47,710 nt of DNA, taken from positions 1-47,710 of the forward strand of contig CACHGH010000007.1 of NCBI GenBank assembly GCA_902579215.1, written 5' to 3'. The position numbers were made by a program, and so were the translations under genes. The stretch comes from an uncultured Pelagibacteraceae bacterium. Its GTDB lineage: Bacteria; Pseudomonadota; Alphaproteobacteria; Pelagibacterales; Pelagibacteraceae. Positions 1 through 47,710 of this stretch are shown here, piece after piece; the stretch's first letter is position 1, and every line of letters starts with the position of its first letter. The notes under the pieces were generated by a model that was not told the DNA's origin, did not search any database, and saw only the letters and a list, made by a program, of their open reading frames with translations.

Positions 1-41
1 GTTGAAACAAGGATGAATGCAGCGATAAATAGTTTTTTCAT
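1..41 (-). CDS. Truncated start of an exported protein
   Basis: Only the first 13 codons are in the window. On the minus strand an ATG at 41 follows a purine-rich ribosome site (AGAGGG) at good spacing and reads MKKLFIAAFILVS, a lysine-rich n-region plus hydrophobic core typical of a Sec signal peptide. It is probably a periplasmic or solute-binding protein. It is downstream of, and in the same orientation as, the 5003-116 gene set, so a binding protein for that set is possible, but this is a guess. Confidence 0.5.
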   Translation of the reverse strand, partial: MKKLFIAAFILVS

Positions 42-115
42 TTTTCCCTCTTTAATTGTTAACAATTTATAAAAAATAAATTAAATCCTATTGGTAAATT
101 TTTTCAATAAGTAAA

Positions 116-973
116 TTATCTTACTTTTTGAAGGAAAAAGACTGAAGATATTACAATTATACCACCTGTGACCATTATGAGCGTTGGGATTTCACCAAAT
201 ATTAAAAAACTTAATAACATTCCAAAAACAGGAAACAAGGCATAAAAAGGAAGGACCTGTCCCACAGGATAAAATTTATAAAGATAGAACATTGACATGT
301 GACCGAACAAAGAACAAAGGATTCCTGCATGCAAAACCATAAACCAAGCTTCAAGATTTAAATTTTTGAGATGAGAAACTGTATTTCCTTCAAAAAATAT
401 AGATGCAATTAACAAAATAAAAAAGGCAAAGAATCCCATTGAAGCACTTGTAAATTTAACGTCTAACTCTTTAAGATATCTTGAAAAAACTTGTGCAGAC
501 GCATAAAACAAAGCCATCCCACATATCAATAAAAATCCTAAAATCTCATCTGCAATTTTTGGATCAAATCCTATAAATACAATCCCTAGAAATGATGTAA
601 TTATTAAAATCCATTTTTTATAACTTATTGTTTCTCCAATGAATATTGAGCTTAAAATAATTGCAAGTGGAATTGATAATTGAGCACCTATAACAAGTGG
701 CGATATAATGCTAGATGCTTCTACTGATAAATATAAAAACAAATTTACACCTACTCCCATACACAATGAAAAGGCGATTAAAGGTAATAGATATTTTTTT
801 TTAGGAATGTAAATTTTACAAAAAGGAAACAAACACAAAAACACAATACCCATCCTCATTGCTCCAAACAAAATTGGAGGCACAGAAGCATTAATACCTA
901 GTTTTCCTGTAGGGTATGCACTTCCCAACAAGAACATTACAAACAAAATTAATAAGGTATGATTTTTAGTCAA
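116..973 (-). CDS. EamA/DMT-family transporter
   Basis: 285-aa polytopic inner-membrane protein with about ten hydrophobic segments and the two-fold EamA repeat. The first repeat starts with FLLGSAYPTGKLG near residue 15 and the second around residue 145. Family members move amino acids and other small metabolites, in or out. The start is a TTG at 973, four bases after the stop of the upstream aldehyde dehydrogenase, so it is almost certainly the last gene of the same operon (luciferase-like monooxygenase, AA_synth protein, hydrolase, ALDH). It may carry that pathway's substrate or a product. The substrate cannot be read from sequence. A second EamA gene lies at 40753. Confidence 0.85.
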   Translation of the reverse strand: MTKNHTLLILFVMFLLGSAYPTGKLGINASVPPILFGAMRMGIVFLCLFPFCKIYIPKKKYLLPLIAFSLCMGVGVNLFLYLSVEASSIISPLVIGAQLSIPLAIILSSIFIGETISYKKWILIITSFLGIVFIGFDPKIADEILGFLLICGMALFYASAQVFSRYLKELDVKFTSASMGFFAFFILLIASIFFEGNTVSHLKNLNLEAWFMVLHAGILCSLFGHMSMFYLYKFYPVGQVLPFYALFPVFGMLLSFLIFGEIPTLIMVTGGIIVISSVFFLQKVR

Positions 974-977
974 TTAT

Positions 978-2459
978 TTATCCCATAGTGAACGGGTCAT
1001 CCATAGGCTTATCGGATGTATTAAACCAAGTAGTTTTAATTCTTGTATAGTCCTTAATGGACTCAATCCCAGCTTCTTTTCCATATCCACTATCTTTCAT
1101 ACCTCCAAATGGAGCCGAAGGAGAAATCAATCGGTAAGTATTAACAAATGTAATCCCAGCTCGAATTGCATTTGAAACTCTTAAACCTCTATTTATATCT
1201 TTTGTGTATATACCAGAAGATAATCCATACTGGTTGTCATTCATCTTATTTATTACTTCTTCTTCATTATTAAATTTCATGACAGAAAGCACAGGTCCAA
1301 ATAACTCATTTTCTGCTGTTGGCAAACTGTGATTTTCACATTCAATTACTGTGGGTGGAAAATAATAACCTTTGTTTGACATGCTATGTCTTTTGCCTCC
1401 ACATTTAAGTTTTCCACCTTGATCTAAAGTAAGTTTAATATTCTTTTCAATAATTTCTAATTGCTTTAAGCTGCTCAGGGGACCCATTTGAGTCTCAGCC
1501 TCCATCGGAGGACCTAATTTAATTTTATTTGCTCTATTAACAATTTTCTCTAAAAATTTATCATAAATAGTATTTTGTATATAAAGTCTTGAGCCTGCTA
1601 TACAACTTTGCCCACTTGCTCCAAAAATTCCTGCAGTAATTCCATTTAAAGCATTTTCCTGGTCAGCATCTTCAAAAACTGCAACTGGACTTTTACCACC
1701 AAGTTCTAAACTAACCTGGGACAAGTTGTTTGCAGAGTTTTTTATTATATGTCTAGCTGTTTCAGGCCCACCTGTAAAAGCAACTCTTTCAACTAAATTA
1801 TGTGAGGTTAAAGCTTTTCCACAAGGTTCACCAAAACCTGAAATAATATTTACAACTCCTTTTGGAATTCCAGTTTTTTCAATTAATTTAGCAAACTCAA
1901 ATAATGTTGCTGGGGCTAATTCAGATGATTTAATTACCACAGTATTTCCCATGGCAAGAGCTGGTGCTAACTTTACAGCCGTTAATAACATTTGGGAATT
2001 CCAGGGAATAATTGCTGCTACAACTCCAATAGGAACTCTAGTAGTAATTACTTGCATATTAGGTTTATCTATTGGAAGAACCGTTCCCTCAACCTTATCT
2101 GCCAAACCAGCATAATAATCGTAATACTCCGCTATATAATTTGCTTGAGTTTTTGTTTCTTTGTATAATTTTCCTGTATCTATTGTTTCAATTTTTCCAA
2201 GTAATTCTGAATTATTCCTTAACTCATTTGCAATTGCTTTTAAATATTTAGCTCTTTCTTTTGGAAATAAACTAGACCATTTTCCCTCAAAAGCTTTTTG
2301 TGCTGCTTTTACCGCTTTATCAACATCTTTTGTACTGGCCTCGGGAACCTCTGCCCATGGCTCATTATTTTCAGGGTTTAATGTTTTGAAAGTTTTTTTA
2401 GTATCTGAGTCTAACCACTCTCCATCAATAAACATTTGGTATTTTTTAAGCTTCATCAT
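978..2459 (-). CDS. NAD(P)-dependent aldehyde dehydrogenase
   Basis: 493-aa ALDH-superfamily enzyme that oxidises an aldehyde to a carboxylate. The family catalytic set is present: oxyanion Asn154 (PWNSQ), the FTGGPETA nucleotide-binding turn near 229, general base Glu252 (LELGGK) and nucleophile Cys286 (GQSC). I chose the ATG at 2459 (tandem ATGATG overlapping the last codons of the upstream hydrolase gene) over a TTG at 2474; it gives the usual MMKLKKYQMFIDGEW-type N-terminus. The overlap implies translational coupling. In this context (flavin monooxygenase, hydrolase) it may oxidise a ring-opened semialdehyde or lactol, like TgnD of trigonelline breakdown. Betaine-aldehyde-type substrates are the alternative. 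Confidence 0.88.
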   Translation of the reverse strand: MMKLKKYQMFIDGEWLDSDTKKTFKTLNPENNEPWAEVPEASTKDVDKAVKAAQKAFEGKWSSLFPKERAKYLKAIANELRNNSELLGKIETIDTGKLYKETKTQANYIAEYYDYYAGLADKVEGTVLPIDKPNMQVITTRVPIGVVAAIIPWNSQMLLTAVKLAPALAMGNTVVIKSSELAPATLFEFAKLIEKTGIPKGVVNIISGFGEPCGKALTSHNLVERVAFTGGPETARHIIKNSANNLSQVSLELGGKSPVAVFEDADQENALNGITAGIFGASGQSCIAGSRLYIQNTIYDKFLEKIVNRANKIKLGPPMEAETQMGPLSSLKQLEIIEKNIKLTLDQGGKLKCGGKRHSMSNKGYYFPPTVIECENHSLPTAENELFGPVLSVMKFNNEEEVINKMNDNQYGLSSGIYTKDINRGLRVSNAIRAGITFVNTYRLISPSAPFGGMKDSGYGKEAGIESIKDYTRIKTTWFNTSDKPMDDPFTMG

Positions 2460-3243
2460 AATTTCTATCAACAAACGACTCTACAGCTTTATTAAAATCC
2501 TCAGAACATTCTATATTACAAAGATGTTTTCCATTTTTAATTTCATAATATGTTGAATTTCTAATTTTTTCAGATAATTTTTTTGACATTTCAGCTGTTG
2601 ATCCTACGTCATTCTGACCAGTAGTTACAAGTGTATTTATATTGATATTGCTCAACATTTGATCGTCATCTTCATAGTCAACAAACAGTTTATATGCTTT
2701 CAGTAAATTAGTATGGTCGTTTTCATCTAACATAGAATATATTTGGTCGTACATCTCTTTTTTTTCTTTAATATAATTTTCTGTAAACCATCTTCTAATA
2801 GCCCTATCTTTTGAAATTGGTCTGTTGGTCTTTAATAATTCAAATCTATTCTGTATAACTCTTTTCTGTTCTTCTGATCTTTTATATATTGAAGCATGTA
2901 TTATTAAAGAACTAAGCATATCCCCATGAGAAGCTGCAAAGTGTCTAGCTATAAGCGCTCCTAAAGAGAAACCTATTAAATGAACTTTTTTAATTTCTAA
3001 TTCTTTAAGTAAATTTAAAAGTTGTTTTGTAAAATCATCAAAATTTAATTGTTGTTTTTGTAAGGGTGTTTTTCCATGACCAAGTATATCATAGGTCAAA
3101 ATATTGTGTTTTTTAAAAAATTCAATTTGTGGCTTCCAAATCTCCTTCGTTAAACCAACACCATGGATAAATACAATTGGGCTTGAATTGTTTTCTTTTT
3201 TAAAGAAATAATCAGTTTTATATTTTTCAGATGTGCATGGCAT
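2446..3243 (-). CDS. Alpha/beta-hydrolase fold enzyme
   Basis: 265-aa single-domain alpha/beta hydrolase. HGVG at 27-30 is the oxyanion loop, GFSLG at 91-95 is the nucleophile elbow with Ser93, an Asp lies near 213 (GQNDVGS) and the catalytic His near 240 (NGKHLC). There is no signal peptide, so it is cytoplasmic. The ATG at 3243 has an AAGAGAG ribosome site. It overlaps the downstream ALDH by 14 bases and follows the AA_synth gene by 9 bases. Alongside a luciferase-like monooxygenase and an ALDH, it could hydrolyse an amide or enamide formed after ring cleavage (TgnE-like); this is inferred from context only. Confidence 0.85.
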   Translation of the reverse strand: MPCTSEKYKTDYFFKKENNSSPIVFIHGVGLTKEIWKPQIEFFKKHNILTYDILGHGKTPLQKQQLNFDDFTKQLLNLLKELEIKKVHLIGFSLGALIARHFAASHGDMLSSLIIHASIYKRSEEQKRVIQNRFELLKTNRPISKDRAIRRWFTENYIKEKKEMYDQIYSMLDENDHTNLLKAYKLFVDYEDDDQMLSNININTLVTTGQNDVGSTAEMSKKLSEKIRNSTYYEIKNGKHLCNIECSEDFNKAVESFVDRNYDEA

Positions 3244-3252
3244 AGATCTCTC

Positions 3253-3837
3253 TTAAGATTTAATACCCATCTCTTTCATATCTTGATATCTATCACCTGT
3301 TCTAGCATGAGCCCTTCCAGTTGTAGCTCCCCCTATAGCAATAACAATTTCATTTTCATTTGGGGCATCATGAATCGTAAATTCGTGCGTTAGATAATAA
3401 GGTCTTAGACCTGCATCAGTTTTATGCATCATTGGGATAGAAATTTTAGAACCAGCTGGACCTCTTGTGTTAGTAAAACTTAAGTAAGAAGTTCCACCTA
3501 CTGCTTCTCTAAATTTATTACCAAATCTTAAAGTGTGAATAAATGCAGAAGCGTGTTCTATCTCTCCATTTAAACCAACCATAGCAGCTTTACCGTAAGC
3601 AAGTATTTTATCACCAGACCCAATTTCTTTTATAAGTTCAGGAACTAGTATGTCACCAACTTTTGGAGCAAGTTCTAATATTTCTGGCTTTAAATCTTCA
3701 ACAAATTTTTTATCAGACCATGGATTATGAATTACAGCGGCTACAGAAACTAATAAAACAGGTTCTTTAGCTTTTTTTCCACCCTCTATAAAAGTTTTAT
3801 CAACAAATTTTACAAATTTTCTTAACTTTAAATCCAT
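3253..3837 (-). CDS. AA_synth (DUF1185) family protein
   Basis: 194-aa protein with the hallmarks of the PF06684 'amino acid synthesis' family: ILAYGKAAMVG, GEIEHASAFIHTLRFG, the conserved GG(T/V)SYL stretch near 115, HEFTIHDAP and a C-terminal AIGGATTGRAHARTGDR. The family's reaction is not established in my knowledge, despite the name; members often sit beside luciferase-like monooxygenases. Its ATG overlaps the stop of the monooxygenase gene by one base (TAATG), so the two are translated together. No membrane segment or signal peptide is seen. The context suggests a step just before or after ring oxidation of a nitrogen heterocycle. Confidence 0.8.
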   Translation of the reverse strand: MDLKLRKFVKFVDKTFIEGGKKAKEPVLLVSVAAVIHNPWSDKKFVEDLKPEILELAPKVGDILVPELIKEIGSGDKILAYGKAAMVGLNGEIEHASAFIHTLRFGNKFREAVGGTSYLSFTNTRGPAGSKISIPMMHKTDAGLRPYYLTHEFTIHDAPNENEIVIAIGGATTGRAHARTGDRYQDMKEMGIKS

Positions 3838-5003
3838 TAGCTAGCTTTTTGGATATTTGACTTATCAACATTTATTTTTGGAATTACTTCATCGTTAAAC
3901 AATTTAATACTTCTCATACAAGCCTCATGATCAATTCCAGGAAAGTTAGACCAAACTTGTAAATTTTGTAAATTTAATTCTGATTGAAGTTCTTTTATTT
4001 TGTTTACAACATAATCAGGAGTTCCAAAAAGTAAATTTCTTTTGTGTAAAAAATCGTAATTAAGAAGATCTAATTTATTTTTTGTTTCTGGCAATTCTTC
4101 ACCTGGGTCCATATGATTTCCTAATCCTCTCCAATGACATACCCATCTCATATAATTTATAATATGTTCACCCGCGAGTTTTTCAGCTTCCTCCATTGTT
4201 TCAGCAACAAACATATCTCTAACCAAACTAACTCCTTCACCCAATGGAACTTCTCTATTTTCAGCTTTAGATTTTGCTTCTTTATAAATTTCAAAACGTT
4301 TTTTTAGAGCTTTAACTGTAGGAATCCACATAATTGTATTAATTCCATTAGTAGCAGCCCATTGTATAGATCTTTCTCCATCAACAACTTGCCAAATAGG
4401 TGGGTGAGGTTTTTGATATGGCTTAGGAACAACACTAATTTTTTTTATTTCATTAGTTTTTAAATCTACAAATTTATCACTTGGAGGACTCATGTCATGC
4501 TGCCAAATAAAATTTGGCGTTGGATAAGTATAAAACTCTCCCTTATGCTCAAAAAAATCTTCAGTCCAAGATTTTTTTATTATTTTAAGAGTTTCTTCAA
4601 ATAATCTAAAATTTTTTCCTTGATCTTTAAGATCAGCTTCTTTGTTCATATTAATTGCTTCTCGACCATATATGCCTCGACCAATTCCAAAGTTTATTCG
4701 ACCTTTAGACATTTGATCAAGCATTGCTACGTCCTCAGCAATTCGGATTGGGTTATGAAATGTAATCACACTACATGCCTGGCCTATTCTTATATTTTTT
4801 GTTGTAGCCGCAGCATCTGCAGACATTAATAATGGATTAGGGCAACTTTCCATACCTTCATGGTTAAAGTGATGCTCAGTATACCAAATAGAATCCCAAT
4901 TATTTTCATCACAATATTTTGTTATTTCTCTAGCCTCTTCGAGTATCTGTGTATATGGCTTTTTATTCCAGTTCGTAGTATTGCAAAAATATCCCAATTT
5001 CAT
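3837..5003 (-). CDS. Luciferase-like (LLM class) flavin monooxygenase
   Basis: 388-aa bacterial-luciferase-fold oxygenase using reduced flavin and O2. It shows the N-terminal YFCNTTNW strand, WYTEHHF near 60, the RIGQACSVITFHNPIR strand near 90, a DQMSKGRINFGIGRG flavin/phosphate loop near 125, and VVPKPYQKPHPPIW near 210. An AAGGAGC ribosome site precedes the ATG at 5003. It heads a five-gene unit ending at 116. Such enzymes are two-component and need a flavin reductase, and none is encoded in the window. With ALDH and hydrolase partners it resembles TgnA-type ring-cleaving oxygenases of N-methylpyridinium betaines; the substrate is unproven. Confidence 0.85.
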   Translation of the reverse strand: MKLGYFCNTTNWNKKPYTQILEEAREITKYCDENNWDSIWYTEHHFNHEGMESCPNPLLMSADAAATTKNIRIGQACSVITFHNPIRIAEDVAMLDQMSKGRINFGIGRGIYGREAINMNKEADLKDQGKNFRLFEETLKIIKKSWTEDFFEHKGEFYTYPTPNFIWQHDMSPPSDKFVDLKTNEIKKISVVPKPYQKPHPPIWQVVDGERSIQWAATNGINTIMWIPTVKALKKRFEIYKEAKSKAENREVPLGEGVSLVRDMFVAETMEEAEKLAGEHIINYMRWVCHWRGLGNHMDPGEELPETKNKLDLLNYDFLHKRNLLFGTPDYVVNKIKELQSELNLQNLQVWSNFPGIDHEACMRSIKLFNDEVIPKINVDKSNIQKAS

Positions 5004-5102
5004 TTATGCTCCTTCTTATAAATATTTAAAAGGACCTATCCCACTTTCGTATTGGAAATAACGACGAGTTATGTATCGCTTTATTAATCGATAGTATTAT
5101 TG
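5004..5102. other. Intergenic gap before the monooxygenase operon
   Basis: 99 bases between the oxygenase gene at 5103 and the monooxygenase gene. It holds weak dyads (ATAAC-N5-GTTAT near 5058; TATCG 5074-5078 with CGATA 5089-5093) and the AAGGAGC ribosome site of the monooxygenase. A promoter for the 5003-116 unit is likely here, since this is the largest gap on this strand, but I could not identify clear -35/-10 boxes. Confidence 0.35.
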
Positions 5103-6071
5103 TTATCTTTGATATTCAATAAATTTTTTTAAAGATTGATTGAGGAATTTTTCATAAATTAAACCATCATTTTTTGAATTTGAACCATTTAAAAATGATT
5201 TGCTCATCTTAAAATCATAGGAAGGCTCAAAAAAGAAAGGTATAGACATTCTTTTTTTTTTATTCCAAAGAACTCTATGGTTTGTAGCTTTGAATTTACC
5301 TTTAGTTAAAAACTCTAATGCTCGACCTGTATTTACAACTAATGCTTTTTTATTAAATGGAACATTATACCATTTTTTATTTTTCCTATTTTGTACTTGC
5401 AAACCTCCTTTTTTATCCTGATAAAGAATTGTAAATATACCACTGTCAACATGTGTTTCACATCCAAGTGCTACTCCGTCTTGTTTTGAAACCTCAACTG
5501 GTCTTGTTTGATTAGGATAGTAGTTAAATCTTAAAGTGCTTAGCGTTTTTAATCTTTTGAATACTTCTTTAGAGGTAGCAATATCTTTATTGTATAATTT
5601 AATTACACTTTTAAAAAGAGACTCTCCCAAATTAAAAATATGATCAAAATAATCTGATAAAATTTTAATAGATTTTTTATTTATAGATTTATTAAGACTT
5701 AAATGCTCTATATATTGATTTTTAATCTTATTTGCATAATTTTTTGTAATTTTTAAATCTCCAATATCTAAGCCTTCTTTTCCATTAACGTCACTTGGAA
5801 AATATCCTCTATAAATATTTGTATTTTTAATATTCCATTTTTTAGGGGAAAGTTTTTTTTTATTTTTTTCAGTTGAGTTAAAAAACTTATTACCAACATT
5901 ACAAACATTTTTAATTTTTTTTTGGCTTATCCCGTGTCCAGTAATTTGAAAAAAACCAATATCAACACAGGCTTTTTTAATTTTTTTTATTGTTTTAAGC
6001 GATTTTGGATTTTCAAAACCATTTTTTAATATCGAAGAAATATTAATAGTAGGAATCAAATTTTTTGTCAT
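5103..6071 (-). CDS. Isopenicillin-N-synthase-like Fe(II)/2-oxoglutarate dioxygenase
   Basis: 322-aa protein with the DIOX_N domain (residues 5-115, including GFFQITGHGI) and the 2OG-Fe(II) oxygenase core. Iron ligands are His207 and Asp209 (THVDSG) and His265 (TNHRVLW); Arg274/Ser276 (RMSIPFFFEP) would bind the 2-oxoglutarate carboxylate. It should hydroxylate or oxidatively cleave a small metabolite. An AGGAGAG ribosome site precedes the ATG. It lies 20 bases after an amidinotransferase gene and is probably cotranscribed, so a guanidino compound is an attractive substrate: ethylene-forming-enzyme-like and homoarginine-hydroxylase-like oxygenases belong to this superfamily. It is lysine-rich and fairly divergent; the exact substrate is unknown. 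Confidence 0.82.
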   Translation of the reverse strand: MTKNLIPTINISSILKNGFENPKSLKTIKKIKKACVDIGFFQITGHGISQKKIKNVCNVGNKFFNSTEKNKKKLSPKKWNIKNTNIYRGYFPSDVNGKEGLDIGDLKITKNYANKIKNQYIEHLSLNKSINKKSIKILSDYFDHIFNLGESLFKSVIKLYNKDIATSKEVFKRLKTLSTLRFNYYPNQTRPVEVSKQDGVALGCETHVDSGIFTILYQDKKGGLQVQNRKNKKWYNVPFNKKALVVNTGRALEFLTKGKFKATNHRVLWNKKKRMSIPFFFEPSYDFKMSKSFLNGSNSKNDGLIYEKFLNQSLKKFIEYQR

Positions 6072-6091
6072 TTATCTTAGAGCTCTCCTAG

Positions 6092-7201
6092 CTATTGTTT
6101 GGGAAAATAGTCTTGCAATTTTCCCTCTCTATAAACATCTGTTGTGCTGCAATGTAAACTTCCACCAAAGCCATAAGCTTCTCTAAAATCTACTGGCAAA
6201 ACTTCCATACCCAGTTTGTCAAGTTGTTCAGCTTGATAAACTTCACTTTTTTCTACACATACTGTTTTTGGATCTAAAACCAAAATATTCATTGATAACC
6301 ATATTGAATAGTAAGTTAGAGGTGGAGGGGAGTTGTGTGCTGGTTGCGCTGCTTCAATAATTTCCCAACCGTTATCCTCAAAAAGTTTTCTTTGTTCTTT
6401 AGGAAGTTTTCTTACAGGGTTATTTAATATTAAACCAGGTCTGATGGGAGTAAAAGTTGCATCTATATGAATAGGGTAAGGATCGCCTGGAAAATTTACA
6501 GTATGAATACGATGATCAGTAAAATGTCTTTTTAGCCAGTCAATACCTTTTAAATTTGTTGTAAAACCATGTTGAACAATTAAATCTTTGCCAAACCTTA
6601 ATATGTCTGCTGCATCGAAAAGAGGCTCTTCTTCAGTTGTTACAAAATATTTTTTTTCAGCCCATTCCAATCTTTGCTCAATGCTTACTTCATCAGACAA
6701 ATAATTTTTATGATAATCTTTATCTGTCAACCTAGGTTTAGGAGCTGACTCGTGCTTCATACCTGGATCTTCCATAAAGTATTTTTGTATCAATGGTCTA
6801 TAAGCTAAATATTCAAACCATCGACATCTAAAGCTCATAGTTGCTTCTAACATTTCTTTTCCAACAGTGATAATTACATCTCTTGATGGCATACAGCCAA
6901 ACATATGTTCAGCTTTCCAGTCGGGAGTTGCAATTTTTTCATCAAATTTTAAAGGAGTTGGTCTATCAACTCTAATTCCTCTACCTTCCAATGTTTTTAC
7001 AAATTTATCTAAAAGTTCGTTTGCTTTATCTATAGAATCTTGAGTTCTTCTTCCGTGTTTTCCTTTCATGACAGAGTCTGGAGGAATTTTTACATCTACA
7101 GCAGGTTCAGGCGCGGGTATACAACAATTATCTGCTCTACCAACAATAACATGTTTCAAGGGATCCCATTCATTCCAACTATTAACTATAGTTTTCTTCA
7201 T
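6092..7201 (-). CDS. Arginine:glycine amidinotransferase-like enzyme (copy 1)
   Basis: 369-aa amidinotransferase closely patterned on animal AGAT. It has FDAADILRFGKD (Asp199), PIHIDATF (His245) and a C-terminal FGGSLHCSTTDV in which Cys351 is the expected nucleophile. The family transfers the amidino group of arginine to an amine such as glycine, giving guanidinoacetate and ornithine. It is cytoplasmic. It starts 9 bases after the thioesterase gene and is followed by a 2OG oxygenase. A near-duplicate (copy 2) is encoded at 41675-42790 on the other strand; the two differ mainly on the surface and next to the catalytic Cys (HCST here, HCCT there), suggesting different acceptors. The acceptor amine is not certain. 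Confidence 0.88.
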   Translation of the reverse strand: MKKTIVNSWNEWDPLKHVIVGRADNCCIPAPEPAVDVKIPPDSVMKGKHGRRTQDSIDKANELLDKFVKTLEGRGIRVDRPTPLKFDEKIATPDWKAEHMFGCMPSRDVIITVGKEMLEATMSFRCRWFEYLAYRPLIQKYFMEDPGMKHESAPKPRLTDKDYHKNYLSDEVSIEQRLEWAEKKYFVTTEEEPLFDAADILRFGKDLIVQHGFTTNLKGIDWLKRHFTDHRIHTVNFPGDPYPIHIDATFTPIRPGLILNNPVRKLPKEQRKLFEDNGWEIIEAAQPAHNSPPPLTYYSIWLSMNILVLDPKTVCVEKSEVYQAEQLDKLGMEVLPVDFREAYGFGGSLHCSTTDVYREGKLQDYFPKQ

Positions 7202-7210
7202 ATGACTAAA

Positions 7211-7678
7211 CTATTTTTTGAGCTTTCCTGTTATTAAAAGATTATTTGTAACAAATTTTGTTTTATTTTGATTTATAAAATCATCCATTATTTTTAATTT
7301 TTCTTGTTCAAATTCAGTAACTTTTCTTTTGTTTAAATCTATATATAGAGCAAGCATTTCAATTGTTGCAGATAACATTTTTGTTTTTTTTTCATGCATT
7401 TCAAGTCTAAAATGTAATCTTTTTTTGTCATGATCAAAAAATGTTAAAACTATTTCGACCTCATCGCCTTGTTTTACCTCATTATTATACGTAGTATGAG
7501 TTTCGACTACCATTGTACTTTTTTTTGTAGTTTTAGCTGAGTGTTCGCCCATTTTAAATTTTTCGAGCATAACCTCCCAGCATTTATCAAAGATCAAAAC
7601 ATAATAAGCCATGTTTAGATGCTCATTATAATCCGTCCATTCTTTTTTGATTATTTGATTTGTAACATGCACTGTCAT
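7211..7678 (-). CDS. Hot-dog thioesterase, betainyl-CoA thioesterase-like
   Basis: 155-aa single hot-dog domain. The N-terminal EWTDYNEHLN (Asp16) is the 4HBT-type catalytic motif. VETHTTYNNEVKQGD, then DHDKKRLHF, then a late SATIEMLALYIDL strand match, from memory, the thioesterase domain that is free (CdhB) or fused to L-carnitine dehydrogenase in other proteobacteria. There it releases glycine betaine from betainyl-CoA. The BKACE gene at 9361 would make that CoA ester, which supports the call. It is the first gene of the 7678-5103 unit and is divergent from pseudoazurin. A generic acyl-CoA thioesterase is the alternative. Confidence 0.75.
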   Translation of the reverse strand: MTVHVTNQIIKKEWTDYNEHLNMAYYVLIFDKCWEVMLEKFKMGEHSAKTTKKSTMVVETHTTYNNEVKQGDEVEIVLTFFDHDKKRLHFRLEMHEKKTKMLSATIEMLALYIDLNKRKVTEFEQEKLKIMDDFINQNKTKFVTNNLLITGKLKK

Positions 7679-7693
7679 TTCATATTTTGTGTG

Positions 7694-7746
7694 TCAACTT
7701 GTAACACCTTGTTAAGTTGATTTAATCCTTTCCGTACCTATATACT
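7694..7746 (+). promoter_or_regulatory. Promoter and palindrome between thioesterase and pseudoazurin
   Basis: TTGATT (7717-7722), an 18-base spacer and TATACT (7741-7746) form a good sigma-70-type promoter for pseudoazurin. An imperfect dyad, TCAACTT (7694-7700) with AAGTTGA (7714-7720), overlaps the -35 box and contains an inner AACA/TGTT pair. It looks like a repressor or activator site able to act on both divergent genes. The regulator is unknown. Confidence 0.5.
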
Positions 7747-7776
7747 TATCATGAATTATACTAACAAGCACATAAT

Positions 7777-8211
7777 ATGAAACTGTTTAAAAAGTTAATA
7801 ATTTTATCAACATTTTTATTAGTTTCGTCCCACGGTTTTGCCGCAGATGTAACTGTCGAAATGCTAAATAAATTAGATAATGAAAGCATGGTTTATTCCA
7901 AGAAAATTGTAAAAATTAACACAGGCGATACAGTTTTTTGGAAAGCTACAGACAAAGGACACAATGTAGAATTTATAAAAAATGGTGTTCCAGAAGGTGT
8001 TGATAAGTTTAAAAGTAAGTTTAATAAAGACGCAGAATACAAGTTTACTGTACCAGGTATTTACGCCTATTGGTGCACACCCCACAAAACAATGGGAATG
8101 ATTGGTTTTGTTGTTGTAGGGGACGATAAGTCAAATATAGAAGCTATAAAAGCAATTAGGTTTTCTGGAAAATCTAAAAAAATTGCACCAGATTTAATTA
8201 ATCAACTTTAA
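7777..8211 (+). CDS. Pseudoazurin (type I blue copper protein)
   Basis: 144-aa periplasmic electron carrier. A signal peptide (about residues 1-22, ending HGFA) precedes a cupredoxin domain with type I copper ligands His62 (KGHNVEF), Cys100, His103 (YWCTPHKTMGM) and Met108; the C-x2-H-x4-M spacing is that of pseudoazurins. It shuttles electrons between membrane respiratory complexes and periplasmic reductases or oxidases. It has its own promoter and overlaps the convergent ProV-like gene by 4 bases. Linkage to osmolyte catabolism is unexplained; it may simply be a housekeeping copper carrier replacing cytochrome c. Confidence 0.9.
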   Translation: MKLFKKLIILSTFLLVSSHGFAADVTVEMLNKLDNESMVYSKKIVKINTGDTVFWKATDKGHNVEFIKNGVPEGVDKFKSKFNKDAEYKFTVPGIYAYWCTPHKTMGMIGFVVVGDDKSNIEAIKAIRFSGKSKKIAPDLINQL

Positions 8212-9233
8212 TTTTTTGTTAAAGATTTTTGTAGTTCGGCATTCGTAATATAGCCTTTAACATTTCCCTTTTTATCAACAACTTCGCAATTAGCATCTGT
8301 ACAAACTACTTGAGGTAAAAATTCATCAATAAATTGGTCTTCTTGAACTTTAATTAGGTTTTTTTTATCAATTCCATTTGCTTGATTTACAGGCTTCATA
8401 ATTACTTTTGCTTTAATTACTTTTGCTCTATTGACGTCTTTAACAAAAGCTTCAACATAATCATCCGCTGGATTCATTACAATATCAACTGGAGTTCCTA
8501 CTTGAACAAGTTTTCCAGCATTTAATATTCCAATATGATCTCCTAATCTTAATGATTCATCTAAATCATGGGTAATAAAAACTATTGTTTTTTTTAATTC
8601 AGATTGAAGATCTATCAATTGTTTTTGCATATCACTTCTTATTAATGGATCTAGTGCAGAAAATGCTTCATCCATTAACATGATGTCAGTATTTGTTGCT
8701 AGGGCTCTTGCCAAACCAACTCGCTGTTGCATTCCACCTGATAACTGATTTGGGTATTGATTTTCAAAACCACTTAGACCAACAGACTCTATTTTTTCCA
8801 TGGCAATTTTATTTTTTTCATCTTCAGATTTACCTTGCATTTCAAGTCCATAACTTACATTTTGAATTACAGTTTTGTGAGGAAATAATCCAAATCTCTG
8901 AAATACCATGCTCATTTTATGTCTTCTAAAATCAATAAGTTTTTCTGTATTTAGAGACATTACATTTGTACCTTCAACTAAAATTTCACCTGCTGTTGGA
9001 TCTATCAGTCTATTTAAATGTCTTATTAAAGTAGATTTACCTGATCCAGATAAACCCATACAAACAAAAGTTTCACCTTCTTCTATTTTAAGAGAGACAT
9101 TATCAAGACCAACCGTGTGTCCGGTTTTTTCTAAAATCTCTTCTTTTGTTGCACCATCTTTAACTTTTGGTAAAACAGATTTTGGATTGCTACCAAATAT
9201 TTTGTAGACATTATTTATTTCAATTTTACTCAT
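8208..9233 (-). CDS. proV: Glycine betaine/carnitine-type ABC transporter ATP-binding protein (ProV-like)
   Basis: 341-aa ATPase of the ProV/OpuAA/ChoV type. It has the long N-terminal extension (VYKIFGSNP... KTGHTVGLDNVS), Walker A GLSGSGKST, Q-loop MVFQRFGLFPH, signature LSGGMQQRVGLARAL, Walker B IMLMDEAFSALD, and a C-terminal CBS-like tail with a CTDANCEVVDKKG stretch. It would power uptake of quaternary amines, fitting its carnitine-pathway neighbours. I chose the ATG at 9233 (MSKIEINNVYKIFG); the longer reading from a TTG at 9287 runs through an inverted repeat and lacks family support. No ProW permease or ProX binding protein is nearby, so it is an orphan here. Confidence 0.85.
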   Translation of the reverse strand: MSKIEINNVYKIFGSNPKSVLPKVKDGATKEEILEKTGHTVGLDNVSLKIEEGETFVCMGLSGSGKSTLIRHLNRLIDPTAGEILVEGTNVMSLNTEKLIDFRRHKMSMVFQRFGLFPHKTVIQNVSYGLEMQGKSEDEKNKIAMEKIESVGLSGFENQYPNQLSGGMQQRVGLARALATNTDIMLMDEAFSALDPLIRSDMQKQLIDLQSELKKTIVFITHDLDESLRLGDHIGILNAGKLVQVGTPVDIVMNPADDYVEAFVKDVNRAKVIKAKVIMKPVNQANGIDKKNLIKVQEDQFIDEFLPQVVCTDANCEVVDKKGNVKGYITNAELQKSLTKN

Positions 9234-9265
9234 TTTTTTTATATTTCTAGCAGCTGTATCAGATA

Positions 9266-9288
9266 GTTGCAAAATTATTAGGTGCAAC
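9266..9288. promoter_or_regulatory. Inverted repeat in the proV/BKACE divergent region
   Basis: GTTGCA (9266-9271) and TGCAAC (9283-9288) form a perfect 6-bp inverted repeat separated by 11 bases, in the 127-base divergent region between the ProV-like and BKACE genes. The half-site spacing is of operator type. It is a candidate binding site for a carnitine/betaine regulator; no regulator gene is present in the window. Confidence 0.4.
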
Positions 9289-9360
9289 TGCTGATTGCAT
9301 ATTCACAAAACTCTTTAAGATGATAAACTTTATAAAAATTTTATATTAAATTTAAATAGA

Positions 9361-10248
9361 ATGGACAAAAAAGTATTTGTATCTTGTGCTGTTACTGGAT
9401 CTGGGGATACCGCAAAAAAACATCCTGATTTACCGATAACACCAAAACAAATTGCACAAGCCGCTATAGAGTCTGCAAAAGCAGGAGCTGCTATAGCACA
9501 TATTCATGTTAGGGAAGAAGATGGAAAACCAAGTAGAAGACTTGATTTATATAAAGAGGTTGTAGATAGAGTTCGTTCAAGTGAAACAGATGTTATTTTA
9601 AATCTTACAACAGGAATGGGTGGTGATTTAGATATAGGAAAAGGAAAAAATCCTCTCGAGTTTGGCCCAATGACTGATATGGCAAATATAATGGAAAGAA
9701 TTGCAAACGCAGAAGAATTTTTACCTGAAATTTGTACACTAGATTGTGGAACTCTAAATTTTGGAGATGATACACAAATTGTTGTTAATACACCCAAAGA
9801 TTTAAGAGCTGCTGCAAAAAGATTAAAAGAGATTAAAGTAAAACCAGAGATAGAGGCTTTTGATTTAGGAAATATGTGGTTTGGAGCACAGTTATATAAA
9901 GAAGGTTTGTTAAGCGATCCTCCAATGTTTCAAATGTGCCTAGGGATTCCATGGGGAGCGCCAGCCACTACTTTATCGATGCAAGCGATGAAAGATATTA
10001 TGCCAAAAGAAGCTATCTGGTCTGGTTTCGCAATTTCAAAAAACGAAATGCCTTTTGTTGCTAAAACAGTAGAAATGGGTGGTAATCCTAGAGTTGGCCT
10101 TGAGGACAATTTATACTTATCAAAAGGAAAATTAGCAACAAATGCACAACTGGTTGAAAAAGCAATTGGAATTGTTAACGATCTTGGGTTTACAACATTA
10201 ACTCCAGAAGAAACAAGAAAAAAACTTAAACTTATTAGGCAAAAATAG
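9361..10248 (+). CDS. BKACE family enzyme, probable 3-dehydrocarnitine cleavage enzyme
   Basis: 295-aa beta-keto acid cleavage enzyme (formerly DUF849). Zinc ligands are His47 and His49 (AHIHVRE), and Glu248 is in RVGLEDNLY; TTGMGGD and LDCGTLNFGD are family motifs. BKACEs exchange a beta-keto acid with acetyl-CoA to give acetoacetate and a new acyl-CoA; the carnitine member (CdhC) makes betainyl-CoA. A betainyl-CoA-thioesterase-like gene at 7678, a gamma-butyrobetaine hydroxylase immediately downstream and a ProV-type ATPase upstream all support dehydrocarnitine as substrate, but BKACE specificity varies widely and this is inferred. Confidence 0.82.
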   Translation: MDKKVFVSCAVTGSGDTAKKHPDLPITPKQIAQAAIESAKAGAAIAHIHVREEDGKPSRRLDLYKEVVDRVRSSETDVILNLTTGMGGDLDIGKGKNPLEFGPMTDMANIMERIANAEEFLPEICTLDCGTLNFGDDTQIVVNTPKDLRAAAKRLKEIKVKPEIEAFDLGNMWFGAQLYKEGLLSDPPMFQMCLGIPWGAPATTLSMQAMKDIMPKEAIWSGFAISKNEMPFVAKTVEMGGNPRVGLEDNLYLSKGKLATNAQLVEKAIGIVNDLGFTTLTPEETRKKLKLIRQK

Positions 10249-10320
10249 TGTCAAAGTTAAATAAACTAAAATAAGGTAGAGTGATAATAAATAATAAAAT
10301 ATAATTATTCTAATATTGTT

Positions 10321-11454
10321 ATGAAAAATAATTGCAATATAAAAAATATAAAAAAAAACCATTCTTTCCTTGAAGTGGAGTGGAGTGATGGTGAAAAAAG
10401 CAAATTTAATTACATGTGGTTAAGAGATAATTGTCCTACCGCACATGACAAAGACTCAAGACATAGAATGTTTAATATTTTAAAAGTCTCTCAAGATATA
10501 AATCCAAAAAAATATGCTTTAAACGAAGAAGGTAAATTAGAAATTGAATGGAATGAGGGAAATCATACTAGTTATTACGATCAAGAATGGCTAAGAAAAA
10601 ATTGCTACACTATAAAAAACAAAAAAAAATATGTTTCTCCCTATCAATTATGGGATAGTTCACTGTCAAAAGATTTAAAATCAATAAGTATAGAGCATGA
10701 TGAGATTATAAATTCTGATAATGGATTAATCAAATGGTTAGAACTGCTACATCATAAAGGAATAGCAATAGTTAAAAATTCTCCAGTAAAAGAAAAATCT
10801 GCTTTTCCAGTTCTAAATAGAATAAGCCATACAAGAGAAACTTTTTTTAAAACACCTTTTGAGGTTATAAATGTTCCAAAACCGAATAATTCTGCTTACA
10901 CAGCGCATGAATTAAGAAATCATATGGATTTACCATGGTTTGAAAATCCTCCAGGGTATCAATTTCTTCATTGTTTAATAAATAATGCTGAAGGCGGAGA
11001 CTCTTCAGCTGTTGATGGATTTGCAGTTGCTGACTATTTAAGAAAAAATGAAAAAGAAACCTTTGATACTTTGGTCAATACACATCTTAAGTTTAGAGAT
11101 AAAGATTATACACAGGTTGCTCATAGAAGTTTTTATGCCCCAGCAATAAGCTTAACTAAAGATGGTGATTACAACGATATTAGATTTAGCGTAGCCACAA
11201 TGGACGCTTTAGATTGTGATCCAGATAAAATGGATAAAGTTTATAAAGCTCATCATAGATTTGGAAACCTGTTGCATGACGATAAATTTCAAATTAAATT
11301 TAGATTAGAATCAGGAGATATATTTTCATTTAACAATCGAAGACTTTTGCACGGAAGAACTGCTTTTAATCCAAATTCAGGAAATAGGCATTTACAAGGT
11401 TATTATATGGATCGAGATGAAATTATTGGTAGATTAAATTTTTTACAGCAATAA
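10321..11454 (+). CDS. Gamma-butyrobetaine dioxygenase-like Fe(II)/2OG oxygenase
   Basis: 377-aa TauD/TfdA-family oxygenase with the GBBH N-terminal domain (DUF971-like, residues 15-110: EWSDGEKSKFNY, MWLRDNCPTAHD) and the catalytic core. Iron ligands are His201/Asp203 (NHMDLPWFENPPGYQFLHC) and His344 (RRLLHGRTAF), with Arg356 for 2-oxoglutarate. Family members hydroxylate gamma-butyrobetaine to L-carnitine. The N-terminal zinc site of the animal enzyme seems incomplete (one Cys in LRDNC). It is separated by 72 bases from the BKACE gene, which acts two steps later in carnitine catabolism. Trimethyllysine-type substrates are less likely. Confidence 0.85.
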   Translation: MKNNCNIKNIKKNHSFLEVEWSDGEKSKFNYMWLRDNCPTAHDKDSRHRMFNILKVSQDINPKKYALNEEGKLEIEWNEGNHTSYYDQEWLRKNCYTIKNKKKYVSPYQLWDSSLSKDLKSISIEHDEIINSDNGLIKWLELLHHKGIAIVKNSPVKEKSAFPVLNRISHTRETFFKTPFEVINVPKPNNSAYTAHELRNHMDLPWFENPPGYQFLHCLINNAEGGDSSAVDGFAVADYLRKNEKETFDTLVNTHLKFRDKDYTQVAHRSFYAPAISLTKDGDYNDIRFSVATMDALDCDPDKMDKVYKAHHRFGNLLHDDKFQIKFRLESGDIFSFNNRRLLHGRTAFNPNSGNRHLQGYYMDRDEIIGRLNFLQQ

Positions 11455-11455
11455 T

Positions 11456-12886
11456 TTATTTCCAACCAGTTATTGTTTTAACTTCCAGATACTCTTCTAG
11501 ACCCCAAACTCCCCCTTCACGGCCATTTCCAGATTGTCTATATCCACCAAAAGGTGTACCAGGATCGGCGCCATTCCCATTAATATAAACAATTCCCGAC
11601 CTTAATTTTTTTGCAACTCTTTTAGCTTTTTCCGCATCTTCTGTTTGTAAGTAATTTCCAAGACCATATTCCGTATCGTTTGTAATTTTAATTGCTTCTT
11701 CTTCTGTTTCAAATGGGATTATTGAAAGAACAGGACCAAAAATTTCTTTCTTTGCTATATCCATATCATTTGTTACATCAGAAAATATAGTTGGCTTAAT
11801 AAAATAGCCTTTTTTTAAATTGTTTGGAAGTTCAGGCCCACCAGCAGCTAATGTTGCCCCTTCAGCAATTCCACTTTTAATTAAATTAATAATTTTATCA
11901 TACTGAACTTTAGAAACTACTGGACCAATATGATCTCCTTTTTTTGATGCTACATCTACTTGAATTTTATCTGCTTCATCTGCAGCTTCTTTAACTGCCC
12001 TTTTATAAATAGATTTTTCAACAAGCATTCTTGTTGGAGCATCACATGACTGACCAGAATTGCTCATAACATTTCTTATTCCGTCTCTCACAGCATTAGG
12101 ATATGAGTCTGCAAAAACTATATTTCCACCTTTTCCTCCTAGCTCTAAACAAACTCTTTTAATTGTGTTAGCAGCATTTTTTGTAATTAATTTTCCTGCT
12201 CTTGTTGAACCAGTAAATGAAATCATATCAATATCTGAGTGTCCTGATATTTCTGTTCCCGCTCCAGCTCCATCTCCATTAACTAAATTAAAAACTCCTG
12301 CGGGATAACCTGATTCATCTATCATTTCAGCAAATAACATTGCAGAAAGAGGCGATATTTCTGAAGGCTTAAGTATCATTGTGCACCCGGTTGCTAAAGC
12401 CGGAATAACTTTTAATGCTATTTGATTTATTGGCCAGTTCCACGGCGTAATTAAACCACATACCCCAATTGGTTCATGAGCGATATGATTATTAGATTTA
12501 GAATCAAAGTTTTCTTCAAATTTGAAATTTTTTAACCTTAATATAAAATCTTCTAAATGTGATTGCCCAGATGAAGCATGAACTGCAGTTGCATAATCTA
12601 TAGGAGCGCCCATTTCTTTGGACATTACTTCTGCCATTTCATTAAATCTTTTTTTATAAATTTTAAGTAACTTTTCTAAAAAAATAATTCTTTCTTCTTT
12701 TTTAACATTTTTCCAGTTCTCAAAAGAATCTCTGGCAGCTTTTACAGCAATATTCACATCTTCTTTTCCACCTAAAGAAATTATGGCAAAAACTTCTTCA
12801 GTAGAAGGATTTATGACTTCAAAATCATTTTTCCTAAACGGTAAGATCCATTTACCATTGATGTAAAATTTTTTTTTATCTAACAT
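11456..12886 (-). CDS. Aldehyde dehydrogenase family protein
   Basis: 476-aa ALDH with Asn150 (TPWNWP), FTGSTRAG near 224, general base Glu248 (CLELGGKGG) and nucleophile Cys281 (SGQSCDAPTRM); FGGYRQSGNGREGG lies near the C-terminus. It follows the beta-hydroxyacid dehydrogenase gene by 25 bases on the same strand and is convergent with the butyrobetaine hydroxylase gene (one base apart). In this neighbourhood 4-trimethylaminobutyraldehyde or betaine aldehyde is a reasonable substrate, giving gamma-butyrobetaine or glycine betaine. It is not a methylmalonate-semialdehyde (CoA-acylating) type by its active-site region. Specificity is not certain. Confidence 0.87.
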   Translation of the reverse strand: MLDKKKFYINGKWILPFRKNDFEVINPSTEEVFAIISLGGKEDVNIAVKAARDSFENWKNVKKEERIIFLEKLLKIYKKRFNEMAEVMSKEMGAPIDYATAVHASSGQSHLEDFILRLKNFKFEENFDSKSNNHIAHEPIGVCGLITPWNWPINQIALKVIPALATGCTMILKPSEISPLSAMLFAEMIDESGYPAGVFNLVNGDGAGAGTEISGHSDIDMISFTGSTRAGKLITKNAANTIKRVCLELGGKGGNIVFADSYPNAVRDGIRNVMSNSGQSCDAPTRMLVEKSIYKRAVKEAADEADKIQVDVASKKGDHIGPVVSKVQYDKIINLIKSGIAEGATLAAGGPELPNNLKKGYFIKPTIFSDVTNDMDIAKKEIFGPVLSIIPFETEEEAIKITNDTEYGLGNYLQTEDAEKAKRVAKKLRSGIVYINGNGADPGTPFGGYRQSGNGREGGVWGLEEYLEVKTITGWK

Positions 12887-12910
12887 TTTTTAATACAATT
12901 ACCACAAAAT

Positions 12911-13852
12911 TTATATTTCATATCCTTTTTCTTCAGGCTCATTATCTACTAGTTCTTCTGGAAAATTAGGAGCTCTAAAGTTAATATTAAATTTGTCTTC
13001 TAGTCTTTTTACCACCATAGATGACCAGGCTCTCGAACCATATTTTTTATTTGCATTCTTAAAAATATCTAAAACAAAAGGTGATATTTCTAATGGTATA
13101 TTCAGTTTTTTTGATAAATCATTAAATAGAGTCATATCTTTTTCAACTAAATCCATTGTAAAATTAATATTGTAAGATCCATTTAGTATTACTTGACTTT
13201 CTGTTTCATGAACAAATGAATTGCCAGAAGATACTTTAATACCTTTAAATGTTTTAGTTAAATCTAAATTTGATTTTTTTGCAACTGACCAAGCTTCACC
13301 CAATGCAGCAAGGTGAACAGAAGCTAAATAATTTGTTATTACCTTAAGAACTGAAGCTGTTCCGAGTGCTCCAGTATGTAAGATTTTTCGACCCATTGAA
13401 GATAAAACTGGCAAAATCTTTTCAAATGCATTCCTTTCTCCTCCAACAAAAATAGCAATATTTCCAGTGGCTGCTCTATGGCAACCTCCACTTACAGGAC
13501 CATCAAGTGGTATTGCTTTTTTTTCAGATATAATTTTTCCCAATCTTTTCACCTCAGACTCATCTGTTGTGCTCATCTCAAGCCAAATTTTATTTTTTGA
13601 AAGACCTTCAATTACGCCATTTTTACCCTCCATAACTTCTGAACAAATTTTTGGTGAAGGCAAACAAGTTATAATTAAATCTACATTTTTGGCCAATTCT
13701 TTTGGAGAAAAAATAATTTTTGCTCCTTTTTTTTCAAAATCATGTAATAAGTTTTTATTCAGGTCATTTACTGCCACATCGAATTGATTTCTTAATAAAC
13801 TTCCTGCTAATTTTCCACCCACGTTTCCAAGACCTATAAACCCAATTTTCAT
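12911..13852 (-). CDS. 3-hydroxyisobutyrate dehydrogenase-family NAD(P) oxidoreductase
   Basis: 313-aa beta-hydroxyacid dehydrogenase. It has an N-terminal Rossmann motif GFIGLGNVGG (5-13), substrate loop DGPVSGGCHRAATG (117-130) and catalytic Lys170 in VLKVITNYL. Family members oxidise or reduce beta-hydroxy acids (3-hydroxyisobutyrate, tartronate semialdehyde, others). It is first in a two-gene unit with an ALDH and divergent from the EutA-like gene. No classical (3HCDH-type) L-carnitine dehydrogenase is seen in the window; this enzyme could take that place, since carnitine is itself a beta-hydroxy acid, but that is speculation. Confidence 0.83.
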   Translation of the reverse strand: MKIGFIGLGNVGGKLAGSLLRNQFDVAVNDLNKNLLHDFEKKGAKIIFSPKELAKNVDLIITCLPSPKICSEVMEGKNGVIEGLSKNKIWLEMSTTDESEVKRLGKIISEKKAIPLDGPVSGGCHRAATGNIAIFVGGERNAFEKILPVLSSMGRKILHTGALGTASVLKVITNYLASVHLAALGEAWSVAKKSNLDLTKTFKGIKVSSGNSFVHETESQVILNGSYNINFTMDLVEKDMTLFNDLSKKLNIPLEISPFVLDIFKNANKKYGSRAWSSMVVKRLEDKFNINFRAPNFPEELVDNEPEEKGYEI

Positions 13853-13912
13853 TTTTACCTCTCTTAATTTTAATGAATATTCTTTACCTTATGATATATT
13901 TCTTTTCTAAAA

Positions 13913-14659
13913 ATGTATTCAACAAAAGTAGAACCAAAATACAATCCTAACCCCAATCCAAGAATAGGGTTAATTGCTCTAGCTAGCGATTTTATGATTG
14001 AAAAAGACTTTATTAATGTAATTAAAGACAAAGATATAGATTTTTTTGTTAACAGAATAGAATGTTACAATCCACTCACTCGTGAAAATTTAATAAAAAT
14101 GTCTGAAAAGGTAACTGAAGTTACAAAAGATATTTTACCTGATGAAAAAATTGATTGTGTAGTTTATGGTTGTACTTCTGGAACTATAGCTGCAGGTTAT
14201 AATTCTATTGAAAATAAAATTAAAATAGCAAAACCAGAAGCTAAAGTTACAACCCCAAGTACAGCAGCAATAAAAGCATTAAAAAAACTAAACATAAAAA
14301 AACTTTCTATTTTCACACCATATAGTAAAAAATTAAATGATGAAGTCGTTGCTTATTTTAAAAAAGAGAATTTTCAAATAGTTTCAAACTCTTATTTTGA
14401 TATCGATTCAGATATTGATATTGGAAAAGTCGACCAAAATTATTTGTATGAAGTGCTATCAAAAATAGATTTAAAAGGTGCTGATGCTTTATTTGTTTCA
14501 TGTACCGCACTTCCAGTACTATCAATAATTGATAAGTTAGAGAAAAAAATAAATAAATTTGTTTTATCTAGCAATCAAGCGCTAATTTGGGACACATTAG
14601 AAAGCATAGGAAAAAATAATTCGGTCAAAGGTTTTGGAAGATTATTTTCATCTAATTAA
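13913..14659 (+). CDS. EutA-like Asp/Glu racemase-fold protein
   Basis: 248-aa protein of the maleate isomerase/arylmalonate decarboxylase/aspartate racemase superfamily. The two catalytic cysteines are in symmetric positions: Cys87 (VYGCTSGT) and Cys197 (VSCTALPVL). PRIGLIAL begins the fold at residue 16. EutA proteins of this family accompany ectoine utilisation genes, and the next gene, two bases downstream, is an ectoine-hydrolase-like M24 protein, so EutA-like is the best call. Its reaction would be an isomerisation or racemisation of an intermediate. It is followed by a Pot-type ABC transporter on the same strand. Confidence 0.75.
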   Translation: MYSTKVEPKYNPNPNPRIGLIALASDFMIEKDFINVIKDKDIDFFVNRIECYNPLTRENLIKMSEKVTEVTKDILPDEKIDCVVYGCTSGTIAAGYNSIENKIKIAKPEAKVTTPSTAAIKALKKLNIKKLSIFTPYSKKLNDEVVAYFKKENFQIVSNSYFDIDSDIDIGKVDQNYLYEVLSKIDLKGADALFVSCTALPVLSIIDKLEKKINKFVLSSNQALIWDTLESIGKNNSVKGFGRLFSSN

Positions 14660-14661
14660 TT

Positions 14662-15828
14662 ATGTTATTTACAAAAACAGAATACAAAGAAAGATTAAAG
14701 AAAGTTCAAAAATCAATGCAAGAAAAAGGCATTGAGCTATTAATTTCGCAAGACACTAATAATATGAATTATTTAACGGGTTATGACGCCTGGTCATTTT
14801 ATTATGCACAATGCGTAATAGTTCATGTTAATGCAGAGGAACCTTTATGCTTCGTAAGAGCTCAAGATGCAGGCGGCGCATATATAACAACTTACTTAAA
14901 AAGAGAAAATATAATTGTTTATGAAGAAAAATATATCCATACCTGGCCAATGCATCCTTATGATCCATTAATTGAATTAATAAAAAAAAATAAGTGGGAA
15001 AAATTAAATATTGGCGTTGAAATGGATAGCCATTATTTTACAGCATATTGTTATGAAAAATTAAAGAATGGCTTACCAAATGCAAAAATAAAAGACTCAG
15101 AGAGATTAGTTAATTGGGCAAGACTTGTTAAATCTAATACAGAAATAGATTTAATGAAAGGTGCAGCAATAATTTCTCAACAAGCAATGAAAGTGGCGAT
15201 GGAAACTATTAATCCGGGCGTTAGACAATGCGATGCTGTCGCTGAAATTCAAAGAGCACTTTTTAGAGGTACTCCAGAAATTGGAGGTGAATACGCTAGT
15301 ATAGCGACACTTTTGCCTACAGGAAAAGGAACTTCAGCTTCACATTTAACAGCTACAGACAAAAAATTTGTTAACGGTGAAGCAACAATAATTGAATTGT
15401 CAGGAGTAAATAAAAGATATCATTCACCAATGGCAAGGACAGTTCAACTTGGAAAACCAGAACAAAAAAAAATTGATGCAATGAAAGCAACAAATGAAGC
15501 ACTTGATGCCGGCATTTCTGCTACAAAACCTGGAAATACTGCAGATGATGTTGCTCAAAAATTTTGGGGAGTTTTAGATAAATACAATATAAAAAAAGAA
15601 TCGAGAACCGGTTACTCAATTGGAATAGGATACCCACCTGACTGGGGCGAACATACCCTTAATATTTATAAAGGAGATATGACAGTTCTTAAACCGAATG
15701 TATGTTTTCATATGATTGCTGTAATGCAATTTGGAGAATGGGGAGTAGAAGCTTCGGAGTCTGTTAGAGTTACAGAAAATGGAAGCGAATTATTCTGCAA
15801 TTATTCAAGAGATTTACACATAAAATAA
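14662..15828 (+). CDS. M24-family hydrolase resembling ectoine hydrolase DoeA
   Basis: 388-aa pita-bread-fold hydrolase with a creatinase N-terminal domain (NNMNYLTGYDAWSFYY at 33-48) and an M24 C-terminal domain. The first metal ligands of aminopeptidases are replaced: the usual Asp-x-G-x-x-x-x-G-Y-x-x-D is IIELSGVNKRYHSPMART (243-260), as in DoeA/EutD and creatinase, which work without metal. The YPPDWGEHTLNIYKGD and NVCFHMIAVMQFGEWGVE segments are typical of DoeA as I recall it. It would open the ectoine ring to N-acetyl-diaminobutyrate. No DoeB deacetylase follows, so a related cyclic or amidine substrate is possible. It lies 41 bases before an ABC transporter. Confidence 0.8.
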   Translation: MLFTKTEYKERLKKVQKSMQEKGIELLISQDTNNMNYLTGYDAWSFYYAQCVIVHVNAEEPLCFVRAQDAGGAYITTYLKRENIIVYEEKYIHTWPMHPYDPLIELIKKNKWEKLNIGVEMDSHYFTAYCYEKLKNGLPNAKIKDSERLVNWARLVKSNTEIDLMKGAAIISQQAMKVAMETINPGVRQCDAVAEIQRALFRGTPEIGGEYASIATLLPTGKGTSASHLTATDKKFVNGEATIIELSGVNKRYHSPMARTVQLGKPEQKKIDAMKATNEALDAGISATKPGNTADDVAQKFWGVLDKYNIKKESRTGYSIGIGYPPDWGEHTLNIYKGDMTVLKPNVCFHMIAVMQFGEWGVEASESVRVTENGSELFCNYSRDLHIK

Positions 15829-15868
15829 AAAAACTTGAAATAATTGTCTACAAATGTTTTAAATCCGC

Positions 15869-16957
15869 ATGTCAAAGAACCAGCAATTTGTTAGATTTGA
15901 TAAAGTAGATAAAAGCTACGATGGAAAAGTTTTAGTAGTTAAAGACTTAAATTTAGATATTGCTGAAGGTGAATTTGTTACAATGCTAGGACCTTCTGGA
16001 TCTGGCAAAACAACTTGTCTTATGATGTTAGCAGGTTTTGAAACTCCAACAAATGGTGAAATTTATTTAGATAAAAATCCAATTTCAAATATTCCTCCAC
16101 ACAAGAGAGGAATAGGAATGGTTTTTCAAAACTATGCATTGTTTCCACACATGACTGTATATGAAAATTTAGCTTTTCCTTTAAGAGTTAGAAAAACATC
16201 AAAAGAAGATATAGATAAAAAAGTTGATAAAGCTTTATCGATGGTTTCATTATCTGGGTTTGAAAATAGAATGCCTGGACAATTATCTGGTGGACAACAA
16301 CAAAGAGTAGCTGTTGCAAGAGCTTTAGTCTTTGATCCACAAGTAGTGTTGATGGACGAGCCACTAGGTGCGTTAGATAAAAATTTAAGAGAAAGTATGC
16401 AGTATGAAATTAAACATATTCATGAAAGCATAGGTGTTACAGTTGTTTATGTTACTCATGATCAAGGTGAAGCACTCACAATGTCAAATCGTATTGCTGT
16501 ATTTAATGATGGAAAGGTACAACAATTATCGAGTCCTGATAAACTGTATGAAGAACCAGTAAATTCATTTGTTGCAGAATTTATAGGTGAAAATAATACA
16601 TTTTCAGGAGAGGTGTCAGATATTTCAAATGGAAAATGTAAAGTTAAATTGGACTCAGGAACAGAAATTATGGCAAATCCAATTAGAGTAAAATCTAAAG
16701 GAGAAAAAACCATAGTATCACTACGACCAGAGAGAGCAATTATAGATCCTCAAAAAGGTATGGACAATAACCACAAAGGAAAGATAGAAGAAGTAATTTA
16801 CCATGGTGATCACACTAGAGTTAGATTAGACTTGTTGGGTAACAAAGAATTTATACTTAAAGTTCCAAATAGTTCAGCAAGAATGGATATAAAAGTTGGC
16901 AACCAAATAAACGTTGGTTGGAACAGCCAAGACTCTAGAGCTCTAGACCCAAAATAA
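15869..16957 (+). CDS. potA: Pot-type ABC transporter ATP-binding protein
   Basis: 362-aa MalK/PotA-like ATPase: Walker A GPSGSGKTT near 45, Q-loop MVFQNYALFPH, signature LSGGQQQRVAVARAL, Walker B VVLMDEPLGALD, switch His in VTHDQGEALT, then a C-terminal TOBE domain (about 240-360, with SLRPERAI). It energises the importer encoded by the next three genes. The gene starts 41 bases after the DoeA-like gene and is probably cotranscribed with it. The substrate class of this ATPase group includes polyamines and other small cationic or zwitterionic compounds; the name potA denotes family, not proven substrate. Confidence 0.88.
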   Translation: MSKNQQFVRFDKVDKSYDGKVLVVKDLNLDIAEGEFVTMLGPSGSGKTTCLMMLAGFETPTNGEIYLDKNPISNIPPHKRGIGMVFQNYALFPHMTVYENLAFPLRVRKTSKEDIDKKVDKALSMVSLSGFENRMPGQLSGGQQQRVAVARALVFDPQVVLMDEPLGALDKNLRESMQYEIKHIHESIGVTVVYVTHDQGEALTMSNRIAVFNDGKVQQLSSPDKLYEEPVNSFVAEFIGENNTFSGEVSDISNGKCKVKLDSGTEIMANPIRVKSKGEKTIVSLRPERAIIDPQKGMDNNHKGKIEEVIYHGDHTRVRLDLLGNKEFILKVPNSSARMDIKVGNQINVGWNSQDSRALDPK

Positions 16958-17021
16958 ACTCAATCAACAAAATACATACTATTTAAAGGGTAATTTAACC
17001 TTATTTGCTGGAAAACAGTAG

Positions 17022-17050
17022 TTGACTCCATTTTTTAGACTTGTTGTAAT
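17022..17050 (+). promoter_or_regulatory. Predicted sigma-70 promoter of the binding-protein gene
   Basis: TTGACT (17022-17027), 17-base spacer and TGTAAT (17045-17050) sit 37 bases before the ATG of the solute-binding protein gene, within the 129-base gap after the ATPase gene. A strong GAAGGAG ribosome site follows just before the ATG. An own promoter fits the usual over-production of binding proteins relative to the membrane components. Confidence 0.55.
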
Positions 17051-17086
17051 TGCTTTTTTAAAAAAACGTTTAAACGAAGGAGAAAA

Positions 17087-18202
17087 ATGAAAAAAATTAG
17101 TAAATTATTACTAGCCGTTTCTTTTGTACTTTCTATAACTTCATCTGCATTTGCAGTTACTATTGCATCTTGGGGTGGAGCTTATACTGAGTCTCAGAAA
17201 TTAGGTTACGGTGATCCTACTGCTAAAAAACTTGGTATAGAAATTAACTGGGTTGATTACTCAGGTGGATTATCAGAAATTAAAGCACAAAAAGAAGCTG
17301 GTGCTATTGTATGGGATATAATAGACGTATTTGCATTCGATACAATTAATGGATGTGACGAAGGTATCTTTGTTGAGTTTGACTTTGATAAAGACTTTGA
17401 GGCTGCTCCAGATGGAACACCTGCAAGTGAAGACTTCTTTACTTCAATGCCAAGCAAATGTGCTGTAGGAAATATTTTATATTCTTGGAATTATGCTTAC
17501 AACAGCGACAATGTTAAAGGCACTCCAAAAACTATAAAAGATTTCTTTAACACTAAAAAATTCCCTGGAAAAAGAGCGATCTATAAGTCTGCTTTAACAA
17601 ACTTAGAGATAGCTTTAGCAGCTACTGGAACAAAACCAGGAAAAGGTGGAGCAAATATCTACAAAAAATTGAATACTGAAGCAGGTGTTCAAAAAGCACT
17701 AGATACAATTAAAAAACTTTGTACAGATCCTAAAGGAGGATGTGTATTTTGGTCTGCAGGTGCTCAACCACCAGAACTATTAATGAGTGGTGAAGTTGTA
17801 ATGGCAACTGGTTGGAATGGAAGATTCTTTAACGCTACAGTTGGAGAAGGCGCACCAATCGTTCAAGTTTGGGATGCACAAGGTCTTGACTATGAATATT
17901 TTGCATTAGTTAAAGGTGGACCTGACCACGAGAACGCAAAAAAAGCACTAAGAATGATGACTAACACTGAAATGTTAGCAGGAAGTGCTAAGTATATTGC
18001 ATACGCTCCATGGAGAAAATCTTCAATTAAAGTTATGGAAGCAGGTGAACCTTGGTATAAAGATGGTAAAACAAACATGGTACCACATATGCCAACTGCA
18101 CCAGCAAACACAAAGAACTACTTCTTAGTTGATCCATTCTTTTGGGCTGATAACGGCACAGAACTTGGTGAAAAATGGGAAGCTATGAAAGCTGGTCTGT
18201 AA
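17087..18202 (+). CDS. potD: Periplasmic substrate-binding protein of a Pot-type ABC importer
   Basis: 371-aa extracellular solute-binding protein (PotD/SBP_bac family). A cleavable signal peptide (1-23, SSAFA) is followed by VTIASWGGAYTESQ, the start typical of polyamine-type binding proteins, and SAGAQPPELLMSGEVVMATGWNGR near 222-245. Cysteines near 78, 105, 206 and 214 could form periplasmic disulfides. It has its own promoter and strong ribosome site, and a stem-loop follows the stop codon before the permease genes. The ligand may be a polyamine or, from the upstream DoeA/EutA-like genes, an ectoine-like or amino-acid-derived solute. Confidence 0.87.
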   Translation: MKKISKLLLAVSFVLSITSSAFAVTIASWGGAYTESQKLGYGDPTAKKLGIEINWVDYSGGLSEIKAQKEAGAIVWDIIDVFAFDTINGCDEGIFVEFDFDKDFEAAPDGTPASEDFFTSMPSKCAVGNILYSWNYAYNSDNVKGTPKTIKDFFNTKKFPGKRAIYKSALTNLEIALAATGTKPGKGGANIYKKLNTEAGVQKALDTIKKLCTDPKGGCVFWSAGAQPPELLMSGEVVMATGWNGRFFNATVGEGAPIVQVWDAQGLDYEYFALVKGGPDHENAKKALRMMTNTEMLAGSAKYIAYAPWRKSSIKVMEAGEPWYKDGKTNMVPHMPTAPANTKNYFLVDPFFWADNGTELGEKWEAMKAGL

Positions 18203-18240
18203 TTTTAAGTTTTAAAGACTAAAATTATATATTATATTTA

Positions 18241-18267
18241 GGGCGGTTATTTATAACCGCCCTTTTT
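18241..18267 (+). terminator. Stem-loop after the binding-protein gene
   Basis: A perfect 10-bp inverted repeat, GGGCGGTTAT (18241-18250) and ATAACCGCCC (18253-18262), is followed by five T. It has the form of an intrinsic terminator and lies directly before the permease ATG at 18272. It probably attenuates transcription into the permease genes and protects the binding-protein mRNA 3' end. Confidence 0.85.
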
Positions 18268-18271
18268 ATTT

Positions 18272-19525
18272 ATGAGCAGCGAAACACAGAAAATTTTAAC
18301 AACTGACGGAATTCCTTTAGAGGTTAGTCTAAAAAAAGCTGAAAAAAAAAATAAAATTAAAGCTTTTCTTCTAGTAGCCCCGTTATTACTTTTCATAATT
18401 ATTACTTATATTTTTCCTATAGGCGAAATGTTTACAAGAAGCATAGATGACAGAATGGTTACAAATATGCTCCCTAAAACATTTAAGGCAATGGAAACTT
18501 GGGATGGAAAAGAATTGCCACCCGAAGAAGTTTTTGCTGCTTTTTTATCTGATTATAGGGCTTTAGCAGAAAAGAAAGAACATGGAAAATTAGGACAAAG
18601 ACTTAACAAAGAAAAAAATGGATTTAATACAATTCTCAAAAAATTGTGGAGAAAAATGAAAAATTTTGAAGAAGGTAATGCAAAAGAGCAAATAATGGAA
18701 ATCCATAAACGATTCAGAGATGTAAAGTATTGGCAAGCAATCAAAAGAACAGCCCCACCTTATACAATGGCAAAATATTTAAAAGGTATGGATATGTATT
18801 ATGATGAAGATGGAAAAGTAGTTCAAGTTGAAGAAGATAGAAGAATTCACAGAATACTTTGGTTGAGAACTTTAGAAGTAGCTTTTTTTGTTACAATTTT
18901 TTGTTTTTTAATGGGTTATCCAATTGCTCATTTACTGGCAACTCTTCCGATGAAATATAGTAATTTATTAATGATATGTGTTCTATTACCATTCTGGACC
19001 TCCTTACTTGTTAGAACCGCAAGTTGGATGATCTTGTTACAACAACAAGGGATTGTAAATGATTTCTTTGTTTGGATAGGACTGGTAGGTGACGATAATA
19101 GACCAGAGATGATGTATAATAAAACAGGAACCTATGTAGCAATGACACAAATTCTTTTACCTTTTATGGTACTGCCTTTGTACAGCGTTATGAAAACAAT
19201 ATCTCCAAGTTTAATGAGAGCAGGAAAATCCTTAGGGGGTACACCGTTCGTTGCTTTTTGGAAAGTTTATTTTCCATTAACCATACCTGGTATTGGAGCA
19301 GGTTGCTTGTTAGTATTTATACTTGCAATTGGATATTACATTACACCAGCATTAGTTGGTGGTGCATCAGGAACATTGATTAGTAACCAAATAGCTTATC
19401 ATATGAAAGCAACACTAGACTGGAGTTTTGCATCAGCTATGGGATTAATGTTACTAACAGGGGTCCTGGTTGTTTATTGGATTTATAACAAACTTGTTGG
19501 AATTGATAATATTAAATTAGGATAA
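18272..19525 (+). CDS. potB: ABC transporter permease with large periplasmic insert (PotB-like)
   Basis: 417-aa inner-membrane permease, much longer than the usual ~290 aa of PotB. TM1 is at about 30-50; then about 140 mostly charged, lysine-rich residues (55-195) precede the remaining TM helices, which start near 198. The EAA-loop equivalent is RAGKSLGGTPFVAFWKVYFPL. The long TM1-TM2 segment should lie in the periplasm and may contact the binding protein. The start codon lies immediately after the terminator-like hairpin, so its ribosome site is within or beside that structure. It is followed 2 bases later by the second permease gene. Confidence 0.88.
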   Translation: MSSETQKILTTDGIPLEVSLKKAEKKNKIKAFLLVAPLLLFIIITYIFPIGEMFTRSIDDRMVTNMLPKTFKAMETWDGKELPPEEVFAAFLSDYRALAEKKEHGKLGQRLNKEKNGFNTILKKLWRKMKNFEEGNAKEQIMEIHKRFRDVKYWQAIKRTAPPYTMAKYLKGMDMYYDEDGKVVQVEEDRRIHRILWLRTLEVAFFVTIFCFLMGYPIAHLLATLPMKYSNLLMICVLLPFWTSLLVRTASWMILLQQQGIVNDFFVWIGLVGDDNRPEMMYNKTGTYVAMTQILLPFMVLPLYSVMKTISPSLMRAGKSLGGTPFVAFWKVYFPLTIPGIGAGCLLVFILAIGYYITPALVGGASGTLISNQIAYHMKATLDWSFASAMGLMLLTGVLVVYWIYNKLVGIDNIKLG

Positions 19526-19527
19526 AT

Positions 19528-20382
19528 ATGGCTTTACCAAAATACACTGAAACACGTTATAGAATTTGGCACTATACATATTTAGCAATTTGTGGTTTTG
19601 TATTTTTCTTTTTAATAGCACCACTATTTGTAATTTTTCCACTTTCATTTAATGCTGAGGAGTTTTTAGTTTTTTCAGATGGAATGAAACGACTTGATCC
19701 AGATGCATTTTCTTTAAGATGGTACGAAGATATGATTTATGGTACCAAAAATCCTTGGGGATTAGCAGCGAAAAATAGTTTTATCATCGCAGTATTTGCT
19801 ACTATAGGAGCAGTAGTTCTTGGCACAGTTGCTGCATTAGGGTTAAGCAGTAGACATATGCCGTATAAAGGATTGATAATGGCAACTTTAATTTCCCCAA
19901 TGATTGTTCCACTTATTATTTCAGGAGTTGCAATTTTTTTCTTTATTGCCAAAATTGGACTGGCAGCAACACATCTTGGAATTATTATAGCTCACATTAT
20001 ATTGGGAACTCCATTTGTAGTTATTACTGTTACTGCAACTTTATCAGGTTTTGATCATAGCGTAACTAGAGCAGCTGCAAGTCTCGGTAGTGATCCAGTT
20101 AATACATTTATGAAAATAACTCTACCATTAATTTTACCAGGTGTGATATCTGGAGCATTATTTGCATTTGTAACTTCATTTGATGAAGTTGTGGTCGTAT
20201 TATTTCTAGCAGGATTAGATAATACAACTATACCAATTCAGATGTGGACAGGATTAAGAGAGCAATTAAGCCCAACTATACTTGCTGTTGCAACATGTTT
20301 AATAGTACTTTCAACACTAATTTTAGTTACAGCAGAGCTTTTAAGAAGAAGATCTGAAAGAATCCGAGGGATTCAAAGATAA
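19528..20382 (+). CDS. potC: ABC transporter permease (PotC-like)
   Basis: 284-aa inner-membrane permease with six predicted helices and the EAA-type coupling loop RAAASLGSDPVNTFMKITLPLILPG (loop near residues 190-215), which docks on the ATPase. It is two bases after the first permease gene, so it is translationally coupled. The C-terminus ends in an Arg-rich tail (LLRRRSERIRGIQR). With the preceding three genes it completes a four-part importer. The glycine riboswitch and gcv operon begin about 40 bases downstream. Confidence 0.9.
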   Translation: MALPKYTETRYRIWHYTYLAICGFVFFFLIAPLFVIFPLSFNAEEFLVFSDGMKRLDPDAFSLRWYEDMIYGTKNPWGLAAKNSFIIAVFATIGAVVLGTVAALGLSSRHMPYKGLIMATLISPMIVPLIISGVAIFFFIAKIGLAATHLGIIIAHIILGTPFVVITVTATLSGFDHSVTRAAASLGSDPVNTFMKITLPLILPGVISGALFAFVTSFDEVVVVLFLAGLDNTTIPIQMWTGLREQLSPTILAVATCLIVLSTLILVTAELLRRRSERIRGIQR

Positions 20383-20423
20383 AATTAAAGTGTAATTTAT
20401 AAATAATTGTGGTAGTTTAAAGT

Positions 20424-20588
20424 TCTACGGGAGAGACTACTTTAATGTAGCGCCGAAGGAGCAACCACCCCGGAAACTCTCAGGCAAAAGGACCGTGCAT
20501 ATTAACTCTGGAAAGAGAATAAGTTCTCGCCGAAGGAGCAAATCTCTCAGGCACCAAAGACAGAGGGGGCAATGAAAGAGTTAATATG
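20424..20588 (+). promoter_or_regulatory. Tandem glycine riboswitch (gcvT leader)
   Basis: Two glycine aptamers in series. The first, about 20424-20497, has P1 ACGG/CCGT and the conserved GCCGAAGGAGCAA and ACTCTCAGGCAAAAGGACC. The second, about 20506-20566, repeats CGCCGAAGGAGCAA and TCTCTCAGGCACCAAAGACAG, with P1 CTCTG (20506-20510) and CAGAG (20561-20565). The eight-base linker between them plus the start of P1 of aptamer 2 (20498-20509) is perfectly complementary to 20577-20588, which includes the gcvT ATG. Glycine binding would favour P1 and free the start codon, so this should be a translational ON switch. Confidence 0.95.
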
Positions 20589-21698
20589 GAAGTAAAAAAA
20601 ACATCGTTATTCAATCTTCATCAAAAAAATGGAGCAAAGTTCGTTGAGTTTGCAGGCTATCAAATGCCTATACAATATAAAGAAGGTATAATTGAGGAAC
20701 ATAAATATACCAGAGCCCACTCAGGCATATTTGATGTATCTCATATGGGACAATTGTTTATCACTGGCAGCGATGATTTAACCAAAGAATTAGAAAAAAT
20801 ATTTCCAACTGATTTAACAAACTTATCAATTAATAAGAGTAAATATTCATTTTTGATGAATGATAATGCGGGAATACATGATGATTTAATAATAACTAAA
20901 GTACAAAATGGTTTTATGATTATTTTGAACGCTGCTTGTAAAGAAAACGATTTTAAAATTATAGAGAAAAAACTTGATAAAAAATTCGACTTAAAAATTA
21001 GAGAGGATTTGTCCTTAATTGCTTTACAAGGACCAGAAGCTAAATATGTTTTGGAAAAAATAATTCCGCAATCAAACAATTTAAAATTTATGCATGGAAA
21101 TAGTTTTTCTTTTGAAGATATAAATATTTACATAACAAGATCAGGGTATACTGGCGAGGATGGTTTTGAAATTTCTATAGATAATTCTAAAGTTGAAAGT
21201 TTTGTAGAGATTTTATTGAAAAATGGATCAAAATTAATTGGTCTTGGGGCTCGAGACACTCTTAGGTTAGAAGCAGGTTTGTGTTTATATGGACATGATT
21301 TAAATGAAACGATCAGTCCAATAGAAGCAAATTTAAAATGGGCGATATCTAAAAATAGAATTAATTCTAATTTTCCAGGATCTAATATTATAAAAAAACA
21401 AATAGATGAAGGAGTAGAAAAAATTAGAGTTGGCATTAAACCAGAAACAAAAGCGATCGCTAGAGAAAAAACAAAAATATTTGATCAAAATGACAAATTA
21501 ATTGGAAACGTCACAAGTGGAACATTTGGACCTAGCGTACAAGGTTCTATTGCCATGGGGTATGTTACTAATAACTACTCTTCATCAAATACCAAAGTTT
21601 ATTTAGAGGTAAGAGGTAAAAAAATACCAGCAAATGTATGTGACTTACCTTTTTATAAAAAAAACTATGTAAAAGGAGAAACAAATGTCAGAAGTTAA
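20586..21698 (+). CDS. gcvT: Glycine cleavage system T protein (aminomethyltransferase)
   Basis: 370-aa T protein, which releases ammonia and passes the methylene group of the lipoyl-bound aminomethyl intermediate to tetrahydrofolate. The N-terminus [20 protein letters not shown], then [19 protein letters not shown] near 180-190 and [18 protein letters not shown] are characteristic. It is a GcvT rather than the related DmdA, because of the riboswitch leader and the immediate gcvH/gcvP neighbours. The stop overlaps gcvH by 14 bases. Its start codon is the target of the riboswitch anti-start helix described above. Confidence 0.95.
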
Positions 21699-22065
21699 AT
21701 TTTCAAAGGAACATGAATGGATTACTGTTGATGGAGAAATAGCAACAATAGGCATAACAAAACATGCAACAGAAATGCTAGGAGATATTGTTTTTGCAGA
21801 ACTTCCTGAAAAAGGATCAAGTGTTGAAAAAGATGGAACTGCAGGAGTAGTAGAGTCTACTAAAGCAGCAAGCGATGTCTATACACCTATAAGCGGAGAA
21901 GTCGTTGATACTAACCAATCCATTGTAGATGACCCATCAAAAATTAACACTGACCCTGAAGGTTCTGCATGGTTTTTTAAACTAAAAATAAAAGATAAAT
22001 CAGAAATGGATTCATTGATGAATAGAACTGAATATGAAAAATTTGCCAAAGAAAGTGCTAGCTAA
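21685..22065 (+). CDS. gcvH: Glycine cleavage system H protein
   Basis: 126-aa lipoyl carrier that shuttles the aminomethyl group between P, T and L proteins. The lipoylated lysine is Lys60 in [17 protein letters not shown] at the start and [17 protein letters not shown] near the end are family signatures. The gene overlaps the end of gcvT and its last base overlaps the first base of gcvP (TAATG), so all three are translationally coupled. The L protein (lipoamide dehydrogenase) is not in the window and presumably is shared with other complexes. Confidence 0.96.
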
Positions 22066-24929
22066 TGTTACATAATTCTCAAAAAGATTTTATCAGAAGA
22101 CATATAGGTCCAAAGAAAAAAGACGAGCAAAATATGTTGAGTCAGCTTGGATATAAATCTTTAAGTGAATTAATAAATAATACTGTACCAGAAAAAATTT
22201 TGTTAAAAGACTCATTAAGCATTGGTGACCCCAATTCAGAGTATGAAGCTTTAAGGAAACTGAAAGCAATTTCTAAAAAAAATCAAATTTATTCAAATTT
22301 TATTGGTATGGGTTACTATGGGACTTATACACCAAACGTAATTGTAAGAAATATTTTAGAAAATCCTGGGTGGTACACATCTTACACTCCTTATCAAGCT
22401 GAAGTAGCTCAGGGTAGATTAGAAATGCTTTTAAATTTTCAACAAATGATTATTGATTTTACTGGTATGGATATAGCTAATGCTTCATTATTAGATGAGG
22501 GTACTGCCGCTGCTGAAGCAATGGGTTTAAGTCATAGATTAAATAAAAAAGATAGTAAAATCGTTTTTGTATCAAGTGATTGTCATCCTCAAACAATAGA
22601 TGTTGTTAAAACAAGAGCAGAGCCAATGGGATTAAAAGTATTAGTAGGTCAAGATTCCGAGCTAGATAAGTTATCTGAAGATATAATTTGTGGTATTTTG
22701 CAATACCCCGGTACCTTAGGAGATATAAAAGATCCAAGCGAGAATATTAGTAAAATTAAGAAAAAAAATGGTAAAGCAATTTTAGCTTGTGATTTATTAG
22801 CTTTAGCAAAACTTAAAACTCCCGCAGAGTTAGGAGCTGATATAGCTATTGGTAGTTCTCAAAGATTTGGAATTCCAATGGGTTATGGCGGACCACATGC
22901 AGCTTTTTTTGCTACTAAAGATGAATTTAAGAGATCAATGCCAGGAAGGATAATAGGTGTTTCTGTTGATCGACATGGAAATAAAGCCTATAGGTTGGCT
23001 CTTCAAACCAGAGAGCAGCACATTAGAAGAGACAAAGCTACTAGTAATATTTGTACAGCCCAAGCTCTGTTAGCCATTGTATCTGCAGCCTATGCTGTTT
23101 ATCATGGACCTAATGGTATAAGAAAAATTTCAGAAAGAGTTTCACAATTAGCTAATAATTTTGCGGATAAAATAAAAAAATCTGGTTATGAAATATATTC
23201 AAATAACTTTTTTGACACTGTAGCAATCAAAACCAAGGATAAAACAGAAAAAATATTTAAAAATGCCTTAGATCAAAAAGTCAACATTAGAAAAGTTAAC
23301 TCTGAAATGTTAGCAGTTTCTTTCGATGAAAAGAAAAATGTTTATAGAGCCAACCAACTATTAAAAATATTTAATTGTGCAGAATCAATTAAAGATAATC
23401 CAACAGAAAGTTTACCAAATTTACCAAAAAAACTTTTAAGAACGTCAAAATATTTAGAACATCCAATTTTTAATAGCTATCATTCCGAGACTGAAATGCT
23501 TAGATATTTAAAAAGACTTGAGGATAAAGACGTTGCACTTAACCGATCAATGATTGCTCTTGGATCATGTACTATGAAATTAAATGCTGTTGCAGAAATG
23601 ATACCTATATCTTGGAGAGAATTTGCTGAACCGCATCCATTTGTTCCTGTTGAACAAATGGAAGGTTTTAGAACACTTTTTACAGATTTAAAAAATTGGT
23701 TAAGAACTATTACTGGTTTTTCAGGGGTTTCTTTACAACCAAACGCTGGCGCTCAGGGCGAGTATGCAGGGTTAATGGTTATAAGAAAATATCATTTAGA
23801 AAGAGGCGAAAAAAATAGAAATGTTTGTTTAATACCAAGCTCTGCTCATGGAACTAATCCTGCTAGCGCACAAATGGTAGGTATGAAGGTAGTTGTTGTT
23901 AATTGTGATAAAGAAGGCAATGTTGATTTTGAAGATTTAAAAAAGAAAACTGAACTTCATTCTGAAAATTTGGGTGCTCTTATGGTAACTTACCCATCTA
24001 CACATGGTGTATTTGAGGAAAAAATCTCTGAGATTTGCGAATTGATACATAAAAATGGCGGACAAGTTTACATGGACGGAGCAAATTTAAATGCGCTGGT
24101 TGGAATAGCTAAACCAGGAAATTTTGGACCAGATGTTTGTCATATAAATTTACACAAAACATTTTGCATACCACATGGAGGTGGTGGGCCAGGAATGGGT
24201 CCAATTGCATGTAAAAAGCATTTAGAAATTTATTTACCTACACACCCAGTAGTAAAAGATTGTGGTCCCGCTACAGGAATTGGAGCCGTTTCAGCTGCAC
24301 CATGGGGAAGTTCAAGTATTTTATCAATTTCTTGGATGTATATCAAAATGATGGGATCTGAAGGATTAAGACTAGCGACTCAAATTGCTATTTTAAACGC
24401 AAATTATGTTGCATATAAATTGAAAGACCATTTTCCAATATTGTACAAAGGTAGCAAAGGTAATGTAGCTCATGAATGTATAATAGATATTAGAACAATT
24501 AAAAACGAAACTGGAATTACAGAAGAGGATATTGCTAAGAGATTAATTGATTTTGGTTTTCATGCTCCTACGATGTCATGGCCAGTTCCAGGCACCATGA
24601 TGATAGAACCAACTGAGAGTGAGAGTTTATCCGAACTAGATAGATTTTGTGATACTTTGATAAAAATTAAATTAGAAATTGATAAAATTAAATCTGGAAA
24701 ATATGACAAAGATGACAACCCTATTAAAAATGCACCGCATACAGATTTAGAATTAGCCTCAAACGAATGGCATCATAAATATTCTAGAGAAGAGGCTGCT
24801 TATCCATCAGAATTTTTAAAATCAAATAAATTTTGGCCTCCTGTTGCTAGAATCAACAACGTTTATGGAGACAAAAATCTTTTTTGCACGTGTCCGAGTA
24901 TGGACGAGTTTAAAGAAGATGCTGCCTAA
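22065..24929 (+). CDS. gcvP: Glycine dehydrogenase (decarboxylating), P protein
   Basis: 954-aa homodimer-type P protein with both halves fused. It decarboxylates glycine on pyridoxal phosphate and loads the aminomethyl group on GcvH. The N-terminal FIRRHIGP, the glycine-rich GSSQRFGIPMGYGGPH, SMIALGSCTMKLN in the second half and the PLP lysine in NLHKTFCIPHGGGGPG confirm it. Length is that of the full fused enzyme. Only six bases separate its stop from the FAD oxidoreductase gene at 24936, so the lipid-modifying genes may lie on the same transcript. Confidence 0.96.
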   Translation: MLHNSQKDFIRRHIGPKKKDEQNMLSQLGYKSLSELINNTVPEKILLKDSLSIGDPNSEYEALRKLKAISKKNQIYSNFIGMGYYGTYTPNVIVRNILENPGWYTSYTPYQAEVAQGRLEMLLNFQQMIIDFTGMDIANASLLDEGTAAAEAMGLSHRLNKKDSKIVFVSSDCHPQTIDVVKTRAEPMGLKVLVGQDSELDKLSEDIICGILQYPGTLGDIKDPSENISKIKKKNGKAILACDLLALAKLKTPAELGADIAIGSSQRFGIPMGYGGPHAAFFATKDEFKRSMPGRIIGVSVDRHGNKAYRLALQTREQHIRRDKATSNICTAQALLAIVSAAYAVYHGPNGIRKISERVSQLANNFADKIKKSGYEIYSNNFFDTVAIKTKDKTEKIFKNALDQKVNIRKVNSEMLAVSFDEKKNVYRANQLLKIFNCAESIKDNPTESLPNLPKKLLRTSKYLEHPIFNSYHSETEMLRYLKRLEDKDVALNRSMIALGSCTMKLNAVAEMIPISWREFAEPHPFVPVEQMEGFRTLFTDLKNWLRTITGFSGVSLQPNAGAQGEYAGLMVIRKYHLERGEKNRNVCLIPSSAHGTNPASAQMVGMKVVVVNCDKEGNVDFEDLKKKTELHSENLGALMVTYPSTHGVFEEKISEICELIHKNGGQVYMDGANLNALVGIAKPGNFGPDVCHINLHKTFCIPHGGGGPGMGPIACKKHLEIYLPTHPVVKDCGPATGIGAVSAAPWGSSSILSISWMYIKMMGSEGLRLATQIAILNANYVAYKLKDHFPILYKGSKGNVAHECIIDIRTIKNETGITEEDIAKRLIDFGFHAPTMSWPVPGTMMIEPTESESLSELDRFCDTLIKIKLEIDKIKSGKYDKDDNPIKNAPHTDLELASNEWHHKYSREEAAYPSEFLKSNKFWPPVARINNVYGDKNLFCTCPSMDEFKEDAA

Positions 24930-24935
24930 ACATCA

Positions 24936-26183
24936 ATGAAAATTGCTGTAATTGGATCGGGAATTTCCGGATTAAGTGCTGCAAATTTATTATCAAAAAA
25001 ACATAAAATAGATTTATTTGAAAAAGAAGACCATTTTGGAGGGCACTCATACACAATAGATGTTGAGCATGAAAAGTTATATAAAAAAAAAATACCAATC
25101 GATATAGGCTTTATTGTATTTAATTATCAAACCTACCCTAATTTAATTAATTTTTTTAAAGAAAATAAAGTTGAAATTGAGAAAAGTAATATGAGTTTTT
25201 CAGTTTCTGTTAAAGGTACAAATATTGAGTATTGCGGAAAAGGGTTAAATGGAATTTTTTCTAATAGAATAAATTTATTAAATCCAAAATTTTTAAAAAT
25301 GTTTTATGAGATTGTAAATTTTTATAATACATGCTCAAAATTAAATGAAATAGATGAGAAAGAAACATTAGGCAGTTACTTAAATAAAAAAAATCTATCT
25401 AAATATTTTATTGATTATCATTTAGTGCCAATGGTATCAGCAATTTGGTCCATGCCACCATATGAAGCGAAAAAAATGCCATTAAAATTTTTTATAAAAT
25501 TTTTTCAAAACCATGGATTGTTCAAATTAAAAGATAGACCACAATGGTATACAGTAAAAAATAGAAGCAAAAGTTATGTAAATAAAATTTTAAATAATAT
25601 TAGTGGTGAATATTATAAAAACTACAAAATAAAAAAAGTAAAAAGAATATCAAACGGCGTTCAAATTTATTATGGTGATGATAACGAATATTTTACTTAC
25701 GACAAAGTAGTTATGGCTACCCATGCTGACCAAGCAATTTCAATAATTGAAAATCCTTCACATGAAGAAAAAAAAATATTATCAAATTTTAATTACAAAA
25801 AAAATACTGCGATTATTCATTTTGATGAGAAGGTAATGCCAAAAAATAAAAAGTCTTGGTCATCATGGAATTCATCACTCAGTCCTGATGACTTAAAAAA
25901 AAATTCAGTTACCTACTGGTTAAATCTTCTCCAAAATTTAAATATTAATAAAAACATTTTTCTTACTCTAAATCCTTTTTTTAAAATTGAAGATAATCAA
26001 GTAATAAAAAAGGTAATTTTTACTCATCCATATTACAACCATGAAGCTTTAGAAAATCAAAAAAAATTATATTTATTACAAAATAAAGATAATATTTTAT
26101 TTTGTGGAAGTTATTTTGGTTATGGTTTTCATGAAGATGGGATAAAATCCTCAATAGAGATGGTTAAACATTTAAATGATTAA
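24936..26183 (+). CDS. FAD-dependent amine-oxidase-like oxidoreductase (COG2907 type)
   Basis: 415-aa flavoprotein with an N-terminal dinucleotide fold (IAVIGSGISGLSAANLLS, 3-20) and EKEDHFGGHSYT. The IDIGFIVFNYQTYPNL segment and SAIWSMPP motif are typical of the group found next to DUF1365 and cyclopropane-synthase-like genes. The C-terminal NILFCGSYFGYGFHEDGIKSS closes the FAD site. Its stop overlaps the DUF1365 start by 8 bases. From context it acts on membrane acyl chains, possibly as a dehydrogenase/desaturase of methylated fatty acids, but the reaction is inferred. The alternative is a phytoene-desaturase-like role. Confidence 0.82.
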   Translation: MKIAVIGSGISGLSAANLLSKKHKIDLFEKEDHFGGHSYTIDVEHEKLYKKKIPIDIGFIVFNYQTYPNLINFFKENKVEIEKSNMSFSVSVKGTNIEYCGKGLNGIFSNRINLLNPKFLKMFYEIVNFYNTCSKLNEIDEKETLGSYLNKKNLSKYFIDYHLVPMVSAIWSMPPYEAKKMPLKFFIKFFQNHGLFKLKDRPQWYTVKNRSKSYVNKILNNISGEYYKNYKIKKVKRISNGVQIYYGDDNEYFTYDKVVMATHADQAISIIENPSHEEKKILSNFNYKKNTAIIHFDEKVMPKNKKSWSSWNSSLSPDDLKKNSVTYWLNLLQNLNINKNIFLTLNPFFKIEDNQVIKKVIFTHPYYNHEALENQKKLYLLQNKDNILFCGSYFGYGFHEDGIKSSIEMVKHLND

Positions 26184-26947
26184 TGGATCTTGCATTTATA
26201 CTGGCAAAGTAATTCATAAAAGATTTAAACCTAAAAAACATTTTTTTCAGTATAGAGTTTTTTCACTTTTTTTAGATTTAGATGAAATAAAAGAAATTAG
26301 TAATAAAATTAATTTATTTTCACATAATAAGTTTAATTTAATAAGCTTTTATAATAAGGATCATGGAGAAAGAAATGGTTCATCTTTAAAAGATTGGGTA
26401 AAAAAAAATCTTAAACAATCAGGAATTAAAACAGAAAATATAAAAATTAAACTATTATGCTATCCTAGAATTTTAGGTTACGTATTTAATCCTTTAAGTA
26501 TATTTTTTGTATATGATAAAAATTCTTCATTAATTAGTATACTTTATGAAGTTAAAAATACTTTTGGAGAGCAGCATACTTATGTTTTTAAAGCAAATTC
26601 AAAAAGTAAAGTTTTGAAAAATAATTGTAAAAAAAAAGTTTTACGTTTCTCCTTTTATGAATCTTCAATCCACTTATTATTTTAAAATTCTAAAACCAGA
26701 AAATAATTTATCAATTATAATCGACCAAAGAGACGATTATGGTAAACTCTTATTTGCTTCTCAGGACGGTGTTAGATCTAATTTAAACTCAAGAAATCTA
26801 ATAATATCGTATTTAAAACATCCATTAATGACGTTTAAAATTATATCGGCGATACATTTTGAGGCATTACGACTTTGGGCAAAAGGAGTTAAATTAGTTA
26901 AAAAAAAATTAAAAATAAAAAATAACGTTACTATTGAAAGCAAATGA
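26176..26947 (+). CDS. DUF1365 family protein, interrupted by a frameshift
   Basis: Two overlapping frames together make one DUF1365 protein of about 256 aa. Frame one (from the ATG at 26176) has YRVFSLFLDLDE, then YPRILGYVFNPLSIFFVY and GEQHTYVF. After a run of nine A (26629-26637) it drifts off and stops at 26685. Removing one A restores the family motif KKFYVSPFMNLQSTYYFK in the second frame, which continues to DRRDDYGKLLF-like text (DQRDDYGKLLF), HPLMTFKIISAIHFEALRLWAKG and a stop at 26947. It may be a sequencing error, a real mutation, or a gene read by slippage. The function of DUF1365 is unknown; it is constantly linked to CFA-synthase-like genes. Confidence 0.8.
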
Positions 26948-28122
26948 AAGTAAGCTCTGTTTCAGACAAAATTGTATTTTTAGCGCTTAAAAATATAAAA
27001 CATGGAAACATTATTATTAAAAATTATAATGGTGAAGAAATTATTTTAGGTGATAAAAATTCTTCTCTAAGAGCAAATGTCAAAGTTATCAAACCTGGTT
27101 TTACATTAGATATTATTAGAAAGGGGAGCGTAGGTCTTGCCGAGTCTTATATGAATGGAAATTTCGAAACTGACAATTTAACAAATTTAATTGAGATCTC
27201 AGCAAGAAATATAAAAACTGTTCATAAATTCTCTGGGATATTAGATGTTTCATTCATTAATTTTGTAAAAAATTTTTTTATAAATAATACAAAAAAAAGA
27301 AGCAAAGAAAATATTTCAAAACATTATGATCTTGGGAATGAATTTTTTTCAATATGGCTAGATAAAACATTAACATACTCAAGTGCTATTTTCGAAAATG
27401 AAAAGTCAGATTTGGAAACAGCTCAAATTAATAAATATAAAAAACTGTCTAATTTAGTAAAACCAAAATCGGGAGATAAAATGTTAGAAATTGGATGTGG
27501 TTGGGGTGGATTTGCAGAGTATATAGGAAAAAATTATGATGTGAAGTTAGACTGCATAACGATTTCAAAAAAACAGTTTGATTTTGCAAAAGAAAGAATC
27601 TTTAAAAAAGGATTAACCGAAAAAGTTGATATTAAAATGCTTGATTACAGAGATATAAAAAAAAAATATAACTCTATAGCATCTATAGAGATGATTGAAG
27701 CTGTAGGACAAAGTTATTTAAAAAATTATTTTTATAAAATAAAAGAAAGTTTAGAGATTAATGGAAAAGCAGCAATTCAGGCAATTACAATTAATGACGA
27801 TCTATACGATAGGTATAAAACTAAAGAAGATTTTATTCAAAAATATATTTTTCCTGGTGGCTTTTTGCCATGCAAAAAAAGCTTAGTAAATTTTGCTAAT
27901 GAAACTGATTTAAAATTTGAAGAATGTAATTCTTATGGTTTGCATTATTCAAATACTCTTAACATCTGGAGAGATGAATTTACAAAAAAATGGGACCAAA
28001 TTTCAAAGCAAGGTTTTGATTTAACTTTTAGAAGAATGTGGAAATTTTATTTGTCCTACTGTGAGGCTGGATTTAAGTCAAAAAATATAGATCTTATTCA
28101 ATTTTCTTTAAGAAATAATTAA
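26944..28122 (+). CDS. Cyclopropane-fatty-acyl-phospholipid synthase-like methyltransferase
   Basis: 392-aa SAM-dependent enzyme of the CFA/mycolic-acid synthase family, which adds a methylene or methyl group from SAM to cis-unsaturated acyl chains in membrane phospholipids. SKENISKHYDLGNEFFSIWLD near 120, SAM motif I LEIGCGWGGFAEY near 180, ASIEMIEAVG near 245 and FPGGFLP near 300 are the family hallmarks. It overlaps the end of the DUF1365 frame by four bases (ATGA). It may be a true cyclopropane synthase or a UfaM-type fatty-acid methylase; neighbours (FAD enzyme, DUF1365, DUF3833) favour a specialised membrane-lipid modification. Confidence 0.87.
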   Translation: MKVSSVSDKIVFLALKNIKHGNIIIKNYNGEEIILGDKNSSLRANVKVIKPGFTLDIIRKGSVGLAESYMNGNFETDNLTNLIEISARNIKTVHKFSGILDVSFINFVKNFFINNTKKRSKENISKHYDLGNEFFSIWLDKTLTYSSAIFENEKSDLETAQINKYKKLSNLVKPKSGDKMLEIGCGWGGFAEYIGKNYDVKLDCITISKKQFDFAKERIFKKGLTEKVDIKMLDYRDIKKKYNSIASIEMIEAVGQSYLKNYFYKIKESLEINGKAAIQAITINDDLYDRYKTKEDFIQKYIFPGGFLPCKKSLVNFANETDLKFEECNSYGLHYSNTLNIWRDEFTKKWDQISKQGFDLTFRRMWKFYLSYCEAGFKSKNIDLIQFSLRNN

Positions 28123-28127
28123 AATTT

Positions 28128-28664
28128 ATGAAATTTAAATATTTTTTGTTGATAATGAGTTTTCTATTAATTACAAGTTGCTCAAGTAATCAATCTATGA
28201 AACCAGAAGATTTTAAAGATAAAAAACCCAGATTAATTATCGAAGAGTATTTATCTGGCAATGTTAAAGCTTGGGGAATTTTACAAAATAGATCTGGAAA
28301 AGTTACCAGGCAATTTTCTGCTGATCTAGACGGAAAGTGGGACGGTAAAAAATTAGTTTTAGATGAAAAATTTTACTGGAACGATGGAGAAATTCAAACA
28401 CGACAATGGGAAATTACGAAAATTGATGAACATAATTACGAAGGAAGAGCAGGGGATGTAGTTGGTACCGCAAAAGGTTATTCATATGGCCCAGCTTTCA
28501 AGTTTGAATATGTATTATTAGTTCCAGTTAAAGGTAAGGAAATAAAAATTACCTTTGATGATTGGATATTTATGCAAGATGAAAAAGTAGCGATAAATAG
28601 AGCTACCATGTCAAAATTTGGAATTAAAGTTGCAGAATTAACTGTTTTTTTTCAAAAAAATTAG
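28128..28664 (+). CDS. DUF3833 family lipoprotein
   Basis: 178-aa predicted lipoprotein. Signal sequence with lipobox LITSC puts the lipidated cysteine at residue 18. The mature part is a beta-rich lipocalin-like domain (FSADLDGKWDGKKLVLDE, then GEIQTRQWEI and KFEYVLLVPVKGKEI) typical of DUF3833. It is five bases after the CFA-like gene, so last in the plus-strand operon, and it overlaps the convergent SDR gene by four bases. It may bind or deliver a lipid in the periplasm; function is unproven. Confidence 0.83.
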   Translation: MKFKYFLLIMSFLLITSCSSNQSMKPEDFKDKKPRLIIEEYLSGNVKAWGILQNRSGKVTRQFSADLDGKWDGKKLVLDEKFYWNDGEIQTRQWEITKIDEHNYEGRAGDVVGTAKGYSYGPAFKFEYVLLVPVKGKEIKITFDDWIFMQDEKVAINRATMSKFGIKVAELTVFFQKN

Positions 28665-29419
28665 CGACCTATAAGGCTCATGCCTTTTTTTACAATTTTC
28701 AAATAAAGCCAATTAGGCATAACTTTCAATATTTTCATCATAAACGTGAATTGTTTTGGAAAATGAATTTCAAAAGAATTTGATTTTGTGAGACCTTTAA
28801 AAATTTTTTCTGCTGCAAATTCAGGTGATTTTATCATAGGCATGAGAAAATCATTTTGATCAGTCATAGGGGTTTTAATAAATCCAGGACTAACGATTGA
28901 AACTCTTACATTAAATCTTTTTAGATCAAAATATAAACTCTCAGCAAAAGTGGTTAAAGCAGATTTCGATGCACAATAACCACCAGCAGCTGGCAGACCT
29001 CTATAACCTGCAACCGAAGATACAATAGAAATTTGTCCTGTTTTTTTCTCCTTATAATAATTATATACAGCATTAATTGAATTTATAGTTCCAAAATAAT
29101 TTACGTTCATTATTTGTTTTATTTTTTCTATATTTAATTCCTTTTCAGATTTTGGATCGTGCATTCCTGTACAAAAAAAAGAAATATCAATATTTTTTAA
29201 TTTATTTTTTATATCATTAAATACTAGTTTGCACTTTTCATAGTCTGTTACATCAAGCGGGAATGGAAAAATATTTTGATTGTTTTTAGCTATTTCATTT
29301 AATAGATCTTCTCTTCTAGCAGAAATTGCAACTTTCCAACCTTCTTTAGCAAATTTTATAGCCAAAGCTTTACCAATACCGCTACTTGCGCCAGTTATCC
29401 AAATTACTTTATCGTTCAT
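28661..29419 (-). CDS. Short-chain dehydrogenase/reductase
   Basis: 252-aa classical SDR: cofactor loop TGASSGIGKA near 8-17 and active-site Ser in SIVSSVAGYRG with Tyr-x3-Lys in GGYCASKSA near 150. A hydrophobic C-terminal stretch (MMKILKVMPNWLYLKIVKKG) may touch the membrane. I start at the ATG at 29419 rather than a TTG at 29425, giving MNDKVIWITGASSG. It is divergent from tspO (25-base gap) and convergent with the DUF3833 gene. In many bacteria an SDR travels with the FAD/DUF1365/CFA/DUF3833 set, so a role in the same lipid modification is likely. Confidence 0.86.
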   Translation of the reverse strand: MNDKVIWITGASSGIGKALAIKFAKEGWKVAISARREDLLNEIAKNNQNIFPFPLDVTDYEKCKLVFNDIKNKLKNIDISFFCTGMHDPKSEKELNIEKIKQIMNVNYFGTINSINAVYNYYKEKKTGQISIVSSVAGYRGLPAAGGYCASKSALTTFAESLYFDLKRFNVRVSIVSPGFIKTPMTDQNDFLMPMIKSPEFAAEKIFKGLTKSNSFEIHFPKQFTFMMKILKVMPNWLYLKIVKKGMSLIGR

Positions 29420-29444
29420 AATCAAATGATATATATATATTATT

Positions 29445-29912
29445 ATGCTAAAAAATAAATTTTTATCTTTTTTTTTATTTTTTGTTGTTACTTATTCTGC
29501 TTCTTTTATTGGAGGTTTAGCAACAATTTCATACAAAGAACCTTGGTATTCATCTTTAATAAAGAGCAATTTAAATCCACCAGATTGGGTATTTGCACCT
29601 GTTTGGACAACTTTATATTTTTTAATGACAGTCGCTATTTGGCTTTTTTGGCATAGTAAAAATAAAAATATAGACACAGTTTATCTCTATTTTATTCACT
29701 TAGTTTTTAACACAACTTGGAGTATAGTTTTTTTTGTTTTTCATAATATTTTTTTAGCTTTAATTAATTTAATTATTTTAATAGTCTTAATTATCATTAT
29801 CATGATTAGATTTAAACGTGTCAATTTAACAAGTTATTATCTTATGATTCCTTATTTACTTTGGAGTTGTTATGCACTAATTCTAAACATGAGTTTATTT
29901 ATTTTAAATTAA
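29445..29912 (+). CDS. tspO: TspO/MBR family membrane protein
   Basis: 155-aa five-helix TspO protein. It has PPDWVFAPVWTTLYFLM after TM1 and a C-terminal YLMIPYLLWSCYALILNMSLFILN, the tryptophan- and asparagine-bearing helices conserved in TspO. These proteins bind porphyrins and other tetrapyrroles and are tied to oxidative or photo-oxidative stress. Divergent from the SDR gene with only 25 AT-rich bases between, and followed 2 bases later by an amine oxidase gene. Its placement beside lipid-modification genes fits a light/singlet-oxygen response. Confidence 0.88.
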   Translation: MLKNKFLSFFLFFVVTYSASFIGGLATISYKEPWYSSLIKSNLNPPDWVFAPVWTTLYFLMTVAIWLFWHSKNKNIDTVYLYFIHLVFNTTWSIVFFVFHNIFLALINLIILIVLIIIIMIRFKRVNLTSYYLMIPYLLWSCYALILNMSLFILN

Positions 29913-29914
29913 TC

Positions 29915-31018
29915 ATGGATGACGTTGTAATAGTTGGTGGTGGTATAATTGGTGCAGCAACTGCATATTTTTTATCAAAAGAGGGTAGAAAAGTTAAAGT
30001 TATTGAAAGAGATCCAACATATAAACAAGCTTCGTTCCCACTATCTCTGGGTGGATTTAGAAGACAATTTTTTCAAAAAGAAAATATTTTATTAGGTAAA
30101 TTTGCACGCGAATTTATTTTTCAAATTCCAGAACTATTAAAAACAAAAAAAAATCCAAACCCAACTGCAAGCATGGTACCAAATGGATACTTGTTAATGT
30201 TTGGTCCTGAGCATGCTGAAGAGCAGTACAGAGCCTTAGAAAATCATAAAGCTTGTGAGGCTGGAACAAAAAATATTAAAGGTTCAGAATTATCAAATGT
30301 TTTTCCTTATATAAATAATGAGGGAATAGAAACAGCAACCTACACTGACAACAAAAGTGAGGGGTGGATTGATCCATTTATGTTTCATAGTGCTTTAAAA
30401 AGTAAAGCAGCTGAATTAGGAGCAGAATTTATTAAGGGTAATGTAAAAAGTCTTTCTGAAATTAAAGCAAAAACTATTATTTCAGCAGCAGGATGTTGGA
30501 CAAATGAATTATTAGAGGATATTCCAGTGGTGCCACAAAAACATACTGTATTTAGAGTTAAGTGCCCAAAACACATTCCCGAAATGCCGTTGACTGGTGA
30601 TTTAACCACTGGGGTTTACTGGAGACCTGAAGGAAAGGAATATTTAGCTGGTTCGCCAATATCAGTTTTTGATTCAAAAGATCTTGAGCCTGCTTGGAAT
30701 GATTTTGAAGAATTAGTATGGCCCGCACTAGCTAAAAGAATTCCTGCTTTTGAAGAATTAAAATTAACTGGCGGATGGGCAGGATATTATGATTGCAACA
30801 AACTTGATAATAATGCAGTTGTTGGAAAACATCCTAAATATGAAAACGTTTATATGGCTTCAGGATTTACAGGCAGAGGGTTAATGCAAGCGCCAGGAAT
30901 AGGAAGAGCTTTAACAGAACTAATTACCACTGGATCTTACCAAACAATAGACATTAGCGTCTTTGCTGTAGAAAGAGTTTTAGATAGCAAAGCTAGACCT
31001 GAACCTTACGTTTTATAA
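29915..31018 (+). CDS. FAD-dependent DAO/FOXRED1-like amine oxidoreductase
   Basis: 367-aa D-amino-acid-oxidase-family flavoenzyme. FAD motif VVIVGGGIIGAATAYFLSKEG (split about residues 4-24), SLGGFRRQFFQKENI as in FOXRED1 and dimethylglycine/sarcosine oxidases, and C-terminal MASGFTGRGLMQAPGIGRAL closing the FAD site. I chose the ATG at 29915, directly after the tspO stop, over a TTG at 29861 that would overlap tspO by 52 bases. It probably oxidises an N-methyl or secondary amine, such as dimethylglycine or sarcosine, on the way from betaine to glycine. It is convergent with selO (two bases apart). Confidence 0.85.
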   Translation: MDDVVIVGGGIIGAATAYFLSKEGRKVKVIERDPTYKQASFPLSLGGFRRQFFQKENILLGKFAREFIFQIPELLKTKKNPNPTASMVPNGYLLMFGPEHAEEQYRALENHKACEAGTKNIKGSELSNVFPYINNEGIETATYTDNKSEGWIDPFMFHSALKSKAAELGAEFIKGNVKSLSEIKAKTIISAAGCWTNELLEDIPVVPQKHTVFRVKCPKHIPEMPLTGDLTTGVYWRPEGKEYLAGSPISVFDSKDLEPAWNDFEELVWPALAKRIPAFEELKLTGGWAGYYDCNKLDNNAVVGKHPKYENVYMASGFTGRGLMQAPGIGRALTELITTGSYQTIDISVFAVERVLDSKARPEPYVL

Positions 31019-31020
31019 CC

Positions 31021-32484
31021 TTAAGTTCCACAAAAAGTCTGGTATTTTTCATTACTAGGTGGTGCAGGTAACTGGTATTCTTTAGTATTATTTTTATTTT
31101 CGTAAGGTTTTTTTAAAACTTCAATAAATTTTTCTAATGGTTTTAAATTGTTACTGTTAGCTGAATTTAAAACCTCTTCTACTTTATGATTTCTTGGTAC
31201 AACTAAAGGATTAACTGACCTCATTAAATCAATTGCCTCAGTAAGTGGTTTATTATTTAATTTAATTCTTTTTTTCCATTTATTTTTCCATTTTATAAAA
31301 TTTTCATCATTATAAATTTTGTTATTTTCAATATTTTGCTCCATTAAAACACAAAAAGTATTTGTAAAGTCAGCCTTTTTTTCATCCATCCAAGATAAAA
31401 GTTCGTTAATTAGTTTTTCATCATCGTCATTCTTATTAAACAAACCTAATTTTTTACGCATCATCTCTATCCATTTTTTGTTATAAATTTCACCAAATGT
31501 ATTTATTATTTCAGTTGCTATCTGTATAGATTTATTTTTATCACTATCAATTAATGGTACTAAACATTCAGCAAATCTTGCCAAATTCCATTTAGTTATC
31601 CCTGGTTGATTAAAATAAGCATAGCGACCATTATGATCTATCGAACTAAAAACTGTTTCTGGGTTATAAATGTCCATAAATGCGCAAGGTCCATAATCAA
31701 TAGTTTCACCTGATATAGACATATTATCTGTGTTCATTACTCCATGTATAAAACCAACTCTCATCCAATTTATAACTAAATCTACTTGCTTTTCTAAAAC
31801 TTGAATTAATAAATCTATTGCAGGATTTTTTGAACTTAAAATATTTTGATAGTGTCGCTTTAATGTATAATCAAATAAAATTTTCAAATTATTTTTATCT
31901 TCACTAATAAGAGCATATTGAAAAGTCCCAACACGTATATGGCTTGATGCAACTCTAGTCAATACGGCACCTATAAGTGGAGTTTCTCGAAAAACTTTTT
32001 CACCAGTTTTTACAACAGCAAGACTACGAGTTGTGGGTATTTTAAGATGGTACATGGCTTCACTTATTATATATTCTCTTAACATTGGTCCTAAAGCTGC
32101 TCTTCCGTCTGCATTTCTTGAGTAAGGAGTTTTCCCTGAACCTTTGAACTGAATATCATAACGTTTTTTATTTTTTGTAATATGTTCACCAAGTATAATC
32201 GCACGCCCGTCCCCTAATATTGTAAAATGACCAAATTGATGACCAGCATAAGCTTGTGCTATAGTTTCAGTTCCACTAGGCAATATATTTCCAGAAAAAA
32301 TAGATGATAATTGTTCTTTATTTGTTTTAGAAAAATCTAATCCTAGCTCTTTTGACAAATCTTTATTAATTATTACTAGCTCTGGTGATTTAACAGGAGT
32401 AGGTGATAGTCTTGTTAACATGCTCTCAGGCAATCCTGTATAAGTGTTATCAAATTTCCAACCTATTTTATTATCATTTACCAT
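31021..32484 (-). CDS. selO: SelO/YdiU pseudokinase-fold protein AMPylase
   Basis: 487-aa SelO family member. QAYAGHQFGHFTILGDGRAIILGE, then FKGSGKTPYSRNADGRAALGPMLREYI, GVMNTDNMSISGETIDYGPCAFMD and the flipped ATP-binding layout mark it. SelO transfers AMP to Ser/Thr/Tyr of proteins and is redox-linked in mitochondria and bacteria. The C-terminus ends FCGT, the Cys taking the position of the Cys/Sec near the end of other SelO proteins. The ATG at 32484 is two bases after the stop of a 57-aa membrane-protein ORF and downstream of the formate dehydrogenase genes, so it may be cotranscribed with them. Confidence 0.93.
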   Translation of the reverse strand: MVNDNKIGWKFDNTYTGLPESMLTRLSPTPVKSPELVIINKDLSKELGLDFSKTNKEQLSSIFSGNILPSGTETIAQAYAGHQFGHFTILGDGRAIILGEHITKNKKRYDIQFKGSGKTPYSRNADGRAALGPMLREYIISEAMYHLKIPTTRSLAVVKTGEKVFRETPLIGAVLTRVASSHIRVGTFQYALISEDKNNLKILFDYTLKRHYQNILSSKNPAIDLLIQVLEKQVDLVINWMRVGFIHGVMNTDNMSISGETIDYGPCAFMDIYNPETVFSSIDHNGRYAYFNQPGITKWNLARFAECLVPLIDSDKNKSIQIATEIINTFGEIYNKKWIEMMRKKLGLFNKNDDDEKLINELLSWMDEKKADFTNTFCVLMEQNIENNKIYNDENFIKWKNKWKKRIKLNNKPLTEAIDLMRSVNPLVVPRNHKVEEVLNSANSNNLKPLEKFIEVLKKPYENKNNTKEYQLPAPPSNEKYQTFCGT

Positions 32485-32486
32485 AA

Positions 32487-32660
32487 TTATATTTTTTTTA
32501 CATATACTCCCATTAATCCATTAATGGAAGCAACACTAATTAATACTAATTGACCTTTTATCGAATAAAAGTTGAATGAAGGATAAAAGCTTATTGCTAC
32601 TGTTAATAATATATAAGTTATTATAAAAGGTTTATAAAATTTTTTAAAGAATCTTACCAT
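32487..32660 (-). CDS. Predicted 57-aa two-helix membrane protein
   Basis: A short ORF, ATG at 32660, reading MVRFFKKFYKPFIITYILL and ending GVYVKKI. It has a basic N-terminus, two hydrophobic segments (about 12-24 and 37-54) separated by a short polar loop, and a basic C-terminus: a plausible inner-membrane hairpin. It begins 17 bases after the formate dehydrogenase alpha stop and ends two bases before the selO ATG. This spacing and the absence of any other gene in the 193-base gap argue that it is real. I know no family for it. Formate dehydrogenase operons often carry a small extra subunit (FdsD) here, but that one is soluble. Confidence 0.55.
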   Translation of the reverse strand: MVRFFKKFYKPFIITYILLTVAISFYPSFNFYSIKGQLVLISVASINGLMGVYVKKI

Positions 32661-32677
32661 ATAAATGGCAAAGTTAT

Positions 32678-35452
32678 TTAAACAGGTTTAACCTCTGCTT
32701 GATTTTTATTGGTATCTACTTCTGTTTTAAACATGTTTGAAATTTTTTGAACTTCTACAGAGGAAACTTTATATTCAGCACACATTGTTTCTTCATCTTT
32801 ACCATGTCCAGTAACCATGTTGACCATATGTTCAGGAAAATGAAATGTTGTAAAAACGATACCTTCTTTTACTCTATCAGTAACTTCAACTTTTAAAGAA
32901 ACTTCTCCTCTTCCAGAGTAAAGTCTAGCAACATCTCCAGTATTTAGCTCTCTATCTTTTGCATCTTTTGGATGTACTTGAAGTACATCTTCGTCAACAA
33001 GTTCGATATTATTTGTTCTCCTTGTCATTGTTGCTGCATTATAGTGCTGTAAAACTCTACTTGTAGTTAATATTAATGGATATTCTTTTTTATTCTGCTC
33101 TATTTCACTACTTTCTTTCCAGTCAAAATATTTGATTCTTCCTTTGCCTAATTTAAATTCTTTCTCATGTAATATTTTTGTATCTGTTCCATCTTCTTTT
33201 ACTGGCCACTGAAGACCTAGTTTTCCAAGTCTTTCTCTTGTTATACCTTTAAAGAAAGGAACTACATCTGCAATTTCTGCCAAAACTTCATCAGCATTAT
33301 ATAATGGTTGCTTATATCCAAGTTTCTGCATCATTTCAGTTACTATTACTCCATCTGGCTTAGTTCCTGGAAGCGGTTCTGCTGCTTTATTAACTCTTTG
33401 AACTCTTCTTTCAGTGTTTGTAAATGTTCCATCTTTTTCAAGAAAAGTTGTACCTGGCAAAACCACATCTGCATGTTTAGCAGTTTCGCTCATAAATATT
33501 TCTTGAACTACTAGCAGATCTAGAGAATTCATTGCTTTTGCAACATGAGCACTATTGGGATCTGTTTGAACTACATCTTCTCCAATTATCCAAACTGCCT
33601 TGACCTCTTTATTAATTGCAGCATCAAAGATTTCTGGAATTTTTAAACCTGCCTTAGTTGGATGAACTACTCCATATTTTTCTGTATAAAAATCTTGTAT
33701 TTTCTTATCTGCAACAGGAAAATAACCTGCACCCTGGTGGGGTTGACAACCCATATCAGCTGCACCTTGAACATTGTTTTGACCTCTTAGAGGATTTACA
33801 CCAACGCCTTTTCTTCCAATATTTCCTGTGATCATTGCAAGATCTGCAATTAACATCACTGTTTTCGATCCTTGCTCTTGCTCTGTTACTCCTAGACCAT
33901 GAAATTCCATTGAGTTTTTTGCAGTTGCATAAGCTATGGCAGCTTCTTTCACTTGTTGTTTATCAACTCCCGCAACTTTTGCTAAATGATCTATATCTAG
34001 TTTTTCTAAATTTTTAAGAAAGTTTTCAAAACCTTCTGTTCTACTTAATATAAAATCTTCTTTATATAATTTAGATTTTACTATGAAATATAACATCATA
34101 TTTAAAACTGCAACATTCGTTCCAGGTCTTACTTTGATATGATAGTCTGCTAGTTTAGCTAATTCTGTAGTGACTGGGTCAAGTACAATAAGTTTTTTAC
34201 CTTTCATTACTTGTTGTTTTATTTTTGCTCCAGTTACTGGATGTGCGTTAGTTGGATTTGCGCCTATTACTAAGAAAAGATCTGCATGATATATATCCTC
34301 TGTTGAATTTGTTGCAGCCCCTGTTCCAAAAGTTTGTTGCATACCCCAAGCTGTTGGAGAGTGACATATTCTTGCACAACAATCGATATTATTAGTTCCA
34401 ATTGCAGCCCTAATCATTTTTTGAAATACATAGTTTTCTTCGTTTGTACATCTTGCAGACGATATACCAGCTACAGCATCAGGCCCATTTTCTTTTACAA
34501 TTTTATTTAATTTATTTTTTATATAATCATAAGCTTCATCCCAAGAAGCTTCTTCAAACTTTCCATTTCTTTTTATTAAAGGAGATCTTAATCTATCTTT
34601 ATGATCATAAAATCCAAAAGCATATCTGCCTTTTATACAAGTATGTCCTGCGTTCACCTCAGTTTTTTTAGGTGTATCTATGGAAACTACTTTGCCATTT
34701 TTTATAGAAGCTTCTAAATTACAACCCACACCACAGTATGAGCATGTAGTTCTAACTTTTTTATCATAGTCTGCAGATTTAGAAGCAAAAACATCAGAAA
34801 TTGCATCTGTTGGACATGTATGTGCGCAAGCACCACAGGATACACAAGAAGAGTCACCAAACACCATGTCATTATCTGTTGTTATTCTAGACTCAAATCC
34901 TCGGCCGCTCATTGTTAAAACAAAAGAACCTTGAATTTCATCACAAGCTCTAACACATCTTCCACAATTTATACAATTATCAAGATTCATTCTCATGTAT
35001 GAATGGGAAGTATCTTTAGGTATTCCTTTATTTTGTTTTGGACTATTATATCTGTGTTCTTTTATACCTAGATCATTTGCTACATCTTGAAGTTCACAGT
35101 TATTGTTAACTTCACATGTACCACAAGTCATTGGATGGTCAGTTAGAACTAACTCAACAATATTTTTTCTTAAATTTTTTAACTCTTCATTGTTTGTAAA
35201 AACATGTTGATTTTCTCCGATTGGAGTGTGGCAGGATGCTACTACTTTAGTTGGGCCATCTTTTTCAAGGGCAACTTCTACTGAACAAACTCTGCACGCA
35301 CCATATGGAGCTAAATTTGGGTCATCACATAAAGTTGGAACCGTTTTTTCTCCTAAGTAACTTTTAACAAACTTTAATATTGAAGTATGGTTTGGACCTA
35401 TTTCATAAGGTTTTCCATCAATAAATGCAATTTTTCTTTTTTCTGAGCTCAT
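32678..35452 (-). CDS. fdsA: NAD-dependent formate dehydrogenase, molybdenum catalytic (alpha) subunit
   Basis: 924-aa subunit of an FdsABG-type enzyme oxidising formate to CO2. N-terminal [2Fe-2S] domain (PYGACRVCSVEV), a His/Cys [4Fe-4S] site (DHPMTCGTCEVNNNCEL), two ferredoxin clusters (CINCGRCVRAC, CVSCGACAHTC), then the bis-MGD domain with its own cluster (CSYCGVGCNLE). The metal ligand is a Cys in ARICHSPTAWG, not selenocysteine. MGD-binding motifs GSKTVMLIADLAM and GRKGVGVNPLRGQNN follow, and a C-terminal molydopterin dinucleotide domain closes it. It overlaps the beta-subunit stop by one base. Supplies NADH from C1 units. Confidence 0.94.
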   Translation of the reverse strand: MSSEKRKIAFIDGKPYEIGPNHTSILKFVKSYLGEKTVPTLCDDPNLAPYGACRVCSVEVALEKDGPTKVVASCHTPIGENQHVFTNNEELKNLRKNIVELVLTDHPMTCGTCEVNNNCELQDVANDLGIKEHRYNSPKQNKGIPKDTSHSYMRMNLDNCINCGRCVRACDEIQGSFVLTMSGRGFESRITTDNDMVFGDSSCVSCGACAHTCPTDAISDVFASKSADYDKKVRTTCSYCGVGCNLEASIKNGKVVSIDTPKKTEVNAGHTCIKGRYAFGFYDHKDRLRSPLIKRNGKFEEASWDEAYDYIKNKLNKIVKENGPDAVAGISSARCTNEENYVFQKMIRAAIGTNNIDCCARICHSPTAWGMQQTFGTGAATNSTEDIYHADLFLVIGANPTNAHPVTGAKIKQQVMKGKKLIVLDPVTTELAKLADYHIKVRPGTNVAVLNMMLYFIVKSKLYKEDFILSRTEGFENFLKNLEKLDIDHLAKVAGVDKQQVKEAAIAYATAKNSMEFHGLGVTEQEQGSKTVMLIADLAMITGNIGRKGVGVNPLRGQNNVQGAADMGCQPHQGAGYFPVADKKIQDFYTEKYGVVHPTKAGLKIPEIFDAAINKEVKAVWIIGEDVVQTDPNSAHVAKAMNSLDLLVVQEIFMSETAKHADVVLPGTTFLEKDGTFTNTERRVQRVNKAAEPLPGTKPDGVIVTEMMQKLGYKQPLYNADEVLAEIADVVPFFKGITRERLGKLGLQWPVKEDGTDTKILHEKEFKLGKGRIKYFDWKESSEIEQNKKEYPLILTTSRVLQHYNAATMTRRTNNIELVDEDVLQVHPKDAKDRELNTGDVARLYSGRGEVSLKVEVTDRVKEGIVFTTFHFPEHMVNMVTGHGKDEETMCAEYKVSSVEVQKISNMFKTEVDTNKNQAEVKPV

Positions 35453-37110
35453 TAATTTTCTCTTACTATATCATCTTTCATTTCATCACCAAAATACTTT
35501 AAGATGTTCATGATAGGGGTAGGGATTGCCCCACAGAGAGCACATAAACATCCTTTTTTCATCGTAATAAGAAGCTCATTTAATAATTTAAGTGGGATTT
35601 TTGCAGATTTATTCTTTACTTGATCAAACATTTCTTTGCCTCTATAGGAACCAAGTCTTCCAGGGAAACATTTACCGCATGATTCTTCAGCAGTAAATTC
35701 AAAAAGATGATGAATATAATCAACCATATTAAAATCTTTTGGTATACTAACCACACTAGCGTGTCCAAGCATAAATCCTGCACTAGTAAATTCTTGAAAA
35801 TCTAAATTTAGTTTATCTATTTCTTGCGTTGGCACCACTCCCCCAAGTGGTCCTCCAACTTGAAATGCTTTAACTGGTTTTTTTAAACCACCACCAATTT
35901 CATAAAATATTTTTTTCATTGGTGTTCCCATGTCAATCTCATAAACTCCTGGCTTATTAAAAAAACTATCTAAACAAACAAGTTTTGTTCCAGCAGATTT
36001 TTTATTTCCTATTGAGGAAAATTTTTCAGGTCCGTTGAGCAAAATACCACTTGCTGCTGCTAATGTTTCTACATTGTTTACTACAGTAGGTTTTTTATAT
36101 AATCCTTCAGTTACTGGAAATGGAGGTCTTACATCTACTTCAGCTCTTCTACCTTCAATAGATGCGATCAATGCTGTTTCTTCACCACAAATATAAGCAC
36201 CTTGTCCTATGCAAATATTTAGATCAAATGAGAAACCGGAGCCTAAAATATTTTTTCCAAGCAATCCTTCTTTTTTTAAAGAATTAATACTTCCATTCAA
36301 GGCTTCAATAGATTTTGGATATTCTCCTCTAATATATAATACTCCTTCGTCACCTCCAATTACAAAACCACAGATAACCATACCGAAAATAACTTTAAGA
36401 GGTTGATCTTCTAAAAGATATCTATCAGAAAAAGCTCCCGAGTCACCTTCGTCTGCATTACAAATTACATATTTTTTATCTGATTTAGCTTTACTGCAAA
36501 AATCCCATTTCATTCCTGTTGGGAACCCAGCCCCACCTCTTCCTGTAAGGTTAGAAGATAATAACGACTCAATAATTTTTTTCTTATCTGTTTTTAAAAA
36601 ACGATCAAGATTATCTTTAAATTTCTCCAAACTAGAAAGCTTATCATCCATTAAAAAACTAGTTGACGCAAAACTTTTTGCATTAAATTTTTCTTGAATT
36701 ATTTCTTCACCTTTTACAATTTGATCAATTTTATTAATGTCATTACCAGCAAAATTCTCACCATCATAATGAAAAGCATGATTTTCATAACAATAACCTA
36801 AACAAAACATTTCACCGACTTTGTCTTTACCTAACTTATCCTGTAATTTTTTTTTCAAGTTATCTTGTGTACCCGCACACATACATGCGCTTCCATTGCA
36901 AACAAAAGCTTTTTTTGCTCTATGCTCAGGTCTCAAAAATTCATAAAAACTTTCTGCCCCATGAATTGTTGAAACACCAACATGATATTTATCTGCAAGT
37001 TCTTTCATTCCTTCACCATTTTTAGAATTTAAAGATCTTTCAGATAACTTTTGAAAAAGGTTATCTTTTAAACCTATTCTTCCAGATAATTTACTAATAT
37101 TTTTAGACAT
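35452..37110 (-). CDS. fdsB: Formate dehydrogenase NuoE-NuoF fusion (gamma+beta) subunit
   Basis: 552-aa flavin subunit in which a NuoE-like thioredoxin-fold [2Fe-2S] domain (residues 20-130; Cys in CNGSACMCAG and CLGYCYEN) is fused to a NuoF-like domain. FMN/NAD sites are GRGGAGFPTGMKWDF near 190 and GAYICGEETALIASIEG near 305; the C-terminal [4Fe-4S] ligands are ESCGKCFPGR and CLCALCG. It takes electrons from the alpha subunit and reduces NAD+. In many fds operons these are separate genes (fdsG, fdsB). The gene is 6 bases after fdhD and overlaps the alpha-subunit start. Confidence 0.9.
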   Translation of the reverse strand: MSKNISKLSGRIGLKDNLFQKLSERSLNSKNGEGMKELADKYHVGVSTIHGAESFYEFLRPEHRAKKAFVCNGSACMCAGTQDNLKKKLQDKLGKDKVGEMFCLGYCYENHAFHYDGENFAGNDINKIDQIVKGEEIIQEKFNAKSFASTSFLMDDKLSSLEKFKDNLDRFLKTDKKKIIESLLSSNLTGRGGAGFPTGMKWDFCSKAKSDKKYVICNADEGDSGAFSDRYLLEDQPLKVIFGMVICGFVIGGDEGVLYIRGEYPKSIEALNGSINSLKKEGLLGKNILGSGFSFDLNICIGQGAYICGEETALIASIEGRRAEVDVRPPFPVTEGLYKKPTVVNNVETLAAASGILLNGPEKFSSIGNKKSAGTKLVCLDSFFNKPGVYEIDMGTPMKKIFYEIGGGLKKPVKAFQVGGPLGGVVPTQEIDKLNLDFQEFTSAGFMLGHASVVSIPKDFNMVDYIHHLFEFTAEESCGKCFPGRLGSYRGKEMFDQVKNKSAKIPLKLLNELLITMKKGCLCALCGAIPTPIMNILKYFGDEMKDDIVREN

Positions 37111-37116
37111 TTAATT

Positions 37117-37953
37117 TTATAAAATAACTCGTTCTTTGTAAGTATATATATTAAAACTATTTTTTTTTACAAACCCTAAGAGTGTCATACCAAATCGTTT
37201 TGCTAAATCTATTGCGAGACTTGTGGGCGCACCCACTCCAGCCATTAAACCAATATCTGACATTAATCCCTTTTGAACTAATTCAAAATTAAGCCTACCA
37301 GAGCATGCTATAAATTGAGAATGATTATCAATCAATTTTTTTTTATGAACATGCCCTATAAGTTTATCAAGAGCATTATGCCTTCCGACATCTTCTCTTG
37401 TTGCAATTACTTTTCCATCTTTATCAATTAAAGAGCTTGCATGTATTCCACCTGTTTTAGAAAATTCTGATTGTTCATTTGTTAAAAGCTCAGGAGAAAT
37501 TAATATAATTTTTTTACTAATTTTTGGAGCTGATAAACTTAACTTATCTTTTTTTATTACTTCCACAGAGTCTAAGGATGTTTTGCCACAAACTCCACAG
37601 GAAGAATTTGTTAAAAAATTTCTTTTTAATTTTCCAATATCAATATTTTTATTATTATTTATTGTAGCTTCTATTTTATTTTGAATATTATAATCTCCAA
37701 CTTTTTCTCCTTTTTTCTCAATTTTTTCTATTTCAGAAAAATTTTCGATTATTCTTTCATTATAAAGAAATCCAGAAACTAAATCTTCATCATTTCCTGG
37801 CGTTCTCATCGTAATTGATAAATTTTCTGTTTGCCAAACTTTATTCAAATTATATTTGAGAATCATTTCAAGAGGCTCTTCTATAGAGACAAAATCTTTA
37901 ATCTCTTCTGATTTTCCATCTTTATGTTTAGTAACGTTATACTTTATGTCCAT
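37117..37953 (-). CDS. fdhD: FdhD, formate dehydrogenase sulfurtransferase
   Basis: 278-aa FdhD, which passes sulfur from a cysteine desulfurase to the bis-MGD cofactor so that formate dehydrogenase becomes active. The essential Cys pair lies in NSSCGVCGK near 115-122, and ATREDVGRHNALDKLIG near 185-200, then SGRLNFELVQKG, are family motifs. N-terminal RTPGNDEDLVSGFLYNE agrees. The gene abuts the HPP gene (no gap) and precedes the FDH subunits by six bases, so it is in the same operon as its target enzyme. Confidence 0.95.
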   Translation of the reverse strand: MDIKYNVTKHKDGKSEEIKDFVSIEEPLEMILKYNLNKVWQTENLSITMRTPGNDEDLVSGFLYNERIIENFSEIEKIEKKGEKVGDYNIQNKIEATINNNKNIDIGKLKRNFLTNSSCGVCGKTSLDSVEVIKKDKLSLSAPKISKKIILISPELLTNEQSEFSKTGGIHASSLIDKDGKVIATREDVGRHNALDKLIGHVHKKKLIDNHSQFIACSGRLNFELVQKGLMSDIGLMAGVGAPTSLAIDLAKRFGMTLLGFVKKNSFNIYTYKERVIL

Positions 37954-38418
37954 TTAAAGAGGATATTTCTTTTTTAAAATAAGTCGATTTAAAACTACAC
38001 CAAAGATTAATATTATTAATGTACCTAATATTATTGGATTTATTAAGTATTCAAAAGAGACACTGCCAATTATTACAATTATAGGATTTCCCCCAGCTGG
38101 AGGATGAGTTACATTACAAATTATCATAATAGTTACCCCAAATCCGACAGCGAGAGGAATAATAATATAAATTGGCATTGGTACAAAATATAAAAAAAAA
38201 ATACCAACAACTGAAGTTAGAACGTGTCCAAAAAAAATATTTTTTGGTTGTGCAAAGGGACTTTCAGGGTAACCATATAACAAAACCATCGAAGAACCAA
38301 AAGAGGCAATTAAAAATAAACCATATTCAGTTTTATAGGTTAGTAGTGTTAAAGCAAAAATAGTTATAAAGGAAAATAAACCTGCAAAAAAAGATTTTTT
38401 AATTATTTCTTTATTCAT
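37954..38418 (-). CDS. HPP family membrane protein
   Basis: 154-aa inner-membrane protein with four predicted helices and the motif CNVTHPPAGGNP (His-Pro-Pro), plus FGSSMVLLYGYPESPFAQP, both definitive for the HPP family. HPP proteins have been linked to nitrite transport in chloroplasts and cyanobacteria; other substrates are likely in bacteria. It overlaps the IscU-like gene by eight bases and directly abuts fdhD, so in this operon formate, a related small anion, or molybdate/sulfur supply would make sense. This is inference from context. Confidence 0.88.
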   Translation of the reverse strand: MNKEIIKKSFFAGLFSFITIFALTLLTYKTEYGLFLIASFGSSMVLLYGYPESPFAQPKNIFFGHVLTSVVGIFFLYFVPMPIYIIIPLAVGFGVTIMIICNVTHPPAGGNPIIVIIGSVSFEYLINPIILGTLIILIFGVVLNRLILKKKYPL

Positions 38419-38812
38419 TTTTTAAAGCCTTAGATAAAGTTGTAAAAGGTAACAATAAACAATCTTTTCTTGAAATATTTTTTTCATTTATTATTTTGCC
38501 TAAACTTTTCCATTTTTTTAAAGTTTCATTTTCTTTTTTTTCAAAGAAAAATTCAGATTGCTTTAAAAGCTCAAGTACCTCTTTTAAATCTAAATTAATT
38601 ACATTTTGAGATAATAAACTCACAGATGCCTGACAGTATATACAAGATTTACACTGATAACCAAAATCTGTAATTTTGTTATTTTTTACTATTATGCTAA
38701 TTTCCATTACATCCCCGCAAATTCGATTCCTGTTTTTACAAGAATGTGTAAAATTTTTTATAGTTTTGTGATTTTTCGTATTTGAGGCAATTTTTAAAAT
38801 TTCTAAATCCAT
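38411..38812 (-). CDS. IscU/NifU-like iron-sulfur scaffold protein
   Basis: 133-aa protein resembling the NifU N-terminal/IscU fold, with NRNRICGDVMEISI (first Cys) and QCKSCIYCQASVSLLS (second and third cysteines), the arrangement of IscU/SufU scaffold proteins. It heads the formate dehydrogenase operon (38812-32678) and overlaps the HPP gene. The alpha and beta subunits need many clusters, so a dedicated scaffold or a sulfur relay to FdhD is a fair guess. It is divergent from mobA with 44 AT-rich bases between. Confidence 0.78.
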   Translation of the reverse strand: MDLEILKIASNTKNHKTIKNFTHSCKNRNRICGDVMEISIIVKNNKITDFGYQCKSCIYCQASVSLLSQNVINLDLKEVLELLKQSEFFFEKKENETLKKWKSLGKIINEKNISRKDCLLLPFTTLSKALKNE

Positions 38813-38856
38813 TTAAATATCTTTAATAAAAATATTAATGTTTTATATTTTGTTTT

Positions 38857-39462
38857 ATGAATGAAAACAATGTTTTAGGTGTGGTTTTAGCTGGAGGAAA
38901 ATCCCAAAGATTTGGCCAAGATAAAGTTGAAGTGAATCTAGGAAACAAAACTTTGATTGAGCATACACTGGATAAGATAAAATTTAAATTTGAAGATGTG
39001 ATAATCGTTTCAAAAAAAACTAATTTTAAAAACTATAAAATAATCAATGATTGTATAGAGGGGCAGCTAGGTCCTCTTGTTGGAGTTTTATCTGCAATGA
39101 AATGGATAAAAAAAAACAACAAACCATATGAATGGGTTGCAACTTTTCCATGTGATACACCTTTCTTTAATACTAAGATTATTGATGAATTTATAAAATT
39201 TTCAAAAACTAAAGATGGTTTATTGTATTTTGTAAAATCTAATAAAATAAGACATAATATATTTGGTCTATGGTCCTTAAAATTAATTGAAATTTTAGAA
39301 AAAGATATAATTAAAAATAATTATAGAAAAGTAGAAAAATGGGCTGATAAAATTGGAGTTAGGATTATAAATATAGAGGATAATAAAAAAGATCTTTTTT
39401 TGAATATTAATACTAAAGATGATTTGATTGCGGCAGAAAGAATTTTAAAACAAAATGATTAG
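38857..39462 (+). CDS. mobA: Molybdenum cofactor guanylyltransferase MobA
   Basis: 201-aa nucleotidyltransferase: LAGGKSQRFGQDKVEVNLG (11-29) binds GTP and FPCDTPFF near 102 holds the metal-binding Asp. It links GMP to molybdopterin to form the MGD used by the formate dehydrogenase encoded on the opposite strand. It overlaps moeA by eight bases. The shared divergent region (38813-38856) would let cofactor and enzyme be expressed together. Confidence 0.92.
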   Translation: MNENNVLGVVLAGGKSQRFGQDKVEVNLGNKTLIEHTLDKIKFKFEDVIIVSKKTNFKNYKIINDCIEGQLGPLVGVLSAMKWIKKNNKPYEWVATFPCDTPFFNTKIIDEFIKFSKTKDGLLYFVKSNKIRHNIFGLWSLKLIEILEKDIIKNNYRKVEKWADKIGVRIINIEDNKKDLFLNINTKDDLIAAERILKQND

Positions 39463-40696
39463 TTATATAAATGCATTGAAAATATTGAAAAATTCAAAAA
39501 TTAAAATTCAAAATGAAATAGTTTTATCAAAAGAATCAATTAATCGTGTCTCTGCAAAAAACATATTTTCTCCGTCTAACTATCCAGCTGGTAATAATAC
39601 AGCATTTGATGGTTATGCAGTAAACTCTAAAGATACAATGGGATTAAGTAAAAAAAATAAAAAAAAATTTAAAATTTTAAAAACATTAGCAGCAGGGGAT
39701 AATCCAAATTTAAAAAAAATAAAAAAATTTCACTCAATTGAAGTAATGACTGGTGCATTAGTATTAAAACCTTTTGATACTGTAATACCAATAGAAACAG
39801 TAAAATATTATCCAAGCACTCAAAATCCTAAATTTATAATTATTGATAAAAAAATACCAAAAGATAATCATATTAGATATCTAGGTTCAGATTTTAAAAA
39901 AGGAGAAAAAATAATTTCAGAGGGAGAAGTTATTAATTCTTCTCACTTATTAGCCTTAAAAAGTTTAGGAATAAATAAAGTTTTAGTAAAAAAAAAACCA
40001 AAAATAATTTTCTATTCGACTGGAAATGAAATATCAGAAAAAATAAAATTACCATCTTGGAAAATAAGAAGCTCTAATATTCATTATATAAAGTCTTTAT
40101 CTAAAAATTCTTTTTTTGAAATTTTAGACGGTGGAATATTAAGAGATAAAGATGAAAAATTATTTAAAAAATTAGTAAATAAAGTTTTTAAAAAAAAAAT
40201 TGATATTATAATAACTAATGGTGCTGTTTCTGCAGGTAAGTTTGATTTTGTTCCAAAAATTGTGAAAGAATTTAATCTGTCGAAATATTTTAAAAGTGTT
40301 GCTATTAGACCTGGAAAACCAATAATGTTCGCTAAATTTAAAAATAAAAATAAAGCTTTTTTTGGACTACCTGGGAATCCTATATCTTCAGCAGCATGCT
40401 TTAAGTTTTTTGTTTATCCATACTTAAGAAAAATTTTAGGCATGAAAAAAGAAGAGTCGTTTACGGCTGTTCTTAAAAAAAAGTATTCAAAGAAGAAAGA
40501 ATTTACAAGATTTATAAAGAGCAAAGTCTCTATTAATAAAAAAGGTATAATGGAGGTTGAGGTCTTAAAAGGGCAAGAGTCCTTTAGAATTAAATCTTTA
40601 ATAAAGTCAAATAATTGGGCTATTTTTAAAAGCGGAAAAGCAAATTTTAAAAAGGGTGAATTAATTGATTGCTTTAAACCACTTGGGATTCAATAG
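39455..40696 (+). CDS. moeA: Molybdopterin molybdenumtransferase MoeA
   Basis: 413-aa MoeA, which inserts molybdate into adenylylated molybdopterin. NNTAFDGYAVNS near 50, EVMTGALVLKPFDTVIPIE near 95, TNGAVSAGKFDFVP near 255 and FFGLPGNPISS near 305 are conserved active-site loops. The motif normally reading GGxSxGxxD is altered to GAVSAGKFD. It is cotranscribed with mobA. A 56-base gap follows before the EamA gene; an AAATATTCAA decamer occurs twice there but no terminator is visible. Confidence 0.93.
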   Translation: MISYINALKILKNSKIKIQNEIVLSKESINRVSAKNIFSPSNYPAGNNTAFDGYAVNSKDTMGLSKKNKKKFKILKTLAAGDNPNLKKIKKFHSIEVMTGALVLKPFDTVIPIETVKYYPSTQNPKFIIIDKKIPKDNHIRYLGSDFKKGEKIISEGEVINSSHLLALKSLGINKVLVKKKPKIIFYSTGNEISEKIKLPSWKIRSSNIHYIKSLSKNSFFEILDGGILRDKDEKLFKKLVNKVFKKKIDIIITNGAVSAGKFDFVPKIVKEFNLSKYFKSVAIRPGKPIMFAKFKNKNKAFFGLPGNPISSAACFKFFVYPYLRKILGMKKEESFTAVLKKKYSKKKEFTRFIKSKVSINKKGIMEVEVLKGQESFRIKSLIKSNNWAIFKSGKANFKKGELIDCFKPLGIQ

Positions 40697-40752
40697 TAAA
40701 TATTCAAATAATTTTTATTGTAGTAAATTAATTTTGCTTTAAATATTCAACC

Positions 40753-41658
40753 ATGTCTCAATTAAAAAATGAAAAACTTGCTATACCTATCGTAATTTTA
40801 GCAGGCGTAATTTGGTCTTTTGGACCACTTGTCGTAAGAAATATTGACAATGCAAATTTATTTGCTTGGCAATATCTTTTCACAAGAGGGATTGTTATAT
40901 TTTTATTACTAAATCTTTATCTATTTTTTGAAGAGGGAAAAGAATTTTATAAAAACTATTTAAAAATAGGTTATTCTGGTCTTATCGGAGGATTGGGTCT
41001 TGGATGTGCAATGATTTCTTTCATTTGGTCTATAACTAATACCACCGCAGCAATCACACTTTTGTGTTTATCCGCGATGCCTTTCGTAACTGCACTGTTA
41101 GGATTTTTATTTTTAAAAGAAAAAATTACAACAAGTGTTTGGATAGCAATTTTTGTAGCATCAGTAGGTGTTTTTATTATGGGATTGGGGAGTTTTTCGA
41201 AAGGATCAACAATAGGATTGTTATTTGGTTTAATTTCAGCACTAGGTTTTTCTATTTTTTCAGTTTCTTTAAGATGGAGAAAAGATACTCCTAAGTTTAC
41301 AACTGTAGCAATCGCAGGATTAGTCTGCTTCTTATTTTCTACAATTGTAATAACTCAAAACGATTTAAATTTTTTATCAACTAGTAAAAATGAAAGTCTA
41401 TTCGCATTACACGGAACTTTAGTTTGTATGGGTTTGATTTTGTATTCTTCAGGATCTAAAATTATACCAGCTGCTGAGCTAACCTTATTATCATTAACCG
41501 AGGTCATTGGAGGCATATTCTGGGTATGGATTCCAATATTAGGAATTAACGAAGTACCTTCTAACAATACGATAATTGGAGGTTTTCTAATATTTATGTC
41601 AATAATTTACTACAGTCTTTTAATAAAAAATAATAAAAGATTTATCGGTTTAACTTAG
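40753..41658 (+). CDS. EamA/DMT-family transporter
   Basis: 301-aa inner-membrane protein with about ten helices; the first EamA repeat has GVIWSFGPLVVRNI near 20 and SGLIGGLGLGCAM near 77, and the second begins near 155. It ends 16 bases before amidinotransferase copy 2 and is clearly in one unit with it. Members export or import amino acids and related compounds, so it may move the guanidino product or its precursor. The EamA gene at 116 similarly lies downstream of amidinotransferase copy 1. Confidence 0.87.
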   Translation: MSQLKNEKLAIPIVILAGVIWSFGPLVVRNIDNANLFAWQYLFTRGIVIFLLLNLYLFFEEGKEFYKNYLKIGYSGLIGGLGLGCAMISFIWSITNTTAAITLLCLSAMPFVTALLGFLFLKEKITTSVWIAIFVASVGVFIMGLGSFSKGSTIGLLFGLISALGFSIFSVSLRWRKDTPKFTTVAIAGLVCFLFSTIVITQNDLNFLSTSKNESLFALHGTLVCMGLILYSSGSKIIPAAELTLLSLTEVIGGIFWVWIPILGINEVPSNNTIIGGFLIFMSIIYYSLLIKNNKRFIGLT

Positions 41659-41674
41659 TCTTAAGTATTGTTTA

Positions 41675-42790
41675 ATGTTAAAAGAAAAAATTACTGTTAG
41701 TAGCTGGAACGAATGGGATCCGTTAAAACATGTCATTGTTGGTCGAGCTGATGGATGTTGTATACCCGCACCTGAGCCAGCCTTAGATGCAAAAGTTCCA
41801 GAAGACTCAGATATGAGAGGTCAATATGGACCAAGAATGCAAGACACGGTTGACAAGGCAAACCAACTGTTAGATGATTTTTCTAATTTACTACAAAAAA
41901 AAGGAATTAAAGTAGACAGACCTACACCTATAAATTTTAACCAAAAAATTGCTACGCCAGATTGGGAAGTTGAAAGTATGTTCGGATGTATGCCCGCTAG
42001 AGATATAATTTTAACAGTTGGAAATGAAATGCTTGAAGCAACTATGAGCTATAGGTGTAGATGGTTTGAGTATTTAAATTATAGACCTTTATTACAACAT
42101 TATTATAACTCTGATCCAAATATGAAACACGAGTCAGCTCCAAAACCAAGATTAACAGATAGCGATTATAGAAAAGATTATTTATCGGATAAAATTGGTA
42201 TTCAAAAAAGATTGGAATGGACAGAAAAAAAATTTTTTGTAACTACAGAAGAAGAGCCTTTGTTTGATGCAGCTGATATTCTTAGATTTGGAAAAGATTT
42301 AGTAGTTCAACATGGCTTTACTACCAATTTGAAAGGAATAGATTGGATAAAAAGACATTATAAAAATCATAGAGTGCATGCTGTGAATTTTCCTGGAGAT
42401 CCATACCCAATACACATCGATGCAACTTTTACACCAATAAAACCTGGATTAATTATTAACAATCCACAAAGAAGACTACCAAAAGATCAACGAAAACTTT
42501 TTGAGCAAAATGATTGGAAGATTATAGACGCAGCTCAACCTGCGCACAATTCTCCGCCAGAACTATGCTATTCATCAGTATGGTTATCTATGAATGTTTT
42601 AGTTTTAGATCCAAAAACAGTATGTGTTGAAAAAAGTGAAGTTTATCAAGCAGAACAATTAGATAAACTTGGTATGGAGGTGGTTCCAGTAGATCTAAGA
42701 GACGCTTATGCTTTTGGTGGCGGACTACACTGTTGCACTGCAGATGTTTATAGAGAAGGTAAGTTAGAAGATTATTTTCCAAAACAATGA
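41675..42790 (+). CDS. Arginine:glycine amidinotransferase-like enzyme (copy 2)
   Basis: 371-aa paralogue of the enzyme at 6092, with the same predicted triad: Asp201 (FDAADILRFGKD), His247 (IHIDATFTP) and Cys353 (GGLHCCTADV). Most differences are conservative; long blocks such as ILRFGKDL-VQHGFTTNLKGIDW are shared. It should transfer an amidino group from arginine to a small amine. It is cotranscribed with an EamA transporter. Cys353 is followed by another residue class than in copy 1 (HCC-T-A versus HCS-T-T), which may tune the acceptor. It is convergent with, and abuts, a small unknown gene. Confidence 0.88.
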   Translation: MLKEKITVSSWNEWDPLKHVIVGRADGCCIPAPEPALDAKVPEDSDMRGQYGPRMQDTVDKANQLLDDFSNLLQKKGIKVDRPTPINFNQKIATPDWEVESMFGCMPARDIILTVGNEMLEATMSYRCRWFEYLNYRPLLQHYYNSDPNMKHESAPKPRLTDSDYRKDYLSDKIGIQKRLEWTEKKFFVTTEEEPLFDAADILRFGKDLVVQHGFTTNLKGIDWIKRHYKNHRVHAVNFPGDPYPIHIDATFTPIKPGLIINNPQRRLPKDQRKLFEQNDWKIIDAAQPAHNSPPELCYSSVWLSMNVLVLDPKTVCVEKSEVYQAEQLDKLGMEVVPVDLRDAYAFGGGLHCCTADVYREGKLEDYFPKQ

Positions 42791-43018
42791 TTAGCTTGGG
42801 TATTGTTTCAAATATTCAATATATTTTATAACTTCATCAAATTTTTCATCCTCAATATCTTTATAACTGGCATTAAATTTATTTTTAACACATATCGCTA
42901 CATGAGCGTAGGGGTTTCTTCCTTTGGGATGGTTTGGGTGCTCAGGCAATTGTCCTTGTAAATAATCACCAGCTTCCTGAATAATTTTCCAGAGTTTACT
43001 TGCATTTTCTTTATTCAT
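42791..43018 (-). CDS. Small protein with ORF6C-like C-terminus
   Basis: 75-aa soluble protein. The second half (VAICVKNKFNASYKDIEDEKFDEVIKYIE, described over residues 44-72) looks like the tail of phage antirepressor-type ORF6C domains (a 'SYKDI..EKF.EV..YI' pattern). I use the ATG at 43018, because a truncated relative at 44104-44172 begins at the same codon; a TTG at 43027 is the alternative and lies closer to a GGAG site. It borders a small islet with flanking repeats. Function unknown; phage ancestry is suggested, not shown. Confidence 0.6.
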   Translation of the reverse strand: MNKENASKLWKIIQEAGDYLQGQLPEHPNHPKGRNPYAHVAICVKNKFNASYKDIEDEKFDEVIKYIEYLKQYPS

Positions 43019-43050
43019 ACTACTCAAAACCTTGTTTTATCTCCTTCCAG

Positions 43051-43069
43051 GTATAGTCCTGGGTATAGT
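43051..43069. repeat. 19-bp direct repeat, left copy
   Basis: GTATAGTCCTGGGTATAGT. It differs at one base from the right copy at 43977-43995. Inside, GTATAGT occurs twice. The pair brackets three small unknown genes. Confidence 0.75.
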
Positions 43070-43093
43070 ATCCTATAAAATCCTATCACTCCA

Positions 43094-43273
43094 TTAATGC
43101 AAAGATTGATTTACTATATTAAGAGTGATGTAACGATGCTTGTTATCCTCTTCAAGATATAATTCTATTTCATCATCAATATCACCCATTAGAAAATCAA
43201 CTATTTCGTGAACGTAGTTATCTAATTCAGCATCAGTTGCACAATAATCAAATGTTTTTTTATAGGTTATCAT
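43094..43273 (-). CDS. Predicted 59-aa acidic small protein
   Basis: A short ORF with ATG at 43273, immediately after the stop of the upstream exported-protein gene (43274). It begins MITYKKTFDYCATDAELDN and runs through a very acidic middle (GDIDDEIELYLEEDN) to NIVNQSLH. Roughly a quarter of the residues are Asp/Glu, and no membrane segment is seen. Perfect abutment with the upstream stop suggests translational coupling. No family recognised. It lies inside the repeat-bracketed islet. Confidence 0.5.
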   Translation of the reverse strand: MITYKKTFDYCATDAELDNYVHEIVDFLMGDIDDEIELYLEEDNKHRYITLNIVNQSLH

Positions 43274-43669
43274 TTATTTGCATTGCTCTGCTGGCCATGG
43301 CTCAGGATTATTATTTCCATATGTAAAAATTGAGACAACAGTTTTATTATTTAAATTAATCTCTAATTCTTGCTTTCGCGCCTCTCCTTGATAAACAAAA
43401 AATCTCTCTCCTTTTGCATATTTTCCATCAAAGTATATTAACTTATGTTCAAGTACACTAATTTTGGAACTAATTTTAGGTGTAGCATTTTCCATCCAAT
43501 CATCACTCCAAATACTAGTATCTTTAATAACTTTTGATGATGTATCAATTTTAATTTCTTTTTTTTCCCAAGCTGCGTGGGCGTCGCTACAATCGAGAGT
43601 TATTATTTTTGTATAAGCATTCCCACTCAACAACAAACCCAGAACCACGATCCCTAAAAGTTTTTTCAT
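43274..43669 (-). CDS. Unknown exported protein
   Basis: 131-aa protein with a signal peptide (about residues 1-20, MKKLLGIVVLGLLLSGNAYT). The mature region has a Cys near 27 (LDCSDAHAAW) and one near the C-terminus (AEQCK) that could form a disulfide in the periplasm; the rest is predicted beta-rich. The ATG overlaps the stop of the 85-aa membrane-protein gene (ATGA). Function unknown; only this small block contains it in the window. Confidence 0.7.
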   Translation of the reverse strand: MKKLLGIVVLGLLLSGNAYTKIITLDCSDAHAAWEKKEIKIDTSSKVIKDTSIWSDDWMENATPKISSKISVLEHKLIYFDGKYAKGERFFVYQGEARKQELEINLNNKTVVSIFTYGNNNPEPWPAEQCK

Positions 43670-43923
43670 TTAGATTTCTTCTTTTTCTTTTTTCTTTTGG
43701 TTTTTTTGTAAGGTTTTTGAATTATAATTCTCTCTGGTTTATTGGATTCTTCTACATCATCTCTTGAGTTGCTAATAAAATAAAAAAATAATGCCAAAAA
43801 AGCTATTGCACCTATATACTCAGTCGCACTCATTCTATCTGGATCCCAATCATTACTACCTGATCCAATAAAATAAATTAAAGCTCCAAAAGCAATTATT
43901 CCTATGACAGCAATTCTAGGCAT
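43666..43923 (-). CDS. Unknown small membrane protein with Lys-rich tail
   Basis: 85-aa protein with two hydrophobic helices (about 3-20 and 33-51) and a strongly basic C-terminus in which Lys and Arg dominate the last 15 residues. The cytoplasmic tail could bind nucleic acid or anionic lipid. It is first in the three-gene islet (85-aa, 131-aa, 59-aa). No family recognised. Confidence 0.62.
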   Translation of the reverse strand: MPRIAVIGIIAFGALIYFIGSGSNDWDPDRMSATEYIGAIAFLALFFYFISNSRDDVEESNKPERIIIQKPYKKTKRKKKKKKSK

Positions 43924-43976
43924 TCAAAATTATATCAAAAACCTCTAGAATGTACCATTTGATTTATCTCTAAAAA

Positions 43977-43995
43977 GTATAGTCCTAGGTATAGT
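43977..43995. repeat. 19-bp direct repeat, right copy
   Basis: GTATAGTCCTAGGTATAGT, 18 of 19 identical and in the same orientation as 43051-43069. The two copies are 926 bases apart, start to start. Confidence 0.75.
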
Positions 43996-44060
43996 TTGTT
44001 GCTTAAATTGATGAGTCTTTAAGGGAATTATTTTTTATGAAAGTTAAATAGTCCGCATAA

Positions 44061-44100
44061 CTAGTGTGGAGTAGTGTGAGGTAGTGTGAGCTAGTGTGTC
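44061..44100. repeat. Four-unit 10-bp tandem repeat
   Basis: Units CTAGTGTGGA, GTAGTGTGAG, GTAGTGTGAG, CTAGTGTGTC: exact period of ten with core TAGTGTG in every unit. It lies four bases before the remnant of the small ORF6C-like gene. Period equals about one helical turn, so phased protein binding or replication slippage are both possible. Confidence 0.85.
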
Positions 44101-44103
44101 CCT

Positions 44104-44172
44104 CTAATGCCGTAAATAATCGCCAGCTTCCTGAATAATTTTCCAGAGTTTACTAGCGTTTTCTTTGTTCAT
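44104..44172 (-). pseudogene. Truncated copy of the 75-aa small gene
   Basis: The first 62 bases match the start of the gene at 42791-43018 at 58 of 62 positions, and all four differences are silent third-position changes. The reading then diverges and stops after 22 codons (MNKENASKLWKIIQEAGDYL then RH). It is either a remnant after recombination or a tiny ORF from a diverged relative. Confidence 0.75.
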
Positions 44173-44231
44173 ATATATTTATAATGTCATTTTTTAGTTT
44201 ATAAAATAAACTATTAAAAATTTTAAATTAT

Positions 44232-45014
44232 ATGAGTTGTTTGATTTCGTCCATTCATTACTGTCCAGTTAAATCTTTATCTTATCAAAGTCTTAATTCT
44301 TGTAATATTAAAAAGAATTTAGGTATTATAAATGATAGAGCATTTGCATTTTCAAGAGGTATTGATTTAGATAAAGCAAAGTTAATTGAAAGCAATCCAA
44401 ACGAAAGAAAGCTTAATCATTTATTAACACTAAAAAACTCACCTTCATTAAATAAATATAATTTTGAGTATAAAAATGATGAACTATCTTTGATAAAAAA
44501 TGATGAAAAATTAATATCAATTTCAATAAATAACCTAGAAGAACATTCTAATCTTTCAAATAAATTGATAGAATTGGAAAGTTCCTTATTAAAACCGATT
44601 TTTCTTTTAAAAAACCAAGTCTTTCCATTTTTTGATACATCGCATTCAAATAATGTATTTAATTCTATGTCTTTAATAAATCTTAACAGTTTGAAGGATT
44701 TTGAATTAAAAATTAATAAAAAAATTGAACTTCAAAGATTTAGAGGAAATTTTTATGTTGATGGTATTGATGCATGGGAAGAAAGAAACTGGGTAAATAA
44801 AACTATAAAAATAAACAATATTTCGTTTCAAGTTGAGAAAAATATTCCCAGATGTGTTGCAATAAATTTAAAACCTAAAACTGATGACAATAGTTTGAAC
44901 TTACTTCAATCATTAAAGAAAGTTTATAATCATTTTGATATGGGTATTTATTTGCGTCCATTAGACGATGGAAAAATTAATATTGGTGATAAAATTGAGA
45001 TAAATAAGGAATAA
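44232..45014 (+). CDS. MOSC domain protein
   Basis: 260-aa MOSC protein with an N-terminal beta-barrel MOSC_N domain (SSIHYCPVKSLSYQSL at 6-21) and a C-terminal MOSC domain. The conserved Cys that holds sulfur or molybdenum is in NIPRCVAINLKP near 212; LQRFRGNFYVDG near 167-178 is the MOSC strand motif (RFRpN). It may be a sulfur carrier or a molybdenum reductase like YcbX/mARC, detoxifying N-hydroxylated bases. The Moco genes mobA/moeA at 38857 could supply its cofactor. It follows the repeat region and precedes the EhuB-like gene by 109 bases. Confidence 0.85.
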   Translation: MSCLISSIHYCPVKSLSYQSLNSCNIKKNLGIINDRAFAFSRGIDLDKAKLIESNPNERKLNHLLTLKNSPSLNKYNFEYKNDELSLIKNDEKLISISINNLEEHSNLSNKLIELESSLLKPIFLLKNQVFPFFDTSHSNNVFNSMSLINLNSLKDFELKINKKIELQRFRGNFYVDGIDAWEERNWVNKTIKINNISFQVEKNIPRCVAINLKPKTDDNSLNLLQSLKKVYNHFDMGIYLRPLDDGKINIGDKIEINKE

Positions 45015-45123
45015 AGAACAAAAAATTTTTTTTGAGCAACCTCAGATTGAAATATTTCTTATATACAAACTAACTATTTTTTAGTTAAATTATTTTTCAA
45101 AAAATTAATTAAGGGGGAAAAAA

Positions 45124-45969
45124 ATGAATAAATTTTTTAAATCATTTACAGTTTTTCTTGTTATCCTTTTTAGTATTTCTTCTGTTAGTGCTGCAACATT
45201 AACTGAGAGATTAAAAGATGGACACAAGTTAAGACTAGGTTTTGGTACTGCTGTGCCATGGGCTTATGCAGGAGATAACGGTGAAGCATTAGGATTTGTT
45301 AATATGATTGCTTTAACTGTTTTAGAGGAAATGGGAATTACAGAGCACGAAACTAAAGTTTTTGAATGGTCTGGACTAATTCCAGGAATTAACGCTGATA
45401 GATCTGATATGATAACAGGTGGTATGTATATCTTGAAAAGCAGATGTGCAAATATCAACTTTTCAGATCCTATAGGAGTTTTTGGTGATGCTATGTTAGT
45501 TCCAAAAGGAAACCCTAAAGGAATTAATAATTATGCAGACGTTATAAGAACTGGTGCAACACTTGTAACTGGCGCTGGTTTCAATACTGTAGAAGCTGCT
45601 AAAAAATTCGGTGTTCCAGATAGTCAAATGCTTTTAGTTGAAGGTGAAGTAGGAATACTTGCAGCAATGAAAGCAGGAAGAGCAGATGCTGCTGTTCAAA
45701 CATTTTTTGGTGCAAAAGAGCATGAAGAAAAAACAGGTGGTGCATTTGAAGTTACTGATCCTAAGTTAATGCCTAAAGAAACAGTAAACGTAGTAGGTAT
45801 TGGTTTTAGAAAAAGTGATGATGAATTTAGAAAAGCATTTAATGCTGCTTTAGCTAAAGTTATGGCTAATCCTGCGAAGATGTTAGAGAGAGCAGGTGAA
45901 TATGGGTATGATAAAGCTCAATTACCTCCTGCTGACATGACTACTGAGTGGGCTTGCTCAACTAAGTAG
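45124..45969 (+). CDS. ehuB: EhuB-like periplasmic solute-binding protein
   Basis: 281-aa SBP_bac_3 family protein. A signal peptide (1-23, SSVSA) precedes LRLGFGTAVPWAYAGDNGEALGFVN, and the WSGLIPGINADRSDMITGGMYI segment and RCANINFSDPIG follow as in ectoine/hydroxyectoine-binding EhuB proteins. GEVGILAAMKAGRADAAVQT is in the second lobe. An AAGGGGGA ribosome site precedes the ATG. The operon continues with two permeases and an EhuA-like ATPase. Amino-acid (arginine/glutamine-type) binding is the alternative; ligand-pocket residues were not compared. Confidence 0.78.
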   Translation: MNKFFKSFTVFLVILFSISSVSAATLTERLKDGHKLRLGFGTAVPWAYAGDNGEALGFVNMIALTVLEEMGITEHETKVFEWSGLIPGINADRSDMITGGMYILKSRCANINFSDPIGVFGDAMLVPKGNPKGINNYADVIRTGATLVTGAGFNTVEAAKKFGVPDSQMLLVEGEVGILAAMKAGRADAAVQTFFGAKEHEEKTGGAFEVTDPKLMPKETVNVVGIGFRKSDDEFRKAFNAALAKVMANPAKMLERAGEYGYDKAQLPPADMTTEWACSTK

Positions 45970-45988
45970 TATTTTAATATAATTTTTT

Positions 45989-46023
45989 AATCAGGCGATC
46001 GAATAACAATGGTCGCCTGATTT
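45989..46023 (+). terminator. Stem-loop after the EhuB-like gene
   Basis: TCAGGCGA (45991-45998) pairs with TCGCCTGA (46013-46020), extended by a U-G and C-G pair inward and A-T pairs outward, giving a stem of about 12 bp with a short loop, followed by TTTC. It has the form of a terminator/attenuator and is placed, like the hairpin at 18241, between a binding-protein gene and its permease genes. Confidence 0.75.
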
Positions 46024-46050
46024 CATTTAACTTTAACTGATAGTTATACA

Positions 46051-46722
46051 TTGAGTTATTTTGCATTCTTAGCTGAACATGGAACAACACTGTTATTGGG
46101 CACAGTCACCACAATCAAGGTATTAGTTTGTTCGATTATTCTTTATGTGATTATTTCAATGATTTTTGGATTAATGCGTTTATCAAAAAATCCAATAATA
46201 CAAGGTACCGCAACTGTTTATATTGAATTTTTTAGAGGGACATCTTTATTGGTTCAATTGTTTTGGGCTTATTATGTATTACCATTTTTTGGTATTTCAT
46301 TAGAAGCTTTTACAGCTGGTGTAGCAGCACTAGGCTTGAACTTTGGTGCGTATGGTGCTGAAATAGTAAGAGGAGGTATCTTAGCAGTTCCCAAAGGACA
46401 ATGGGAGGCTGCACATGCATTAAATTTTAGCCCAGTGAAAAGAATTAAAAGAATTATTATTCCACAAATATTTCCGATTATTTTACCACCTGCTGCAAAC
46501 TTAACTGTAGAACTTTTAAAAGCAACTGCACTTGTGGCCTTAGTTACGGTTGTTGATTTAACTTTTGAAGCAAAACAAATTAATTCTATTACATGGCTTT
46601 CAGCACAATGTTTTGGAACAGCATTATTAATTTATTATTTCATGTCTAGATTTGCTCTTGTTCCTTTTTTAAGATGGTTAGAGGTTTTGGCTGCAAAAAA
46701 AGTTGGAAGGGGAAAGGTATAG
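46051..46722 (+). CDS. ehuC: Polar amino acid/ectoine-type ABC permease (EhuC-like)
   Basis: 223-aa inner-membrane permease of the HisMQ/EhuC class. Five predicted helices, with the coupling loop WEAAHALNFSPVKRIKRIIIPQ near 125-145 for the ATPase. It starts with a TTG at 46051; the next Met in frame is at residue 37, inside TM1, so TTG is needed. It follows the terminator-like hairpin. Its stop lies four bases before the ehuD ATG. Confidence 0.83.
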   Translation: MSYFAFLAEHGTTLLLGTVTTIKVLVCSIILYVIISMIFGLMRLSKNPIIQGTATVYIEFFRGTSLLVQLFWAYYVLPFFGISLEAFTAGVAALGLNFGAYGAEIVRGGILAVPKGQWEAAHALNFSPVKRIKRIIIPQIFPIILPPAANLTVELLKATALVALVTVVDLTFEAKQINSITWLSAQCFGTALLIYYFMSRFALVPFLRWLEVLAAKKVGRGKV

Positions 46723-46726
46723 TTTT

Positions 46727-47404
46727 ATGGAAATGGGTTGGAGATGGGATTTTGCTTATGAAATTTTACCACAGATGTTATGGGCAACGTTAAATACTAT
46801 AATAGCCGCAGGCGTAGGCTATGTAATAGCTTTAGTTGTCGGATTATTTTTTTTACTTGGTCAAAGAACTCCTTCTAAAATTATCAACTTCATAAACAGA
46901 GAAATAGTAGAGTTCATTAGATCAACACCACTTTTAATACAGTTATTTTTTGTTTACTTTGTACTGCCTCAATTTGGTATAAAATTATCTGCATGGTTAT
47001 GTGGAATGATTACTATAGGTCTTCATTTTGGCACATATCTCTCAGAAGTTTATAGAGGTGCACTAGAAGGTGTTCCAAAAACTCAATGGGAAGCTTGTCG
47101 AGCATTGAATTTTTCTACCGTTTATACATACAGAAGAATTGTTTTACCTCAAGCTTTTCCTATAGCAATACCAGGTATGGGAAATTATTTAGTAGGAATT
47201 TTTAAAGATACTCCACTTTTGTCTACAATAGGTGTTGCAGAATTGTTTCATGCTGCAACAGCAGTTGGTGGTTATAATTATAGATATTTGGAACCCTATA
47301 CAATGGTTGGTATAATATTCTTAATTCTTTCTGTGCCAGCAGCTATGTGGGTTAGAAAATTAGAAACCAGAGTAAATGTGGCTCAGGGAAAAATTAAACA
47401 ATGA
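46727..47404 (+). CDS. ehuD: Polar amino acid/ectoine-type ABC permease (EhuD-like)
   Basis: 225-aa second permease subunit with similar topology; the coupling loop is WEACRALNFSTVYTYRRIVLPQ near 135-155. I chose the ATG at 46727 (MEMGWRWDFAYEILPQM) with a GGAAAGG ribosome site located within the end of ehuC. A longer TTG-started reading from 46703 would absorb that site. It is 12 bases before the ATPase gene. Confidence 0.84.
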   Translation: MEMGWRWDFAYEILPQMLWATLNTIIAAGVGYVIALVVGLFFLLGQRTPSKIINFINREIVEFIRSTPLLIQLFFVYFVLPQFGIKLSAWLCGMITIGLHFGTYLSEVYRGALEGVPKTQWEACRALNFSTVYTYRRIVLPQAFPIAIPGMGNYLVGIFKDTPLLSTIGVAELFHAATAVGGYNYRYLEPYTMVGIIFLILSVPAAMWVRKLETRVNVAQGKIKQ

Positions 47405-47416
47405 TGATTTAAAATT

Positions 47417-47710
47417 ATGGAAAATAAAAAGTCTGAGGAAATTATAGTAAAGTTCGATGAGGTAACAAAACAATATGGTGATCTTATAGTTTTGGACAAG
47501 TTAAATTTAGAAATTAAAAAAAATGAGATGGTTTCTATTATTGGACCATCAGGCTCAGGTAAAACAACCGTTCTAAGAGTTTTAATGACTTTAGAAAAGA
47601 TTAATGGAGGAGTTATACATTTAGATGGTGAAACACTTACTCATATGAATTCAAATGGAAAATTAGTTGAAGCTGATGAAAAATATTTAAGAGAGAGACG
47701 ATCTAAGATT
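47417..47710 (+). CDS. ehuA: EhuA-like ABC ATP-binding protein (truncated by window end)
   Basis: First 98 residues of an ATPase, open to the last base of the window. It has FDEVTKQYGDLIVLDKLNL, Walker A GPSGSGKTT near 44-52, then VLRVLMTLEKINGGVIHLDGE and an insert LTHMNSNGKLVEADEKYLRER. That LTHM...LV.A.E..L.. insert is, as I recall, typical of EhuA over GlnQ-type ATPases, and supports an ectoine-type importer. The start ATG is 12 bases after ehuD. Confidence 0.82.
   Translation, partial: MENKKSEEIIVKFDEVTKQYGDLIVLDKLNLEIKKNEMVSIIGPSGSGKTTVLRVLMTLEKINGGVIHLDGETLTHMNSNGKLVEADEKYLRERRSKI

Follow-up and report, generated by a model that had tools for sequence, protein, structure and literature searches.

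In Pseudomonas aeruginosa, cdhC encodes a BKACE enzyme, cdhA a dehydrogenase and cdhB a thioesterase. A fused S. meliloti protein has been credited with both carnitine oxidation and the conversion of betainyl-CoA to glycine betaine, and the passage that cites this work assigns the betainyl-CoA step of P. aeruginosa to DhcAB, without a role for a thioesterase (PMC12482172). Within SAR11, a larger form of the island considered here has been published for Arctic SAR11, and the sections available describe it as an adaptation to the Arctic that 18 closed genomes do not show (PMC12421898, mBio 2025); the terms "dehydrocarnitine" and "betainyl" are absent from the main text of that paper. Carnitine metabolism genes are also reported for offshore SAR11 genera in a passage of PMC12636525 (ISME J 2025). 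Our window is a stretch of 47,710 nucleotides from an uncultured Pelagibacteraceae bacterium (contig CACHGH010000007.1 of GCA_902579215.1), and the host of its 6.6-kb gene set (positions 7211-13852) is a SAR11 genome that is 83% complete (G000). With a probability of roughly 0.65, the window carries the SAR11 carnitine/betaine island in compact form, which would convert carnitine, and perhaps gamma-butyrobetaine, to glycine betaine. Sequence comparison shows where BKACE and thioesterase belong within their families and that BKACE is coupled to carnitine dehydrogenase (CDH) across genomes; every substrate, the transporter, the oxygenase step and the place of CDH are what we infer.

In the proposed pathway, carnitine or gamma-butyrobetaine would enter the cell through an ABC transporter of the betaine type, powered by the window's ProV, and the BBOX-like oxygenase would convert gamma-butyrobetaine to carnitine, the least secure part of the scheme. 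Carnitine would be oxidized to 3-dehydrocarnitine by an L-carnitine dehydrogenase whose gene would lie elsewhere in the genome, perhaps just past the end of contig 1. BKACE would then turn 3-dehydrocarnitine and acetyl-CoA into betainyl-CoA and acetoacetate, and the 4HBT thioesterase would release glycine betaine from betainyl-CoA. Such a route would give SAR11 a further source of glycine betaine, methyl groups and glycine.

The thioesterase, ProV, BKACE and GBBH-like oxygenase genes named in the first-pass annotation are all open frames where it placed them and have strong family matches. BKACE (9361-10248, plus strand; PF05853, 304.5 bits) and the oxygenase (10321-11454, plus strand; PF06155 and PF02668) are directly consecutive, 72 bases apart. 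A single operon is ruled out, as the genes lie on both strands and only these two are in line. The ATPase (8208-9233, minus strand) is of the betaine/proline/choline ProV type, as proposed, and scores 366 bits with TIGR01186, above the cut-off of 326.6; translation more likely begins at the ATG at 9233 than at the listed TTG at 9287 (frame 8208-9287). The window holds no betaine-type permease or binding protein for it. Also within the interval, and absent from the earlier list, are genes for a pseudoazurin-like copper protein (7777-8211, plus strand; TIGR02375, 114.4 bits, above the cut-off of 109.85), an aldehyde dehydrogenase (ALDH; 11456-12886, minus strand; best NCBIfam match BADH, 421 bits, below the cut-off of 668.6) and a 3-hydroxyisobutyrate-dehydrogenase-family protein (HIBADH; 12911-13852, minus strand; best NCBIfam match L-threonate dehydrogenase, 183.7 bits, below the cut-off of 350). 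The ALDH and HIBADH genes are frequent neighbours of BBOX in relatives (best PDB matches 3i44 and 5je8, respectively), and pseudoazurin is a neighbour in some. A downstream DAO oxidase and gcvTHP had been proposed to carry the carbon onward to glycine and C1 units. Open frames exist at the places given for gcvTHP (20586-24929), about 7 kb past the interval, and for the DAO-family oxidase (Pfam, 167.8 bits; 29861-31018), about 16 kb past it; their tie to the pathway is weak, and at a distance of 7-17 kb we rejected them as part of the unit. Candidate betaine-demethylation genes (homocysteine-methyltransferase-family and DMGDH-like, both below cut-offs) lie on another contig.

The BKACE is supported as a CDH-linked type and is predicted to act on 3-dehydrocarnitine, in agreement with its first assignment. 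It falls inside a clade with 98/99 support that comprises 41 of the 79 tree rows. When a BKACE was labelled CDH-adjacent if a CDH scoring at least 180 lay on the same strand within 400 bases of it, all 25 CDH-adjacent BKACEs fell inside this clade and none of the 38 rows outside it carried the label. The carnitine reading of the window's BKACE holds because the supported clade contains every one of these 25, the dehydrocarnitine label of the clade being derived from gene neighbourhood. Five rows outside the clade have a weaker CDH-family neighbour, and one of them (L199, 178.9) is just below the cut of 180. The scored rows of the clade reach 297-603 with the SAR11 BKACE profile, compared with 58-183 outside it; the exception is L238, which has a very long branch and scores 90 bits. 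Residues were compared between one set of 40 rows, made up of 26 CDH-adjacent rows (the window's among them) and 14 other high-scoring ones, and a second set of 39 low-scoring rows. Window position 128 is Asp in 40/40 of the former and Asn in 24/39 of the latter, and the same 40 rows share Phe223 (40/40), Cys193 (39/40), Pro197 (38/40) and Met86 (36/40). The active-site residues thus do not side with another substrate class, and the check that could have overturned the carnitine reading left it standing. The portions of the literature on BKACE groups available to us give substrate classes and no residue signature for dehydrocarnitine.

Across the order, the coupling of BKACE and CDH is nearly one to one, which supports the same assignment. 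Among 197 genomes, 84 have both, 6 have BKACE only, 1 has CDH only and 106 have neither, so that CDH is found in 84 of the 90 BKACE-positive genomes; these counts come from related genomes without kinship correction, and Fisher values are hence not taken as probabilities. Because BKACE occurs in 90/197 genomes and the pair in 84/197, the carnitine pathway looks widespread in this sample of the order. The two genes are adjacent in 39 of the 46 genomes of the window's genus that have both, and among 564 named loci, the best 80 include 59 in which CDH follows as the next gene, in the same orientation. The CDH beside BKACE in G110 has L-carnitine dehydrogenase NF005471 as its best model (352 bits, below the cut-off of 414), and the cut-off of the carnitine 3-dehydrogenase model NF005716 is not reached in any of the order's genomes.

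The thioesterase (7211-7678, minus strand; PF13279, 77.5 bits) is likewise supported as a homologue of the CDH-linked type, with betainyl-CoA as its predicted substrate in the manner of CdhB. Its only NCBIfam match at E <= 1e-5 is NF005716, where it aligns to the C-terminal part (profile positions 346-477 of 495, 58 bits), and it matches 17 of the 19 long CDH rows tested (rows L185 and L190 are named alongside). This resemblance to the thioesterase part of fused CDHs bears out the type proposed at first sight.

The pathway as originally stated overlooked the CDH that it requires. The window contains none, and in the incomplete genome a CDH query had a FadJ-like protein on contig 16 as its sole match, and a search with NF005716 returned the same protein and the window's thioesterase; we therefore set aside the idea of a CDH hidden in the available sequence. 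In five genomes whose CDH is on another contig than BKACE or about 19 kb or more from it (G017, G139, G197, G025 and G073), CDH stands behind genes for an NMNAT-like protein and a 283-aa oxygenase, directly in four and two genes further in G073; these sites were chosen for having CDH and give no measure of its frequency at such sites. In the window's genome the same pair stands right at the end of contig 1 (110362 bases), where it is cut (88% identity over query residues 2-251 of 283), and the run of genes before it is the same as in G025. Because the pair that precedes CDH in five relatives is cut by the contig end, CDH may lie in the assembly gap beyond it, which we offer as a prediction. 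CDH does not come next in 15 loci in which a 283-aa relative lies beside ProV, and it is not at the NMNAT-like/283-aa site in G067 and G156, where it is 5-7 kb from BKACE.

The oxygenase is the point at which other readings enter. Its family assignment as GBBH-like stood, and it shares with human gamma-butyrobetaine dioxygenase (3ms5) and TmpA (6npb) the family, the His, Asp and His iron ligands and the aromatic cage positions (here Phe, Phe, Tyr and Tyr). The proposed action on gamma-butyrobetaine did not fare as well. The TIGR02409 score of 333.1 bits does not reach the curated cut-off of 414.75, and where human BBOX has Asn292, a contact to the carboxylate of the substrate, the window's protein has Ser, as do all rows (70 + 10) of the two nearer score groups. 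The single-sequence score is slightly higher with TmpA (179 bits) than with human BBOX (172 bits), whereas the profile scores are reversed (279 and 333 bits). BBOX also occurs without BKACE in 14 of 102 BBOX-positive genomes, 13 of which lack CDH as well. It is therefore conceivable, if rather doubtful, that BKACE and CDH handle carnitine and that BBOX, ALDH, HIBADH and thioesterase make up an independent module for a different quaternary ammonium acid, merely co-located with them. Four of the six BKACE-less genomes read keep thioesterase, ProV, BBOX, ALDH and HIBADH, with a 243-aa class II aldolase gene directly before BBOX; therefore, thioesterase and BBOX are not necessarily bound to dehydrocarnitine. 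Against such a separation, BBOX is present in 88 of the 90 BKACE-positive genomes and directly follows BKACE on the same strand in the window, and its iron ligands are conserved and its four cage positions aromatic. An unlikely extension would make thioesterase, ProV, BBOX, ALDH and HIBADH a SAR11 module of its own for a quaternary ammonium acid, the gene before BBOX being an exchangeable, product-breaking cassette: BKACE (with CDH) in the window's lineage, and the class II aldolase-family enzyme where both are absent. If true, the variant with the aldolase would provide a second, CoA-independent route, for example one that decarboxylates carnitine or its keto acid or splits it in a retro-aldol reaction; we know of no carnitine route of this kind. 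Of the loose ends, the most interesting is this exchange of BKACE for the aldolase in some lineages; what the aldolase does and which substrate the oxygenase really uses are both directly testable.

Compared with the carnitine-to-betaine pathway preferred here, two further readings carry less weight. It is quite improbable that the substrate of BKACE is some beta-keto acid different from 3-dehydrocarnitine: the family is described as promiscuous in the accessible part of PMC4922564, and 15 rows of the clade have no CDH by the adjacency rule, but all CDH-adjacent rows share the window's clade and, within the order, BKACE is coupled to CDH at close to one to one. HIBADH-family enzymes oxidize beta-hydroxy acids, and the HIBADH gene of the window is near BBOX. 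The window's genome might thus truly lack CDH and use this enzyme to oxidize carnitine, and a BKACE without a detected CDH is also found in G009 (92% complete), G191 (91%) and G223 (89%). We nevertheless consider this highly unlikely and rejected HIBADH as a stand-in, since genomes with CDH, such as G022 and G110, have the HIBADH gene too, CDH accompanies nearly all BKACE genes, and contig 1 breaks where five relatives have CDH.

We judge the gene set to represent a genuine pathway of a type already known, whose CDH gene is missing from the window. As the first-pass annotation held, its arrangement is unlike the usual cdhCAB operon. The caiX-cdhCAB-hocS operon of P. aeruginosa also leads from carnitine to glycine betaine and is a single unit, as far as described in the consulted part of PMC5806209, whereas the genes of the window are on both strands, cdhA is absent and a BBOX-like gene is added. 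Many alphaproteobacterial loci with a long (fused) carnitine 3-dehydrogenase of the NF005716 type have BKACE beside CDH and a thioesterase part homologous to that of the window, but there it is fused to CDH and here it is a gene of its own. The offshore SAR11 genera likewise have carnitine metabolism, and the passage concerned (PMC12636525) leaves the genes unnamed. When compared with genes of relatives, the window has no match to those for CDH, the permease and binding protein of the betaine type, choline dehydrogenase, GDPD, the class II aldolase or the TauD-type oxygenase, all of which belong by name to the Arctic island (PMC12421898). Island and window nonetheless belong to the same organism group and have HADH, ALDH, BBOX, ABC ATPase, BKACE and thioesterase in common.

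The four genes that the first-pass annotation joined into a route from carnitine or gamma-butyrobetaine to glycine betaine all have open frames and clear family matches: a 4HBT-type thioesterase (7211-7678, minus strand), a ProV-type ABC ATPase (8208-9233, minus, probably starting at the ATG at 9233), a BKACE enzyme (9361-10248, plus) and a gamma-butyrobetaine-hydroxylase-like oxygenase (BBOX; 10321-11454, plus). Interspersed among or beside them are genes for a pseudoazurin (7777-8211, plus), an aldehyde dehydrogenase (11456-12886, minus) and a 3-hydroxyisobutyrate-dehydrogenase-family protein (12911-13852, minus). A related BKACE stands in 564 named loci, and the titles of the best 80 all read Pelagibacter, Pelagibacteraceae or Pelagibacterales, which places the window in SAR11.

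The BKACE is predicted to cleave 3-dehydrocarnitine with acetyl-CoA, a label taken from its neighbourhood with carnitine dehydrogenase (CDH). We built a tree of 79 BKACE sequences of the class, midpoint-rooted for drawing only. In it the window's protein belongs to a 41-member clade, supported at 98/99, that holds all 25 rows with an adjacent CDH (same strand, within 400 bases, score at least 180). Among the 38 rows outside, 33 showed no CDH within the stretch examined and five had a CDH-family neighbour below 180; the strongest of these scored 178.9, so the association between clade and CDH depends slightly on the cut. Fifteen clade rows, two of them SAR11, lack CDH by the adjacency rule, and in at least L164 and L218 it is present somewhat farther away; one clade member, L238, has a very long branch. 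The columns matching the metal ligands and catalytic residues of Kce are conserved, and several columns distinguish the clade from low-scoring rows, most cleanly positions 128 and 223.

Among 197 genomes sampled from the order, 90 had BKACE at E ≤ 1e-60, 85 had CDH (NF005716, E ≤ 1e-40) and 84 had both. CDH without BKACE was seen only in G113, and BKACE without detected CDH in six genomes (G009, G045, G191, G203, G223 and the window's own, G000); in G203 a CDH split over two frames lies beside BKACE, and in G045 a contig end interrupts BKACE. Within the window's genus the two genes are adjacent in 39 of 46 genomes carrying both, about 5-7 kb apart in four, and more distant or on different contigs in three. 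In our first reading of 14 other genus genomes, CDH adjoined BKACE in nine; in the remaining five it was elsewhere in two and not found in three.

The window genome's CDH may lie in the gap beyond another of its contigs, contig 1. In five genomes with a distant CDH (G017, G139, G197, G025, G073), CDH comes after an NMNAT-like gene and one for a 283-aa oxygenase, directly in all except G073, where two extra genes intervene. G000 carries the same pair; contig 1 ends inside the oxygenase gene, at residue 251, and the genes ahead of the pair are the run also seen in G025, which likewise has a BKACE without adjoining CDH. The relatives have a 155-aa gene next, of which no copy was found in the window's genome. 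This evidence is consistent with the gap reading, not proof of it, because the five sites were fetched for their CDH and because 283-aa relatives adjoining ProV at 15 loci have no CDH behind them.

Of 19 long CDH rows, 17 match the window's thioesterase at 23-33% identity (L187 and L192 do not), as do separate thioesterases adjoining BKACE and CDH in L185 (32%) and L190 (55%). In the oxygenase the iron ligands are conserved and all four cage positions are aromatic; Ser replaces Asn292 (human numbering; chain numbers in the alignment table run one higher) in the window, in 70/70 rows of the genus group, where truncated copies and the window's own gene are counted too, and in 10/10 middle-group rows. 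The main evidence against tying these two proteins to dehydrocarnitine comes from loci without BKACE. BBOX occurs in 102 of the 197 genomes; BKACE was not found in 14 of these, nor CDH in 13 of the 14. Six were read. Four that lack both BKACE and CDH (G137, G220, G126, G070) retain the thioesterase, ProV, BBOX and both dehydrogenase genes, and carry, immediately before BBOX in the slot of the window's BKACE, a 243-aa class II aldolase-family gene (L243:8581-9312, L244:8483, L245:8269, L248:8718; 88-98% alike). In the other two, G071 and G093, the stretch read contains ProV and BBOX and lacks an aldolase-family gene of this kind.

Contig 1 of G000 encodes homocysteine-methyltransferase-family, DMGDH-like and GbcA-like Rieske proteins, all below their cut-offs; at L161:8419-10831 the last adjoins a DddP-like (DMSP lyase family) protein, also below its cut-off. 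A ProW and a binding protein on the same contig may partner the single ProV of the window; their relatives (73% and 61%) stand near BBOX and ProV in G067. A thiolase behind CDH in G110 would suit an acetoacetate product; it is in two pieces of 241 and 110 aa (L061:10631-11755), the N-terminal one identified by Pfam and the other named from its sequence, reflecting either a frameshift or a sequencing error.

Elsewhere in the window, two arginine:glycine-amidinotransferase-like proteins (6092-7201, minus; 41675-42790, plus) share 77% identity, the former having L-arginine:glycine amidinotransferases (1jdx) as nearest solved structures. EutA-like and DoeA-like (ectoine hydrolase) genes, both below cut-offs, are followed by ABC ATPase and binding-protein genes (13913-18202, plus) in an order recurring in G137, G220 and G126. 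Aldehyde dehydrogenase, alpha/beta hydrolase, AA_synth-family and luciferase-like genes (978-5003, minus) stay together in those three genomes and G110, with one intervening gene in G137.

According to PMC12421898 (2025), half of 16 Arctic SAR11 genomes have an island with much of this gene set; PMC12636525 describes offshore SAR11 genera as characterised by genes of carnitine metabolism, and PMC12478193 reports R. pomeroyi CdhABC raised on carnitine and other N-osmolytes. To this record we add the extent across the order, the BKACE and thioesterase evidence, genomes in which cdhA and cdhC lie apart, and an aldolase-family gene that takes the place of BKACE.
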